DNA of 64,000 bases. Source: Isoetes taiwanensis (Eukaryota > Streptophyta > Lycopodiopsida > Isoetales > Isoetaceae). How positions within the stretch are numbered: position 1 is the first letter of the stretch; each line of letters opens with the position of its first letter. The notes beneath the pieces are model-generated. The model was given only the letters and a program-made list of their open reading frames with translations. It had not been told where the DNA came from and made no database searches. Made by a program: the position numbers and the translations under genes. The stretch lies in NCBI GenBank assembly GCA_021234155.1, contig JAJEKV010000049.1, positions 10,578,292 to 10,642,291 on the forward strand, read 5' to 3'. This document shows positions 1-64,000 of this stretch, piece after piece.

Positions 1-1025
1 GCAGGTGGGAGTCCCTACAGAAACCAGACCAGAATCTGGCTTTGCGTGGGGTACTCTTGGAGTTTGCTGATGAGGATGTGAAGGCATCCGCAAAATCACG
101 GGCAGACTCCGTGGGCTCTTGCTGCAAATCATTGAGTTGCTTAAGAAGAAGTTGATCGTCATCTGTGGTACCATAGTGTAAGAGAAATGCTGTTTTCATC
201 TCCGGCCAGTCTTGTTTCCAGTGACTTTTGTTGGCCATGAGCCATTGATGAGAGGCGCCTCGCAGCGTGGTGGAAAAAATATGGAACTTGAGTTGAGGTT
301 GATCGTGGCTATTCAGGACAGCTAATGCCTCGAATTCTTCCATGTGTGCTTGAGTGCTTTGATCCAATGGTTTTTCTTTTGTGTTGCCGAAGGTGGGGTA
401 CGTCAGCTTGAGAGTTGGAAAAGAGGATAGAGACGGATCTTGCGCATAAACAGGCTGAGCATAAGCCTAAACATAGGCGTGGGGCACAGCCGTGGGGTGG
501 AAATGAGGTGGCATTGGAACTGAAAAACCAGGAGGGCCGGATAGAGGAGCATCCTGGGGCGAAGGAGCATGTGAGCCTTCCTCATTAAGCTTGAGATCTG
601 AGAGATGATAGGGTATTTTGAAATGAAGGAGAGTGCGGATATTCATGGACCTGGGGAGGGCCAAAGGAGACATGTTGATAACCCATCCCAGGGGGAGAGG
701 AGGGTTGTGAAGGCAAAGGGGTGTGACCTGAGGGGATGTGAATGTAGGTACTTTCCGGAGTGTGAAAATAAGGCGGAGGAGGTTGAACTGGTGTCTGATG
801 GGGCGACTGAGGTTGAGAGCAATGTTTACAGGCTGGGGGAGAGCCGGGACGAGAATTAACACGAGGTGTAGGTGGCGCCGACTGAGTGCGTGAGCAGATA
901 CGGACACCCTCGATATCATAAGTAGCGTCATACATGTCTCGGGCAACTGCTCGATGCTGATGGCGCTCCAAGCGAGACGCCGTCTGACAGAGGAGTTCTT
1001 CAGGGGTGAAAGCACGAGTAGACAT
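1..1025 (-). pseudogene. Broken gag of a Ty3-type LTR retrotransposon
   Basis: Reading leftward from an ATG at 1025, the first 146 codons are rich in Pro, Ser and His and stop near 585. The frame then shifts to one ending near 467, and again into the segment running off the window at position 1. That last segment carries the hallmark of the Retrotrans_gag capsid family: a run like STTLRGASHQWL followed by W-x(3)-W and a hydrophobic helix (about 110-300). Gag would assemble the retroelement particle. At least two frameshifts make this copy non-functional. Pol is not in the window and would lie to the left. The family call rests on one short motif region; the direction is firm. Confidence 0.6.
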
Positions 1026-1149
1026 GGAGAAAGAAAGAAAAGTAGATCCGGCAATCGGCGACAGTGTTTAGGGTCTGGGTTCAGGAACTCCTACAAGACA
1101 GCCCTCTGTGGGGACCCTTGGATCAAACAGGAGAATCCGGGAGCTGTGT

Positions 1150-1575
1150 CACGCGGGATTTGCAAAAGAACAAGAGAAGTGAGGAAAAGAAGATAAAGCA
1201 AATGAGACACAATGATGTGAATGAGACTTCTTGATATCAATCAGAACACATGAGCTCTCGCAATCGAGAGAAAAAAAGACTAGAGATAAGAACCAAAAAC
1301 TCATCTAGCCTTCGAATGCTAGCTCTACTCATATATACAATACAATGGCCTCTGGCCCAATATAGTCACTTTGGCAGATCTCGGTGCCGACTCCTGAAAG
1401 GAGGCCTGATTTGCAGGAATGCTGGCGGTGCCTCTTGAAGTGCCTGGAATCACGCTGACGCTGATGGGCCGTCATTTGTCTGTTCTCTGCTTCTTCTTTG
1501 GCTGAGTCTTGGGCGTGGTCTTCTGCGTGGTCTTGGGCGGGGGTCTTGATGACTGACCTTGACCTGGATTAGGTG
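1150..1575 (-). promoter_or_regulatory. Possible LTR promoter and leader of the minus-strand gag element
   Basis: A TATA-like run (atatata, 1331-1337) lies about 300 bases upstream of the gag ATG at 1025 on the minus strand. No LTR ends, primer-binding site or second copy were found, so this is only a plausible 5' control region. The plus-strand copia remnant begins at its far side. Confidence 0.25.
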
Positions 1576-1577
1576 CC

Positions 1578-3129
1578 TTGTTCCTGGTCTGTTCCGAGGT
1601 GTGCATGAATAGTCTTGTACCAGGACGTACAGGACTAACAAGAGGAACATCAACAATTAATATAACTCGAGAGGTGGATGCTGAGCAGAATCATGAGAAA
1701 GAACAAGGCGATGAAGAGGTAAACCCATTTGTCTTATCAACTTGTGAAGCTAATAAATGCTTTTCTAATGGTGAGACCGATGTATTTATAGTTGATAGTG
1801 GAGCTGAATGATCAGTAGTGAACTCTGCTGACCTTCTGAGTAGTGTTTGTTCTAGTAAACATTTGAGTCATGTACAGTTAAGAAATGGATATTTGCAGGA
1901 GGTAATCGAAAAAGACATGCTGCAATTATTCAATTTGCAAGGAAATGGTGTGGATATTTCCAATGTCTTGTGTGTTCCTGGTTTATATAAAAACCTTATA
2001 TCGGTTTGTCAACTAGTTGATCTTGGATATGAGCTACGGTTTAACAAAGGAGGATGTAGGGTATTTATGAATAATGAGCTAAGGTTTTTTGCAAAACGCG
2101 TCGGGAATCTTTTTCAGTTTTCAAATAAAGAGAGGCAAAGTATAAATATGTTAGCAGTTACTTCAGTATCAGTTGGGTATAATAGACTTGCACATTGTAC
2201 ATATGAATAAGTGCGACTTATCTGCGTTTTGAGATTAGCAGATAAATCCGCTTCTTGAGGCTGGTTGAGAGAGGCCCCCTTGGAGTATTTATAGCCTTGT
2301 TGCATCATGTTGTTGCATTTGTGTTGGTTGAGTGCAACTAGGCTCTAGAATATTAGATATATGATAAAGAAGGGCTTGGTTGATGGAGAGGATGATATAC
2401 ATGGAAGGTTCATTTGTCCAGGATGTATGTTAGGCAAATTAACCAGGTTACCCTTTAGCAAATCAATGAAAAGTGCAGAAGGACCTCTTGATCTTGTGCA
2501 TACGGATCTTTGTGGACCATTAAATGTACAAGGGAGAATAGGTAAAAGATATTATATATCTTTTATTGATGATTTTAGTAGAATGGAAAAATGTTATCTA
2601 TTGTCCTCTAAAGATAAAGGTATAGATGCATTTAAGCTATACGTAAGTGAGTTGGAAAGGCAAACGGGGTGTAGACTTAAATGCATCAGATCCGATAGAG
2701 GTGGAGAATATCTGTCAAGAACATTTAAATTTTTTTGTTGCAAGCATAGAATAAAAAGACAACTTACATGCGGATATTCACCTCAACAAAATGGTATTGC
2801 GGAAAGGAAAAATCGAATAGTTCTAGATGCCGTAAGGTCAATGATTAAGTTTGCAGGTTTGCCAAATTATCTTTGGGAAGAGCAACTTGAATGGTAATAT
2901 TCCTGAAGAATTGTGGTCAAATTGTAAGCTAACTCGCTCCTATGATTTCTTGAAAGCATATGGTTGCTTGACATATGTTCATGTTCCTGAAGAAACAACA
3001 CACAAGCTAGGTAACAGAGCAGAAATTCGCTTCCTGGTAGGCTATGATGAGGAAACAAAAGGTTATAGGGTGTTCATGCCTGACACAAAGATAATAATAA
3101 TCAGCAGAGATGATGTGTTTGATGAATAA
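1578..3129 (+). pseudogene. Truncated Ty1/copia pol: protease to integrase
   Basis: The open frame reaches a VDSGAE protease active-site motif (about 1790-1809), which is followed at once by a stop. A second frame (1818-2210) carries the rest of the protease region and the start of the GAG-pre-integrase domain. A third (2361-2897) carries the CPGCMLGK zinc motif and a clear integrase core with three acidic residues, seen as HTDLCGP, SDRGGEY and GIAERKNR. After a deletion and frame change, 2888-3129 encodes the end of the integrase region and stops at DDVFDE. Reverse transcriptase and RNase H are absent. The LTR starting at 3131 marks where the rest was lost. Stops, a deletion and an insertion make it dead. 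Confidence 0.85.
2200..2348. mobile_element. Small insertion in the copia GAG-pre-integrase domain
   Basis: The copia frame breaks at the YNRLAH motif and resumes at IKKGLV near 2361. The roughly 150 bases between match no copia domain. They contain the repeated theme aataagtgcgacttatc / agcagataaatcc. This looks like a small non-autonomous insertion; target duplications were not resolved. Confidence 0.4.
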
Positions 3130-3130
3130 G

Positions 3131-4632
3131 TGTGACATCCCCTGCTCATATACGATGCTCCCATCGTACAGAACCGGAGTTCATCCCTCCTGTCAACGCC
3201 TTGGCTGACATGAGGCCTAGATCGTTGCTAACGGTCAAGGAACTAATGGGGAAGAATGGACGTGTCATTCATTCCGTCTCCCTCGGGACCTACCTAGCTG
3301 CGGAAGCACATCAAACATGAGCATATAGCATCAAATAACATACATATCCACCATAACATAACATATGTAACAACAACATCAGTAACATCAACATAAGGGG
3401 AATGCTACCCACGGTTAAGACTCATGGGGGATCGACTGACAGCTTGGTCTCCAGAAGTCAATGAAGACAGAATTCATGGCAAATAGATTGGGCTGGCATA
3501 AGAACATGGCCATTGGTAGTCCACTCCATCCGCCCCTTCTGTGCATACTTTGCAGAATAGGCTGATAAGTCTTGGGACTCGACCGTAGCCTGCTGGGTGC
3601 ATAGCCAAGGGGGCTACTCCTGGGTTGCATCTCCCCAGTCCCGATGAGGCAGGAGGAGATCACTCCCTCCAGAGGCATGCATGCCCATCACAGGCGGCTA
3701 AAGGGCCACTGCCCGTCTATGACTTGAACCCCATGGAAGGTGACGCATCACCCCAAAGGTGCCGAGCCCATGCCTTGCCCACACGCAGTGGCAAACCATC
3801 AGGCCTAGCCCCCTAAGATCCTTGGTAGGCTTTACACACCAGAGGGATCAATCTCCAATGGGATAAGTCCCCCTTATCTGTCAGTCTTGTCCCGCCACTC
3901 ACAGCCAGGCGGGCTCTTATGCACAGGCCGCGTTAACTGGGAATTAACGAGGCTATATCTAGAATCATCTACAACTGAATGTTTCAGGGCCTCTACCCCC
4001 CTTCCCAATACACAAGAGAGCATAGAATGGAACATCATCATCATCAAAGAACTGGAATACTGAATAACATCTAATCTATCTACCTAAACATACATGGTTA
4101 GGTTCCTTTGTTACGGCTGGTGAGAATCTATAAGACCTCTAAGGCTGAACTAACATGCTAAACCAGCTCATTGCCGGACTAAAAGTCGGCATTGCACAAC
4201 AGAATAGCCATTTACCTAATCCTTGGCTTGCTCCAGCTCCTCAGAATGCATCCATGCCTTCGTTCGAGCTGAAGGCAGCTACTCCTGAAAGATTTGTTGT
4301 GCAAATGTGGCTAGCGCCTGGCAATGCGAACTAGCAGCTTGGCTTGGCCGGAATGGCCCAAGAAAGCCAAAATGCGAAAATGGAAAGGGTTTAGGGTTTT
4401 TCCTTTGTTTCTTTTACATGACCTTTTAGGGTTAGGTTAGAAGGGACCAATGGGGCTTTGCCATTTGGCAAAGGGGTTTAATTGCATATGTTTAATAGAC
4501 ATGTGCAACATATGAGGTCGCCCCCTAGGCACAACCCTTTACGGCTCTCAAGTACTTGTCATGGTGACATGTACGCATGATGTGGCAGTATAATATACGT
4601 ATTCGGGCCGTATATTATGCTGGAGCATCACA
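3131..4632 (-). repeat. LTR, complete, of a minus-strand Ty3/gypsy element (family L)
   Basis: The segment starts TGTGACATCCCC and ends GCATCACA, so it has the TG...CA termini of an LTR. Next to it at 4636-4645 is ctccccacctt, the complement of the purine-rich AAGGTGGGGAG tract that precedes a 3' LTR. Its ends and internal blocks match the LTRs at 36693-38283 (plus strand) and 52607-54288 (minus strand). An example is the block about subscript 3535-3660 with tccactccatccgcccc and ttgcatctcccc. Length is about 1.5 kb. It was inserted against, or replaced, the end of the copia element. Confidence 0.8.
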
Positions 4633-6354
4633 ATCTCCCCACCTTGAATTGATGTTGTCCTCAGCATCACGTTGCTCCTCTCCTTGGAAACATGCATGAA
4701 CCCTGCAACACATTCCATGCATGCAATTTTATAACACAATTACGCCAAGGTAATATTTAAGTTTGAATTTTATAATCACATCACTTATTTTATAACATAC
4801 TATAGTAAGATGATCTCTCAACCCTTACATTGTCATTTCATATGCACAAAATTTTATGGTTTGCACACTTATTATTAACATAGTTTCAAAATTTTATAAT
4901 TTAAGGTCCATTTGGTCTCCTTGCAACACATTATGACAAAAAAGTATGTGTTGCAAGTCTTACTAGTGCGACCCTCTCGCCCCTTAGATCATTCTATTGG
5001 CCTGCCGGTCCAACACTACGTTAATACACATTTATTTATGATAAGGATGGTTATTAGGGAACCACCCATTTAATTACAATTAATTTAACTACATGGATGC
5101 AAGACTAATCTCCCGGTGTAGGAAGAGGATGCTTCTTCCATCGTGGCCGTGGAGACAGTGCCCTATAATGCCTAGGATGATGTCTAATGCCTACACCTCT
5201 CGTCGCCCTTAGCATGGAGGATGGCTTCCTCCCCGTAGTGGGCATAGAATAGAGGTGCTTTCCTATCAATGCATGATCCTATATAACCAACCTCTTATCT
5301 CTCATTTTGTCTACTTCCGTGGTGTCAGAAGTAGACTTTTAATCTACCTTCCACTCACCTATCGGTTCGGTGTCGACTACTTTGGTGACGAGTCGACCCC
5401 TGCATTGCTCCATGAGTTGTGGGTACTGCTTCTCAAGATCTATTTGTAGTGCCCACGTAGCTTCCACTGGTAAGTGTCCCTTTCACTAGGTATTGGAGAA
5501 TTGAGATCTTCTTATCTTCTTATAGGATCTGTCAAGAAGAACCTCTGGAACAATCTCAAGTTGATCATCCGTCATTTCCAGTAACTTTGGTGTCTCCAAT
5601 ACTTCCTCTGGATTAGGAGTGTGCTTCCTTAGGAGACTTACTTGGAAAACCTATGGATCTTCAAGTGTGCTGGCAGGTCCAACTTATAGGATTGGTTAAA
5701 TGGTCCAGCCCACCTTGAAGCAAGCTTCTTGCAATTGTCGATGCAACGCTTCAGCCGATGCAGTGCTTGTCGCTATGCTCTTCTACTGGCTTCTTGCTGC
5801 GAGAAGATATCCTCCACCAACTACTGCATATCGGCTAGCATCTGCTAGGATACTTCTACCTTGGACACAGGGTTTAGTTAATATCTTAAATAAGCATTAT
5901 CTTAGACCCCTGCATGATCCATGCTGGATTTCCCTTAATGCATGTACATTAATTACCTTAAGGTAATATTTTTATATTATCATTATAGTAGTATTGGATA
6001 TATTTCTTCCAATAGTATTATACTTAACTAACTGTTATATGATAACTTTATGGCCTTTAAGATATGTCATCATACAATTATCGAGGCAAAACTTATTTTG
6101 AAAAGTATTTTTATTATTTATCATATGGCTAGGGTTTATATCATCGGATCCAAGTGTTGAGCGTGTGACTCTCGCTCGCTACTTGGTTGGTGATGTATCA
6201 ACCTTACATGTATATACTTTATAGTTGCTATACTTATGAAAAGATAGACAAATTCTTATTGTATTTGTCAGGAACCTATGAAGGTTATTTAAATACCTTT
6301 GGAAGGAATTACATCCTTGCAAGGACTCCAGATAGAACAAACTGAGTTATGGCA
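4633..6354 (-). mobile_element. Internal remnant of the family-L gypsy element, coding mostly deleted
   Basis: Next to the LTR is a purine tract (4636-4645 in complement), then AT-rich 3' non-coding sequence. A block at about 4915-5030 and another at 5200-5350 match, in complement, 36020-36440 downstream of the chromodomain pol, and also 54550-55290. At about 5450-5860 the minus strand carries degenerate integrase C-terminal sequence. From 5870 to 6340 the sequence matches the leader of the 54-56 kb remnant, for instance ggaaggaattacatccttgcaagga. Gag, protease, reverse transcriptase and RNase H are therefore missing between leader and integrase. The palindrome attaccttaaggtaat lies at about 5952. 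Confidence 0.65.
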
Positions 6355-7320
6355 ATGACTTGGGCTGGCAATGGCTAGGGTTGACCACTCTATCCGCCCC
6401 TCCTGTGCATACTTTGCAGATAGGCTAAATCAGGCTCTGACGTGACTGTAACCTGCCGGAGACGTAATCCCATGGTATCAACGAGACTACTCTGGGTTGC
6501 ATCTCCCCGGTTCGATGAGGTAGGAAGGGTTGCATCTCCCCCTCTCGGAGTGCAGTGGCTCCATGGATAGCTAGAGGATCGTGGCGACACACGTCCGTAC
6601 CCGACTGAACTCCCCAAAATAAGAGCCAAGCCGACACTTGCAACTCTTGAGAGTTAGGGCGACACCATTGACCCATGAAGTGTCGGACCCATACCCGGCC
6701 CACACGAAGTGACCGACTATGAGCCTAGCCCGCTATGGGACCCCAGTAGCTGCGCTCAATAGGGTCCTCCCTCCACTTTGCCACTGACCCCGTTGTGTGG
6801 TGCTCAGTCACTCCATAGCCTCCATAGCCAGGTGGGCTCTATGCACAGGTCGCATAATAATGGGAACTAGTGGGCCTAAACTGGGAGCATCATCTACTAG
6901 TGGCTACTAGGTCTCTACCCCCCTTCCCAATACATAAGAGGTGTAAATATGAGATCAACCAACATCATATCAATATAATCTTGATAATAAAAGAGAATAA
7001 CTAATCCTAATCACATAAATCTAACCTATAGTTAGGGTTCATTGATTAGGGTTCATGTTCAGAACAATAGGTTCTAGAATGGCTCTACTGCAATACTGGA
7101 ATCTATTTGAAATACCTGCCCCTGACGCGCTACCGCTAATTTCCTGGTTCTCCATCTCTGGCAAGTGGTTGGAGAAGATGATCCTCCTCTGTTGCTGCAA
7201 CCCATGCTGTCGAAGATGGTCTTTGAGTCGGAGCTCTGATCGCGAACTGGTGGGTTTGAGGTTGGTGGAGCCAAAAGTGGCTAGGGTTTAGCCTTTTATA
7301 TGTTAGGGTTTACATGAATG
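6355..7320 (-). repeat. Partial LTR of family L (probable 5' LTR of the same element)
   Basis: Starting at about 6365 the sequence parallels the LTR at 3131-4632, with tatccgcccctcctgtgcatactttgcag and gggttgcatctcccc blocks in the same order. The left end of the LTR is missing. A TATA-like catataaaagg on the minus strand lies near 7290-7305. The right boundary is not sharp; similarity fades by about 7320-7400. Confidence 0.6.
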
Positions 7321-8034
7321 CCACTTGGCTCCTATAGGTGCGTCTATGTGGCGATATGCCTATAAGGTGAGGCCATGTGGAAATGGGACAACTTCTAAAA
7401 ATTGATGCAATGACCTTATGTTGTTCTGCTAGCATTCTATCATGAATACCACATCATCTGTAGTAAAACATCATAACCTTATCTTCAAATCCAACCAAAT
7501 CAAGCTTGTCGTTTTGCCAGTTTAAGCAACTTTTTTATATAGCTTATGGTGCTATTCGAACGATTTGTAATTAAAGTTTTAAATTTTAACATTTGCCAAT
7601 GGAGAAAGAAGTGTTGTTGCAAATGCTTGTGGGTTTCAGTCCCACTATATTGAAGTATCGGCATCAACGATGTATCTATTTTCAAAGGCATAAAGATGGA
7701 TGAAGAAAGATGATTCTCTATCACCCCTCTGAAGGAGAACATCAGGTATCGGATTTGTTTATGTTTCTGTTGTTGCTGTTTGTGTTGTTGTTGTCGTCGT
7801 TGTCGTCGTTGTTGTTGTTGAATTACTATTCAAAGAGAGAATGAATATGTAGTACAATAACAGGCGGTTCCAAGGAGATTTGACATGGATGTATAAATGA
7901 CCATTCCTGAAAGCATAGGCCTTACTTCTAAAACAGTTGTATGGATAATTTAAAAAAAAAAACAAAAATGGAAACATAGATTCCGTAGCAAAACGAAATT
8001 TGCTTCTTGTATTGGTCAAAGCAATCTCATTGAA
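7321..8034. other. Non-coding spacer with a GTT/GTC trinucleotide repeat
   Basis: No convincing gene is visible. A trinucleotide run of gtt and gtc units lies at about 7780-7822. Confidence 0.5.
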
Positions 8035-8619
8035 GACGTTTGGTAGAGGTTTGAGCCCGGTATTTCATATTCTAAAGCCTTAAATGAACCCATATAGAGG
8101 TTCAAATCTTCATATTTCTTATTCCAAACCTTAGATGAGCTCGTATTTCACATTTTAAAATCATAGGCGTCCCCAATGATAAATGACCTTATAGTATTTC
8201 GTAAACCTCGTTATATAGTATATACTAAAACCTATATAAGCATACCCCACAAACGAGGATTGCTATCTACGGTTTAGATTGAGGAGTAACTTGCAATGCC
8301 CATCCAATAACTCTCGTTGCCCTGAGTCACCTCCATGTGAACATGCACCCAAACAAAAGGGAACTTCAGGGGGATTTTAATTTGAAAATGTTAGATGTAA
8401 TGGTTTGTGTAAAAAAAACAAAAAAAAGGGCCCCTTTGGGGCCAAACAAAAAACAATTGTGACTATGCATGATAATATGAAGACTTATTAAGTGTGTCAA
8501 ATAAGTAATCATAAACGAAGCTAATGAACACAATGCTTGTATGAGCTTGTCTATCTAAGTCTCTATATACCTATATAACAATTCTCAACAATATAAATAT
8601 TTTATAAGAGTATGTAGGT

Positions 8620-9075
8620 TTTTGACGATACAGTCTCAAAATACATTTGACAAAAGTATTCAATAGCTTCTTTCCCAACTCTATTCTGAGCATAACCTGC
8701 AATCATAGCATTCTAGGATACCACACCTTTCTCTCAAAATACATAATGAACATTCTTTGCCTCTTCTGCCACCACATTTACAATATATATTAATAATTAC
8801 ATTGCATTCAAATTGAACTCCATTTCGTGTTCCACAATGTGGGCATGCATGTTTTTGTCATGCTCTAAAGCTACAAACGTTGTACATGCATCAGATATAC
8901 TAGTCAGCCCAATATTTACAGAGATAACTTCTTTAACTTTATGGAACAAAGCAACAACCTCCTTAATGTGCCCATTTTGAAATAGAGGAATAGAAATAGA
9001 AAAATAGCTACGCAAACAGGAAGCAAACAAAAAAATTATTGTCATAATTCTTGCATCGAGATGTTGATCCACAAA
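8620..9075 (-). pseudogene. PPR gene fragment inside the inverted-repeat element
   Basis: On the minus strand, 9072-8797 reads as PPR-like helices (LFQNGHIKEVVALFHK, then ISDACTTFVALEHDKNMHAHIVEHEMEF). After a stop, further leftward comes NAMIAGYAQNRVGKEAIEYFCQM, a typical S/P-type PPR motif. In-frame stops separate the pieces and no start or organelle signal is visible. It is a dead fragment, related in style to the PPR gene at 11-13 kb but not an obvious copy of it. Confidence 0.65.
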
Positions 9076-9684
9076 ATTGGTCTCATCCTCATTAATAAAT
9101 ATACAGTAGCTGACCTTTAAATGGAGAAGCCCTTTTAGTTAAAACTAGCTAAAAACTGAGGTCGAAGCTGACAACTGAGGAATGGCACTTGCACTCTTGC
9201 TAGCTTTTGCTGCTCCTTCTGCACTCTGTCTAGTTAGAAGAGATGGCTTGGGATAGATCTGGTCTCTCTTCACGGGGGTTGGTCACTGCACAGGGTTCAA
9301 ACAACAATGCATGCCACACAAAAAGAGGCTCTGCCACAGGATATTTCCCTTTCTCTAAGATCAATGGCGAAGAAAGGGTGCAACTCTAGAAATTTTATTT
9401 AGTACATGTAAACGGATATAACAAACAAATCATAGCAAAACCATATTAAAAATCATAAAAAAATTAAAAAAGTAACCACCTGTTATTGTGATACATATAT
9501 TCTAAATGAGGTGCACCATAGTCGTCGGATCCATCGATTCTATGGTCTAGACTGTATGTTGGATCCTCTGGGCACTCTTATTTTGCTTATGATCATTTAT
9601 CATTGGGGACGCTTACAAGTTTGAGATATGAAATACGAGTTCGCCTAAGGTTTTGATCTAATATTGAGCCTCTATGGCTTTGCC

Positions 9685-9795
9685 TAAGGTTTTAGAATAT
9701 GAAATACGGAGGCTCGAACTTCTACCAAAATAATTAAAAGCCTAAGGTTTTGGAATATGAAATACGGAGGCTCGAACTTCTACCAAAATAATTCA
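9685..9795. repeat. Tandem duplication, two units of about 57 bases
   Basis: The unit beginning cctaaggttttagaatatg and ending in accaaaataatt appears twice in a row with one or two differences, within the right arm of the inverted-repeat element. Confidence 0.8.
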
Positions 9796-10459
9796 ATGTC
9801 TTAATAAGACTACTTTGACCAACATAACGAGTAAGCTAACGTGATTATTTTTTATCTTAAAACTATGTTTTTTTTAATAACAACCCATTCAGTTGTTTTA
9901 GGGATATGGTCTATGGTTTCATGAATTGTTATTTTTACATCCATATTAAATCCCTGTAGAACCCTAAATAGAACCCTGTTCTACATATTTGCATACCTAA
10001 ATATGACCTTCAGAAATATGATGCTTCAGAGACATCCTTTGTTTCATGTTGGTCAGAACCATCTAAAAATTTTGTTGCATTTGTCAACACGTTCCTTTTC
10101 TTAGAGCTCTACGGAAACTCATTGCCAGAGCTGCCAAGTCTTTGTTGAAATGGACCAACAATATTAATTAGTTAGTAGTTTTATTGTACAATAGAAGTTA
10201 CGGGCTTGGAAGGAAGTAGACATATGCAATTAAGCTACAAAGCTTTCGTATTAATATGAATTAGTTTGACATGATATAGCTCATTGATTGTAATTGTTGT
10301 TTGTGTTTTGTCCAACTGTTACACCACTCATGTGGTGCTAATTTCAATCTTATCATATCACACATCATAAAACTTATCACACGTTACAACAATCTTGCAA
10401 TCGACTACATTTCTCATTACACCAATCTAAAGGTTTGTGCAAAAACAGGAAAAAAAAAT
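9796..10459. other. AT-rich spacer
   Basis: No gene or repeat I can name is visible in this stretch. Confidence 0.5.
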
Positions 10460-10750
10460 TTATAAGGTTGCATTTGCGGCTGCAACGAGCAGGTCTTTCC
10501 CTGTTTTCCTGGCTATGGCGAACATGAAATAGTTATGGCGGGGCTTTACCCATAGATTTGACAAGCTAGAAGAGCTTTTTATTTTGCAGAATCGACAAGG
10601 ATTGGCTATGGGAGAAGATTTCGACAGGCTAAGAGCTGGTTTCATAAAATTCTTACAACGTTCTGGCTCTGGAAACTCCGGCAAGTAATCAGATAAATCA
10701 GACTGGAGTTCAGCAAATTTGCAGTCTCCTGTCTGCAACTCTCCAGATTT
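10460..10750 (-). CDS. Possible last exon of an unidentified gene
   Basis: The minus-strand frame has no ATG at its head. It does have a good acceptor-like junction (tgtgtttggacag) just upstream of codons KSGELQTGDCKF, near 10750. It then runs about 95 codons to a stop at 10460. The peptide is mixed in composition (DYLPEFPEPERCKNF, then a Ser/Lys-rich stretch), without a domain I recognise. No matching upstream exon was found, so it could be chance. Confidence 0.25.
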   Translation of the reverse strand, partial: KSGELQTGDCKFAELQSDLSDYLPEFPEPERCKNFMKPALSLSKSSPIANPCRFCKIKSSSSLSNLWVKPRHNYFMFAIARKTGKDLLVAAANATL

Positions 10751-11161
10751 CTGTCCAAACACAATAAAAAAGGTAAGATTGGCTTAAAATTTTTCGACCA
10801 GACTACTGTTAAGGTTTTTTATAACACAGTTCAAGATTTTTTCCCTTAAAACATGGATCCAAAAACACTTGATACTGAAATACAGAAGAACTTCGAAGAT
10901 AAGGGTCTGCTTCACAATCGGGTTCTTCTTACAGATGATTTTTGAGCAATATAAGTCGATCAAGGTAGATAAGCATGTAAAATTTTTACATGGATACATA
11001 TGGAGAGTTTAAACTGGAGATCTTAGACAGCAAGGTTCTTGTTATGAGATAGACAGTCAAGGAGTTAAAGTTTCAACTCTCAAATCAGACTTATTCTTAG
11101 TTCCTAAATTGTTCCATAAGACTATGGAGAATATGGTAATCTAAAACAATTGGCTATAGAT

Positions 11162-12941
11162 ATGACCCAATTCGTTTCCGGAGGACATGCCAACGTTGTA
11201 ACTTTACCAATTGAGAAGAATATCCAAACAGTGGCAACAGGTTTATCATTTTCTGCAACCAAGTTGGATATAGATCAGCTTGTTTCTCAACTGAGGCGGT
11301 GTGGTGATTCTAAAGCTTTGGGAGAAGGTAAGCTGACCCATGTTTTGGTTATAAAGAGTAGATTCAGCCAAGATAGGTTTTTGGGTAATCTCCTTTTACA
11401 GATGTATGGCAAATGTTTGTGTGTAAATGAGGCAAGGGAGGTATTTGTTAAGATGTGTGAAACCAATGTTTTTACTTGGAATATCATGATTTCGGTATAT
11501 ATCCAAAGTGGAAATATAGAGGACGCATTAGGGCTATTTTGGCAAATGCCACATAAAGATGTCGTTTCATGGAATATGTTGATTATGGCTTATACCAACT
11601 CTGGAAGACTGCAAGAGGCAGTCCAATTGTTTGAACAAGCTCCTGAGAAAGATGTATTTTTGTGGAATAGTATGATTGGAGGATATGCCCGCCATGGACA
11701 ACTAGAGACAGCAGTTCGACTTTTTGAAAACATGCCCACAAGAGATGTGGTCTCTTGGAATACAATCATTGGAGCTTATATCCAATGTGGAAAACTGAAA
11801 GAAGCGCAAAAGCTTTTTGAGGAGATGCCAAAGCAGAATATTGTTTCTTGGAATACCATGATCTCAGGTTTAGCCCTTCATGGGAAGCTAGAAGAGGCTG
11901 CACAACTATTTAATAAAATGCCCAAGAGGAATGTGGTTTCATGGACTACTATGGTCACAGCCTATGTTCAAGATGGGCAACTAGACAAAGGACTTGAACT
12001 CTTTGACCAAATGTCAGAACGAAATGTAGCCACATGGAATGCCATGATCACAGGTTACGCACAATATGCAAAACTTGAGGAAACCATCAAGTTCTTTAGA
12101 AAGATGCCAGAGAGGGATGTTATATCATGGACTGCAATGCTATCAGCTTACACCAAGAAAGGATACCTCAAAGATGCCCTAGCATTCTTCAAAAAGATGC
12201 CACATCGGAATATAGTTTCTTGGAATGTAATGCTTGGGGGATATGTTGAACATGGACGGCTTGAAGAAACATTGGACTTTTTTCAAAAAATGAGACTATC
12301 AAATATAAAACCTGATAGAGCCACATTTCTTAATCTTCTAGAAGCATGTGGCCATGCTGCAGCTCTTGTCGAAGGAAAACAAGTACATTCTCTTATTGCC
12401 GGTAGCGTACACGAATCAAATATGGCAATAGGTAATGCACTACTTAACATGTATAGCAGATGTGGAAGTTTAAATCACGCGTGCTCAGTATTCAACAGAA
12501 TGTGTGAGAGAGATGTGATTACATGGAATCACATGATTGTAGCGTATGCTCAACATGGGCTTTCAGCAGAAGTGCTATATCTTTTCCAAAGGATGCAGAA
12601 AGAAGGGGTGAGACCAGACGAGTTCACGTTTGTTGGTCTTCTTTCAGCTTGTAGCTATGGCGGGGAAAGATCCTGGTGTCACACCCACATTGGAGCACTA
12701 TACTTGCCGGATTGATTTTCTTGGACGGATTGGATGCCTAGATGAAGCAGAAGATTTAATTACTAGCACACCGTTTCGAGAGGACACTGCAGTATGGACG
12801 ACATTTCTTGGTTCTTATACTCTTTACATTGACATGAAAAGAGGGAGAAATGCTGCAGAGTGTGTTTTGAAACTTGACCCAGCAAATGCTGCGGCCTATG
12901 TGTCATTATCAAACATATATGCAGCAGCTGGATTAAACTAA
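11162..12941 (+). pseudogene. Pentatricopeptide repeat (PPR) protein gene, 3' part broken
   Basis: The frame is open from 11150, but the first true ATG is at 11162 (fifth codon). It encodes about 12 tandem PPR units. Most are 31-residue S-type repeats of the form DVVSWNxMIxAYxxxGxLxEAxxLFxxMPxR (residues about 100-385), followed by L/S-type repeats with GKQVHSLIAGSV and NALLNMYSRCGSL. Such proteins bind organellar RNA base by base and act in editing, splicing or stability in plastids or mitochondria. At about 12655 the frame breaks inside LLSACS. The downstream frame (12660-12941) continues with GVTPTLEHYTC to LSNIYAAAGLN, the usual post-PPR region, with some residues missing between. No E or DYW domain follows. 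Likely a pseudogene or recently damaged gene. Confidence 0.85.
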
Positions 12942-12984
12942 GCACATTCGAGTCCTGGGAATTTGTTTAGCCACCAGCAAACTG

Positions 12985-13320
12985 CTTAATCATGGTCATA
13001 CCCTCCAAGTTGATTCATGCAATTATATAAGAGGGTTAATATCATCGGCCAGGGCTGTGCTTGTCACATGAACAGGCACATTCCCTTATTACTGGTAGTG
13101 TACATGATGAATCAAATGTATGGCATATGTGAAGTTAAAATCATGCATGCTCAGTATTGGACAGAATGTGTGAGAGAGATGTAATCCCTTGATTGTAGCA
13201 TAATGCCTACATTGTGAGCTCTGGAAAACTGTTTTAGCGGCTGACAAATTGGTCAATCGTGGCATACCCTCCAAATTTATTCACGTGAGAGGGTTAATAT
13301 CCTCGACCAGGGGCTGCGCT
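12985..13320 (+). repeat. Degenerate duplications 3' of the PPR gene
   Basis: A block at about 12990-13060 (cataccctccaagttgattcatgc ... gagggttaatatcatcg) recurs at about 13258-13320. Between them, 13080-13190 is a decayed copy of PPR coding sequence found at 12385-12525 (ttattgccggtagcgtacac and gtgctcagtattcaacagaatgtgtgagagag). Unequal duplication of the gene's 3' end explains this and may relate to the frame break. Confidence 0.65.
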
Positions 13321-16300
13321 GCCTATGACCTGCCTGAGATGCTCATGAGCTCGTGAACTTTCCTTATAATCATTTGAAGCAAATGTAGCATCATTTTTTA
13401 AATGGTCCATTTTCCTGCAGAACACTGGAAAAAGTCATTTACAACTCCAAGGGGTTCACAATTCAGAAATTAAAAGCGAAGCTAGAAGCAGCTGCAGCTT
13501 CACATGGGAAAGAAAATATGGAAGTAGTATGCATTTATTAACTGCATATGGCAAATTATTGAACACTCCTGTGTTTGTGTTAACAGGATAGTAGCATAAG
13601 GAAGTGATTACGTCTACAAAAGACGGAATTACTTCAAGGTGCTACTACTGCAACGAAAAGAAACTCAAAGGTCAGTCTCACAACGAAATTCAATGTGTCC
13701 TACTCAGATATTTATGAACTTTATATTGCTATAGGCTTGGTACACCATTAATTCTACATCTAACATGATAGTCTAACAGGTTGGTAATTGATGTTTCTAA
13801 TTGTGTATATATTAGGACAAGCTATGTGAATGGCATGTAGAACAATTTTGCAAGATTCCTAGTATTTCGACCCTGTAAATCTTCCTCATCCCCAGTCCAT
13901 CTAATATCAAGACTGCATCTGGAAATATATCTGCAGTAAGTTGATGCCGTCCTATGACTTTGAAACCAATAAATGACTGTAAACCATTGATTGAATATAT
14001 AACCCATAACAATAGCATTCTCACCTCCAGCATCATGAAGCCGTACCTCAAGCCAGTAGATGACTGTAAACCATAACATCACGACTGTATCTCAAGCCAG
14101 TAGATGACTGTAAACCATCGGTTGATGACTGTAAACCATCGGTTCTCACCTCCACCATCATCAAGCCGTACCTCAGAATCCGAAAGAGAGAGCACTGAAA
14201 ATCTCAAAAAAGTTATTTTTTACTAACATAAATATGTAGTAAAGACCAAAACAAAATGTGCTGACATACTAGTCTTTAATCTCTGAGAAGTACTCCTGCA
14301 AACTTAATATACATCAATGTGTTTGGCCGATTGTTGGCATGTGTGCAAATTTCCGAAAGGGATGAGATTTGGCCGATTGTTTGGCATGTGTGTAAATTTC
14401 CAAAAGGGATGAGATTAGACGGCTTGACACTATTTGTTGGAACGAGACCAACTTGAAAATATAAAGTAGCAAAAGGCCCAACAATAATTATCCGTTGTCC
14501 CATCCTCTATGGTAAGAACTAAATACCTACTCCATTGCCATTCCCCATTTTCTTGCAAAGAAACTTTGATTATATCTTGAAACTGCAAATGGTGATCCTT
14601 GGTTTAGTTAATAGCAGTACAACAATAGGAAAAAGATTGGCCAAGTGGTGATCATTGTAGCAAGTTTTATCTTAAATTCTGTGTTGATGCCATAACTGCT
14701 GATGCATTAGAGACATCAACTTCTCCTAGCAGATGCCCTTGATGGGTCTGCATATGCATATTGCATACATCCTAAAATAACTTGGTAAAGGATCCTTTTA
14801 TCAATCCCAAATGAGCAAATCCCAGTTTGAAGAAGCTGAGTTGAAGGCAAGATTTATATCGTGTTTATTTATTATTCATTTTTTTCCATTGACATATGCT
14901 ACATATAATTGTCTTCAATGGTAGATAGTTTTTATTGTGTTGCTGTATTTGTTGGGTAGAAAGTTTTGGGAGTTTGGACTACTTTATTGTGTTATTCTGC
15001 TCATAGATCTATAGAGGTTTTGGTGAAGGGGACTGAAGATGATTGTTAGGCGATTGATGTGCTTGCAATTGAGCTATTGCAAAGGGGAACAAAGAACGTT
15101 ATCTCTTGTAAAGAGAGGTGGAGATAAGACCCCAAGCTTCATCTACGTATTTTTTTCAAGGGAAATTTACCAAAATAACCTTAATTGTTGACTTAATTCC
15201 CAAAAAGCCCTTTGCATTTTTTAAATTCCCATGCCCTTAATTCTTAACTATTTTCCCAAATAGTTTGATGCAATAAACTTCTGCGATTTTGGTTTGGTAT
15301 TTGGGAATCAGTGGTTAGGACTATGATTTTGATGCCGTATTGTATAAAAAAGGGTATATTTTGGCATGTTTGAGCAGCTTGTTTCCATTTAGTGGTCTAG
15401 TTTCTAATTTTAATGTGTTTGCAAGTTTATTGTTGGCTATTTTTCATGCTAAATTGTGGGGCGTCGATAGGGTTTCACACCACTTCCTTTTTCGAGGCTG
15501 GGCTCCCTGTTTTTTGCAGGTGCGGCGGAGCAGAGGAGGCGCAGGCATCGTTGAAGCCAAGAAGGGCTCTTCATATTCTTGTGTTGAAGGGCATGCTTGG
15601 CATGTTCCTGGTTGTTGCCAAACAGTGGCAAACAGTGGCAAAAGGATTTGGATCGTTGCTGATTGTTGGCAAACAGTGGCAAAGGATTGATCCTGGCAGA
15701 GCAGGGGCGGGCAGTCCTATTGTTGGAGAGTTTGGCTGTGTTCGTGGATCCAATAGAGCTATATTTCCTGCAAAGTTATGGCAAGGGTTAGATTGTGCCG
15801 ACATGAGGCCTTGTAGATTGTGGCATCAACCACAAAACCCTGCTTTCCTCTGTGGTTCGAAGCTTTAATAAGGAAGTGGAACAAATTTAGGCCAAGAGTT
15901 AAACTGCATGTGCTAGTTTGTGAGCAAAGTTTCGAGCTGTAGACCGCACAAAAGAAAGCTCATGGGGGGTGTCAATCCTTGAGAAATATTCTGATCTCTG
16001 TTTCTGTTCTGGCGCAGGTGGGCGCTTCTTATTCCAATAAGGACCTAGATTTCTGGGTTTGCATGCAGCTGGAGCAGGGGATTGGTTCCGGCGGGGTAGA
16101 GCAGGTAGAGCAGGGGATGCCAGCAGGGCCTGCTGTTCAGAGGGCGGACGCAAAGTGGCTATGGTTTAAGCCCATACCTTCGGTCCATATTGTGGCAGGG
16201 GTGTTTTTGTCTGCACCATGGGTTTGAAAAGGACCTTAGAAAGTGGCAGAGGATTTTCCTGCCAAAAAGATGTTAGCCATTGATTTAGTATGATGCTCTG

Positions 16301-18824
16301 GATATGCTGGAGATCAATGGTTCATATTCAATCTTAAAACAAATCCCATAAACCCTTGAAAAAACATATTGTTAATACGTCATATATAGATCATTTATAA
16401 ATTATGGGTTTTCTAATTCATTGGCTTTTATATTTTTGTATTTTCCATTGTTGTAGCATTTGCCAGCCAATTCCTTTCTTCATAAAAAAAAAGTTCAAAT
16501 TGCATGTAATGGCATGTATGGCCATTATTTGAAATTATAGAATAAGAGATGTCGAAAATGTAAATCTTATTATAAGAACAGTGTGCATAATTATTATGAT
16601 GGCGTTTTATCTATTCACATGCTCAGGCATAGCTCACCATGTTTTGTGTCCCGCCTCCTTGTACCTTGTATTATGGCAACGACCTTAATCTTTATCGTTT
16701 TCTCTAGGTTGACTAAAGTGCTAGAAATCTCTCTCATTGGGCTAGCGGCACAACTTGCCAACATGCTTATGTATGAAAGAAATATTTCTAGATCACCACA
16801 ACAAATTCACAACAGAATGGAGGTACGTAGAGAATGAAATGTTTTTGAATCACTACAACAAGTTTATACCAATGGAGAGTACAAGGTAAAGAAAAATAAA
16901 ATTCAGTTGTCCAGTGTTTACCGCAAAAGATTTGGCAGCATTATATTATTCACCTTCTGTCATCAAAAAAAGTTTACCTGGCTAATTGAATGTTGAAAAT
17001 TCTATGCAAGCAACTTTAATATTGACATCCTAACAAAGGTCTTTTGAAAATGCTAGACTAGACATCAAGATTATCTTTACAAGAAATTTATCGCGGCGGC
17101 CTTGGCCGCCGCAAACATTTTTTGAGTTCCATCTGACAATTCCATGTATAGAAATGGATGTATATATGTTCAAACAAAACAGATTGAGCTAATTCACCAA
17201 GGAAATGATCTACTATCCTTTTTCATAATTTAGTTGCAACTAAGAGTGATGCAGCTGAAAATAATGCCACAAACTTGGATGGAAGCAATGATTAGGGAAT
17301 GATTTGGCAAAAAAATTTGAGTCCTAACTTTGAAGGAGACCTATTTGATCCACCATAGCAGATTTTATCTAGCAGATGTTTGGAAAAATATCCTAGCATT
17401 GCAAGATCTATGCTTCTCTTCTTAGCATAGACTCGGCAATGCCATGTATGGTGCATACTCTCATTGATTCGTCAAGTTAACCATTCTAATAGTTAAAAGT
17501 CAAGAACATTTAAACCCTTGAAATCCATTCCCTTGAATGAGATTGAACTATTTTTATCTTATCCATTAAGTATTCTTCGACTCGTAAAACCCCGCAAAGC
17601 AGTTAATGGTTTTCCGACCTTACTATACAGCTTAAGCAATCTATAGAAAGCGGGGACAACAACTTGGAGATCTTTCTCTTCCATTTTGTGAAAGAAATTG
17701 CAAGATAGCTTTACATTCACTCTTTAATAACACTAAGTAACAAAGTAACATTAGGGTGCATCCAGCCTTGGCCATTTCTACAAAAACCTTGCATTCTTCA
17801 GCTTGACATTTTGCCATAGAAGCAAATAATGAATTCCTTAGGAAGCATATAGTGAAGGTGCCAATTAAGTTGCCTTAAAGGTCAAGGTTGGACTGAAAAG
17901 TCGATTTTGTTTCAAAAAAGGGCGCTTCATTTCCAATGTGAAGGAAATGTAACACAATCTAGACCGTGGATGTGAAGGAAATGTAACACAATCTAGACGG
18001 TGGTGGATTACAGCATACGAAATCACCACCGAACCTACATCACAAATTCGGCTTCTCTCTTTGTCAGATCTGCAGATTCAACTACAATCCGGCAGTCCCA
18101 GGTGAGGGAGTATCACTTCATCTATTTTCCATAGCCCATATTTGGATATAAAGCAAGAAAAGAGGTTGTGGATACTTGCTTCTGCCACAGTCTTTTGAAG
18201 CATCTCTGTTTTAGATTTCTCTAGCAACTAGCTCTATTTGATTGCAAGCAAGAAAGAAAAAGGGAGGTCTATTTGATTCTTCGAAAGCACCCACTTGAAA
18301 GGGGAGCAACTGATTGATGTGTTAAGCCCGAGGTAGTCCATCTGAGCCCGTCTGTCTGTCTACATGTTCAAAGCTTCTGATGCAAGAGCAGATCACAAAT
18401 ATCTAATACATGTCGAAGTTCTCCAACAGATGGAGCTTGTGCCGCTTCTCTGCTCCAGCGATGGCAATGCAATATGCCATATCCAGCAAGCTGCTCCGGC
18501 GGCATAGCAACAACCGACACCCTTTTTTTCTTTTTTCTTATACTTTTTAAAGCCTGATTTTTTCCTCAGAAAGGTCTGTGTTAGTTTTAGGGGAAGGCAT
18601 CATCAAAGATATTCAAAAAACATATTATATTTGTAGGAGAATTATATATGTTAGATACATAGATTGCATATGAAAATAACCATTTCCAATCTTAGATGTT
18701 CAAAAAATAATCCACCATCTTTATTAATTTTTGAACGTATGCCTGGCAGAAAGCCCAGCAATGCTGACCAATTTTTGTAGTATAAGTATAGCCTCTTATT
18801 TATTCATCCAGTAAATGATGTTTC
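13321..18824. other. Intergenic region without a confident gene; short tandem repeats
   Basis: No ORF here has recognisable domains. Visible repeats: copies of agtagatgactgtaaaccat at about 14050-14140; two units of about 50 bases with tggccgattgttggcatgtg at 14320-14420; gtggcaaacagtggcaaa-type repetition at 15615-15690; and a 34-base duplication containing gaaggaaatgtaacacaatc at 17938-17998. ORFs at 15340-15870 overlap on both strands and show no domain. Confidence 0.45.
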
Positions 18825-20760
18825 TTTTTTTTTTTTTTTTTTTTTGAAGGACGGCAAGCTTTATTTACCAATCAAAATTATAACCTTATAAAATGCAAAG
18901 ACAGATTACAATCCCCGGGGACAAACTGAACCAACTGAGCACAACAATCATGGTTTCTATGCATAAGAAGGAATCTGAAGGTAAGTATGCCAAATATATA
19001 ATTTTTTCTCTTGATTAAGAGAAGAACAGTTATAAGCCATAACAATTTTATTCCGTGTCCATTGAAGAAGAATCTCATTTGCAGTATTCATGCCCTTAAA
19101 GATAAATAGTCTCCTTCTCTTTCAGATCGACCATAAAAACCAGCCACACAGAAGATGAAAAGCTTGTTTCTGCCATTTTTGCCATGCATTAGGATAGATA
19201 GCGAGCAGAATTTATGGGCTAGATCGAGACATGCCAAATAAGGTTAACAACCGAGACCACGCATGCCGAAGCCGCTCACACAAGAAAAAACAATACTCAG
19301 TACTCTCAACCCTTTGCTTACATAAAGAACAGAGCTCTGAAATCCGATTATCAATTATATAGACCGACATGTTGACTCTGAGATATCTTTGGATCATTTG
19401 CCACCACAAAATCGCCACTTTGGGATGAAATAACTTATCCCATACCCATGTCCAAACAATTTTCCATTGTGGCTGCGGAACCTGAAGATGCCATCTCTTA
19501 GACGAAGGCAAGATTTCAGAATGCAGAAGCAATTTATACACAGAAGAAACAAAGCGCAATGGCTCGATACCCTGATGGCAATCCCATACAGCTACTTCAA
19601 TTTATGGCCCAGAATCCTACGGTAACAATGCTGCAATATGAGTCCAAATTACTCTATTCCATTTGTACAACAAGAATTTTGTTTGAAATGCTTCCCATGA
19701 CATGAGATGACCAGACTCATACCAAGCTGCAATAGTGCTTATTCCAGCTGCTATCCATCGTCATTGTGTCTTTGGATGAACAACAACACGTAGAGGCATA
19801 TTCTCAGGAGTGTCCTGCAAAGGAATCCATCAGTATGGAGTACAGCTGAAGATACGCCTCAGGATTGATATGAAAAAGAGATCTGACAGCGCCAAGCAGC
19901 AAGCAACCCTTTTAAAAAGGGAGAAGGGTCAAGATACAGATGTGTAGGATAAAGCAATGCCCAAGGAAGGAGAGACTTAATGATGGCTTTATGAAATGGA
20001 AGACAATGTTGAATTGACTGCATCAGCAACCTCAGGCCAGGAGAATCATCCTTACCAATGAGAATTCTCCAAATAAAGTTCGATATCATCACCTTACTTT
20101 GGAGGTGAAAATCCAACATTCCAAGACCATCATCTGCCTTAGGTGTAATGCACTCTACCTAGGCTACCTTGACCACAGCTCCTACCCCAAATAAAATTCC
20201 TGACGATATGCACAATCTCCTCCATCTTACAATGAGGAGCTAATAGAGCAAATGCCATGTAGATATGAGTATTACTAAGAATAGATTTAGCCACAATGAT
20301 TATTTCAGGCATGGATAGTTTAACTGTATTTTACCAAAATAAGTGCTTTTGCAACCCTCTAATAATTTCATCCCAAGCATTCGAAGCGAAGATGTTAATT
20401 CCGACAGGGATACCAAGCAAACTTCTCAAAGAAACCCCAATCAACACTATCATAAGGTTTAGCAAAATCAAGCTTAAGATACACCGCTTTATGACCCTGT
20501 AACCGGGCCTAATATATTCCCTCAAATACAGCAGCCACGTTATTGAGAATACAACAATGAGAGACAGAGCAAGATTGTGTTGACGAGATAGAGTTAGTCA
20601 AAATATCTCGAACTTTTTCTGCCAATGTCTTAGCAAAGATCTTACCATGGCTTCCAGGATACGCTGCCTTCAATCTACCATTTTTTCCAATTCTAGAGCT
20701 TCCTCTGTGGCTCCCATCATAGCAAACAAATAGAAATGGGCCTGCACGATTCTACTGGTG
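18825..20760 (-). mobile_element. L1-type LINE (non-LTR retrotransposon), 5'-truncated and degenerate
   Basis: A run of about 20 T at 18825-18845 is the poly(A) tail of a minus-strand LINE. Leftward from about 20650 the minus strand encodes degenerate reverse transcriptase: AEKVRDILTNSISSTQS, then LKLDFAKPYDSVDWGF near 20440-20480, the first catalytic-Asp region. The region 20119-19859 matches the post-RT segment. The frame about 19570-19212 is a zf-RVT domain, with WVWDKLFHPKVAILWW and the paired cysteines of CSLCKQ and FFLCERLRHAW. Several stops and frame changes separate these blocks. No endonuclease domain was found. Confidence 0.8.
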
Positions 20761-23116
20761 TTGGGCCGAAGAGATTTGTTTCACTTGCATACTTAATTCG
20801 ATCTCTACTACCCATTCTAGATTCAGGAGTTTCCAAGGTTTGTAGGATGGAGGAATTTTTATTGGAGGGTTTTTTCATGTTGGCTTCTATCATCTATTTA
20901 TAAAAAGTGCAGGAAAGAAACTTCAATATAAGGAGCTGCATACAAATTCTAAGTTCCTTCAATTAAAGAATTTGAGTGAAATGAATCTTCAATACAGGGA
21001 ATCCTTTTAATATATTTGATATCTATAGCAAAGGGTCCGAGCCATTACCAAAGTAATGAGTAAAAAAACAAAACATTACCTTATAATAAGGTTCTAACAA
21101 TGTAATAAGATTGAATGAATCTGGTTACTTTGCAAGAATGTTGCGCAACACATCATCCACAATAACTAGTTGGATGATGTCTAGGAATACCCTTGGATCA
21201 AAACCCAGAATTAACAAATACATACATCAAATGCTTGTTGAAATCTTGTTAGTGTATATATTACATTTCCTGCAATTAGGGTCCAATCTTCCTTGACACC
21301 TCATTTTGCTGCTTAACTGAGTTCTTTTTATTGCCCACTGCTCAGTTGGAACACATACTCAAGAACATCATAACTGATATTATAAAAAATAAACATTTCG
21401 CCTAGTTGAAGCATTTTGGAAATGTGTAAGCCCTTTTATCTAATATATGGCTAGCAGAATCAATGTATTGGTTATATTTGATATCTCTTGTCCGCTTGAC
21501 GCACTATTTGGTTGTTAATCCCTGGCCCTAAACGCACTGGTCGAACTCCTATTGTATGCAAGACAACTGACTTGACTGCTACCATGCCAGTTGAAGGTGT
21601 CATATTGCTAGAAATAGGGTGCTCAATCTAGGAAGCAAAGTGGCTATTCCAAATCTTGTACCCATAAATTATGTTCTCTAAAAGATTTATACTTTACATT
21701 TTGCATGGCAGCTTTTGTTAGATCTTGCAGACAAGCATCATATAAATTTATATCTTACTAACATACTAATATAGCCCCTTGATGCTAACCAACTTGCATG
21801 CATCGACTCAAATAGATTTGTATTTGAAATGTGTGCGTCAAAATAACGCATCTCGACTAGGTGGTGACCTTATAAAGTGTTCATATTTTCCAACGTGCGA
21901 GACCAATCTTGTCTAGCTGGGATTATCAAGCAATACATAGTTCGGTTTGCTGTGGGTTCATTATGGTTTGTTATGGGTTCATTATGGTTTGTTATGGGTT
22001 CATTATGGTTGTAATGGTTTATAATTGATAATAAAGGAAAGTTGAACCAGGGGCCAGCGCATCTTCTGGAATTCCTTCTAGCATCGACTCTAGCTTCACA
22101 ACTTGTACTGGTGCTCTTCTAAGAATCAATGTTGTATGTGCAAAAACAAGATCTGTGTGTGCTTCAATTTCCCTTTTAGAATTCACAAAAATTGTTCCAG
22201 CTGGCTGCAAATTTTTTCCTTAGCATCTTGCATGTCGTTTTAGTGTTCACGATGCTTCTCTGTGGAATCAAGTTTTTGCTTTGCTCAAATTCTGGGGCTT
22301 TATATGTCATCGCTTCTTTGAGCACGAATACTAAGGGCCAAGATTCGACATGCATGCCAGTTCTTCGTCTACGTGGCAATAAGGGTCACGAAAACCTACG
22401 AGGCAATTTTGTTGCACTATTCCACTAGATGTCAATTAGGGGATGCAACATTTAAAATTGAATGATGAATTCAATTTCGAATCCAAAATTGTCTACGAAC
22501 ATAGATTCCGGGGCTGCTTCAAACATAAATCCGTAGTTGCTCACACAAATCCGAAATTGCTCCAAAACATTGCTGAGGAATACTCATTTTAAAATTGAAA
22601 TCCTAAGTTGCTTGCATTCAAACCTAGTTTTATATATGATCAGAATTTTCTGTATGTTTATGGCAAACAATACTTGACCAAACTATTTCTGTTCAGAAGA
22701 AGCCTTATAGCAATAGCATATGTATTTCTGTATATCTACTGCCATCTAGAAAGGCACATGCTCCATTGTAGATATAAACTATGATTGTACTACTTTCAAA
22801 TCAGCTTATAAACTAGGCCAATTCATATTCACATAGTCATATAACAAAAATCTAAACTGAACAACCCTTGCATGGTTGGATGCTTATCAAGAACATGGAA
22901 ATTGTTCTTTTCAAATATAAAGATGTAACTTTTCAGACCCCATAAAGCTGCGAACTAAAAAAACTTTACTGCAAGCATATGAGCACACAACGTATGTTTC
23001 TGTGAGGGCTGCATCTTATAGCTGCAGAAGACTCACATGCCTACAAAGGAATAGGAAAACAATTTAACTATTATTCTGCTGCCCATATCAAAGTTGTAAA
23101 AGAGAATATTTTTTAC
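20761..23116. other. Intergenic region, no confident gene
   Basis: Only short ORFs without domains. A 23-base unit (gggttcattatggtttgttat) is repeated about three times at 21953-22010. Confidence 0.45.
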
Positions 23117-24547
23117 TTATACTCCGCTGTCTTCGCTTTCAGTTGAATGGCTACCGAATTGTTGATCAATTAGTTCTCGTCTTGATTTATCATATAAAGT
23201 AGTGGCGAGAGCATTTCTACGAGCAGAATTTGCTATAGAAATTGCTGCTGAATACCTTGGTGCCTTCGCAATAATAGATGCAACTTCGTTAGGATCCTGC
23301 TCGAGAGATCTTGTTAATGCTTCCATGGGGTTCAAGCTCGCACCTGCTACCCTGTGCAAACCGTATGCTGCAGCCCTCACCACTTCACTATTAGGAATTT
23401 GTAAGCGCTTGACTCGCTCTGAATATTTTTTACTTTTCCTTTCTAATTCTATGGCTGCCTGTAATTCAGATTTCGTTTCATCTATCCAATCGTTATTGAA
23501 CCCATTATGTCTCACACAAAGATTATGCAGGATTAGACAAGCAGCAACAATATCTGAGACTTTGTCTAGCTGCTGTCATTTCTCTTCAACAAGATTCTGA
23601 ATCTTGACTTTAACATGCCAAAGGTGCATTCCACATGCATTCTTGTGCTAGATTGAATATAGTTCCAATGATACTCCACTCTGCTTAGTCCATCTTTATG
23701 ACCCTTGAATGGCGAAAGCATCCAAGGCTGTGGAGGGTAAGCTGCATCACCTACTAGACAATAGTTTCCTAAGTGCCCAGCTTTGATCCTCTTTACAGCT
23801 TCACTTTGCTCAAACAACTTCCAATCGTGAATGCTGCCTGTCCAGCCAACATCATAGTTCCATATGCAACAATCTGCGCTCATAATGACTTGTAACAAGA
23901 CTGAATGGAAGCCCCCTTTCAAATGTTATAATCTTGCACATTTTCAGTAGGTGGAATAATCGGGAGATGACTCCCCAACAACAAAAGGGCCCCCCTTTCA
24001 AACGTTCAAACTGACGTGATAAGGTATGCATACGATCAGGAGAAGGCCATTTTAAATCTTGCATACTCTCCTTCACCGCTTTGCAGAATTCGCATATAGC
24101 CCTCTGTGCCATTGTATACCCCACACTATACTGATCTGCAATTTTCTTTATAGCATTCGTAGCTGCAAGTCTTGTCAGAGCAATGCAAATCCTTTTCTCT
24201 ACAGATATAGCTGTGCGCATATATGTATCCCGACGAACAAGTGACGGGCCTAACACACTACATACATATTGAAATGTGGCTCTGGACAATCGTTGTCTAC
24301 TCTTAAACATGTCATCTGTGTAAGACGATAAAAGAGTTGCTTCCATAAACCTAGAGGGTCTGCTATAAGTCCAAATATGCGGAGCTCCTCTTATTGTTCT
24401 ACCGTTAGTGCAGCTTATCAAGTATGAACACATTTCCATCCAATGAGCATAGAGGGTGAATACCATTGTGGGTGAAGATTCCTCAACCAATGCTTTCAGA
24501 ATGTGGTACAACAACATTGCCCACAAGATCTTCACCATCCTGTCCAT
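23117..24547 (-). pseudogene. PIF/Harbinger-type transposase (HARBI1-like, DDE_Tnp_4), frameshifted
   Basis: The ATG at 24547 opens a frame with the N-terminal helical region (FKSRQRLSRATFQYV, then VEKRICIALTRLA and IADQYSVGYTMAQRAI). Near 24010-23930 the frame is shifted; the expected conserved segment (LPIIPPTENVQDYNI) is in another frame. The catalytic core resumes at 23922-23566, with the second and third acidic residues visible in CLVGDAAYP and MHVECTFGMLKSRFRIL and an acidic residue in the GWTGSIHDW block. Another shift leads to 23515-23117, a charged C-terminal tail after a LILHNLC-type motif. The enzyme cuts and pastes its own DNA. With at least two frameshifts this copy is dead. Confidence 0.85.
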
Positions 24548-25016
24548 CTTCTAAGTGCCTGATCAAGTGACGGAACAAGTTATAAGGCATAAGAAAGAAG
24601 ACCACAAGCCTAACAAGATGTATCACATCCAGTCGCTTTGCATGGACTTAAAATTTGTTGTAATAGAGGGGAACATTTAGTATGTGACAAGTGTTAATGT
24701 GACAATTCACATGGCAACAACTTAAGTTCATTCGTTTAATGATGATGTAAATTTCTTCAACCCGTCAGCTTCAATGATCAAAAATGCAATGCACAAACAA
24801 GGATATTTTCTTCTGGTAAGGTGATTTGGAAAGCGGGAACTAAAAAATATAAGGAAAGTTGAAAGGATGGGTTTCACTTGGTGGAACTGTACTTTGTTTT
24901 ACAGGTGATGGTACAGGCAGCAGTTGATATGCATCATATGGAAGGTTCTGCAGTAAATAAGAATGAACACAATCAGGAAAAAGTCAGGAATATGGATGCT
25001 GAGAAAAAGAACAATA
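24548..25016. other. Spacer within the Harbinger element, with a tandem duplication
   Basis: Two units of about 131 bases start at about 24887 and 25018, sharing tactttgttttacaggtgatg and gcagttgatatgcatcatat. They straddle the 3' end of the proline-rich ORF. Confidence 0.7.
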
Positions 25017-25400
25017 TTATGCTGGAACCGTACTTTGTATTACAGGTGATGGTACGGGCAACAGTTGATATGCATCATATGGAAGGTTCTGCAGTAAATA
25101 AGAAATAACACAATCAGGAGAAGAGATGTGAGGCGGTTGAGGGTTCAGATTAAGTGCTGCGTGTGCAGTAGGAAAAGTGTATGGTGGAATCGGATAATGA
25201 TTCAGAGGAGGAATAAATTCTTCATGATGAATTTGAGAGTTAGTACCAGAGTAAGTAGTGGTAAGAAACGGATTTGGAAGTTGGGAACAACGTGCTGGAA
25301 TCTTCATAGGACGCACTATATTTGGTTCAGCATATGAAAGAGAGGCTTGAGATTCTTGAGTAGAGAAGACAACGTCAATTGGAGAATTCATGGAATCCAT
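25017..25400 (-). CDS. Proline-rich ORF beside the Harbinger transposase, function unknown
   Basis: A 127-codon frame starting MDSMNSPID and rich in Pro, Ser and Gln, with no domain I recognise. It lies upstream of the transposase on the same strand. PIF/Harbinger elements carry a second ORF with a Myb/SANT-like domain, and this could be the non-conserved end of one. I see no Myb helix, so the link is inference from position. The tail lies in a 131-base tandem duplication. Confidence 0.35.
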   Translation of the reverse strand: MDSMNSPIDVVFSTQESQASLSYAEPNIVRPMKIPARCSQLPNPFLTTTYSGTNSQIHHEEFIPPLNHYPIPPYTFPTAHAALNLNPQPPHISSPDCVISYLLQNLPYDAYQLLPVPSPVIQSTVPA

Positions 25401-27133
25401 GCCTACAATATTTTGAACAAGGATTAAATAAAATTAAGCAATCCTACACAGAATGATGAATTGAATCAATGGAAATGTATGAAATGAATCAATAGAAATG
25501 TTACTGTAATCGGACAAGATTTTAAGAACTTAACTACCTACTTGAATTCTTTCGGAAATCCTTGGAATCTGTATTCATGCAAGTCTGGGTCTGTAAAATC
25601 TTACATCATCGACCAGGAGGTAGACCAGGAGGCAGAGGTGCACTCGGATGCCCCAGCCGAAGTGCTCGAGGAAGAAGGAGACGAGCAAATCCAGAGAGTC
25701 CTCGAGCAGATGGAGAAGGAAAAGCAAGATAAGGCGGAGCAAGAGCGAGAGGCCAAAGCACACGAAGAGCAGGGAGCCGATTCCCGAGCCAAACCCCGAG
25801 CCAACCGACGAGGAGCAGCTCGAGGCGTGGATCCGGATGCACGAAGCAAAAGAGCGGCGCCGAGCGAAGCGGAGAAAAAGAGGAAGAGGGAGGAGAAGGA
25901 GGCCAACGAGGCCGAGGAAAAGAAGAAGAAAAATGGCAAACACGTGGAGGAGCCCAAGAGGAAGTTGAAGAAGACGCCAAACATCAAGGTAGTCATCAGG
26001 GAACGGCCAGCCGACCAGCCAGCCTCCTCTGATGATTCTGACGACGACGACTTCAACCCAAACTTGGAAGTAGCCAGCAGGAGAAGACCCGCCAGCCCAA
26101 GAGGAGGGAGGACAGAATCAGCAAGTACAGGCACCCTTGCCTTACCCGACTTGGGATAAGGACTCGAAAAAGAAGCCGCGACCTGGCCGGGAGTCATACG
26201 TGATAGACTCTATCCGGGTCTATCAGAAGAAGCTGAAGGAACATCAGCAGTACATGAAGAAATGGGAGGCCCACAACTCCTATTACTAGGAGAATAAGGT
26301 CACATTTGTCGCAGGTGGATGGCCATCAAAGAAGCAGACCCTAAAGCCGCCGCCAGAGAATCCCAAACCTCCAAAGAAGCCGCCGAAAAGAAAGCCCAGT
26401 CGAAGCTGAATCGAGCAATCAGGGAGATCCGGCACTTCCAGAGGAGTTTCGGCTTCCTTATCCCCCGTGCTCCCTTCGCCAGGCTCGTAAAGGAAGTCGT
26501 GCAAGAGTATACAGCACCGAAATGAGAGTAACAAGTGAGATGCTGCTAGCCTTGCAAGCACAATTTCATTAAAATGAGAAATTTCGTGATTCCAATTAGG
26601 GATGAAAATCCCTTTTAATCCATTTTATGACCATTTTTTGAGCAATTATGGCGCAATTTAGCAAAAAAAATGCATCTAAAGTGCCATTTATTGGCGCCAT
26701 TAATATCAGAGAGGGGGGAAAAAACAACAAAAAAAAAAATACTGCAACTTAAGTTAGCAAGTTTTACCTATTTTACAGGAAGAAGGGCATCATTAACTTC
26801 TGAAATTGACAAATTTACACATCAAGAAAATTTGTTTATGAAGCTAAAATATCTGAAATTTGTTGCTGAATTGAATCAACGCCATTAGTAGGATCATGCT
26901 TTTCTTTGCCAACATTCATAAGAATGTCAAATCCTGCCCACTAAATGCCTCTTAAGTCAAAGTTGTAAGCCGCATTTTGAATCTCATCGTGACTAAAATC
27001 TTCAGTGGTACCAAGCTGGACGAAGGTGACTCCACAGCAAATCTCCTGGCATACCTGAACGTGCATTTGCTATAGCAGACCAAATGCATGCTGGTGAATG
27101 CATCCTCAACATATTTTTTTTGCATGCTAGTGA

Positions 27134-27310
27134 ATGCAAATGGCGCCATGGCGCCATTTGCATCCTCAGCATGCTTGGAAATGGCACCTTGAGGATGCAA
27201 CATGGTGCCATTTACACCCCCAGCACCCAAAAAAATTTCCACCCAAAAAAAAAGGGTGTTGGGGTGCAAATGGCGCCATGGCCATTTGCACCATGCAAAA
27301 AAAAAAAATC

Positions 27311-27349
<39 letters not shown>

Positions 27350-28780
27350 GAAATTTTTTTTGGCGTTGCGGGTGCAAATGGCGCCATGGCGCCATTTGCA
27401 TCCTCAAGGTGCCATTTCCAAACATGATGAGGCATCCACAGCATGCATTTGATATAACATCTGGATCAAATGCATGGTGGTGAATGCAAATGGCGCCATG
27501 GCGCCCTTTGCATTCCTCAACATGCATTTAATAAAGCAAATCATGCTAAGGATGCATGCCATTTGCCTCCTCAATATGCATCAAGCAAACATATATTCAA
27601 GAAACTGGTGCTATTTGACTAGGAAAACTAAAAAATCAAGTAAAAGAACACCTACCTTTGCCTTGGAGACTTCCCTTCATGATTCTTGATATCTTTAGTG
27701 TCTAGAGTGATGAAAACAAAGGCGCTTAAGCGTTGCTATACCAAGCATCGCACTAGGGCGCCAGGCCATCTAGCCGCAGGGCGCCGGGCGTTGGCCTTAG
27801 GGTCCAATGGGCCATCTAGCGCCAGGGCGCCAGTGGCCGAAAGTTGGCGGATCGGTCTGGCCGCAGCGAGGGAAGCGTGGGGGATGTAGGCGGCGCAAAG
27901 CGGGATGTAGGCGGCCTTCAGGCCATCTAGCGGCCGCTTAGCCGGGCGCCAGGTCCAATAAAATATCTAATAGCTTGGCCGGCAGCGGTCGGCTGTATCG
28001 TAGTCGCAGCGCGGGAAGCAGCGGAATGTAGGTGGCCGGGCGGGTGGGTATGCGGCTTCGTGGAAGGCGAGCGTAAATTTAAAAAATGCCCGCCTAAATT
28101 TGGAAACCCTCGGGCCCAAATTTGAAAGCCCTCCGCCCAAATTTGAAATTCAAAATTTGAAATCCCAAATTTGTTGTTGCTGCTCGACATATCATTTCTT
28201 TAGGCGCTTTGTATAGATCCTTCTATAGGCGGATCACGTGGTCTTCGATGGTTCCATACCGATCGGCACTTCTAGGCTGCTTCTTGCGCCATTTATTTTC
28301 GTGTAACATTAGTCGCTTTGCACAGAGGGTTTTTGGGCGCTTCTTTTTGAGGCGCTGCAATATTCTTACAAGATCCATATAAAAGGTGACCACCATATCC
28401 AGGTAAGTCTTTCTATATGCATCGTCTTTTTGTTAGAGCCATTCATCACATGTATACATCCAAATGGAGCCATTTGGGGCACCATTTGGAGCCCCTCAAA
28501 TGGCTTCATGGCTTCATTTGGGGGGCTGCCAGGGCGTATACCACCCAAATGGCCATTTGGAGGGTGCCGGGGGTAGGGGTATACCCCCAAATGGCTTATG
28601 GAGCCATTTGGGGTGCCATTTGGAGCCCTCAAATGGCTCCATGGCTCATTTGGGGTGCCAGAGGGGGCGGTATACCCCTCAAATGGTGGCATTTGGGGGC
28701 CATGGGCGGCAGGTATACCCCCACATGGCACCTTGAGGATGCAAATGGCGCCATAAATGCCGCCATGGCGCCATTTGCAT
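27134..28780. repeat. Family of perfect palindromes built on ATGCAAATGGCGCCA
   Basis: The 15-base arm ATGCAAATGGCGCCA followed by its own complement forms a perfect 30-base palindrome at 27134-27163. Close versions lie at 27265-27290, 27373-27400, 27484-27513 and, with a longer centre, 28739-28780. The copies next to the A run (27300-27346) and the T run (about 28789-28815) are in opposite orientation, so the whole block is also a large inverted repeat. Confidence 0.85.
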
Positions 28781-28784
28781 CCGC

Positions 28785-28815
<31 letters not shown>

Positions 28816-29010
28816 GGTGTAGGCATACCCCCAAATGGCTTCATTTGGGGGTGGTTGGGGAGGGTATACCCCCATTTCGGGTTAGTTGCTAGGGGAGTAT
28901 ATATACCCCCAAATGGGGGTTGGGGAAGGGAGGGGGGGGGGGGGGCCGTATACCCGGGGGCACCCCCATGGAGCCATTTGGGGGCGCCAACGAGGGGGCA
29001 ATTATACATG
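28450..29010. repeat. Array of CCAAATGG / CCATTTGG and GGTATACCC units
   Basis: Short units such as tatacccccaaatggc and gccatttgggg alternate in both orientations for more than 500 bases, making a dense set of potential hairpins. ORFs in this stretch are by-products of the repeat. Confidence 0.75.
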
Positions 29011-29204
29011 CCATTTGGGGTAAAGAGAGCCACCCTTCATGGCAAGGATGTTGATCCATTGAATTTAGCAACGAGAGATCACGAAATGTGGTGCCTATTG
29101 AACTTCCAATCATATGCTGGGGTGCAGATAACATTGGTGAAGCAGTAGGTGCATTTATTCAGTTGCCAAAGAAGGATGTGAGACTGGTTGAGGCTTGTAT
29201 GCTA

Positions 29205-29450
29205 TAAATATATGTATGATACATGTGTACTACTCACGTGTATCATACACCTGCAGAAGGTCTATAAATCTATTCATGTATCTTAAAAATATATGTATGA
29301 TACATGGGTGTCATACCTGTGTACCTAACACATGCAGAAGGTGTATGATACCGAGTAAATATGTTTTCTACATATTTCATGGTGGTGTATACAACCCCTG
29401 CATAAGGTCTATGATACAGGGTACTCAACCCCTGCATAAGGTCTATACAA
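29205..29450. repeat. Imperfect tandem repeats with tgcagaaggtctat / tgtatgatac
   Basis: About five imperfect units containing ctgcagaaggtctat or ctgcataaggtctat alternate with atgtatgatacatg-type palindromic pieces. Confidence 0.6.
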
Positions 29451-29773
29451 CCCCCAAAATAAAAAAATTCCAGTTTACTAAAAATTTTCCCATTATAATG
29501 AAATTGTGCTTTTGCATGAAGTAGCGGAGCTTTTTGAAGACCCCACGGCATGCACAGTATACGCAAAAAGGGTAACCTTAATGAAGAAGGATATGCAACT
29601 GGCGAGTCTTATTAAAGGAGAGCCTTATTAATTTTGTAAATCATAAATTTTGTGAATACAAAGTGTTTTTGAGTAAACTATAAGTGTATAAATCTACTTA
29701 ATTAAGTTGAATTAGCAAGTAATGGCTTTTGTTTCAGTCAAATTGGTCATATTTAGACCGATTAGTGAGAGAT

Positions 29774-30043
29774 GTCTCACATTGTGCGCCAGAGCCCCAA
29801 CCTAGAATTTAGGTCGAGCCCTGGGCGCACAATGTGAGACTTTCAGCCCAAAAGTTGTCCAAAACACCTCCAAATCGACGAAGTAAGGGGTCAATCCTGC
29901 CTAACTCGATGAGACTAGTATGTTTTGACCCTTAGTTTATCCAGATTGGACAAGTATTGACCAAATTGAGCCAATTGTCTCACATTATGCGCCAGAGGCC
30001 TAACCTAAATTTTAGGTCGAGCCCCAGGCGCACAATGTGAGAC
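29774..30043 (+). promoter_or_regulatory. Two long hairpins in the leader between the histone ORF and ORF1
   Basis: GTCTCACATTGTGCGCC (29774-29790) is the exact complement of GGCGCACAATGTGAGAC (29824-29840); the 33-base loop holds an inner cctagaatttagg. A second pair with one mismatch is at 29977-29993 and 30027-30043, with inner cctaaattttagg. The same layout recurs at 39194-39458 and 63486-63763 with different bases in the stems. Confidence 0.8.
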
Positions 30044-30235
30044 CTTCCAATATTTTCTCTACCATGCTACACCCAATTGACCTTTAGTTTGTTGCAATAG
30101 GTTCATTAGGCAGTCCTATTCATGCTCAAACCATCAAATTGGCTTCCCAATCCTCATTTGGACCTCAAAATAGGTCAGATTTGCCCAACCCCAATAGCTT
30201 TCCAGGTCATCCAAAAATTAGGGTTTTCCCTTGTC

Positions 30236-30243
30236 TATAAATA
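30236..30243 (+). promoter_or_regulatory. TATA box upstream of ORF1 (copy 1)
   Basis: TATAAATA lies about 120 bases before the ORF1 ATG at 30357 in a setting typical of a plant core promoter. TATA-like runs sit in the same place in the other two family copies (about 39648 and 63075). Confidence 0.65.
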
Positions 30244-30356
30244 GGCCCCCATTTCTCACTTAGCATCCTACAAGTTTGCTCCCGACCTTCTAGGCGATCT
30301 TCCAGCTCCCTGAGGCGCTTCTGCATCTGTTTATTAGTCCAACCCACTCTAGATCC

Positions 30357-31903
30357 ATGGCAACTGCTGACTTTAGGCGATGGTACAGCGCCAGTGCCCA
30401 TGCAGCTGAAGCCGATGTCAATGCAATTTTTCAAGTTTTCCGCAAAGAGGTAGATGTCCAAGCCACGTTGCAAGCAACCCCAGCATACATGGAAGTCATG
30501 TCCGAATTTCAAGCTAAGGTAGGACCGACCCTAGTACAACTCCCCCCTTGCACATGATATTTTGTCCCTAGGCAGTCCCTCCAAGCAGCCTTAGGTGATG
30601 TCCCAAACATTGCCAAATATCTGACCAATAAAGCTGCTAGGTTGCCAGACTACATGGTCTTGACAGCTAATAGAAACAAGTATTTTTCCTACACCGCTGC
30701 CCTAGCCATCTTCCTTTCCCACCGGGCCCAGAACCCCATTGGTGAAACCTCTATCCCTCCCATGGATGTAGATCCCTTGGCCTCTTCAGCAGATGATCAG
30801 CTCTTACTGCAGTACCAAGCGGAACAAGAAGGAAGAGCAGATGATGAACCGGTCAACTTCGACGGCGGCGAAGACTACGCCGAAGCTTCGACCCCGGCGA
30901 AGAGCGCCGGCTAGCGAGTAAGGTGATGCCAATTTTCGAACAGGACCGGCGGACCCTCAGAATCGCTCCCCCGCTCGGGTTAGGTATCACAAGCCTAGCC
31001 CCCATCATCATCGACGGCCAGGAGTACTTGCTCCTTACTGACATCCAGAACCTCCCCGAATGCAGAGACAAGGAGTACCGACTCGACGAGTTGCTGTATC
31101 TTCTGTGGCAACAGTCAGATCTGGATGACTTCATCGACCGGAAGGCTTCCGACTTTCCGATCCAGGTCAGAGAAGCCGACACCTATACAGGGAAGTCGAC
31201 TTCAGATATTCAGGCATACAGTAGCATCCGCCAAATGATTGAAGCTCGAGACCTGCCGTCTGAAGAAGAATTTTATGCCATTCAAGAGCGAATGGGGATC
31301 CGAGGCAAAACCACGAACATTTTGATGCCGAGTTCTTTGACACCAACCCCCATAGGTGTTCAGAGAAGAGGCGAGATCGACCTGCGGCGAATTACATCGA
31401 CAGTCAGGGACTATGGAGAACTCACAGAGATCGACGTCGATGAGTATGCAGGGAGACACAGAGCCGGAGTCCGAGGAGACGACGAGTCAACAGCAGCGGG
31501 CCGGGACAGGTCGCTGAGGTACTATCTCTCTCTGTTGACGGATGGGAGAATAGCGGTAATTCACCGCAAATTCAGCCCAAGGGGCGAAGAAAGAGTGTTC
31601 ATGCACATCGCACTCTCGGGCTTTGGCAGGCATGCTCGGCTGGGTCCAAACACCGACTATGCCGTCTTAGTCAAGAGAACGATGACACTTGACATCTTCG
31701 ACTTCGATATGCCCTATCAACGGCAGGGAAGACTAGCAATGACCGCGGCCTACACGTCCGACCGCAGGGTAGAAGACTTGGTGCAAGCCTTGCAGGGCAG
31801 AACATCAACCAACATCCTCAGGAACTTGGGACGCTCCATAGGAACGGCCCAAGTTAAGAAGTTTCTTCAGGATAACCCATCCTACCGGCGATTTCAAGAA
31901 TAG
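30357..31903 (+). pseudogene. ORF1 of the gypsy family: uncharacterised protein conserved between copies
   Basis: The ATG at 30357 starts MATADFRRWYSA. The frame meets a TGA at about 30555, continues in the same frame as YFVPRQSLQAALG to about 30914 (acidic end), then shifts to the frame of 30926-31903. The second half has APPLGLGITSLAPIIIDGQEYLLL, LPSEEEFYAIQERMGIRG, DGRIAVIHRKFSPRGEE and NILRNLGRSIGTAQVKKFL. I recognise no known domain. It aligns closely with 39759-41272, and its first half aligns weakly with 63085-62780 on the minus strand, so it is a real protein carried by the family. It is not gag, since a separate gag follows. Two breaks make this copy non-functional. Confidence 0.65.
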
Positions 31904-32057
31904 TTAGACTCTTGATCCCAGAGGCTTTGTATTTAAGATATTATATATATAAATAAATGTTTTGTTGATGTATTTTGTTCCACAACTATACCAACAAAAA
32001 CATATAATGCAATAGAACCAATAAAACTAACCGTAAGGCCATGATTTACTTGTGTAT
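31904..32057 (+). other. Probable intron or spacer between ORF1 and gag, with conserved acceptor
   Basis: AT-rich sequence ends in tgtgtatgcag just before the gag frame (ctagaggccc). In copy 2 the same AT-rich stretch ends in tgtgtatgcag followed by ctagagcacc (about 41445). The gag frame here has no ATG at its head (GTG codon at 32052), which fits an exon joined by splicing. Confidence 0.5.
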
Positions 32058-32648
32058 GCAGCTAGAGGCCCAGGAACAGCCGAACAGGAACGGCGAACCC
32101 GTAGAGATGAACAGACTCCGCCTAGGCCGCACCCAGCAAGGAACCTATATGAGGCATTTGGCCCCATGACCCCTGAGGAGGAAAGGTCGCAGATGAGAAT
32201 GGACCTTGAGCAAATAAAGGCTTTCTTGGCAGCACAAGCGGGAGATGGCCCAGACAACAACGTCCAATTGTCGGAAGCACCATCTCAGAAGACGAGGAAG
32301 GACAAGAAGAGGAGCAAGAGAAGGAGGTCCTCCAGCACGAAATCCTCCGACTCAAGCTCGGATTCGGACTCCGATTCCGAGGAGGAGGTAGAAGAGATCC
32401 AGGACCGTAGAGACGGCAGACACAGAGACACAAAGGCCTCAGATTACCAGAAGAAGGTAGACTCAGCATTAAGAAATGTATGGAAGGCCAGAAAGCTTGA
32501 GCAATTTTCAGGCGACAGCAGGTCAGGCATGGAAGCAGAGGCTTGGCTTGATGAGATGAGTGAGTATGGTAACGCCTATGGTATGAAGGACAAGGACAAA
32601 GGCAGGGTGGCAACAGCCAACCTGAAGGGAGCAGCACGCATTTGGTAG
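32052..32648 (+). pseudogene. Gag of Ty3/gypsy chromovirus, truncated
   Basis: About 199 codons: an N-terminal region rich in Arg/Pro, then a Ser/Asp/Glu and Lys-rich stretch (residues about 80-120). Next comes the start of the Retrotrans_gag capsid domain, LEQFSGDSRSGMEAEAWLDEM, ending GAARIW at a TAG. The rest of the capsid, the CCHC zinc knuckle and the protease catalytic Asp are absent. The next frame starts just downstream inside the protease C-terminal part. Gag would form the particle and package RNA. Confidence 0.75.
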
Positions 32649-32654
32649 AAGGGA

Positions 32655-35600
32655 ATGGTTGAGATGTTGAAGCTGAAACCGTTGAAGTCAAAGCCGAGAC
32701 CCGTGGTGTTAGCAAACGGGGGAGTAAGGCACACGGCAGGCAAGAGGATAAACTTCGACATTGACTTGCCGGGAATCAACATCCACATGGGGGCCGAGGT
32801 GATGAATATTGGGAAATATGACTTGATCATAGGAATGGAGTACCTTGGTCCAGCAGGAGCCCTCATTGATTGTGGGAAGCGGAAGGTGATCCTCACAGCG
32901 CCCAACGGCAAGATCATAGAGATCACAAGTAAAGAATTTGTCCCCATCATGCAGTGCATGTCTAGTAAGTGGCTGCTCAAGTGCATAAAGGGCGATCAGG
33001 TAGCATACATCTTCAAGCTTGAAATCAAAGAGCCCGAGTCAGAAGAAAGCAAGGAAGAGAAGGTGCTCAGCAAGTTGCCCAAGCAGATAGCTAAGTTGGT
33101 CACGGAGGTCCACGATCTCTTTCCAGATGAGATCAAGCAGCTTCCTCCTTACAGGGGAGTCGAGTGTGAGATAGCACTCGAACCAGGAATGAAGCCGATG
33201 AGCAAGGCTCCATACAGGATGACGACGCAGGAGCTGACGGAGCTAAAGAAGCAATTGCGGGAGTTGCTCGATCTAGGCTTAATTAGACCTAGCGTCTCAC
33301 CATTTGGGGCACCCATTCTTTTTGTGAAGAAGAAGGATGGCAGCTTGAGGATGTGCATAGATTATAGGCAGTTGAATAAGCACACCATCAAGAATAAGTA
33401 TGCGCTCCCCAGATCGGATGACTTGATGGATCAGCTCCAAGGGGCAAAAGTCTTCTCCAAAATTGACCTAAGGTCGGGCTACCATCAAATCAGGATCAAG
33501 GAAGAAGACATCCACAAAACGGCTTTCAGAACCAGGTATGGGCATTACGAGTTCACGGTAATGCCATTTGGGTTATCAAATGCCCCAGCAACATTTATGA
33601 GGCTCATGAACGACATCTTCAGGGAGTTCTTGGATACTTTTGTGATAGTATTCTTTGACGATATTTTGGTGTATAGCAGATCCTTGGAAGAACACGTACA
33701 ACACCTGAGGAGAGTGCTCGAGAAGTTAAGGAGGCACCAGTTGTACGCCAAGTTGTCGAAGTGCCACTTCGCAACGGAGAAGGTGGAATACCTGGATCAT
33801 GTGATCTCAGCAGAAGGAATTTCGACGGATCCTGCCAAGATTGAAGCGGTCATATAGTGGCCGGCACCAAAGAATGTCCATGAAGTCAGAAGCTTTCTTG
33901 GCCTAGCAGGGTACTACAGGAAGTTTGTGAAGAACTTTGCAAAGATAGCGGCCCCGCTAACGGACTTGACGAGGGCGGAAAAAGTGAAAGATTGGGCAGA
34001 TCATTGGAACAAGAAAGCCCAAGCAGGGTTTGAATTGTTGAAGGAAGCTTTGACAACCGCCCCCGCCCTGACCCTGCCGGACCCAGAAAAGGACAAGCTT
34101 GTGGCAACAGACGCAAGTAAGATAGCCACAGGTGCAGTGCTCATGCAGGAAGAGCGGGTAGTAGCCTACGACTCCAGGAAGATGAACGACGCCGAAACGC
34201 GCTACCCGACGCACGACCAAGAATTGCTTGCAGTTGTCAGAGCACTAAGGATTTGGAGGCACTACCTGTTGGGGAGGAAGTTCCAATTGGACACAGATCA
34301 TCAGAGCCTCCAATATGTGTTCACGCAACCACATCTCAACCTGAGGCAGCAAAGGTGGATGGAGTTCCTCGAGGAGTATGACTTTGATATAGTCTATAAG
34401 CCGGGGAAGCTCAATGTGGTAGCAGATGCGCTTTCAAGGCAACCCCTGACAACAAGAGTGCACTGCAATGCAATTTTGACGCTCACTAACGACTTCGGAA
34501 AGAAGATCGAAGAATCCTTGCCATCAGATGCAGACTTCAAGGAAGTGTGGGCAAGCTTGTGCAAGGAGGCAAGAACAGATAAGGAGAGGGAAACCTTCAA
34601 AAAATTTAAGAAGGAAGGTAACCTTTTGTACCATAAGAACAAGTTGTGTGTGCCGGAATCATCAGGGGTGAGGAAGTTGATTCTCCACGACACCCACAAC
34701 AGTCCAATAGCTGGCCACACAGGATTTATGAAGACATATTTCAAAGTGCGCAGTAGCTACTATTGGCCAGGAATGAAGAAGCAGATAGTTCGCTACATCA
34801 AAGAGTGCCAGCTGTGTCAGCAAACGAAGGCAGAGCAGCTTCGAATTCCAAGAGCCTTGGAACCCTTAGCGGTGCCGAACGCTAAGTGGGAGGTCATCAG
34901 TATGGACTTCATAACAGGGCTCCCGAGTATGGATACAGCGAAGCTCTTCACCAAAGAAATCTTCAGGCTTCATGGCATGCCGAGAGAGATCATCTCCGAC
35001 AAAGACCCGAAGTTCATGAGTGCCTTTTGGCAAGATCTTTTTGCGACGATTCAGACGAAGCTGCCCATGAGCACGGCCTATCATCCTCAGACGGATGGGC
35101 AAACAGAGCGGACCAATAGAATTTTGGAAGAGTATGTGGGAAGAGTATATTCACTTAGTGGAGTTTGCATATAATAGCACCAAGCAGGAATCATCCCAAA
35201 TGTCGCCGTTCATGATCAACTACGGCTACCAATGTCTAACTCCAGACACTTGGCACAATCCCGTGTCAAAAGTAGAGGTTTCGCAGCAAATGTTGGCCGA
35301 CATGCAGCAGCTGGTGGAGGAGGTTCGAGGATATCTTCTCGCAGCAAGGAGTCGAGAAAAGAGCATCGCCGACAAGCATCGGACAGTCAGAGAGTTCCAA
35401 GTTGGCGACGACGTGTGGCTCAAGATCAAAGTGAAGTAGGCGAAGCTCTGCATCGGAAATTGTAAGAAGCTTGCTCCAAGGTGGGCTGGACCCTTCAGAA
35501 TAGTCAGGAGAGTAGGTAATCAATCCTACAAGTTGGATCTACCAGCACACCTAAAGATTCATAAAGTCTTCCACGTGAGTTTGTTGAAGAAGCATACTCC

Positions 35601-35877
35601 AAATCCAGACGAAGTCTTGGACACTCCAACGTTGTTGGAAATGACTGAAGAGCAGCTGGAGATAGTTCCAGAATTGATTCTTGATAAAACTTTCAAGAAA
35701 ACAAGGAGATCAGAGTTTCTCCAATATTTAGTCAAGTGGAAACACCTGCTAGTGGAAGACGCGACATGGGTACTTAAGAAGGATCTAATAAAGCAGTACC
35801 CACAGTTCATGGAGCAATGGGACGGCAAGGTCATCTCTGAAGAAATCGGCTCAGACATGTCGATTTGTGTAGATTAA
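32655..35877 (+). pseudogene. Pol of Ty3/gypsy chromovirus: protease tail, RT, RNase H, integrase, chromodomain
   Basis: Order: protease C-terminal part without DSG (32655-32900); reverse transcriptase with [10 protein letters not shown] and the FFDD catalytic pair (about 33652); a TAG at 33855 where copy 2 has Asp; RNase H with VATDASK, HDQELLAVV and TDHQSLQ; and an integrase zinc region (THNSPIAGHTG, CQLCQQ). The core has MDFITGLP, ISDKDPKF and TDGQTERTNR, but lacks roughly 30 residues between GLPSM and DTAKLF. A frame change near 35140 and a TAG at 35437 follow. The C terminus has the HKVFHVSLLKKH motif and a chromodomain (YLVKWKHLLVEDATWV). Chromodomains of this lineage bind modified histone tails and steer integration to heterochromatin. 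At least four lesions make it dead. Confidence 0.92.
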
Positions 35878-36692
35878 TTTCATGTATAGTTAAGGTTAAT
35901 CTACGCATGCAACCTATACTAGGTATGGGTTGCATGCGTTGTTACCGATGATGAGACCGCTACGGTGATCTCTAGGACGTGGTGTAATGTCAATGTAGGC
36001 ATGACCACGGTCTGCTTGAATGAGTTCGAAGGTAGATTAAAAAGTCTACTTCTGTTCCACGGAAGTAGACGACCTCGAGAGATAAGAGTTCATTCAGGAA
36101 TGCATTGATAGGAAAGCACCTCTAGTCAATGCCTACGGAAGGACCCTATCCTCCACGCTTGGGCAACTAAAGGTGTAGGCATGAGCGTCATATAGGCATT
36201 ATAGGGCGTTGTCTTCACGGCCACGATGGAAGAAGCATCTTCTTCTTACGCCGGGAGATTAGTCATGCATTCATGTAGATAGATGGGGTGGTTCCCTTAT
36301 AACCATAATTTTATTAATAATTAAAATGGTACTAACGTAGTGTCGACCTGCAGGCCAGTAGAGCGCTCCGGAAGGCAAGGAGGTCGAGCTACGAAGACTT
36401 GCAACATAAATTTTGTTGAAATGTGTTGCAAGGAATGAAGAGTACCTTGAACAATAATTGTATATGAAAGTGTTAAATTTTGATAAACTAAATATTGAGA
36501 TAATTGAGACTAATAAATACCTTGTTTTAATGAAGTTACGAGTTGATAAATTATTTGATAATGTAACGACGTAGATAATCCTAATAATTGTGTAAATATA
36601 ATAGTAATAGATTGTATACATCAAGTTGATTGCAGGTTAGGAAGATCCCAAGGTGGGGAGACCCACGATGCATCATTTCAAGGTGGGGAGAA
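35878..36692 (+). other. 3' non-coding region and polypurine tract of the gypsy element
   Basis: AT-rich sequence holding blocks shared, in complement, with 4900-5350 and 54550-55440. AAGGTGGGGAG occurs twice (about 36649 and 36680); the second lies directly before the LTR and is the likely primer for plus-strand synthesis. Confidence 0.7.
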
Positions 36693-38283
36693 TGTGACGT
36701 TCCAGCACAGTATACGGTCCCAGGACATATATTGTACTGCCTTGTCACGCGTACACGCCATCCCGACTGACATGTACGCCGACGTGTAGCCAAGCAGGTA
36801 GCACCCTAGGGGGCAACTTGCTAGGTGTGTACATTTATAAATGTGCACATTTACCCATGTGCACATTTATCCAAGTGCACACACTTACCCATGTGGACAC
36901 TTTATGCCACCTAGTTAATAAAGGCAAGTGGGCCACACCAATTATCCCACATGCTTAGAGGGATAATGGGAAACCCTAGCCCTAACCCTTTGCCTATTTA
37001 GGTAGAGGAAACCCTAACTTGCTATTTTCGTCCATTAGCATTCTAGGACTCTGTTTCACTTGCTCCAGGAGCCAAACCCACCTCCCAGACTCTGTCTGAG
37101 CGATCTAGCTCATCAGTTTCCCCTTCTAGCTTCATCTTCTAGCAGTTCAGCAGGTTGGTCGAGTTCAGAACAGGAGGAGCGAGCCAAGGATCAGGTATTT
37201 TGTCAATTTAATAGCCTAAACCGTCTCCCAGTCATTGAATCAGTAGGTTTAGCCTATTAAATTGCCCATAGCAGCCATTTAGATCCCCAGATACCAAGCT
37301 CTAACTAAAGAACCTAACTCTATGATATAGATCAGATCTTGCTCTTTAGTTTTCTGTGATATGTATGACGATGTATCTCTGTGAACTCATTGTATTGGGA
37401 AGGGGGGTAGAGACCTTAAAGCCTGGTAGTTGATGCTCCTAGTTAGCCTCTTTAGTGCACTATAAATTCGGCCTGTGTACAGGAGCCACACCTGGTTGTG
37501 GGTGAAGGGGCCAGACTGGCTCATAAGGAGGTTCATGTCCTGACTCATGAGAATGATCCCTCTGGTGTGTAAGGCCTACCGGGGATCCCTGTGGACTAGG
37601 TCTAATGGCTTGCCACTACGTGTGGGCGAGGCATGGGCTCGACACCCGTGGAGTGATGTGTCACTCTCCATTGGGTTCAAGTCGAATAAGGGCAGTGGCC
37701 CTCTAGTCGCCTTGATTTAGCATGCAGATCTCTGGAGGGAGTGATCCCTACCTGCCCCATCGGAACTGGGGAGATGCAACCCAGGAATAGCCCCTTTGGC
37801 TATGCATCCAGCGGGCTACAGTCAGGTCCCAACACTTTTCAACCTACTCTGCAAAGTGTGCACAGGAGGGGCGGATGGAGTGGACTACCCTTACCCATGC
37901 TCTTATGCCAGCCAAATCCATTGCCATGAATTCTGTCTGCAATGACCTCTGGAGACCCAAGCCGTCAGTCATCCCCTTGAGTCTGAGCCTTGGGTAGGAT
38001 TCCCCATGTGATGTATTGATCTCTGTCTATGCAGATATGTGATGTGCCACCCTTCGAGGTGGTAGATGATATTGATGTTGTATACTGACATGTATGTTTA
38101 CGCTCAAGAGCTAGGGGTCGGCCCTGAGGGAGACAGGGCAAATGACCCCTTCATTCTTCCCACTGGAACTCATCAAGGTTGCAATGATACGTGGAGGGCC
38201 CTGTATCAGTGTGGAGCTGGTATAGGGGATGAACTCCTATTTGTATACGGTGAGAGCACCATATATGAGTAGGGGACGTCACA
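36693..38283 (+). repeat. LTR of family L, complete, plus strand
   Basis: It starts TGTGACGTTCC and ends GGGGACGTCACA, near-perfect inverted ends with TG...CA. Length is 1591 bases. A likely promoter (tgcctatttagg) lies near 36992, with gtgcacattt repeats upstream (36830-36880). It follows the chromodomain pol of copy 1 and precedes the leader and ORF1 of copy 2, so it appears to serve both. Relatives are at 3131-4632, 6355-7320 and 52607-54288, all minus. Confidence 0.85.
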
Positions 38284-38465
38284 GAAAGAAAGAAAGAATG
38301 ATTTTTATCGTCCACTGAGACCAATCGACCTATGGGACCCAGAAAGAGCGCAGCAAACTTATTACTGGCCGGGTTAAAAAACCCCCGCCCCGAAGGGTTT
38401 TCGAGGAAAAACTGTGGCAGTAATAAGAATGATGTATACATCATCATGAAATAAATGTACATATA
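38284..38465 (+). other. Leader sequence after the LTR
   Basis: After a short gaaagaaag run, ttatcgtccactgagacc ... cctatgggaccca matches, in complement, 55925-55965 of the other remnant. No tRNA-like primer-binding site is obvious at the LTR junction. Confidence 0.5.
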
Positions 38466-38469
38466 CATG

Positions 38470-39198
38470 TCAAGTGTGTGCCCGAGGACATAGCTGATCT
38501 CGCATGTCCATAACCTCCTGAAGGTATGATCCCAGCATCCGTACGGAAGTCGTGCTCAATGTCACATATAGCAGCTGGTCAGGCCTGACCAACACAGCAT
38601 AGCGCGTCTGGATTCGATCATATGCTGGGCAGCTTTGAAGAGTATGAGATTCATCCTCAATGACTCCCATTTGGCAGCATTGACGGAGCCTGTTCTAGCA
38701 TGGCTCACCAATCCATCTCCCTGTCTCAATTCGAAGATGGTGTGCTCCTATGTGAATGAAGGCAATGAGTCTGCGCCTTTTCATAGGCAATTGGGCATGC
38801 AGGTAGCATTGCAGACAGCATTGCAGGCCTCGCTCCAATATGGGATTTATGTGGTGCTGGTAGTGTGTTGTCTTGACTTGTTCAAGGGCACTGGCATTCC
38901 AAAGCTTTCTGAGGAAGCAAGCGTCAAGATATGGCCTCAAGCTATGGCGATCTGCCTCTGTTTGCACATGTATGCACCTGTGTTCCTATACGTTCCATCT
39001 AACCAACCATTGAGCTCTTTTTTCCCTCCAACAGGCCTTGAGGCGCTGGGGCCCCATTGCCATGATATAAGCTAGGTTAGGGAGACGAGCATCGTCTATA
39101 TTGACCATCTTCTGAAAATAGACAATGTGGCGATCAAGGGCCGACCTCTGAAGAGGCAAGAATCCCATAAAGTGATCGAATAAATTCCCACCCCTCAC
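38470..39198 (-). pseudogene. LINE ORF2 C-terminal fragment with zinc-ribbon motif
   Basis: On the minus strand, 39198-38986 encodes RSALDRHIVYFQKMVNIDDARLPNLAY. After frame changes, 38967-38470 gives LRIETGRWIGEP, a TAG, then RQCCQMGVIEDESHTLQSCPAYDRIQTRY. That cysteine and histidine pattern (C-x-C ... EDE-x-H ... C-x-x-Y) is the usual end of a class of non-LTR retrotransposon ORF2 proteins. It has separated the LTR leader from the leader hairpins of copy 2. No poly(A) is seen at its 3' end. Confidence 0.6.
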
Positions 39199-39460
39199 AG
39201 AGTGCGTAAGACCGCTTTCAGAAATTTTGAACGGGACTCTCGCGCACTATGTAAGTGTTTGGCCACTAATCTATATCTAGACAAGTCCAAAACTAGAAAC
39301 TAAAGATATAGCCCGGCTTAACTCCGTGAGATAAGCATTATTCTATCCTCATACCAAAATTTGAAGTCATCTAGGACCCAAACAGGAGCCCACCCCTCAT
39401 AGAGTGCGCTCAGGCCCTTTTCAAAAAGTTAGAACGTGCCTGTCGCGCACTGTGTGAGTG
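39194..39460 (+). promoter_or_regulatory. Two leader hairpins, copy 2
   Basis: CTCACAGAGTGCG (39194-39206) pairs imperfectly with CGCACTATGTAAG (39243-39255). CTCATAGAGTGCG (39396-39408) pairs imperfectly with CGCACTGTGTGAG (39446-39458). Position and spacing match copy 1, though the stem bases differ. Confidence 0.6.
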
Positions 39461-39645
39461 CTCCGAATTAAATCGCCATAACTCACTCAAACTACCTCTA
39501 AATTAGATGAAATTTATTGCAATAGGATCATTAGGAAGTCCTTTAGATACCCATAAACTTAGACTACCTATCAAATACCTAGTAGGACCTTGAAGTGATA
39601 GACATATCCAAATCCAAAAAAAAATCCACAAATTAGGGTTCTGCC

Positions 39646-39657
39646 AATAAATATAAC
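39646..39657 (+). promoter_or_regulatory. TATA-like box upstream of ORF1, copy 2
   Basis: aataaatataac lies about 110 bases before the ORF1 ATG near 39759, matching the position of TATAAATA in copy 1. Confidence 0.5.
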
Positions 39658-39758
39658 CACGACCCTCATTTGCATCCCACAATCTCAACTCCAAGGTGAT
39701 TTTCCTGTTCACAGAGACGCTTGCATATCTGTTTGTTAACTCCATCCATATCAACGCA

Positions 39759-41272
39759 ATGGCCACTTCTTCATTCAAGCGATGGTATGATTCATGTGGC
39801 AGAGGCCGACATCAATTTTGTCTTCACTGTCTTCCAGAAGAAGATTGATGCGGATGCTACCATAAATGCCACACCATTTTATTAAGACATCATGAGAGAG
39901 TTCCAAGCCAAGATAGGCCCTTCATTGGTAGAACTTCCCCCATGCATAGGGTATTTTGCACCTAGAATAGCCTTCGAGCAGCACTGAGCAATGTTCCAAA
40001 CATCGACAAGTACTTAGAAAATAGAGCTGCTCGCATGCCTGATTATATGACTATATCAATAAACATGAAGAGATACTTTTGGTAAACTGCTGTTGTAGCC
40101 ATCTTCTTGTCCCATGGAGCCCAAACTCAAATAGGAGAACCATCCAATGGACATAGAACCCACAGCCTCAGTGGCAGAAGAGCAGTTGCCCTTAGAATAC
40201 AAAGGGTCGGAATAGGAGGAAGGCGGACAAGGCTACAATGTCGAAGACCTCATCGACGTTGACCCTATTGAAGAATGGCAGCAAGCAGAACAATATCTTC
40301 AGGGCTTCGACGAAGGCTTGAGGATGACAAGGACAGCTCCCCCGCTCGGGTTAGGCATCACCAGCTTAACCCCGGTCATCATTGAAGGCCAAGAGTACTT
40401 CCTGCTGCACGGCATAAAGAACCTCTCAGAGTGCAGAGACAAAGGGTACAGAATGGACGAGCTCCTACACCTCCTACGCCAACAACCTAATCTCGACGAC
40501 TTTATCGACCGGGAAATGCAAGACTTCCCTATCAGCATTAGGGAAGCTCACACCTATACCGGACAGTCATCATCTAACATCGAAGCCTACAGCAATATTC
40601 GACAGATGATGACACAACAAGAGTTGCCTTCGGAGGAAGAATTTATCGCCATCCAAGAATGGATGGGCATTCGAGGCAAGAAGATGAGCGCACTCATGTC
40701 CAATTCTTCATCAGCGGCGTCAACCATGGTCGAAAAAGACAGGATCAACTTGACCTCCTCCAGGTCTATGTTCGCAGATTACAAGGATCTGACAGCAATA
40801 TCGGTGGACGAGTACTCCAGAAGGCACATGTTGGCATCAGAACCGGAGAAGAGGCAAGAGAGAGAGAGGACATGACAAGGCCCTCAGGTTCTACCCTCCA
40901 CTCCTCACCGACGGAAGGATAGCAGTGATACACCGGCAGTTCAGCCCACGGGGAGAAGAAGAGGTGTTCATGTTCATTGCCCTCTCGGGATTAGGTAGAC
41001 ATGCTCGGATGCCTCCAAACATCGACCATGCCATAGTGATGAAGAGGACAATAGCCCTGAGCATCTTCGACTTCGCAGTCCCATACAGACGTCATGGCAG
41101 ATTAGTCGTCACTGCAGCCTATACGTCGTATCGAAGAGTGGAAAATTTGGTAACGGCATTACAAGGTGGTACGCCCACCAATATTCTCAGGAACTTGGGA
41201 CGTACGGTTGGTATAGCCCAAGTGAAGAAGTTCTTGGAAGACGACCCGGCATATCGAAGATTCCACAAATAG
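39759..41272 (+). pseudogene. ORF1, copy 2 (uncharacterised protein)
   Basis: Starts MATSSFKRWYDS, as in copy 1, but is shifted within about 20 codons. The frame from 40318 (APPLGLGITSLTPVIIEGQEYFLL) to about 40875 and then 40925-41272 (DGRIAVIHRQFSPRGEE to KKFLEDDPAYRRFHK) follows copy 1 closely. Most differences are conservative, which suggests the protein was under selection before the copies died. A small indel near 40880 splits the second half. The function is unknown. Confidence 0.65.
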
Positions 41273-41475
41273 ACCAAAAAAAAAAAATCTATTAATTATT
41301 TTAATAATATTATATCTCATGAATATATTTGTTGATATTATGAATGTTTTTTTATATGTTTTGTCCCCACAACTATATCATCAAACAACCAATGCAACAA
41401 CAAACAAAAGCTAATCATAAGAGTGCAATCTAATGTGTATGCAGCTAGAGCACCCATAATTTTGCTTCGCCAAGG
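41273..41475 (+). other. Spacer or intron between ORF1 and pol, copy 2
   Basis: An A run, AT-rich sequence and then tgtgtatgcag at about 41444, as in copy 1. Gag is wholly absent here. Confidence 0.5.
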
Positions 41476-42728
41476 ATGGTAGAGTTGTTGAAGCTGAAGT
41501 CTTTGAAATCCAAGCCCATACCTATTATGTTGGTAAGTGGAACAATCCGACACACAGCAGGAAAGAGGATCAACTTCGACATAGACTTGCCAGGTATCAA
41601 CATTGGAATTGGAGTAGAAGTCATGAACATCGGCAAGTATGATTTGATCATAGGCATGGAATACTTTGGCCAGGTTGGAGTTGTGATTGATTGTGGGAAG
41701 CAGAAGGTCACCTTCATGATACCAAATGGCAAAGTCATTGAGATAACAGGCAAAAAAGTCACCCCAATCATGAAATGCATGTCTTGTAAGAAGTTTCTTA
41801 GATGCATAAAGAAGGATCAAGTGGCCTACATCTTTAAGCTCGAAGTTAAGCAGCCAAAAACAGAGGAAGACAGGCCAAAGTATTGAACAAGCTGCCGACC
41901 AATAGCCAAGCTAGTGAAGAAATTCCATGATTTGTTCCCGGATGAGATCAAGCAACTTCCACCTTACAGGGGAGTCGAGTGTGAAATAGCACTTGAAGTA
42001 GGGACTAAGCCAACAAGTAAGGCACCTTACAGAATGTCACCTCAGGAGTTGACAAAATTGAAGAAGCAATTGCAGAAGTTGCTAGACCTAGAATTTATAA
42101 GACCTAGTGTCTCTCCATTCGGGGCATCAATCCTATTTGTCAAGAAGAAAGACGGAAGTCTCAGAATGTGCATTGGCTATCGTCAATTGAACAAGCACAC
42201 TATCAAGAACAAGTATACGTGCCTCGATCAGATGATTTGATGGATCAATTGCATAGTGATGCCATTTGGGTTGTCCAATGCCCCAACAAAATTCATAAGA
42301 CTCATGAACGACGTTTTCCGTGAATTTCTAGACACGTTCATTATAGTTTTCTTTGATGACATTCTAAGTCTACAACAAATTCTTGGAGGAGCATGCCCAA
42401 CACTTAAGGAAGGTACTTGAAAAGTTGAGGAGACATCAACTTTATGCAAAGCTATCCAAGTGTCACTTCGCAACCGAAAGAGTAGAGTACTTGGGGCATA
42501 TAATTACAGTGAAAGGGATTTCCACCGACCCTGCAAAGATTGAAGCGGTAATTGATTGGCCAGCACCAAAGAACATCCATGAAGTGAGGAGCTTCCTCGG
42601 CTTAGCAGGGTATTACAACAAGTTCGTCAAGAACTTTGCAAAGGTAGCAGCACCGTTAATGGACCTCATCAAAGCTGAGAAGATAAAAGATTGGGCGAGT
42701 CATTGGCATAGGGAGATGGGACAGTTTT
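41476..42728 (+). pseudogene. Pol of gypsy element, copy 2: protease tail and reverse transcriptase, truncated
   Basis: The frame from 41476 starts MVELLKLKSLKSK at almost the same point as copy 1 and covers the protease tail. After a stop near 41884, 41914-42240 encodes the RT N-terminal part ([19 protein letters not shown] to [10 protein letters not shown]). A deletion at about 42240 removes the first catalytic block ([10 protein letters not shown]). [10 protein letters not shown] and the FFDD pair follow, then a frameshift near 42370. 42383-42712 continues to HEVRSFLGLAGYY and breaks off. RNase H, integrase and chromodomain are missing, and no 3' LTR follows. Confidence 0.85.
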
Positions 42729-43818
42729 AAAAATCTAGCGAGATGGGACAGGTTCCTGTCGAGCTATAGCTAGCATGACTATAGACACCTCTATATTCAT
42801 GTATAACAGCATTAAGTCCTAATTTTGTCAGTACTTTAAGTTCATAGATCTTAAGGCTTGGTGCAACAGTAGATGAATATAGTGTATAAAGCAGACACAA
42901 AAGCCTGCTTTCTCTATGGTAATAGTTGCAATATCTCTAGTACACAAGCTTCTGCAGGTTAGATCATTGCAAACAACATCTACCAAGACAAAGACCTCAT
43001 TGGTATCTGCTTTAGAGTTGTTGTTGCACAACAATGTATCTGCATACTAACAATAGCGTTTACAGCACAAGCCTATGGGCTGCAAAAACAAAAACACAAT
43101 GATAAAGAAACAATCAAATATATGCTCCAACTGCAAGATAACCAGTAAATTATCTACCATAAAACCTATAACACGTGGTGCATACGCATTGCTCCATTCA
43201 TTTCAAGACCATCTCTGCAGCAGCATGCAGGTCATGGCTTACAATTTTTATAAAGCTAGGGGGAAGCCAAACCTAATGCTACCGTTTAATGCCTCTAGAA
43301 ATGGTAGGTTATGATGTGTGTACCATATATCAGACTATTTTCTATGCTGTAAAGGACACTTGGAACACTTTAGCAGCCTGCAACTGCGAATCCTAGCCAT
43401 GCTCACCTCTGACATAACTGATGCCACATCCACTACGAAACTACAACCAAATATCCTATAAGTAACATGGCAATTAGAGGCACAATCTCACAATATGCTA
43501 CAAATATGAGGAATGATCATTCTTAAAGTCTATGGCACTCCAAGCAGCATATCAAAATTGGATTAATCATACTAAAATGTCATTAAAAAATCAATTGTTA
43601 CCAAGTTCCAAGCATGAAAGCTACAGAATGCAGTTAATGCAGTTAATCTCAAAGAATAGAGCTCTAAGAATGCAATCAATTGGATGCAGTTTAGCCCGAA
43701 TAACAAATGCAGATAAAACATCGTTCAAGTAAAGGTAAGCAAAGGAAATGTGATGTGCAAAAAATGAACCATTGCCCTTTGGCAAGACTGCAGAAATTAA
43801 AAGCACAATGCAGATTAC
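42729..43818. other. Non-coding, possibly intronic sequence
   Basis: No domain-bearing ORF. It may be intron of the minus-strand gene with an exon at 43819-44041. Confidence 0.4.
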
Positions 43819-44041
43819 CCTTCTCAAAATAGAATCGCAAGGCTCCCGTGGAGCTTCCTACCGCGAGGGCGCTCCATCCATCCCAAATGAGCCATTCTAC
43901 TGCTGTGATAACCTCTCCATCTCCAATGCCTATTTTGATCACAATTGCAAAAGCTTTTGAAGAACGAGGCACCTCTAACCATATCCATTCCGATATAACA
44001 CGGATGGATTTGAGGGCAATTGCAAGGTGATCAAGAGCCAT
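43819..44041 (-). CDS. RAB3GAP2-like (Rab3 GTPase-activating protein non-catalytic subunit) exon
   Basis: The minus-strand frame from ATG 44041 reads MALDHLAIALKSIRVISEW, then GEVITAVEWLIWDGWSALAVGSSTGALRFYFEKG and a donor-like gtaatctg at 43818. The order resembles the N-terminal WD40-like region of plant RAB3GAP2 proteins (LAxAxRSxxxxxEW ... ITAxEWLxxD ... LAVGTSxGxLxxYS). Those proteins form a complex with RAB3GAP1 that regulates Rab GTPases in membrane traffic. No further exon was recognised on either side, so this may be an isolated remnant. The assignment rests on family memory alone. Confidence 0.4.
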
Positions 44042-44817
44042 GGTACCAGTTAGTCAATTTGCATACTGGCGACCCAGCAACATGGGTGACCGCCAGTTTA
44101 CGAATACACATAAGTTTGGAGCGGTTTCAGATATCCTAAACATATTCCAGCATATACTTAGAATATGCCAGAAACCATGTGAGCAAGGGTTTGCCCTCCT
44201 AAGGGCAACGCAAAACATATACACATCAAAACAACTCTAATGCAACTAACAATTGCATAGGTAAACAAAAAACCAACCATAAAGTTGTATTGCCTAAGAT
44301 TCAATAAGAGCAACAAGAAATATATATGACAAATAACAAATCTATCAACCACGTATAAATAGCACAAAGTAAAACCAAACGTCGACGTTGGCAAGCACAA
44401 CCATACAAAGAAAAAAAAAACCACGCATCAACCTTTTAAAAGAAACCAAATGCAAAAAAAAAAAGGGCAAATAAAATCGAAAAACATTACATAAACCTTT
44501 ATAACACCACCAAAGAGGGCTACAACAACCTCAAATCATGCCCTTCCAAAACTAAGAAATAATGGTACCTTAAACGCAGGGGCATCATCTAAAGTATTCA
44601 AACAATCTATGCCATTTGTAATTTGAAATAGTTCGCAGCATCATATCATGGGCAGTAAAACTCAATTCAATTTATATCATTCTGTCGTAATTAGGATTTG
44701 AAATGGTTTAAAGAAGACATAAATGACATTTCAATTATCTTTTATATCCAATTGAATTCGAATTATACTACTTTGCCCTAATTTCCATAAACTTTTTTTT
44801 CCCTATAGCCTCTGGCA

Positions 44818-44855
<38 letters not shown>

Positions 44856-45694
44856 GATTACGCACAAGAAAGAAATTTTGATATAGTTTTAGGGGGTTGT
44901 TTTGCTAACCAATTTTTGGGGTTTTAGGGGGGTTCCTCCATAACACACAAAGAAAGAAAATCCTTATCTTGGATCTAGTGAGGCTTGAACCAATACCTCG
45001 CTAGAGATATTTTAATGTTATGGAAAATAACATGAAGTGCATTTGTTCATGTCATACCATTTTTTGAGCGATACCCCTTCTTCCCTGTTATTTGTTGGTA
45101 AGATGATTAAATATGCAAGGAAAAATTTGGAGATGCCATATCTTACCTAGTATATTTTAATACTTTTATAAATACCAATACAAACATTTCTTTGGCATTA
45201 TAGTAGTTTACTAATTGTTTCCCTTTGTCTCGTGGGAACTAAAGATTAAATTAAAATTCATGCACAACACTATACTCCATCCACACATGTATAACCTAAC
45301 GGGAACATTGATGATTGTTTCTTCATTTTCAAGTTCGGAATGTCACTAAAAGCAAGCAAACTTTCGAGATGGGAGGTACATAAAGCATAGCTACGTAAAG
45401 TAATCTTTTTGGAGATGTCATATTCACTCATCAAAATTCTTATTAGAATGTTGAGATGTAAGATGCTTTCTTTAACATGTCATTCTTAGAGACCAATAAC
45501 GTCAAGTATGTTGATACTTTGGCAATTACCATAAGACAATACTTCTTATAAATCAAAGCCATTATGTTCATAAAATCAAGTGAACGCTAGAGTGAGCTAA
45601 GCAAATCATTTGAAAGAAGGAAAAAGGATCAGCTTTAGGGGTAAGATTTGAGTTTTTAAACAGTTGTAGAAGTTGTAATTTTTGCCACATTATC
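44042..45694. other. AT-rich intergenic region with a poly(T) run
   Basis: A run of about 34 T at 44821-44854 could be the poly(A) of a minus-strand retroposed sequence, but no body was recognised beside it. No confident gene. Confidence 0.45.
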
Positions 45695-46821
45695 ATGTCC
45701 CAAATTTCCACAGCAAATCCAAAAAACAAAGTGAAAGTTGATTTGAAGGTTGAAGGTTGTGACTCAAAGCTAGTTCATCGTGTGCGAGTGCAATTATTGT
45801 CCCTCTACTTGAATCAAACAATCGGGTTCCAATGGCAAAGAGCCAAACTACGTCGTTTGTCTACCCAAACAAGAAGTTACCATTTCGTCCAATTCCTCGT
45901 CTTTGCTTTCGTCTACAAATAGAATAGATCAAGTGAAGCCTTCAAGCTCTAGTAGGAATAGTATTTATGAGTTCTTCCATCTATGCTTACGTAAAATAAC
46001 CAATTTCTTTAAAAGTTACAAGACATAAGCCAGAGGAATGGCCGGAGGGCATTTGGACTAAAAAAGAGCCTATTGTTGGGATCAATAGCATTCACTTTTC
46101 ATTTATCTCTATTGAAAAAGCAGAACTCATGATTGAGATTGGTGTAAAGAACGTGAATGTTTTTCCACTTGAGCTTCTTCGATCCAAGATTTTGTTTGGT
46201 ATACAAGGGTGTGTACCTTTAACATTGGACATTAGCAACAATACATTAATAAGACGAAATAGTTTGAAGTCATTGCAGTTCCCTCTTACAATTTACAGCA
46301 AAGATATTATAGGGGAATCCCATGAAGTTGTGCCAGGAAGATTGCATCCATTTACTTTGAAAGTGGAATCTTTATTCAAAGAATATTTTCCAATATATGG
46401 AACATACAAGACATTGGTTGAATCAACAGGGGAGATGCCAATACCTCGTCAATTACGTGCCAAAATACAAAGGCTATCTTTTGAATACAAAGAAGATGGA
46501 TCGCCATTGGTAAAGCTTCATTTGGCCTTAAGTAATGACAACACATTTGAACTGGAGATTACTAAGTTGTATTATGAGGTATCGGCAAAAGAAACAAAGG
46601 TCTTGGTTGCTAAGGGTATAAATGAAGCTAAGCTCAGCCTCGGACAAAATACTTGCAGTGTTATAGAGATCGAGCTTGTACCTTTAGATGACTCATTTGG
46701 ATCTGCAATTTGGGATGTATTTAGCTCCAACGGGTCCACCGACGATTATGTTATTCTATCTAAGGTTGATGCTGATTCATCTTATTTTGGGAAGCTCCAT
46801 ATTGAAGTAGAAGATGCCTAG
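45695..46821 (+). CDS. LEA_2 / WHy-domain protein with two tandem domains; N-terminal frame interrupted
   Basis: The intact core frame (ATG at 46129, open back to about 46000) has two copies of the LEA14/WHy beta-sandwich pattern. The first is INSIHFSFISIEKAELMIEIG and VKNVNVFPLEL. After GEMPIP, the second is VKLHLALSNDNTFELEITKLYYEV, then GSAIWDVF. This is the plan of plant group-2 LEA proteins of the At2g44060 type, linked to drying tolerance and probably cytosolic. Upstream, 45830-46025 is open in another frame and ends KITNFFKSYKT, which fits the expected helical linker. A further frame from ATG 45695 covers the start. Two frame changes therefore separate N terminus from core: either small indels in a pseudogene, or introns that I cannot place. 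Confidence 0.6.
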
Positions 46822-47575
46822 TTAAGAATTATATACATGTCTAGGGATTTTTTTTGTTGTATATATAAATGGAAATGTATTCCATGGTGGAAGATAAATA
46901 GTTAAAAGTGATATTTGCAGAATTTTGTGGCTTACATAAATGACATATAGAATGAAACCAATCAAGAAAATAGAAGAGACATTTTTTAAAGCACATGATT
47001 ACATTTAAAGACAATTTAAATATTAAATTTTCAAGATGCTTGACATGTAATTGGATTGAATTAAATTGCTTTTCTACTTCCAATCTTTAAATTTTCAAGA
47101 TATGTATTGACAAAGGTGGATGTTGTGTTATTCTTGCCAGCATATAAATCTGTTTTGTTTCCCTAGAGATCGTCCAAACACTTGAATTGAAAGGCTGAAA
47201 CAAAATCCATTAATTTTTTTACACCAAACTCCTCGTGACCAATTGAACCATATATAAGAATTATAGTGAACATTGACATGCTTCAAGTATTACATCTTTA
47301 ATACATCGTGCAAGTTCAATAGATGCATACATAACAATCTAATATATTACAAAGATAGTTAATTATTCATTTCTGTATATTGTGTATGTTAGCAACCATT
47401 CAAATATACCAATTTCATGGAGCTAAGTGTAGAATAACCTGGGAACATGCTCCGATGTCATGCTTCAAATTGTGTTTTTACAATCCAAGCATGTTACTCT
47501 TTGCTGCAGAATTTGATGCAGCAAACTGGACAAGGTTGTAAGTAGATACAGGCATGAGCTCTAAGAAATTACATT
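46822..47575. other. Intergenic region
   Basis: Nothing recognisable beyond AT-rich sequence; the 3' ends of two genes face each other here. Confidence 0.5.
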
Positions 47576-48272
47576 TCATTTGGATCTGCCTCCACCTTTT
47601 GGTGTTTTGGATCTTCCTTCCCATGCAGTTGAGCCAAAAAACAGTATAATCCAAAACAGGGCTGCAGCAAATATCTGAGCAGAGGTGGTTATGCGCTGAA
47701 ACATGCCTGCAAACATGCAGATTATGACAAAGGCAGCATTAGTATATGTGCTCTGTTCTAACAATACAGCTATGCATTTCCAAATTAAATATAGAGATAT
47801 CAAGAGATTATCATACTATATGAATATGAAAACCTTTTGGATGTTTTCCAGATTCATCAGAAGATGCAAAACGCCACATATCAGGTAAGGGAAAAATGGC
47901 TGATAGGCATTTCCGGATTAAAGTTCATACGACAGCAGAAAAAATCTAACCGGATATGGTGTGAGAACGTAACTTGCAAGTCACAACCCTAAAAATGAAA
48001 GGGGCTAAAAAAACAGAGCAATGGAAGGAAAAGAGCAATTTAAAATTACCTATCTCATCTTCTTTGGCTTCGCCATCGCTACTCTTATCTTCATTGCCGG
48101 ACTTCTCAGCTCTGCTCAAAAGGGAACTCCTATTTCCGCTCAATTTTACAAATGCAGGGCAGCTACGGCCCAAAGGTCGCGCACTACAGAATCTTGCACT
48201 AAACTGCGAATTGCAACAAAAATCGCCTCGATTTTCAATACCATAGCACAATTTCAGAGCGATGCTCGCCAT
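47576..48272 (-). CDS. Small two-exon protein: putative plastid transit peptide plus one membrane helix
   Basis: Exon 1 runs from ATG 48272 to 48050: MASIALKLCYG, then a Ser/Arg/Cys-rich, acid-poor stretch typical of a chloroplast transit peptide, then an acidic linker (GNEDKSSDGEAKEDEIG). The donor gtaatttt follows. Exon 2 starts at 47706 after ttgcag and encodes GMFQRITTSAQIFAAALFWIILFFGSTAW, one clear transmembrane helix, then a basic tail GRSKTPKGGGRSK and a stop. The phase is consistent across the junction. The product is 117 residues, and no known family was recalled. Context gives no partner. The domain logic suggests a thylakoid or envelope single-pass protein. Confidence 0.65.
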
Positions 48273-48953
48273 TGAACCAACACCGATTCCCGGCTTTTGG
48301 ATTAAACGTGAAGATATCTTTCTTCATCTAGCAAAATAGAAACGTGTCACAAAAGCAAATAGCTATTCCTATTGAAATTCCCCCTTATTATGGCACGAAC
48401 CTGGTATAAACGTATTTAGTGTGTTTTTATAAGGCACTGGTTTTAACAGAATATGCAATGGAGATACCAGAACATACCATGGATATATTCATGGTTCTAA
48501 CATGATATTGGCCAATATTGATTAGACTATGGCAATTGAAGATCCACATCATTGCCAGACAACATTAATCATGGATCAAAATAGTACCATCTTTAGATAC
48601 ATGGTCATAAGTTAGTATCTTCTCCTTCACATCTGCTTCTATTGCTTCTGAGTCAACTGCAAATTCAGCAGTCATCAAGCTAGTGTGTAAGTAAAATAAC
48701 AAAGCTGTAACTTGACTGTTTTACCCCTGGGTTATTCTTCCTTTTCTGCTGCTGTCACATACTTGGATACTTCTTCATACTTTTTTTCATTTTCTTGTGC
48801 AAACTCATTGCCACCAAAAGCACGCAACCATGGGGAGGACATCATGTGTTGACATCTGCAATAACAACACTTCCTTGTATGCCTGCAACAGCACATGAAT
48901 AACTGTGTAATTTCAAAATTGAAAGGAGATCTTGAACTACAACAGCCTAATGA
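48273..48953. other. Intergenic region
   Basis: It may contain the promoter of the 48272 gene. Nothing else is supported. Confidence 0.45.
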
Positions 48954-49490
48954 TTACCTCAAATGATGGCTCAAATATGGGATATTATACCGGTGACTGC
49001 ATTTGACTAACACAATAGGCAAAGGCCACCCCTGCCACTGAAAGGACCATCCACAATAGAGACAGTTTGTGTCTCCTTCTACTTCTGTTGCTAGTGGTAG
49101 AGGTGGTAATACTGGATCAAAAGGACAAGGACTTTCATCCCCCTCCATGTACAGCTAAAATCTCTGAAATCTAGGCTCTAGCTCATATATGTTCTCAATG
49201 GCTAGCTTTGTTTCAAAGCCCACATCAGCCATCTCCTTCTTCAAAAATCTAATGCCAGGTAAGATTCTTTCATTAAGATCCTTCTCCCTCAACCTGTTAA
49301 TGTACATGATACCTGCTATAGTTTCAGGTTGCTTATTCATGACATCTTCATTTTTTTTTTCTTGATTTCAAGCTTGACCTTTCTCTTTTCAAGTTCAAGA
49401 AGTTCAATTTGCCTTTCGAGTTTTTTTTTGATTCTCTTTTCCATCTTGAAGTTTGGCTTTAGCGGTAGTTAAAGCCCTGCTACGTAGATT
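48954..49490 (-). pseudogene. Coiled-coil plus Cys-containing fragment, unidentified
   Basis: Leftward on the minus strand, codons at about 49490-49340 give a Lys/Glu/Leu-rich coiled coil with a shift in the middle. Then comes MNKQPETIAGIMYINRLREKDLNERILPGIRFLKKEM to a stop near 49155. Past the stop the same frame continues MEGDESPCPFDPVLPPLP, then TNCLYCGWSFQWQGWPL and VLVKCSHRYNIPYLSHHL. The Cys/His spacing hints at a zinc-binding tail. I do not recognise the family; it could be a host gene remnant or part of a transposon. Confidence 0.4.
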
Positions 49491-50725
49491 GATGCTATGT
49501 ATTTAATAAGTTGTGAAAGTGTGCAATTAGGGAGACATGTGTTAGTGAGTTGTATCATAGCACAACTTGATATACATCACATTTGCCATCATACAATAAC
49601 AACACCACATATCGGCACACAACACAACACCACACATCATATTTGCCATCATGTTTTTCATCATACCAACCTTGCTACAACACACTATATTTGACATCAT
49701 ACTTGCCATTCTATCTTGAAATCTCAATTGAACAAGCAAAGGAAGAACTTAATTGCATTGCATTGGTTCAAAGAAAGGCATTCACAGATTTTGGATTTCA
49801 TGGGAGAGCGGGGACCTATTGTTCTACACCCCCAGGCCCTACCACAGTAGGAGCTACTTCTATAGAAGCGGTTCATCACATTAGGTTCATGTACTGTTGT
49901 GGCCAAGGCTTTGGCAAATGCGGTTTGTTCTTTGCTAGCTCCATGCGAGATGCTTATTGCCTCTTACGCTTGTGTTATCAGTCCATGAAAAATGAAATTG
50001 CATAAAAGGTTGCATCTGGGATGAGGGCATCCGATTGAAATTGGTTTCCCTACTATGAAAGGTATGCATTACTCTCAAAATTTAAACTTATATTTCTCTT
50101 AATTCATATTTGTTATTGTAATCTGCATAGTTCTACATGTATGGCTTTCAGTGCATTGCTATTCCTTGTACATGTATAACTTTTAGTGTACATCTGTAAG
50201 GAGAGGTACATAGGCATATATTTGCTTGTTTATTGATGCTTTTATTTTTGAGCTTGGACTGTAGAAGTATCAGTTGCACATGTATCTAATGGAGTCTACA
50301 TCTGCAAATAGATGTACATGCATTTATTTTTAGAGTCATCTGTAGATGGATTCATAAGTATGTGCATTTTTTACATATATGTGCATTTTTTGGGCATAGA
50401 TCTACATTCCCTAACTGTATACCTGGGTACATCTAGGTACATCTAGGTACATCTAGGTAATTCAAGGTAATTCTAGGTACATCTAGGCACATCTAGGTAA
50501 TTCTAGGTAATTCTAGGTACCTTAAATGTACATAAGGTACACTGAGGTACATTACATGTACATTTGGCTACAGTTAAATGTAGTTACGTACATTTGGTAC
50601 ATTTTCTGTACATGAAATGTACATGTTGAAGCTGAATGTACCAGAATGTACCTGATATTTCTCATTGTTTAAGTTCTGTTTTCATTTCTTTTATGTCTAT
50701 TGAAATTTAGATCATTTGTTTGCAG
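49491..50725. other. Spacer with simple repeats, including a GGTACATCTA minisatellite
   Basis: Repeats of atttgccatcatac-type at 49575-49710. At about 50418-50540 a 10-base unit ggtacatcta / ggtaattcta is repeated about ten times, and more dispersed gtacatt units reach to 50650. The ORF at 49583-50005 has no recognisable domain. Confidence 0.6.
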
Positions 50726-52484
50726 ATGAGGCTGTTCCTATCCCAGAAGCACCTTTCATGGGTGATGTTCTTGAGCCATCTGCATCGAATCTCTTTACAG
50801 ATTTTATTGACCATAAGCAGACTGAATCTGTAGACCCGAAACCTTCCAGTTCCAGATCACCAATGACATTTACAGTGCTGGTAATAGAACCATCTGCAAA
50901 GTGCCTCTTCGAACATGGCAAAGTGAAGTTGAGGAAATAGAGAGGATGGAAGTTGAGAAAGCTAAAGCAGTTGTAGGTGCAGAGCCTTCATTGACTGCTC
51001 CAACAGAAACACTTTCATCACCAAGTGCTAAATTACTAATTGGAGAAGCTCCTAAGAAAGATTCAGCTTCTGTCTCAGCATCATCTGCAGATGCCAGTTC
51101 TGGACCTATTACAGAAGCTACAATGGACACAGATCTAGATTTTAACCCAAGAGAGTGCAGGGAAGAGGAAGTTGAGTTGGTTGTTGAGTCCACTCCAAAG
51201 AGGAGGCAAAAGAATGCTGGTGATGTAACTCCAAGAGGCAAAAAACAGGCAAAATCTCCAACAACAAAAAAACGTCCTCCGAAAAGAAAATCTCCAGGCA
51301 AAAAAGGGCCATCACCACCAAGAAAGAGGTATGTGTAAGATGAGCTAATTTTGTTAAACATCTTAGATTTATGATAATTAACCACATTTTTTTTGTACAT
51401 AGGACACGATCACAGGCCCTGAAGGAAAATGATCCTGCTGAGCCAGAACCGGAAGATGAAGAGGAGGACCTACAAGCAGATATTGATGTGATAACAAAGA
51501 AGGTGCAGCAGTCCACAGAAGATGCTGAAGCAGGTGATGAAAAAACAAGGTGAGTAATATACAATTGATTACAATAGATATATTCTTTTGCTAATGCTAT
51601 TGTTTCCTTGTATAGTTTAGTGGATCGACTGAAAAGGTTGGTTCCATTCACTCGTTATAGGATCCGGTCCTCCTAAGCCCGCACCCTCTGTCTTTCAAAG
51701 TGATGTTGACGAAGTTCACCGGAAGTCGGACTTGACCTCTAAGATGGTAGATGTCTATGGGAGGTAGGCTAGCATTTAAACATATTTATGTTATTTCATT
51801 CCCTAAGTCACTCATCTTATGTATTAATATGTATTTTGGATTTGTGTGCAGGTACCTTTGTAGCTGTCTTTCATCTGATTGGAAACACAAGTTTTTTATG
51901 TTCCGACCGGACAGCTTCCAGAATTTTGTGAATTCCCTCAAGAACGGAGGGGGGAGGGAGGGAAGGGAGAGGGGATGTCTGAGAACACTCACATAAAGGA
52001 AGGGCTGGATGGCATTTTGATTGCAAGATGCCAATACATATTGTTCCAATTACGCAAAGGCCCAAATGTGGCATTGGCAATACTTGTGCTTGCTGGTCCA
52101 TTGAAAAGCACTCTTCCATCTATAGCTAGCCCAAGTATACAGATTCTCTCTCCTGTCAAAAGCTATGTACCCGATGCTAAAGTGGTCCAGAAGTAAGTAT
52201 GAATTTCTGTTTTGTTTTTTTATGATTTGATTATTCTCATATTGCAATTTCTTATGCTTTGTTTATTCTCACATTGCAATTTTGCAGGTTTCATAAGCTT
52301 GTGATCAATAACATGATACTGGGATCCAACAGCTTAAGCCATGGTAGGAAGAACTTTGATCTTTGGCTTTGTCTTACGTCCTAAAGTGCCAGAAACTAGT
52401 ACCAGCAACCCTTGCATGTACATTGTAGCTTACATGCACAAATTCATAGATGCCATGGTTGCTGCACAACCAAGCTCCATTTTT
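50726..52484 (+). CDS. Multi-exon gene for a basic, Lys/Pro-rich nuclear-type protein, 3' end lost
   Basis: Consistent splice signals define exons: about 50726-51328 (after tttgcag; donor gtatgt), 51403-51549 (donor gtgagt), one starting at 51616 or 51661 and ending at 51763, 51852-52192 (donor gtaagt), 52288 to about 52340, and a part ending at 52484 (gtaagt). Exon 1 ends in a strongly basic stretch (KKQAKSPTTKKRPPKRKS) suited to a nuclear signal or DNA binding; exon 2 is acidic. Later exons give WKHKFFMFRPDSFQNFVNSLKNG and VVQKFHKLVINNMILGSNSL, a helical region. A frame change near 50900 and a GA-rich tract near 51950 disturb the frame. The upstream start and downstream end are not seen; the LTR at 52607 truncates it. 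The family is unknown. Confidence 0.5.
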
Positions 52485-52606
52485 GTAAGTAGAACATGTT
52501 ATTTTCCTATTAGTTGTTTGTTGATATAGTCCTCTAATACTTGTGCACCATCGCGGGCGACACCCGTTGGTTCAGCGATGCCTATGCCAAGTCCGCGGAG
52601 GGATCA

Positions 52607-54288
52607 TGTGGCGTCCCCTACTGTTATCACGGTGCACCCAGGTATACAAACAGGAGTTCATCCCCCCTATACCAGCTCCATCTTGTCTGAGCCCTCCACA
52701 ATCATTTGCACTTTTAATGAGTCCCGGTGGGAAGAGTGAAGGGTCATTTTACCCGTCTCTCCCTCGGGGGCCTACCTAGGCTGCGGCGTAAACATACATG
52801 TCGGTATACAACATAATCACATATCCACCTCGAAGGGGTGGTGCATCAACATCTGCATAAACAATGATCAGCATCATACATAAGGATCCTACCCAAGGCT
52901 CGGTTCGAAGGGGATGGTGGCGGCTTAGGTCTCGAGTTCATTGCGGCGAGAATTCATGGCAATGGATTTGGCTGGCATAAGAACATGGCAATGGGTAGTC
53001 CACTCCATCCGCCCCTCCACATTGCACACTTTGCGAGTAGGGTCAAAAGTGTTGGGACTGGCCAGTAGCTTCATGGGGAGCATAGCCAAAGGGGCTATTC
53101 ACGGGTTGCATCTCCCGGTCCCCGATGGAGCGGTAGGGATCACTCCCTCAGGAGATCTACATCTTGACTCAAGGTGACTAGAGGGCCCTTTGCCCTTGGT
53201 TCGGTGAACCCACTGGAAGGTGAACCCCACCCCACGGGTGTCGAGCCCATGCCTTGCCTCTGGTGGCAAGCCATTGAACCTAGTCACAATGATCCCCCCC
53301 AGTAGCACTAACACACCATAGGGATCGTTCAAGAGTCAGTACATGAACCTCCTTCTTAGCCAGTCTGGCCCCTTCATCCACAACCAGGTGTGGCTCTTGT
53401 ACACAGGCCGAATCTATATGGTGCTAGAGAGGCTAATCTAGGAGCATCTACTACCAAGCTTTAGGTCTCTACCCCCCTTCCCAATACAAGGAGTTCATAG
53501 AGATACATCATCCATATACTTCACAGAGAACTAAAGAACTAGATCTAATCTACATCATAGAGTTAGGTTCTTTAGTTAGAATCTGCTATCTAGAGATCTA
53601 GAGGGCTGCTATGGGCAATTTAAGAGGCTAAACCCTCTTGATTCGATGGTCTGAAATGGGGTTTAGACTATTAAATTGCCTAAATACCTGATCTTTGAGT
53701 TCCTCCTCCTGACCTGAGCTCGACCATCCTGCTGAGATGCTCGAATCAAGGAAAACTAATCTTTCGCAATTCTCTCGACCCATGAATGGGAGGCCGGTTT
53801 TGACCCTTGGGGCATCAAAGCGAGCTCTAAAACCCTAGAAACGAAAAATGGGCAAGTTAGGGTTCTCCTACTTAAATAGACAAGGGGGTTGGCTAGGGTT
53901 TCCAATTATCCCCTTTAGGCATGTGGGATAATTGGAAATGGGCCCACTTGCCTTTAAGGGCTAGGTGGCCAAATGTGCCCACATGGAAATGTGTGCACCC
54001 AATTGTGCTCACATGGAAATGTGTGCACATTAATGAATGTGCACATTAATTGCACCTATGGGTATGGCCCACTTGGCATAAAGTGGCCACATGGGAAAAT
54101 GTGCACCTAAGTGAATGTGCACATGGTTTAATGTGCACATTACTAAATGCACACTCCTTGCAAGTTGCCCCCTAGGGCTACTAGCCTGGCTACACGTTGG
54201 CGTTACCGTCGGTCGGTCGGGGTGGCGGTAATGATTTTGGCGGCATGCGATATCGTCCCGGGGCGTATCTTCGTCTTTGAACGTCACA
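52607..54288 (-). repeat. LTR of family L, complete, minus strand
   Basis: It starts TGTGGCGTCCCC and ends AACGTCACA, and is followed at 54291 by ctccccacctt, the complement of the polypurine tract. Length is about 1.68 kb. Internal blocks match 36693-38283 in complement (tctaccccccttcccaatac near 53465; gtgtggctcttgtacacaggcc near 53390). Many gtgcacatt units lie at 53960-54150. A promoter-like ctatttaag lies near 53870 on the minus strand. Confidence 0.85.
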
Positions 54289-55990
54289 TTCTCCCCACCT
54301 TGAAATGATGCTGTCCGCAGCATCGTGGGTCTCCCCACATTGGACTGCAATCAACCTGATGCATACGATATACTACTATAATACTTACACATTTATTACG
54401 ATTACCTTAAGGTAATATTTTTAAATCATTATTACGCCATTACATTATCAAATAAGTTGTCAATTCGTAACTTCTACTAAAACAAGGTACTTATTAGTCT
54501 CCGTTATTACAACATTTAGTTTATCACAATTTAACACTTTCATATACAATTATTATTTAGGGTACTCTTCATTCCTTGCAACACATTCCAACAAAATTTG
54601 TGTTGCAAGTCTTCCACGACCTTAAAAATCACGCATTAATTTTACAATATCTATAATTACATACTTACTACTATGTTAATTATTAGAATTACTCTAAGGT
54701 AATGTTTAAGACATTATTGTACTATTTCATTATCCCATTAACTTATCACTTCATAACTTAATCCACGCAAGGTAATTATTAACCTTACTTAATACAACAT
54801 TTAAGTTTATCAAAGTTTACCAATTTCATACAAAATTTACACTTCTAAGGTACTCTTCATCCCTTGCAACACATTATACAAAATTTTGTGTTGCAAGCCT
54901 TCGTAGCTCGACCTCCTTGCCCTCCGGAGCGCTCTAGGCCTGCAGGTCGACACTACCTATTATTAATTATTACAAAAATTTTGGTTATATGGTGACCACC
55001 CCACCTATCTACATGAATGCATGGCTAATCTCCCGGCGTAGGAAGAGGATGATTTTTCCATCGTGGCCGTGGAGACAGCGTCCTATTATGCCTATATGCC
55101 GCTCATGCCTACACCTCTAGTTGCCCAGCGTGGAGGATATCCTTCCCATGGGGGGCGTGAAGGATAGATTCCTCCTATCAAAGCATATATGGGGCTAAAG
55201 GTGCCTTTCCTATCAATGCATTCCTTAATGACCTCCTTTCTCTCGAGGTCGTCTACTTCCATAGAACAGAAGTAGACTTTCTAATCTACCTTACACTCGT
55301 CCAAGCGGAAACGCGGTCATGCCTACATTGGCATTACACCACGCCCTAGAGATCACCGTAGTGGTCTCATCATCGGTAACAACGCATGCAACCCATACCT
55401 AGCATAGGTTGCATGCGCAGATTAATCTTAACTACGCATAGAATTAATCTACACAATTCGACATGCCTGAGCCGATTTTTGCTGGCTCCTTTAACGCATG
55501 TGATTAACATAATTACCCTAAGGTAATATTTATGAATTAACATTATCATAGTATCGGATACATTACTTCCGATAGTACAATTATATTTACTCTAAGCTTT
55601 GCAATATTTAACGACTTTTAGATCGCGATTATTTAAACAATAACTCTGATTTAGACCTATTGTATCATAGACAAGGTTTTAATTATCATACACAAGAATT
55701 AGATGTGCTTCTTATTCTCTTCCTTGGGTCCTGCATTACCCTTGGAAGTATATCCCTAAGATGCACTTAAGTATATCCGAATTCTATTTTCTATCTATAT
55801 TTATAAGGACCCCGAGGTCATATAGCTATCCTTGGAAGGAATTGCGTCCTTGCGAAGGATTAATTAACATGCTACCTCACATTATCCTGGTAGTAATACG
55901 CCTGCTGCTCTCTCTTTGTACTTGGGTCCCATAGGCCAGTTGGTCTCCGTGGACGATAAAATCATATTCTATTCTATTCTATTATCGTTG
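54289..55990 (-). mobile_element. Internal remnant of minus-strand gypsy element, coding almost wholly deleted
   Basis: 3' non-coding blocks match 35880-36690 in complement. At 55445-55490 only the last codons of pol survive (complement of a KIGSGMSNCVD end, as at 35840-35877). From 55495 to 55970 the sequence matches the leader seen at 5870-6340 and 38290-38340. The whole gag-pol is missing between leader and pol end, just as in the 3.1-7.3 kb remnant. Confidence 0.7.
54395..54910. repeat. Tandem duplication of about 290 bases in the 3' non-coding region
   Basis: Both units run from a ttacct/ctaaggtaat motif to ttgcaacacatt ... tgtgttgcaagtctt (54395-54620 and 54685-54905). The remnant at 4.7-5.0 kb has a single copy. 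Confidence 0.7.
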
Positions 55991-57561
55991 TTATTTAACT
56001 TATTTCCCTATGATACATATACATACAACAATTTCTATTCAGTTATTAAGATCTATATTTAACTTATCAATAAGACACATTAAAGCTTATAATACATGCG
56101 CACGCCTTACCTTAGGCTAGAACGCATGCCCCCCATTGAGCCGGCGTCGAGTAATTTTGGAGATGACTTGGTCGTTGCATTGCTCCCATAGTTTTGCTCC
56201 ACTTCGTTGGTGTAGTTAGCTACTACGTCCGTCTCGCCGTTGAAGGCCTCCTGAGCTATCTATCTATCTATCTTACGCTCTACTCGCTTTGGCCATTGCC
56301 GGAGTGAACTCTATTCTACGGTTCGGTCAATTCGATGCAAGTACGTTCAATCCTAAGATTGAGCCCTCCCACTTTCTTCGAAAAGAAAATGGTCCTGCAC
56401 CCCTTCAATGACATTGTACACAACGTCATATCTATTCTCTCCCCTTAAGAGGTTATACGCTCCTTACTTAGCATATTAATTTACTAGCCTTAGCTGACAT
56501 ATATACCCATCTAAGATGGATGCACATATTATGTTATCATTTATTTCAATATAGTTATGGGTTACTTAGTTAACAATTCTAAACCACAAGGTTTTGTCAT
56601 GACGACAATTCCTTTTGTCTCAAAAGACTATTTGATTACTATAATTCTTATTTTAGATGTACCTTGCATGTACTATTCTTTTATTATTCTAGAGATTCCC
56701 CCTTTCTTAGTTATTTAAACTCTTGGAATATTCCTACCAATCGAATTGATGTCATCGTAACAAGTTGGCCGAACTTGTTAGATTACTTCTTTTCTTTCGG
56801 TTGGATTATTCTTTTGGAGATACTAGATTTATACATGGTCAACAATTATCCTAGCAATGAATCCTTCTTAGCGAGGAGATCAATCTCACCAAGTGGTTTC
56901 AATATGTTGGATGTCTGTTAACAATCGTGTATAATTATAGTTACTCCTATGCATTTCCTTCCCAATCTTGACGCTTAGCTCAATATTGGGGCGATCCTTT
57001 CAGCGAGAATATTCGGAAATGCCTTCTAATCCCAATATGGATGTTACCATCCCTACATTTAACCTACTAGACCCCATGGCCTTAGATCCTTGAGCTTGCT
57101 AGAAGCTCATCCACTTGTTGCCTGCTTGAAGTAGCAAGGTGACGTTCTTCCGAGTCGCTCGATACTTCAGTCTCCTTGACGGTGGCTCCTCTTTGATGTA
57201 GAGGTTGACTTTGTTCGTTAGAAGCCTCTCATTGTTGCTTGATGGTGTAGTTGATCACTTGAAATCTTCCCTGCCGCTTTTCAAAAGCTTGAAGGAGGTG
57301 CCGTTGAAAAAGATCTTTCATCTGGAACTCTTTGTCTTGGCAGCTAAAGGACGACTCTGTATCCGATATTGTTTCTTCGACTCCATCGATGTCTCACACG
57401 TCGAGTCCTCTTGTCGTTATCGTATTGCCCGAAGAGTGTTGACGATGTTGATTGCTTCACCCCTGCAACTTGCATGACATCTCTTCCTTTGATCTGTTAC
57501 GCTATGGGAGGGAAGGAATAACAAGGGAACTATACATGCAAAACATATAGCTTACAATAAA
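55991..57561. other. Unassigned sequence, probably more decayed element
   Basis: No domain-bearing ORF. A run of ctat repeats lies at 56255-56272. It may belong to the minus-strand element that continues past the TIR insertion at 59749. Confidence 0.35.
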
Positions 57562-58132
57562 GTTTAAAATGAAACGCACTAATTTGCTCAAAACGCACTT
57601 CAAAAGGAATCTTTGAAAGATTCCCTAAAATCCCCCTAAAAAGGTCCCTTTTTGTGGTATATTTGTGACAAGTGTGACAATTTAAAAAATTTAGGCATCA
57701 TTTTGGAGGGGGGTGTGAACTTAGATTCCATTCAAAATTGTTTGACATCCCTTTTTGGCCCCCCTAGTTTGGTTTGTGAAATAGTAATATTTTCAAAAAC
57801 TAAACAAAATAGACATTGAAAAAAAAAAAGAAGCACACTAAAGTGCCAAAAGGTATTTTTACTCAAAGTTTTCCAAATCGGTTACAAAGCGTGAACAAAA
57901 GCGTAAAAAATGCAACACATTTTGACATTGCCTCATTGAAGCAAACATTTTCACATGAAAGTATGCCTGGATTGAACAAACTTACACTTTGAAGCGCAAG
58001 TTGGAGTCGAAGACGCCGCTTCGCTCTTAGATCTTATATACTTGCTCTTATTTGCTCATCCGTCTTGCTATAGACTTATGTATACCGCGATGACAATGCG
58101 TGGACATAACGTCTTCAAAATAAATTTCTGGG

Positions 58133-58555
58133 TGGTATAGATTTATACCACAATAGGTAGTGTTGTGCGGATATGACATGACAGAGAGTTCGCATGGTAT
58201 AAATTTATACCGCAAGTGGACTCGAGCGGTATAAATTTATACCGCAAGAGGACTCAAGCGGTATAAATTTATACCGCGAGAGCTCTCTCGATTCACTGCG
58301 AGAGCTCTCACGATATAAATTTATACCGTGAGAGCTCCCTCGTTATACCACGAGAGCTCTCTCGGTATAAATTTATACCGCGACAGCTCTCTCGGTATAA
58401 ATTTATACCGCAGAAAACCTTCAGACAACCAATTTATACACATATATGTGTATATATATAATATATATACACATAATTACATATATATATCCGACAAGAA
58501 AAGAGAACTCTTGCGGTATAAATCTATACGGAGAAACGGTATAAATTTATACCGA
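58133..58555. repeat. Array of GGTATAAATTTATACC palindromes interleaved with GAGAGCTCTC
   Basis: The 16-base perfect palindrome GGTATAAATTTATACC occurs six times, with three near copies. Many are extended to CGGTATAAATTTATACCG. Between them lie gagagctctc palindromes. An AT microsatellite (tatatat/acacat) lies at 58436-58490 and again at 58560-58600. Confidence 0.85.
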
Positions 58556-58859
58556 ATTGCATATATATATAAGACTTTTATATATATATATGTATATATA
58601 TATGCAGTCCAGAGATAAAGTATATATCGTGTGAAATTTTTTGGGGTCTTTCTTGCTCGCCAAAGGGTGTGGCAACTGAAAACTACTAAAGTAACACACA
58701 TAAGGGATAATTTTACACACTGTTCTTAGTTTTTTAGTCTAAAAAGTTCTAAAACGGTTCTAAATTTTCTGAGCTTGTAATGCAATGTTAGAGTATAAAG
58801 TAGTCGAATCATGTTGTTATTTCTACTTTTTTTTTCTCTACATACATGCGAACTTCACT

Positions 58860-59149
58860 CCAGGCAGCGAAAAAATTGCTACTAAAGGAAAGAACTCCAA
58901 AATATTATGGTGATACAGGTGTTTGACTAGAAGGAAACCACATGGTTTATCCAGAGGAGAGCGAGGAGTAGCAACCCCTCAGAAGTTTACCTATTTATTT
59001 ACAAAATATATGGGAAAGGGTAAGGCAGACGAATACTTCACTGCCAGAGAAATGTGCATGGTGCCCACTGCTACAGATGACGTAATTGTGATGAATATGC
59101 TCAACATTGCTAAGGAGGTTGACTATCTTTTGAGCATCACCATGTTGTA
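58860..59149 (+). CDS. Short ORF inside the TIR element, possible captured fragment
   Basis: The frame at 58923-59149 (first codon TTG) encodes about 75 residues (RKPHGLSRGERGVATPQKF, then KADEYFTAREMCMVPTATDD). It looks like real protein sequence but matches no family I know. It could be a captured gene piece. Confidence 0.3.
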
Positions 59150-62100
59150 GATTGGTATGTGCGTTCAGAAATACATCTTCGAGAATAAAAAGGAGGGCAT
59201 GTAATCACATGGCTTCATTACTTCAACTTTTGTATCCTCGGTGTAAATGTATACTGCATCATCAACTAAAACTTCAGCTTAACTACAAGACATCGTGGAT
59301 GTATTGGTATTTGTAATACTATGTGATGCAAAAACAATGGTTTGTCATTCAAGAAGTTTGTTCAACTGCCTTCCAATATGTTTTAAGGTCCATTAGGATG
59401 TTCAGCCAAAATGGTTGTGAAATAACAAATTTCCTGTCTTCTAAAACAGCTAATATAAAAACTTTCAAGGACAAGGTACAAAAGCATCTAATTTCTTCAT
59501 ACGAATTTGTCCCATAGTTAATCTTTGAATTTCATTGTAGTTCTTTCCCCCTCTACAATGGGATTTTTTTTTTTGTGTTTTTCCTCAATACTAAGTCTTC
59601 TTAAAATGTCTGTTTTCACGAGCAGTTTTATAAATCTTTGGACTAAAGGTAATAAAAGGGCCCTTTTTAGAGGGATTTTAGAATTTTATAAATTTTCAGA
59701 AGGAATCTTCCAAACGCACTTCTTAAATAAGTGCGTTTCATTTTAAACCTTGTTTTACATAATTACAATTACTACTAGAGCTATTAGGTCTCCCTTGTGC
59801 CTCCCTTCGAGTTGCGCACCTACTCCTTGGCAATGTCATCGGTGTTCCTCCTGGTGCAATGGTGTTGACGATCTATATCCTCCTATTTGTACGTCGGCTC
59901 GTACTCCGGGGTAACTTGTTGATATACTTGGATCCTCCGGTATTTGTCAGCTATGGCACAACACGCTTTGCATCACATTCTAAATAAAGGTGTGCTGGTC
60001 ATTGATGCTTCGACATTTCGGTCTGCTTCCTGATCCTGTTCTCGGGCTGTAATTGTTCTCCCCTTCATGATACTTGAAGCTATTTGGAGGCGTCTCTTGA
60101 GGTTATGCGCGATTCCTTTGGCTATACTCCTCTGGAATTGTTCTCTTCTGTAGTTGTTCTTTGAATCGTCCATCCTTGGGTTCACCAAGTTGCATGCAAG
60201 TCCGCGTGCAAGTCATCGGCTCGCCTCGTCTCACCTAATTGCTTCTCCATCGAGCTTCCAATCTTCCTTGTTTGATCCCCTCGATCACATGGCTTGGGCG
60301 TTGTCACGTTGCACAGCGCTATGCCGTCTTCTTGTCTTGAGGTACCTTCCGGTGGCTTTGATTGTGCTCGTCAGCTTTGATCCTCCTGTTGCCTCTAGGG
60401 AGCTCGTGGAAGAAGTCGGTTGCTAGCACTTCTCCAGCTTTCAGTTCCTGACCTTTGCATGTCGGTCTCTCTGGCAAGTAAAGCATCATGGTTCTCCTCC
60501 CTGCTGGCTATGTTGTCGGGGTGATGGATCCCTATATCTGCGCAGCTTGACCCTTGAGTTGAAGAAGTACTTGCCTTAGATATACTCTTGTCGTTGAATA
60601 GCCTGGCTATTATCTTGAACTCTCTTTTTGCCGAAGGTGCTTCAGTTGCTATCCTTGTCGTTAAGGTGTCGAGTGCTTCTACCTTGGGCGTTTGATGTCC
60701 CACCTGTCGGAGATACGATCGACTTCCTTTCTTCTAATTACTGGTAAGAGTACCTGACGAAGCCATCACCTAGTTGTTGAAGCATATCTCCTCGTCGCGG
60801 TGCCTTTCGTAAGTGCCTCTCCATGTAATATGCGTGTCATAGCGCATCACCCTATATTTCCACAAGGTGGGATTATGGTCGTCGAGATGTTGCCTTCTTA
60901 GTTGGCTCGTTGATGTCGGGTCGTTCCTCCCTCTATTGTTGAGGCCACTCGTGTCATAAGTTCGTCAAGTGTCGCCGCTGCCACAAGAGGTAGTGTTGCG
61001 CCCTGATGGTGTCCTGGTGCAACGCTGATGATCTTGACATGACCGGTGTTGTCTCTTGTTCTAACATTGGGTGGCCGAGCAGTCTTCTACTTGAGGGCAT
61101 TTCCCGAAGTGTTTGGAGTCGAAGGTTTGCTTGGGCTCTGGTCGTTTCTCCCTCGTACTTGCTCTTCCATTTTGGTCTTGGGCTACAGTTGTGCTTCCTT
61201 GCTTCCTCATTTGGCAGTCGAAGTGAAGGAGCTTCCTGATCTAAGCGCTAAATCCGTAAAACATGACTTTAAACTCATGTTTCTCCACTATATCTGTGAG
61301 CACCCGAGATATACAATAGACATATGCGCATTTACACTGGGATTTTTAATTCATCCACTTTTTCAAAACAACTACGAATATCTACTTAAATATTTATACT
61401 CCTTTAGGGTTTTCCCTCCTCGATCGCGTTTGATTCTTCGGTTTTGCTGCATCTTCTTCGTTCTGGTTGACTCCGGGATTCTTTGAGATGCTGCTACTAT
61501 TGTTGAGCTTCATGTCTGATCCGAGTTCGTCGCCACAAGTTGCGAAGAGTGTTCGTCGATGTGATCCCTTGAGAAAGATGCTCCTTGTTAATGCATATGT
61601 CCGTCGTGAGGAATGCGGTGACCGCTCAACGTCCCTACATGCGGTGTGTCGTTGCAAGGTTGCCGATGTGCAGTGCCTTTGATCGCTTGAGTAGGATCAC
61701 CTGGCTGTTGCAGTTGGGCATTCTTGAATGTCTTCGAAGCTCTGAGATTGTGGTTGGTAGGCAGGCATTGTCATTCCTCTGCCGGGTTGAATTTACGAGT
61801 CGCGACTCACATTTGCTTGGGCTTTGCTTCATTCGGTGCCTCTCACGTGCACGGAAGTGTGGTCATCTCCATTGCCCCTACCATGGCTCCTTCAGTGTCG
61901 CCTTTGCGTGATTAAATTACTGCTTCCGTCTCCTCGTCACTTGGGTCTTATCCATTCGAGTCTCGCACTCCTTGGCTGACGTAGTAAAGTCGTCCTTCCT
62001 TTGGTTTCTAGATGTTTCTGGGTCCAAAATTCTTGTTTGAGCAGAATATTCTCCTCCTTGATCTTGCCCCTAATGCTGATATAGTAAGTTGGAGATGTTC

Positions 62101-62229
62101 CTTCCCTGATATCGTCTCCTCCCTCGTGGTCTCTGGCGGTGCAAAGGGGCTGGAAGCTCATCTTGGTCAGCCTTAGGTGCTTTGTGGTTGCCTAGCTTGG
62201 TTTACTCCTTTTGTTGGCGTTGCATGACA

Positions 62230-63085
62230 TTAAGCTTGGCTGCTGGGCTGCAAGGTCGTGGTGATCTTCCCTCCGGTTTCTATACGCTCCTGTGTCGCCA
62301 TTACTTCTCTCCTCGACAGAAGATTATGCCCTCTGGCCCTAGCTCGTGATGCTAACGCGGCATCGATGTCTAACGTCTTCCTGCGCCTGTATTTTGCTGC
62401 CTTGCGTTCTTCCATTTGAAACTCATGTGCGTCGAGTTGGTGAAGGCGTCGAGATCCTCTTTCTGATGCGAGCTCGTGGACGTGGTAGCCGGGAGGTTGA
62501 CATCTAGAAGAATTCTTGATGCTGTTGGTTACCAAATATTCTTCCCATTTGCTGAAGATTGGTGATAGGCCGGTGGTGTTCTGTTCTACTCGTTTGTCAG
62601 TTGAGGTGTTTGTCGTTGTGCTTCCCTCTCTTGGATCTGCCTTTTGGATCTCCTCTCCTTATCTGTCTGTACATCGGTTGGGACCTTGATGTCTTCAAGA
62701 AGTTGCGCCTCTAGCTCTTCTGTGGCTCTGGCCCTGTACTTCGAAAGCAACGCTCGTATATCCTAGAGTCTAAGGGTCTACTTGAAGGCCTCTCCTACAA
62801 CATTCTGGGCTCTATAAGCAAGCAAGATGGCTCGAGCAGCATTACTGGAGACATATCTATAATCTACAAGTCTATGGACATTAGGACGTGTGGTATGGCA
62901 TGAAATGAGGGTTTGTTTTGCAAGACCTCCATGATGTTTGAGGCATACTCTAAGGTCTTAGCAAAGTTGGTTTGAGGGAGGGGTCCAATATCTACACATG
63001 GAGTGACTTGAGCAGCTCTAGACTCTAGCTCCTTTCTAAGTATCCTGGCAATAGGGAGTGTCAATGTGGCGGCTATATAAGTCAA
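62230..63085 (-). pseudogene. ORF1-like and downstream charged ORF, divergent copy
   Basis: 63085-62864 contains IARILRKELESRAAQ, GPLPQTNFAKTLEYA and IPHVLMSIDL. Another frame just after contains AARAILLAYRAQNVVGEA, which parallels AALAIFLSHRAQNPIGET of copy 1 at the same distance. 62535-62230 is a 101-codon Arg/Glu/Lys-rich frame (QMEERKAAKYRRRKTLDIDAALASRARARG in pieces). Stops and frame changes abound. The ORF1 similarity is by eye and moderate. Confidence 0.45.
63073..63081 (-). promoter_or_regulatory. TATA-like box upstream of ORF1, third copy
   Basis: The complement of ctatataag reads cttatatag, at the same place as in the other two copies. Confidence 0.45.
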
Positions 63086-63485
63086 ACTCTATTAGAAGGA
63101 CGCAGAATTAGGTCAGGGTTTACACCTTGGGCATGAGCAGAGGTGATGTACGAAGAGTTGGACTTGGGTTGATATGCTGAGGTCTAGATGACTATAACAA
63201 AGGGGTGTTCTTGGGCATTTCTATCTAGGAGTAAGGCATCAGATTTGAGCCGAGAGCAATACTTGCGAGCTACTAATGGGGTATGTTTCTATCTACAAAC
63301 AAACTACAGTTTGGAAAGACAATTCAAGGGTTTGAGCAATTTTGGTCATTTTGAGATGGGGTTTGACATTTCTATCCTAATTTGAGGTCATAAATGGATT
63401 CTAGGCCGTCTAACGGTCCTATTGCAACAAATTTCAGGCGATTTGGAGCTCTGTAGCTCAAGTTATGGAGGTTCAAAGTTTGGAG

Positions 63486-63763
63486 GTCTCACACATTGCG
63501 CCCAGCCCGAAAATGAGATTTTCATTATCTGTCCTGGCGCGACGTGTGAGACATTGGCTCAAAATGGGTTAAACTTGTCCAATTTGGGTTATATAAGGGT
63601 CTAATCCTACTTATCTCGTCGATTAGGCAGAATGGACCCCTTATTTGGTCGATTTGGAGCAGTTTTGGGCACTTTTGGGGCATGGTCTCACAGCATGGTC
63701 TCACCGCGTTCTTGCACCAGATAATGAACTTTTCATTTTCTGTCCTGGCGCGACGTGTGAGAC
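63486..63763 (-). promoter_or_regulatory. Two leader hairpins, third copy
   Basis: GTCTCACACATTGCGCC (63486-63502) pairs with GGCGCGACGTGTGAGAC (63536-63552), with two mismatches. A weaker pair lies at 63698-63717 and 63747-63763. Inside both is atgaaaa-type sequence flanked by cctggcgc. Spacing equals that of copy 1. Confidence 0.65.
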
Positions 63764-63904
63764 ATCCTCTCAAATTGGCCTAGGATATCTGCTTTGACTA
63801 AAACAAAAGCTAAAACTTACTGACTCAACTTAATTAAGTAACTTTATACACTTATAATTTACTCTAAAACACTTTGTATTAAACAAATTTTATCATTTAC
63901 GAAA

Positions 63905-64000
63905 TTAATAAGGCTCTCCTTTGATATGACTGGCTAAGTGCATATCTTTCTTCATTAGAGTTACTCCTTTGGCGTAATCTTGTCTGCGGTGTTGAGTCTT
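63905..64000 (-). pseudogene. C-terminal part of the CENH3-like histone, second copy (runs off the window)
   Basis: The minus strand reads [23 protein letters not shown] and a stop, nearly the same as the end of the copy at 29560-29626. Just upstream a one-base difference breaks the frame against that copy. The rest lies beyond the window. Confidence 0.65.

Follow-up and report, generated by a model that had tools for sequence, protein, structure and literature searches.

The window, a stretch of 64,000 nucleotides from Isoetes taiwanensis, contains the remains of a Ty3/gypsy element belonging to the second of two forms, TEcan and TEcen, of one lineage (Table 1). When each half of its divided histone fold was taken alone and compared with the Pfam profile PF00125 (cut-off 26.4 bits), the match at 26403-26522 reached 30.4 bits (E 5e-07) and that at 29512-29628 reached 28.8 bits (E 1.6e-06), in agreement with the original prediction that both stretches encode an H3 fold, and a chance match was rejected as each half passes alone. 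A short piece of alpha-2, 26519-26557, lies in a frame different from that of the 26403-26522 part. The LIPxAPF signature pointed out earlier is genuine and common to most relatives examined, while L052 has LFPCAPF instead.

Table 1. Features of the window, with positions counted from its first nucleotide
Feature	Position	Strand	Basis or remark
ORF1 remnant (TEcen type), linker and start of histone fold	25605..26557	+	tblastn with open C1078 frame; PF00125
DNA-transposon-like insertion of 2.95 kb, dividing the histone fold	26556..29511	.	terminal inverted repeats
C-terminal part of histone fold and stop	29512..29631	+	PF00125, 28.8 bits alone
Leader, ORF1 to ORF2	29632..30922	+	common to copy 2 and second gypsy
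ORF2, putative protein of 326 aa	30923..31903	+	open frame
gag fragment	32052..32648	+	tblastn matches in 10/10 TEcan elements, E 1.4e-10 to 5e-28
Protease remnant and reverse transcriptase	32655..33857	+	RVT_1 6.3e-40
RNase H and integrase fragment	33927..35174	+	RT_RNaseH 2.3e-35, Integrase_H2C2 6.9e-20
Polypurine tract AGGTGGGGAGAA	36681..36692	+	immediately precedes LTR start
3' LTR (TGTGACGTTCCA...GACGTCACA)	36693..38284	+	same strand as element body
LTR, probably 3' LTR of second element	52607..54031	-	76% identity over 1477 columns to C1078 LTR, inverted
Leader and ORF2 remnants, second element	61530..63907	-	ORF2 matches 62580-62212 and 61748-61530; leader match 64000-63312
Second histone copy	63908..63976	-	tblastn 87% identity, E 4.4e-09; 23 codons aligned within window

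The damage to the element

Homology between the window and the open C1078 frame begins at 25605 with residue 64, leaving about the first 60 residues missing, and continues in successive tblastn stretches (residues 64-232, 233-319, 330-375 and 375-390), so that ORF1 is frameshifted besides being truncated at its 5' end. The inverted repeats of the insertion that divides the fold (26556-26584 and 29483-29511) match at 26 of 29 bases, their score being 23, where none of 200 shuffles went above 16. An imperfect duplication of about 9 bp, judged by eye only, flanks this insertion. Joining the two halves and reading through them lengthens loop 1 and leaves a gap of 5 residues; both are artefacts of the damage to the window copy and were rejected as CENH3 features. 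The fold measures 91 residues in five of seven TEcen relatives, the same as in host H3, and the other two differ only C-terminally, L054 extending past the usual end (94 residues) and L056 being frameshifted near the end.

Downstream, the reverse transcriptase region is 69% identical to that of TEcan element D, and the integrase is broken before its end, upstream of where a chromodomain would lie. No 5' LTR was seen within the window, while the 3' LTR is 93.9% identical to the LTR of C1045, which stands before a primer site and ORF1. The leader matches both the second histone copy (29537-30204 with 64000-63312) and a second gypsy element (29776-31000 with 39194-40371). ORF2 has homologues in the window at 40306-41269 and 62580-61530 and weak matches at the corresponding place in five of the ten TEcan elements described below (A, B, F, G and J; best E 1.9e-12); it gave no Pfam match, and its structure predicted from the single sequence was uninformative (mean pLDDT 33.5). 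The second C-terminal copy with a KGEPY end, also predicted originally, is indeed present on the minus strand, and its 3' flank is 70% identical to 29537-30204.

A gypsy lineage with an H3 fold in ORF1

The order of the lineage is 5' LTR, primer site, ORF1 with the H3 fold, leader, ORF2, gag, protease-reverse transcriptase-RNase H-integrase-chromodomain and 3' LTR. ORF1 is thus the first gene, between the 5' LTR and gag; its product is about 410-460 residues long and has the H3 fold at its C-terminus. The primer site is that for tRNA-Met, as in plant chromoviruses. Among ten fetched TEcan stretches (A-J), gag was found downstream of the H3 ORF in all, reverse transcriptase in nine (not F) and integrase in eight (not F or H). 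The suggested check for copies lying between LTRs gave a clear result, the H3 ORF being enclosed by an LTR pair in eight of the ten, and exact 5-bp target duplications surround LTRs and H3 ORF in six; in E four of the five duplicated bases match, while in F, G and H no duplication was demonstrated. The primer site GTGGTATCAGAGC follows the end of the 5' LTR in all six TEcan elements with a matched end (A, D, E, G, I and J), the Pfam domain order reverse transcriptase, RNase H, integrase was found in element E and in the window, and a PF00385 chromodomain was above cut-off in all three TEcan pol ends scanned. In TEcen an LTR and a primer site stand upstream of ORF1 in 3/3 cases; no second LTR was found at C1045 in the stretch searched, and C1056 was rejected as a complete TEcen element because the primer site follows its second LTR. 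A single PF00125 stretch was present in each of six scanned ORF1 proteins (five TEcan, one TEcen), unlike viral histone doublets, which have at least two folds per chain. First-look searches gave 8704 (PF00125) and 4476 (40-aa piece) provisional candidates, figures that are not copy numbers.

TEcen folds occur elsewhere in the genome in 149 further matches of 69-95% identity. When 104 reverse transcriptases of the window type were compared in position with the 150 TEcen folds, ten same-strand pairs including that of the window appeared, seven of them at 4.0-4.2 kb, and 105 D-type reverse transcriptases against 135 TEcan folds gave 15 same-strand pairs, 12 at 4.1-4.4 kb. No crossed pair of histone and pol was found within 1-10 kb; histone form and pol form co-segregate. 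The window copy is almost certainly a damaged representative of a Ty3/gypsy chromovirus lineage in which ORF1 has an H3 fold at its end, and for TEcan the LTR enclosure, target duplications, chromodomain and constraint bear out the earlier proposal that an H3-type gene forms part of a chromodomain gypsy lineage.

The literature searched described no retrotransposon-encoded H3, the nearest precedent being H3L, carried by a hAT DNA transposon in the fungus Pyrenophora tritici-repentis; according to the parts of that report used here, the reference genome has 26 closely similar copies, for which the authors suggest drift (PMC3538342). The Isoetes elements share with it an H3-like ORF inside the termini of a mobile element and multiplied by that element, as well as N-terminal tail insertions, and the H3L fold fully matches neither H3 nor CenH3; they differ in being plant LTR retrotransposons with H3 as first ORF rather than a DNA transposon with inverted repeats, in having two divergent forms and in signs of fold constraint (PMC3538342). 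Instead of the hAT-type layout, an H3 ORF between inverted repeats together with a hAT transposase, they have LTRs, primer site, reverse transcriptase and integrase. They share the gypsy order reverse transcriptase-RNase H-integrase and the integrase chromodomain with plant chromoviruses, for which a pre-gag ORF1 with an H3 fold is unmentioned in the portions of the source drawn on (PMC6317226). An extra host-type domain has likewise become fixed in Ty3/gypsy elements of orchids, in that case an m6A demethylase domain, a 2-ODD enzyme and not an H3 fold, and a screen of 121 genomes, angiosperms only, gave 15 unusual domains with no histone among those named in the sections consulted (PMC9289625). 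Bracovirus H4 and the histones of giant viruses are also carried by a parasite and act, or are believed to act, on DNA or on the chromatin of the host, but these virus-encoded histones belong to DNA viruses, and the main text of the review contains neither 'retrotransposon' nor 'retroviru' (PMC9145170).

Two histone forms and their origin

In TEcan a fold of canonical H3 type is preceded by about 290-340 residues, while TEcen has an ARTKQTAR tip, a charged linker and a CENH3-like fold. No homology was found between the N-terminal parts of the two forms. The ORF1 N-terminal domain had no relative among 7996 candidates scored (from 5.8 billion proteins), IMG/VR held no confirmed relative of this domain nor of the histone, and with full-length ORF1 as query H3-containing proteins dominated, less than half of the query being covered among the matches listed. 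A complete modifiable H3 tail (K4, K9, K27, K36) is absent, the tail being replaced in TEcan while TEcen retains ARTKQTAR; TEcan element J starts with MARTKGTK. An ARKS motif, the H3K9/K27 context, occurs in the N-terminal part of TEcan G, L046, L047 and L065, and K9 is kept in one of five aligned TEcen tails, observations that speak against anti-silencing. Within the fold, H113, R116, T118, M120, D123, L126 and I130 are conserved in 31/31 TEcan and 6/6 TEcen folds, and C110, A114, K115 and R129 additionally in 31/31 TEcan; residues serving H4 pairing and the H3-H3 interface are retained. Several DNA-contact and modification residues are lost in TEcen (K56R, R63P, K79D/S/N, F84V, R129H/Y), a point against the overall explanation given below.

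Like plant CENH3 (e.g. Coffea P0001), TEcen has REIRHFQ and LIPxAPF in alpha-N/alpha-1 and VTLMKKD near the C-terminus, but in the plant CENH3 used here, most of them host proteins about 130-160 residues in length, loop 1 is longer and the end reads GGKG..W, both unlike TEcen. In the tree TEcan forms a clade (99/97) nested in the canonical H3 clade (99/95), and TEcen a clade of its own (100/100) joined with plant CENH3 at 94/85, or 85/0 in a larger tree. The designation 'CENH3-type' therefore stood in part: TEcen falls near plant CENH3, at a support that is not decisive, but lacks the loop-1 extension and has the canonical tip, and TEcan is of canonical type.

A single captured H3 with two fates, TEcen having turned CENH3-like by fast evolution, would be compatible with any function and comes close to an even chance. 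The identical position of ORF1 in both forms, the related pol and the canonical start of TEcen beside that of element J all favour it, and placing TEcen with canonical H3 and TEcan was not rejected (p-AU 0.0605); against it stand the grouping of TEcen with plant CENH3, N-terminal parts without detected homology and the narrow rejection of TEcan and TEcen as a single clade (p-AU 0.036).

Possible roles of the element-borne H3

The identity of the lineage together with a role of its ORF1 protein in chromatin is, as an overall explanation, probable. ORF1 would be translated from the genomic RNA of the element, and its protein would pair with host H4 and become part, on element DNA, of nucleosomes or of a complex resembling them. 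The long N-terminal part would stand in for the H3 tail, leaving the usual H3K9/H3K27 sites missing or displaced; this part may also tether gag or integrase to chromatin. Judging from sequence, it is somewhat probable that the ORF1 protein enters chromatin. That anti-silencing or tethering is what the element gains is doubtful, and is rated lower because one TEcan subfamily has the ARKS motif. Less likely still, the lineage might supply host chromatin with H3 variants of its own, a canonical-like one unmarkable by the usual silencing and a CENH3-like one biasing towards, or building, centromeric chromatin.

The fold could instead bind or compact element RNA or cDNA in the particle, as a nucleocapsid does and with no role in host nucleosomes. 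This reading is unlikely. An H3 fold working on its own, with no H4 as partner, should lose the residues that serve H4 pairing and the H3-H3 interface, and their retention counts against it. The position of ORF1 before gag, the TEcen linker rich in charged residues and, from the part of the source used, virus-encoded histones forming nucleosome-like particles (PMC11500106) are in its favour.

That the captured H3 gene is a passenger carried unused, like many transduplicated gene pieces, would suit the broken copies (window, L062 and L056) and the far more variable N-terminal part, where pN between the main TEcan subfamilies is 0.40-0.51 as compared with 0.06-0.14 in the fold. It is nevertheless very improbable, as between different subfamilies the folds have diverged at the majority of synonymous sites (pS up to 0.93) yet at few amino acids, and as fold pN lies about tenfold below that of the N-terminal part at equal pS (0.015 and 0.147, elements A and F). 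The computation of dN/dS among copies, proposed at the outset, gave 0.015-0.055 for the TEcan fold in the seven of 21 subfamily pairs with estimable dS, consistent with constraint. Good histone matches were the reason for choosing both the 30 TEcan copies and those of TEcen, for which long frames counted as well, and their constraint is therefore overstated. Among five elements chosen by reverse transcriptase the fold was at the expected place in three (two open, one broken), while of the remaining two stretches one was another element and one was without match; L065, found in this way and not through H3, differs from G in the fold by 27 synonymous and one non-synonymous changes. The folds look strongly constrained. 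A CENH3 or H3 pseudogene lying beside a gypsy element by chance could account for a window copy that is truncated, frameshifted, split and placed ahead of gag while the window shows no 5' LTR, but we regard such host debris as refuted by the LTR-enclosed, target-duplicated copies of the sister form and the linkage of histone and pol at a fixed distance, and the 149 further matches and the constraint on the fold also oppose it.

A large family of jumping elements thus carries an H3 gene, and its sequences suggest that a version of this chromosome-packaging protein is produced by the elements themselves. The family amounts to a set of natural H3 folds whose evolution proceeds under a new selective regime, and it may link retroelements with CENH3-like histones. 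Transposon silencing in eukaryotes works through histone H3 marks. The elements preserve an H3 of their own in which most of the tail that bears such marks is replaced, and this points to host and element competing directly for the nucleosome. Whether chromatin composition can be altered by a mobile element becomes open to test, and if the elements do supply H3 variants, the nucleosome pool of the host would be partly element-encoded.

The histone fold in the window and across the assembly

The original prediction placed a CENH3-like histone fold upstream of a Ty3/gypsy chromovirus, with a second copy near the end of the window. Each of the two histone stretches on which it was based scores by itself above the Pfam core-histone cut-off (30.4 and 28.8 bits against 26.4), and they belong to a single H3 fold, separated by an insertion of ~2.95 kb whose terminal inverted repeats agree at 26 of 29 positions. 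The second copy is also present, with 23 codons aligned, over which 9 synonymous and 3 non-synonymous changes separate the two copies. On the 3' side of the histone both share the leader, after which comes ORF2 or what is left of it. Upstream of a degenerate second gypsy element no convincing histone match was found inside the window.

Features of the window, and of contig C1078 where stated
Feature	Position	Strand	Remarks
Remnant of another element	3131-6026		inverted further copy of LTR and pol-to-LTR stretch
PPR protein	11150-12715		521 aa; 12 stretches of PF01535 and 12 of PF13041; probably a host gene for organelle RNA
Open frame	23852-24547	minus	presumably resembling PIF/Harbinger transposase
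Insertion with terminal inverted repeats	26556-29511		internal poly-A/poly-T runs, repeated GGCGCCATTTGCATCC motifs
TEcen 3' LTR	36693-38284		93.9% identical to C1045 LTR
Degenerate second gypsy, same lineage	39194-42715		leader, ORF2, RT
Palindromic repeats	58183-58606		dense
Second histone copy	63976-63908	minus
TEcan-type LTR pair	C1078:346719 to about 356773		reverse orientation; interrupts TEcen leader, which then resumes (L049/L050)

A Pfam histone search of the assembly (1,658,258,908 bases, 1110 contigs) gave at least 150 scored matches and a search with a 40-residue alpha-N segment from the window likewise at least 150 (window included, 69-100% identity, frames of up to 454 residues), both counts being lower bounds next to 8704 and 4476 unverified first-look candidates, respectively. 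In 15 of the 150 Pfam matches the alignment begins at profile position 2, and we take these for host H3 genes since the eight fetched all have a canonical fold and, in the seven where it is shown, a full canonical tail. The other 135 begin at profile position 4 or later, many in long open frames of up to 494 residues, and every one of the 30 fetched has an H3 fold of the element type, that of L032 being truncated.

Two forms of histone-carrying elements

Two forms of the lineage were distinguished by the fold ending ORF1, the first gene: TEcan (canonical-H3-type) and TEcen (CENH3-like, the form in the window). Among ten 20-kb TEcan stretches (A-J) the H3 ORF is followed on its 3' side by a gag match in all, a reverse transcriptase (RT) match in nine (not F) and an integrase match in eight (not F and H). 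In 8/10 (not F and H) a pair of LTRs, each ~1.6 kb, lies around the H3 ORF and the rest of the element. Target duplications of 5 bp are exact in A, B, C, D, I and J and match at four of five bases in E, with none shown for F, G and H. Where the 5' LTR end was matched (A, D, E, G, I and J) it is followed by GTGGTATCAGAGC, the plant tRNA-Met primer site, and in the six LTR pairs measured 3.4-9.7% of sites differ. All three pol ends scanned contain a chromodomain above cut-off. The TEcan chromodomain carries the motif KWKHL, which by reading of its letters seems to keep one of three cage aromatics and would fit the type II chromodomains that PMC6317226 describes.

The N-terminal part of TEcan ORF1 (~290-340 residues) has no Pfam match, while the C-terminal end is a complete H3 fold (125.8-144.1 bits, five of five ORFs scanned). 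In one subfamily (G, equal to L021, and L046, L047 and L065) the N-terminal part contains ARKS, the motif in which K9 and K27 of H3 stand; it could be left over from the H3 tail or imitate it.

Seven ORF stretches represent TEcen (L049 and L051-L056). ARTKQTAR is invariant in the five N-terminal parts aligned, with lysine at the K9 position in one, and the tail tip is followed by a charged linker of ~310-330 residues; outside this alignment L056 reads ARTKQTTR and L054 is without the tip region, and in L049 the Met preceding ARTK is changed. The fold, REIRHFQRSFGFLIPRAPFARLVKEV...KGEPY, shows few changes between copies and has 91 residues in 5/7, as in host H3, while that of L054 extends past the usual end and L056 is frameshifted close to it. 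An LTR and primer site precede ORF1 at all three loci tested (C1078, C1045 and C1056), and the window contains the opposite end, with body, polypurine tract and 3' LTR. For C1045 no second LTR was found within the stretch taken. A second LTR at C1056 was rejected as partner and belongs to another element, because a primer site follows it. No TEcen element complete with both of its LTRs was found among these loci.

When combining the best 104 window-type (TEcen) RTs with the best 150 TEcen folds, 10 same-strand pairs, the window included, have the fold 1-10 kb upstream, seven of them spaced 4.0-4.2 kb, and the best 105 D-type (TEcan) RTs with the 135 TEcan folds gave 15, of which 12 are spaced 4.1-4.4 kb. 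Crossed combinations on the same strand within 1-10 kb numbered 0 and 0 among the best-scoring matches listed; a TEcan fold does occur within 50 kb of four window-type RTs, but arranged differently. The histone form travels with the pol form. These lists are best-scoring samples of much larger sets and most elements are therefore in neither.

Constraint, residues and origin of the folds

Comparison of copies revealed signs of constraint on both folds. Between TEcan subfamilies (21 pairs, 7 copies) pS is 0.48-0.93 and pN 0.015-0.144, with dN/dS of 0.015-0.055 in the seven pairs where dS was estimable; for A versus F, at equal pS, pN is 0.147 in the N-terminal part and 0.015 in the fold. For TEcen folds dN/dS could be estimated in 10 of 15 pairs and spans 0.045-0.358, the top value coming from the pair of lowest dS. 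As these copies had been found through their histone match, the first five elements in the RT list without a same-strand linked fold were added. Three have the fold at the expected place (open in L061 and L065, broken in L062), while L064 is part of another element and L063 lacks any match. Synonymous and non-synonymous changes number 27 and 1 for L065 versus G and 51 and 15 versus J, and for L061 10 and 5 versus D, 30 and 10 versus H and 40 and 10 versus I.

The roles of H3 residues in H4 pairing, the H3-H3 interface and DNA contact are known from nucleosome structures. All 31 TEcan folds tabulated (29 full-length by H3 match, two by RT) keep C110, H113, A114, K115, R116, T118, M120, D123, L126, R129 and I130, as well as K56 and K79. 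The six TEcen folds all keep H113, R116, T118, M120, K122, D123, L126 and I130, and five keep C110, A114 and K115, while K56, R63, K79, F84 and R129 are changed.

In a tree of 36 rows and 91 columns, leaving out eight rows of a first tree (44 rows), some of them long branches, TEcen forms one clade (100/100) with a long stem beside plant CENH3 (94/85; 85/0 with 44 rows), a placement that leans towards the predicted CENH3 affinity but does not settle it. TEcan is one clade (99/97) inside canonical H3 (99/95). Constraining TEcan and TEcen to one clade gave p-AU 0.036, and placing TEcen on the side of canonical H3 and TEcan 0.0605, for groups chosen after the 44-row tree was known. Two separate captures of H3 are favoured by these sequence comparisons, not proved.

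Possible function of the element histone

No retrotransposon-encoded H3 was described in the titles and abstract starts of the papers listed, a set with most subscription papers and bioRxiv preprints outside it. The closest precedent among them is H3L of a fungal hAT transposon, with 26 copies in the reference genome (PMC3538342). Section 12 of a screen for extra domains in LTR retrotransposons of 121 angiosperms (PMC9289625) names no histone, and the word 'histone' is absent from the main text of two published Isoetes genome papers (PMC8566536 among them).

Gene order, fold/pol linkage, signs of constraint and the residues kept are direct observations. ORF1 would be translated and its histone would pair with host H4 and enter chromatin, an incorporation that we consider slightly on the probable side of even. 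A nucleocapsid-like use of the ORF1 histone is unlikely. Once incorporated into chromatin, the element H3 may let the element escape H3 tail marking or be tethered, and a gain by such anti-silencing or tethering is suggested here only tentatively.
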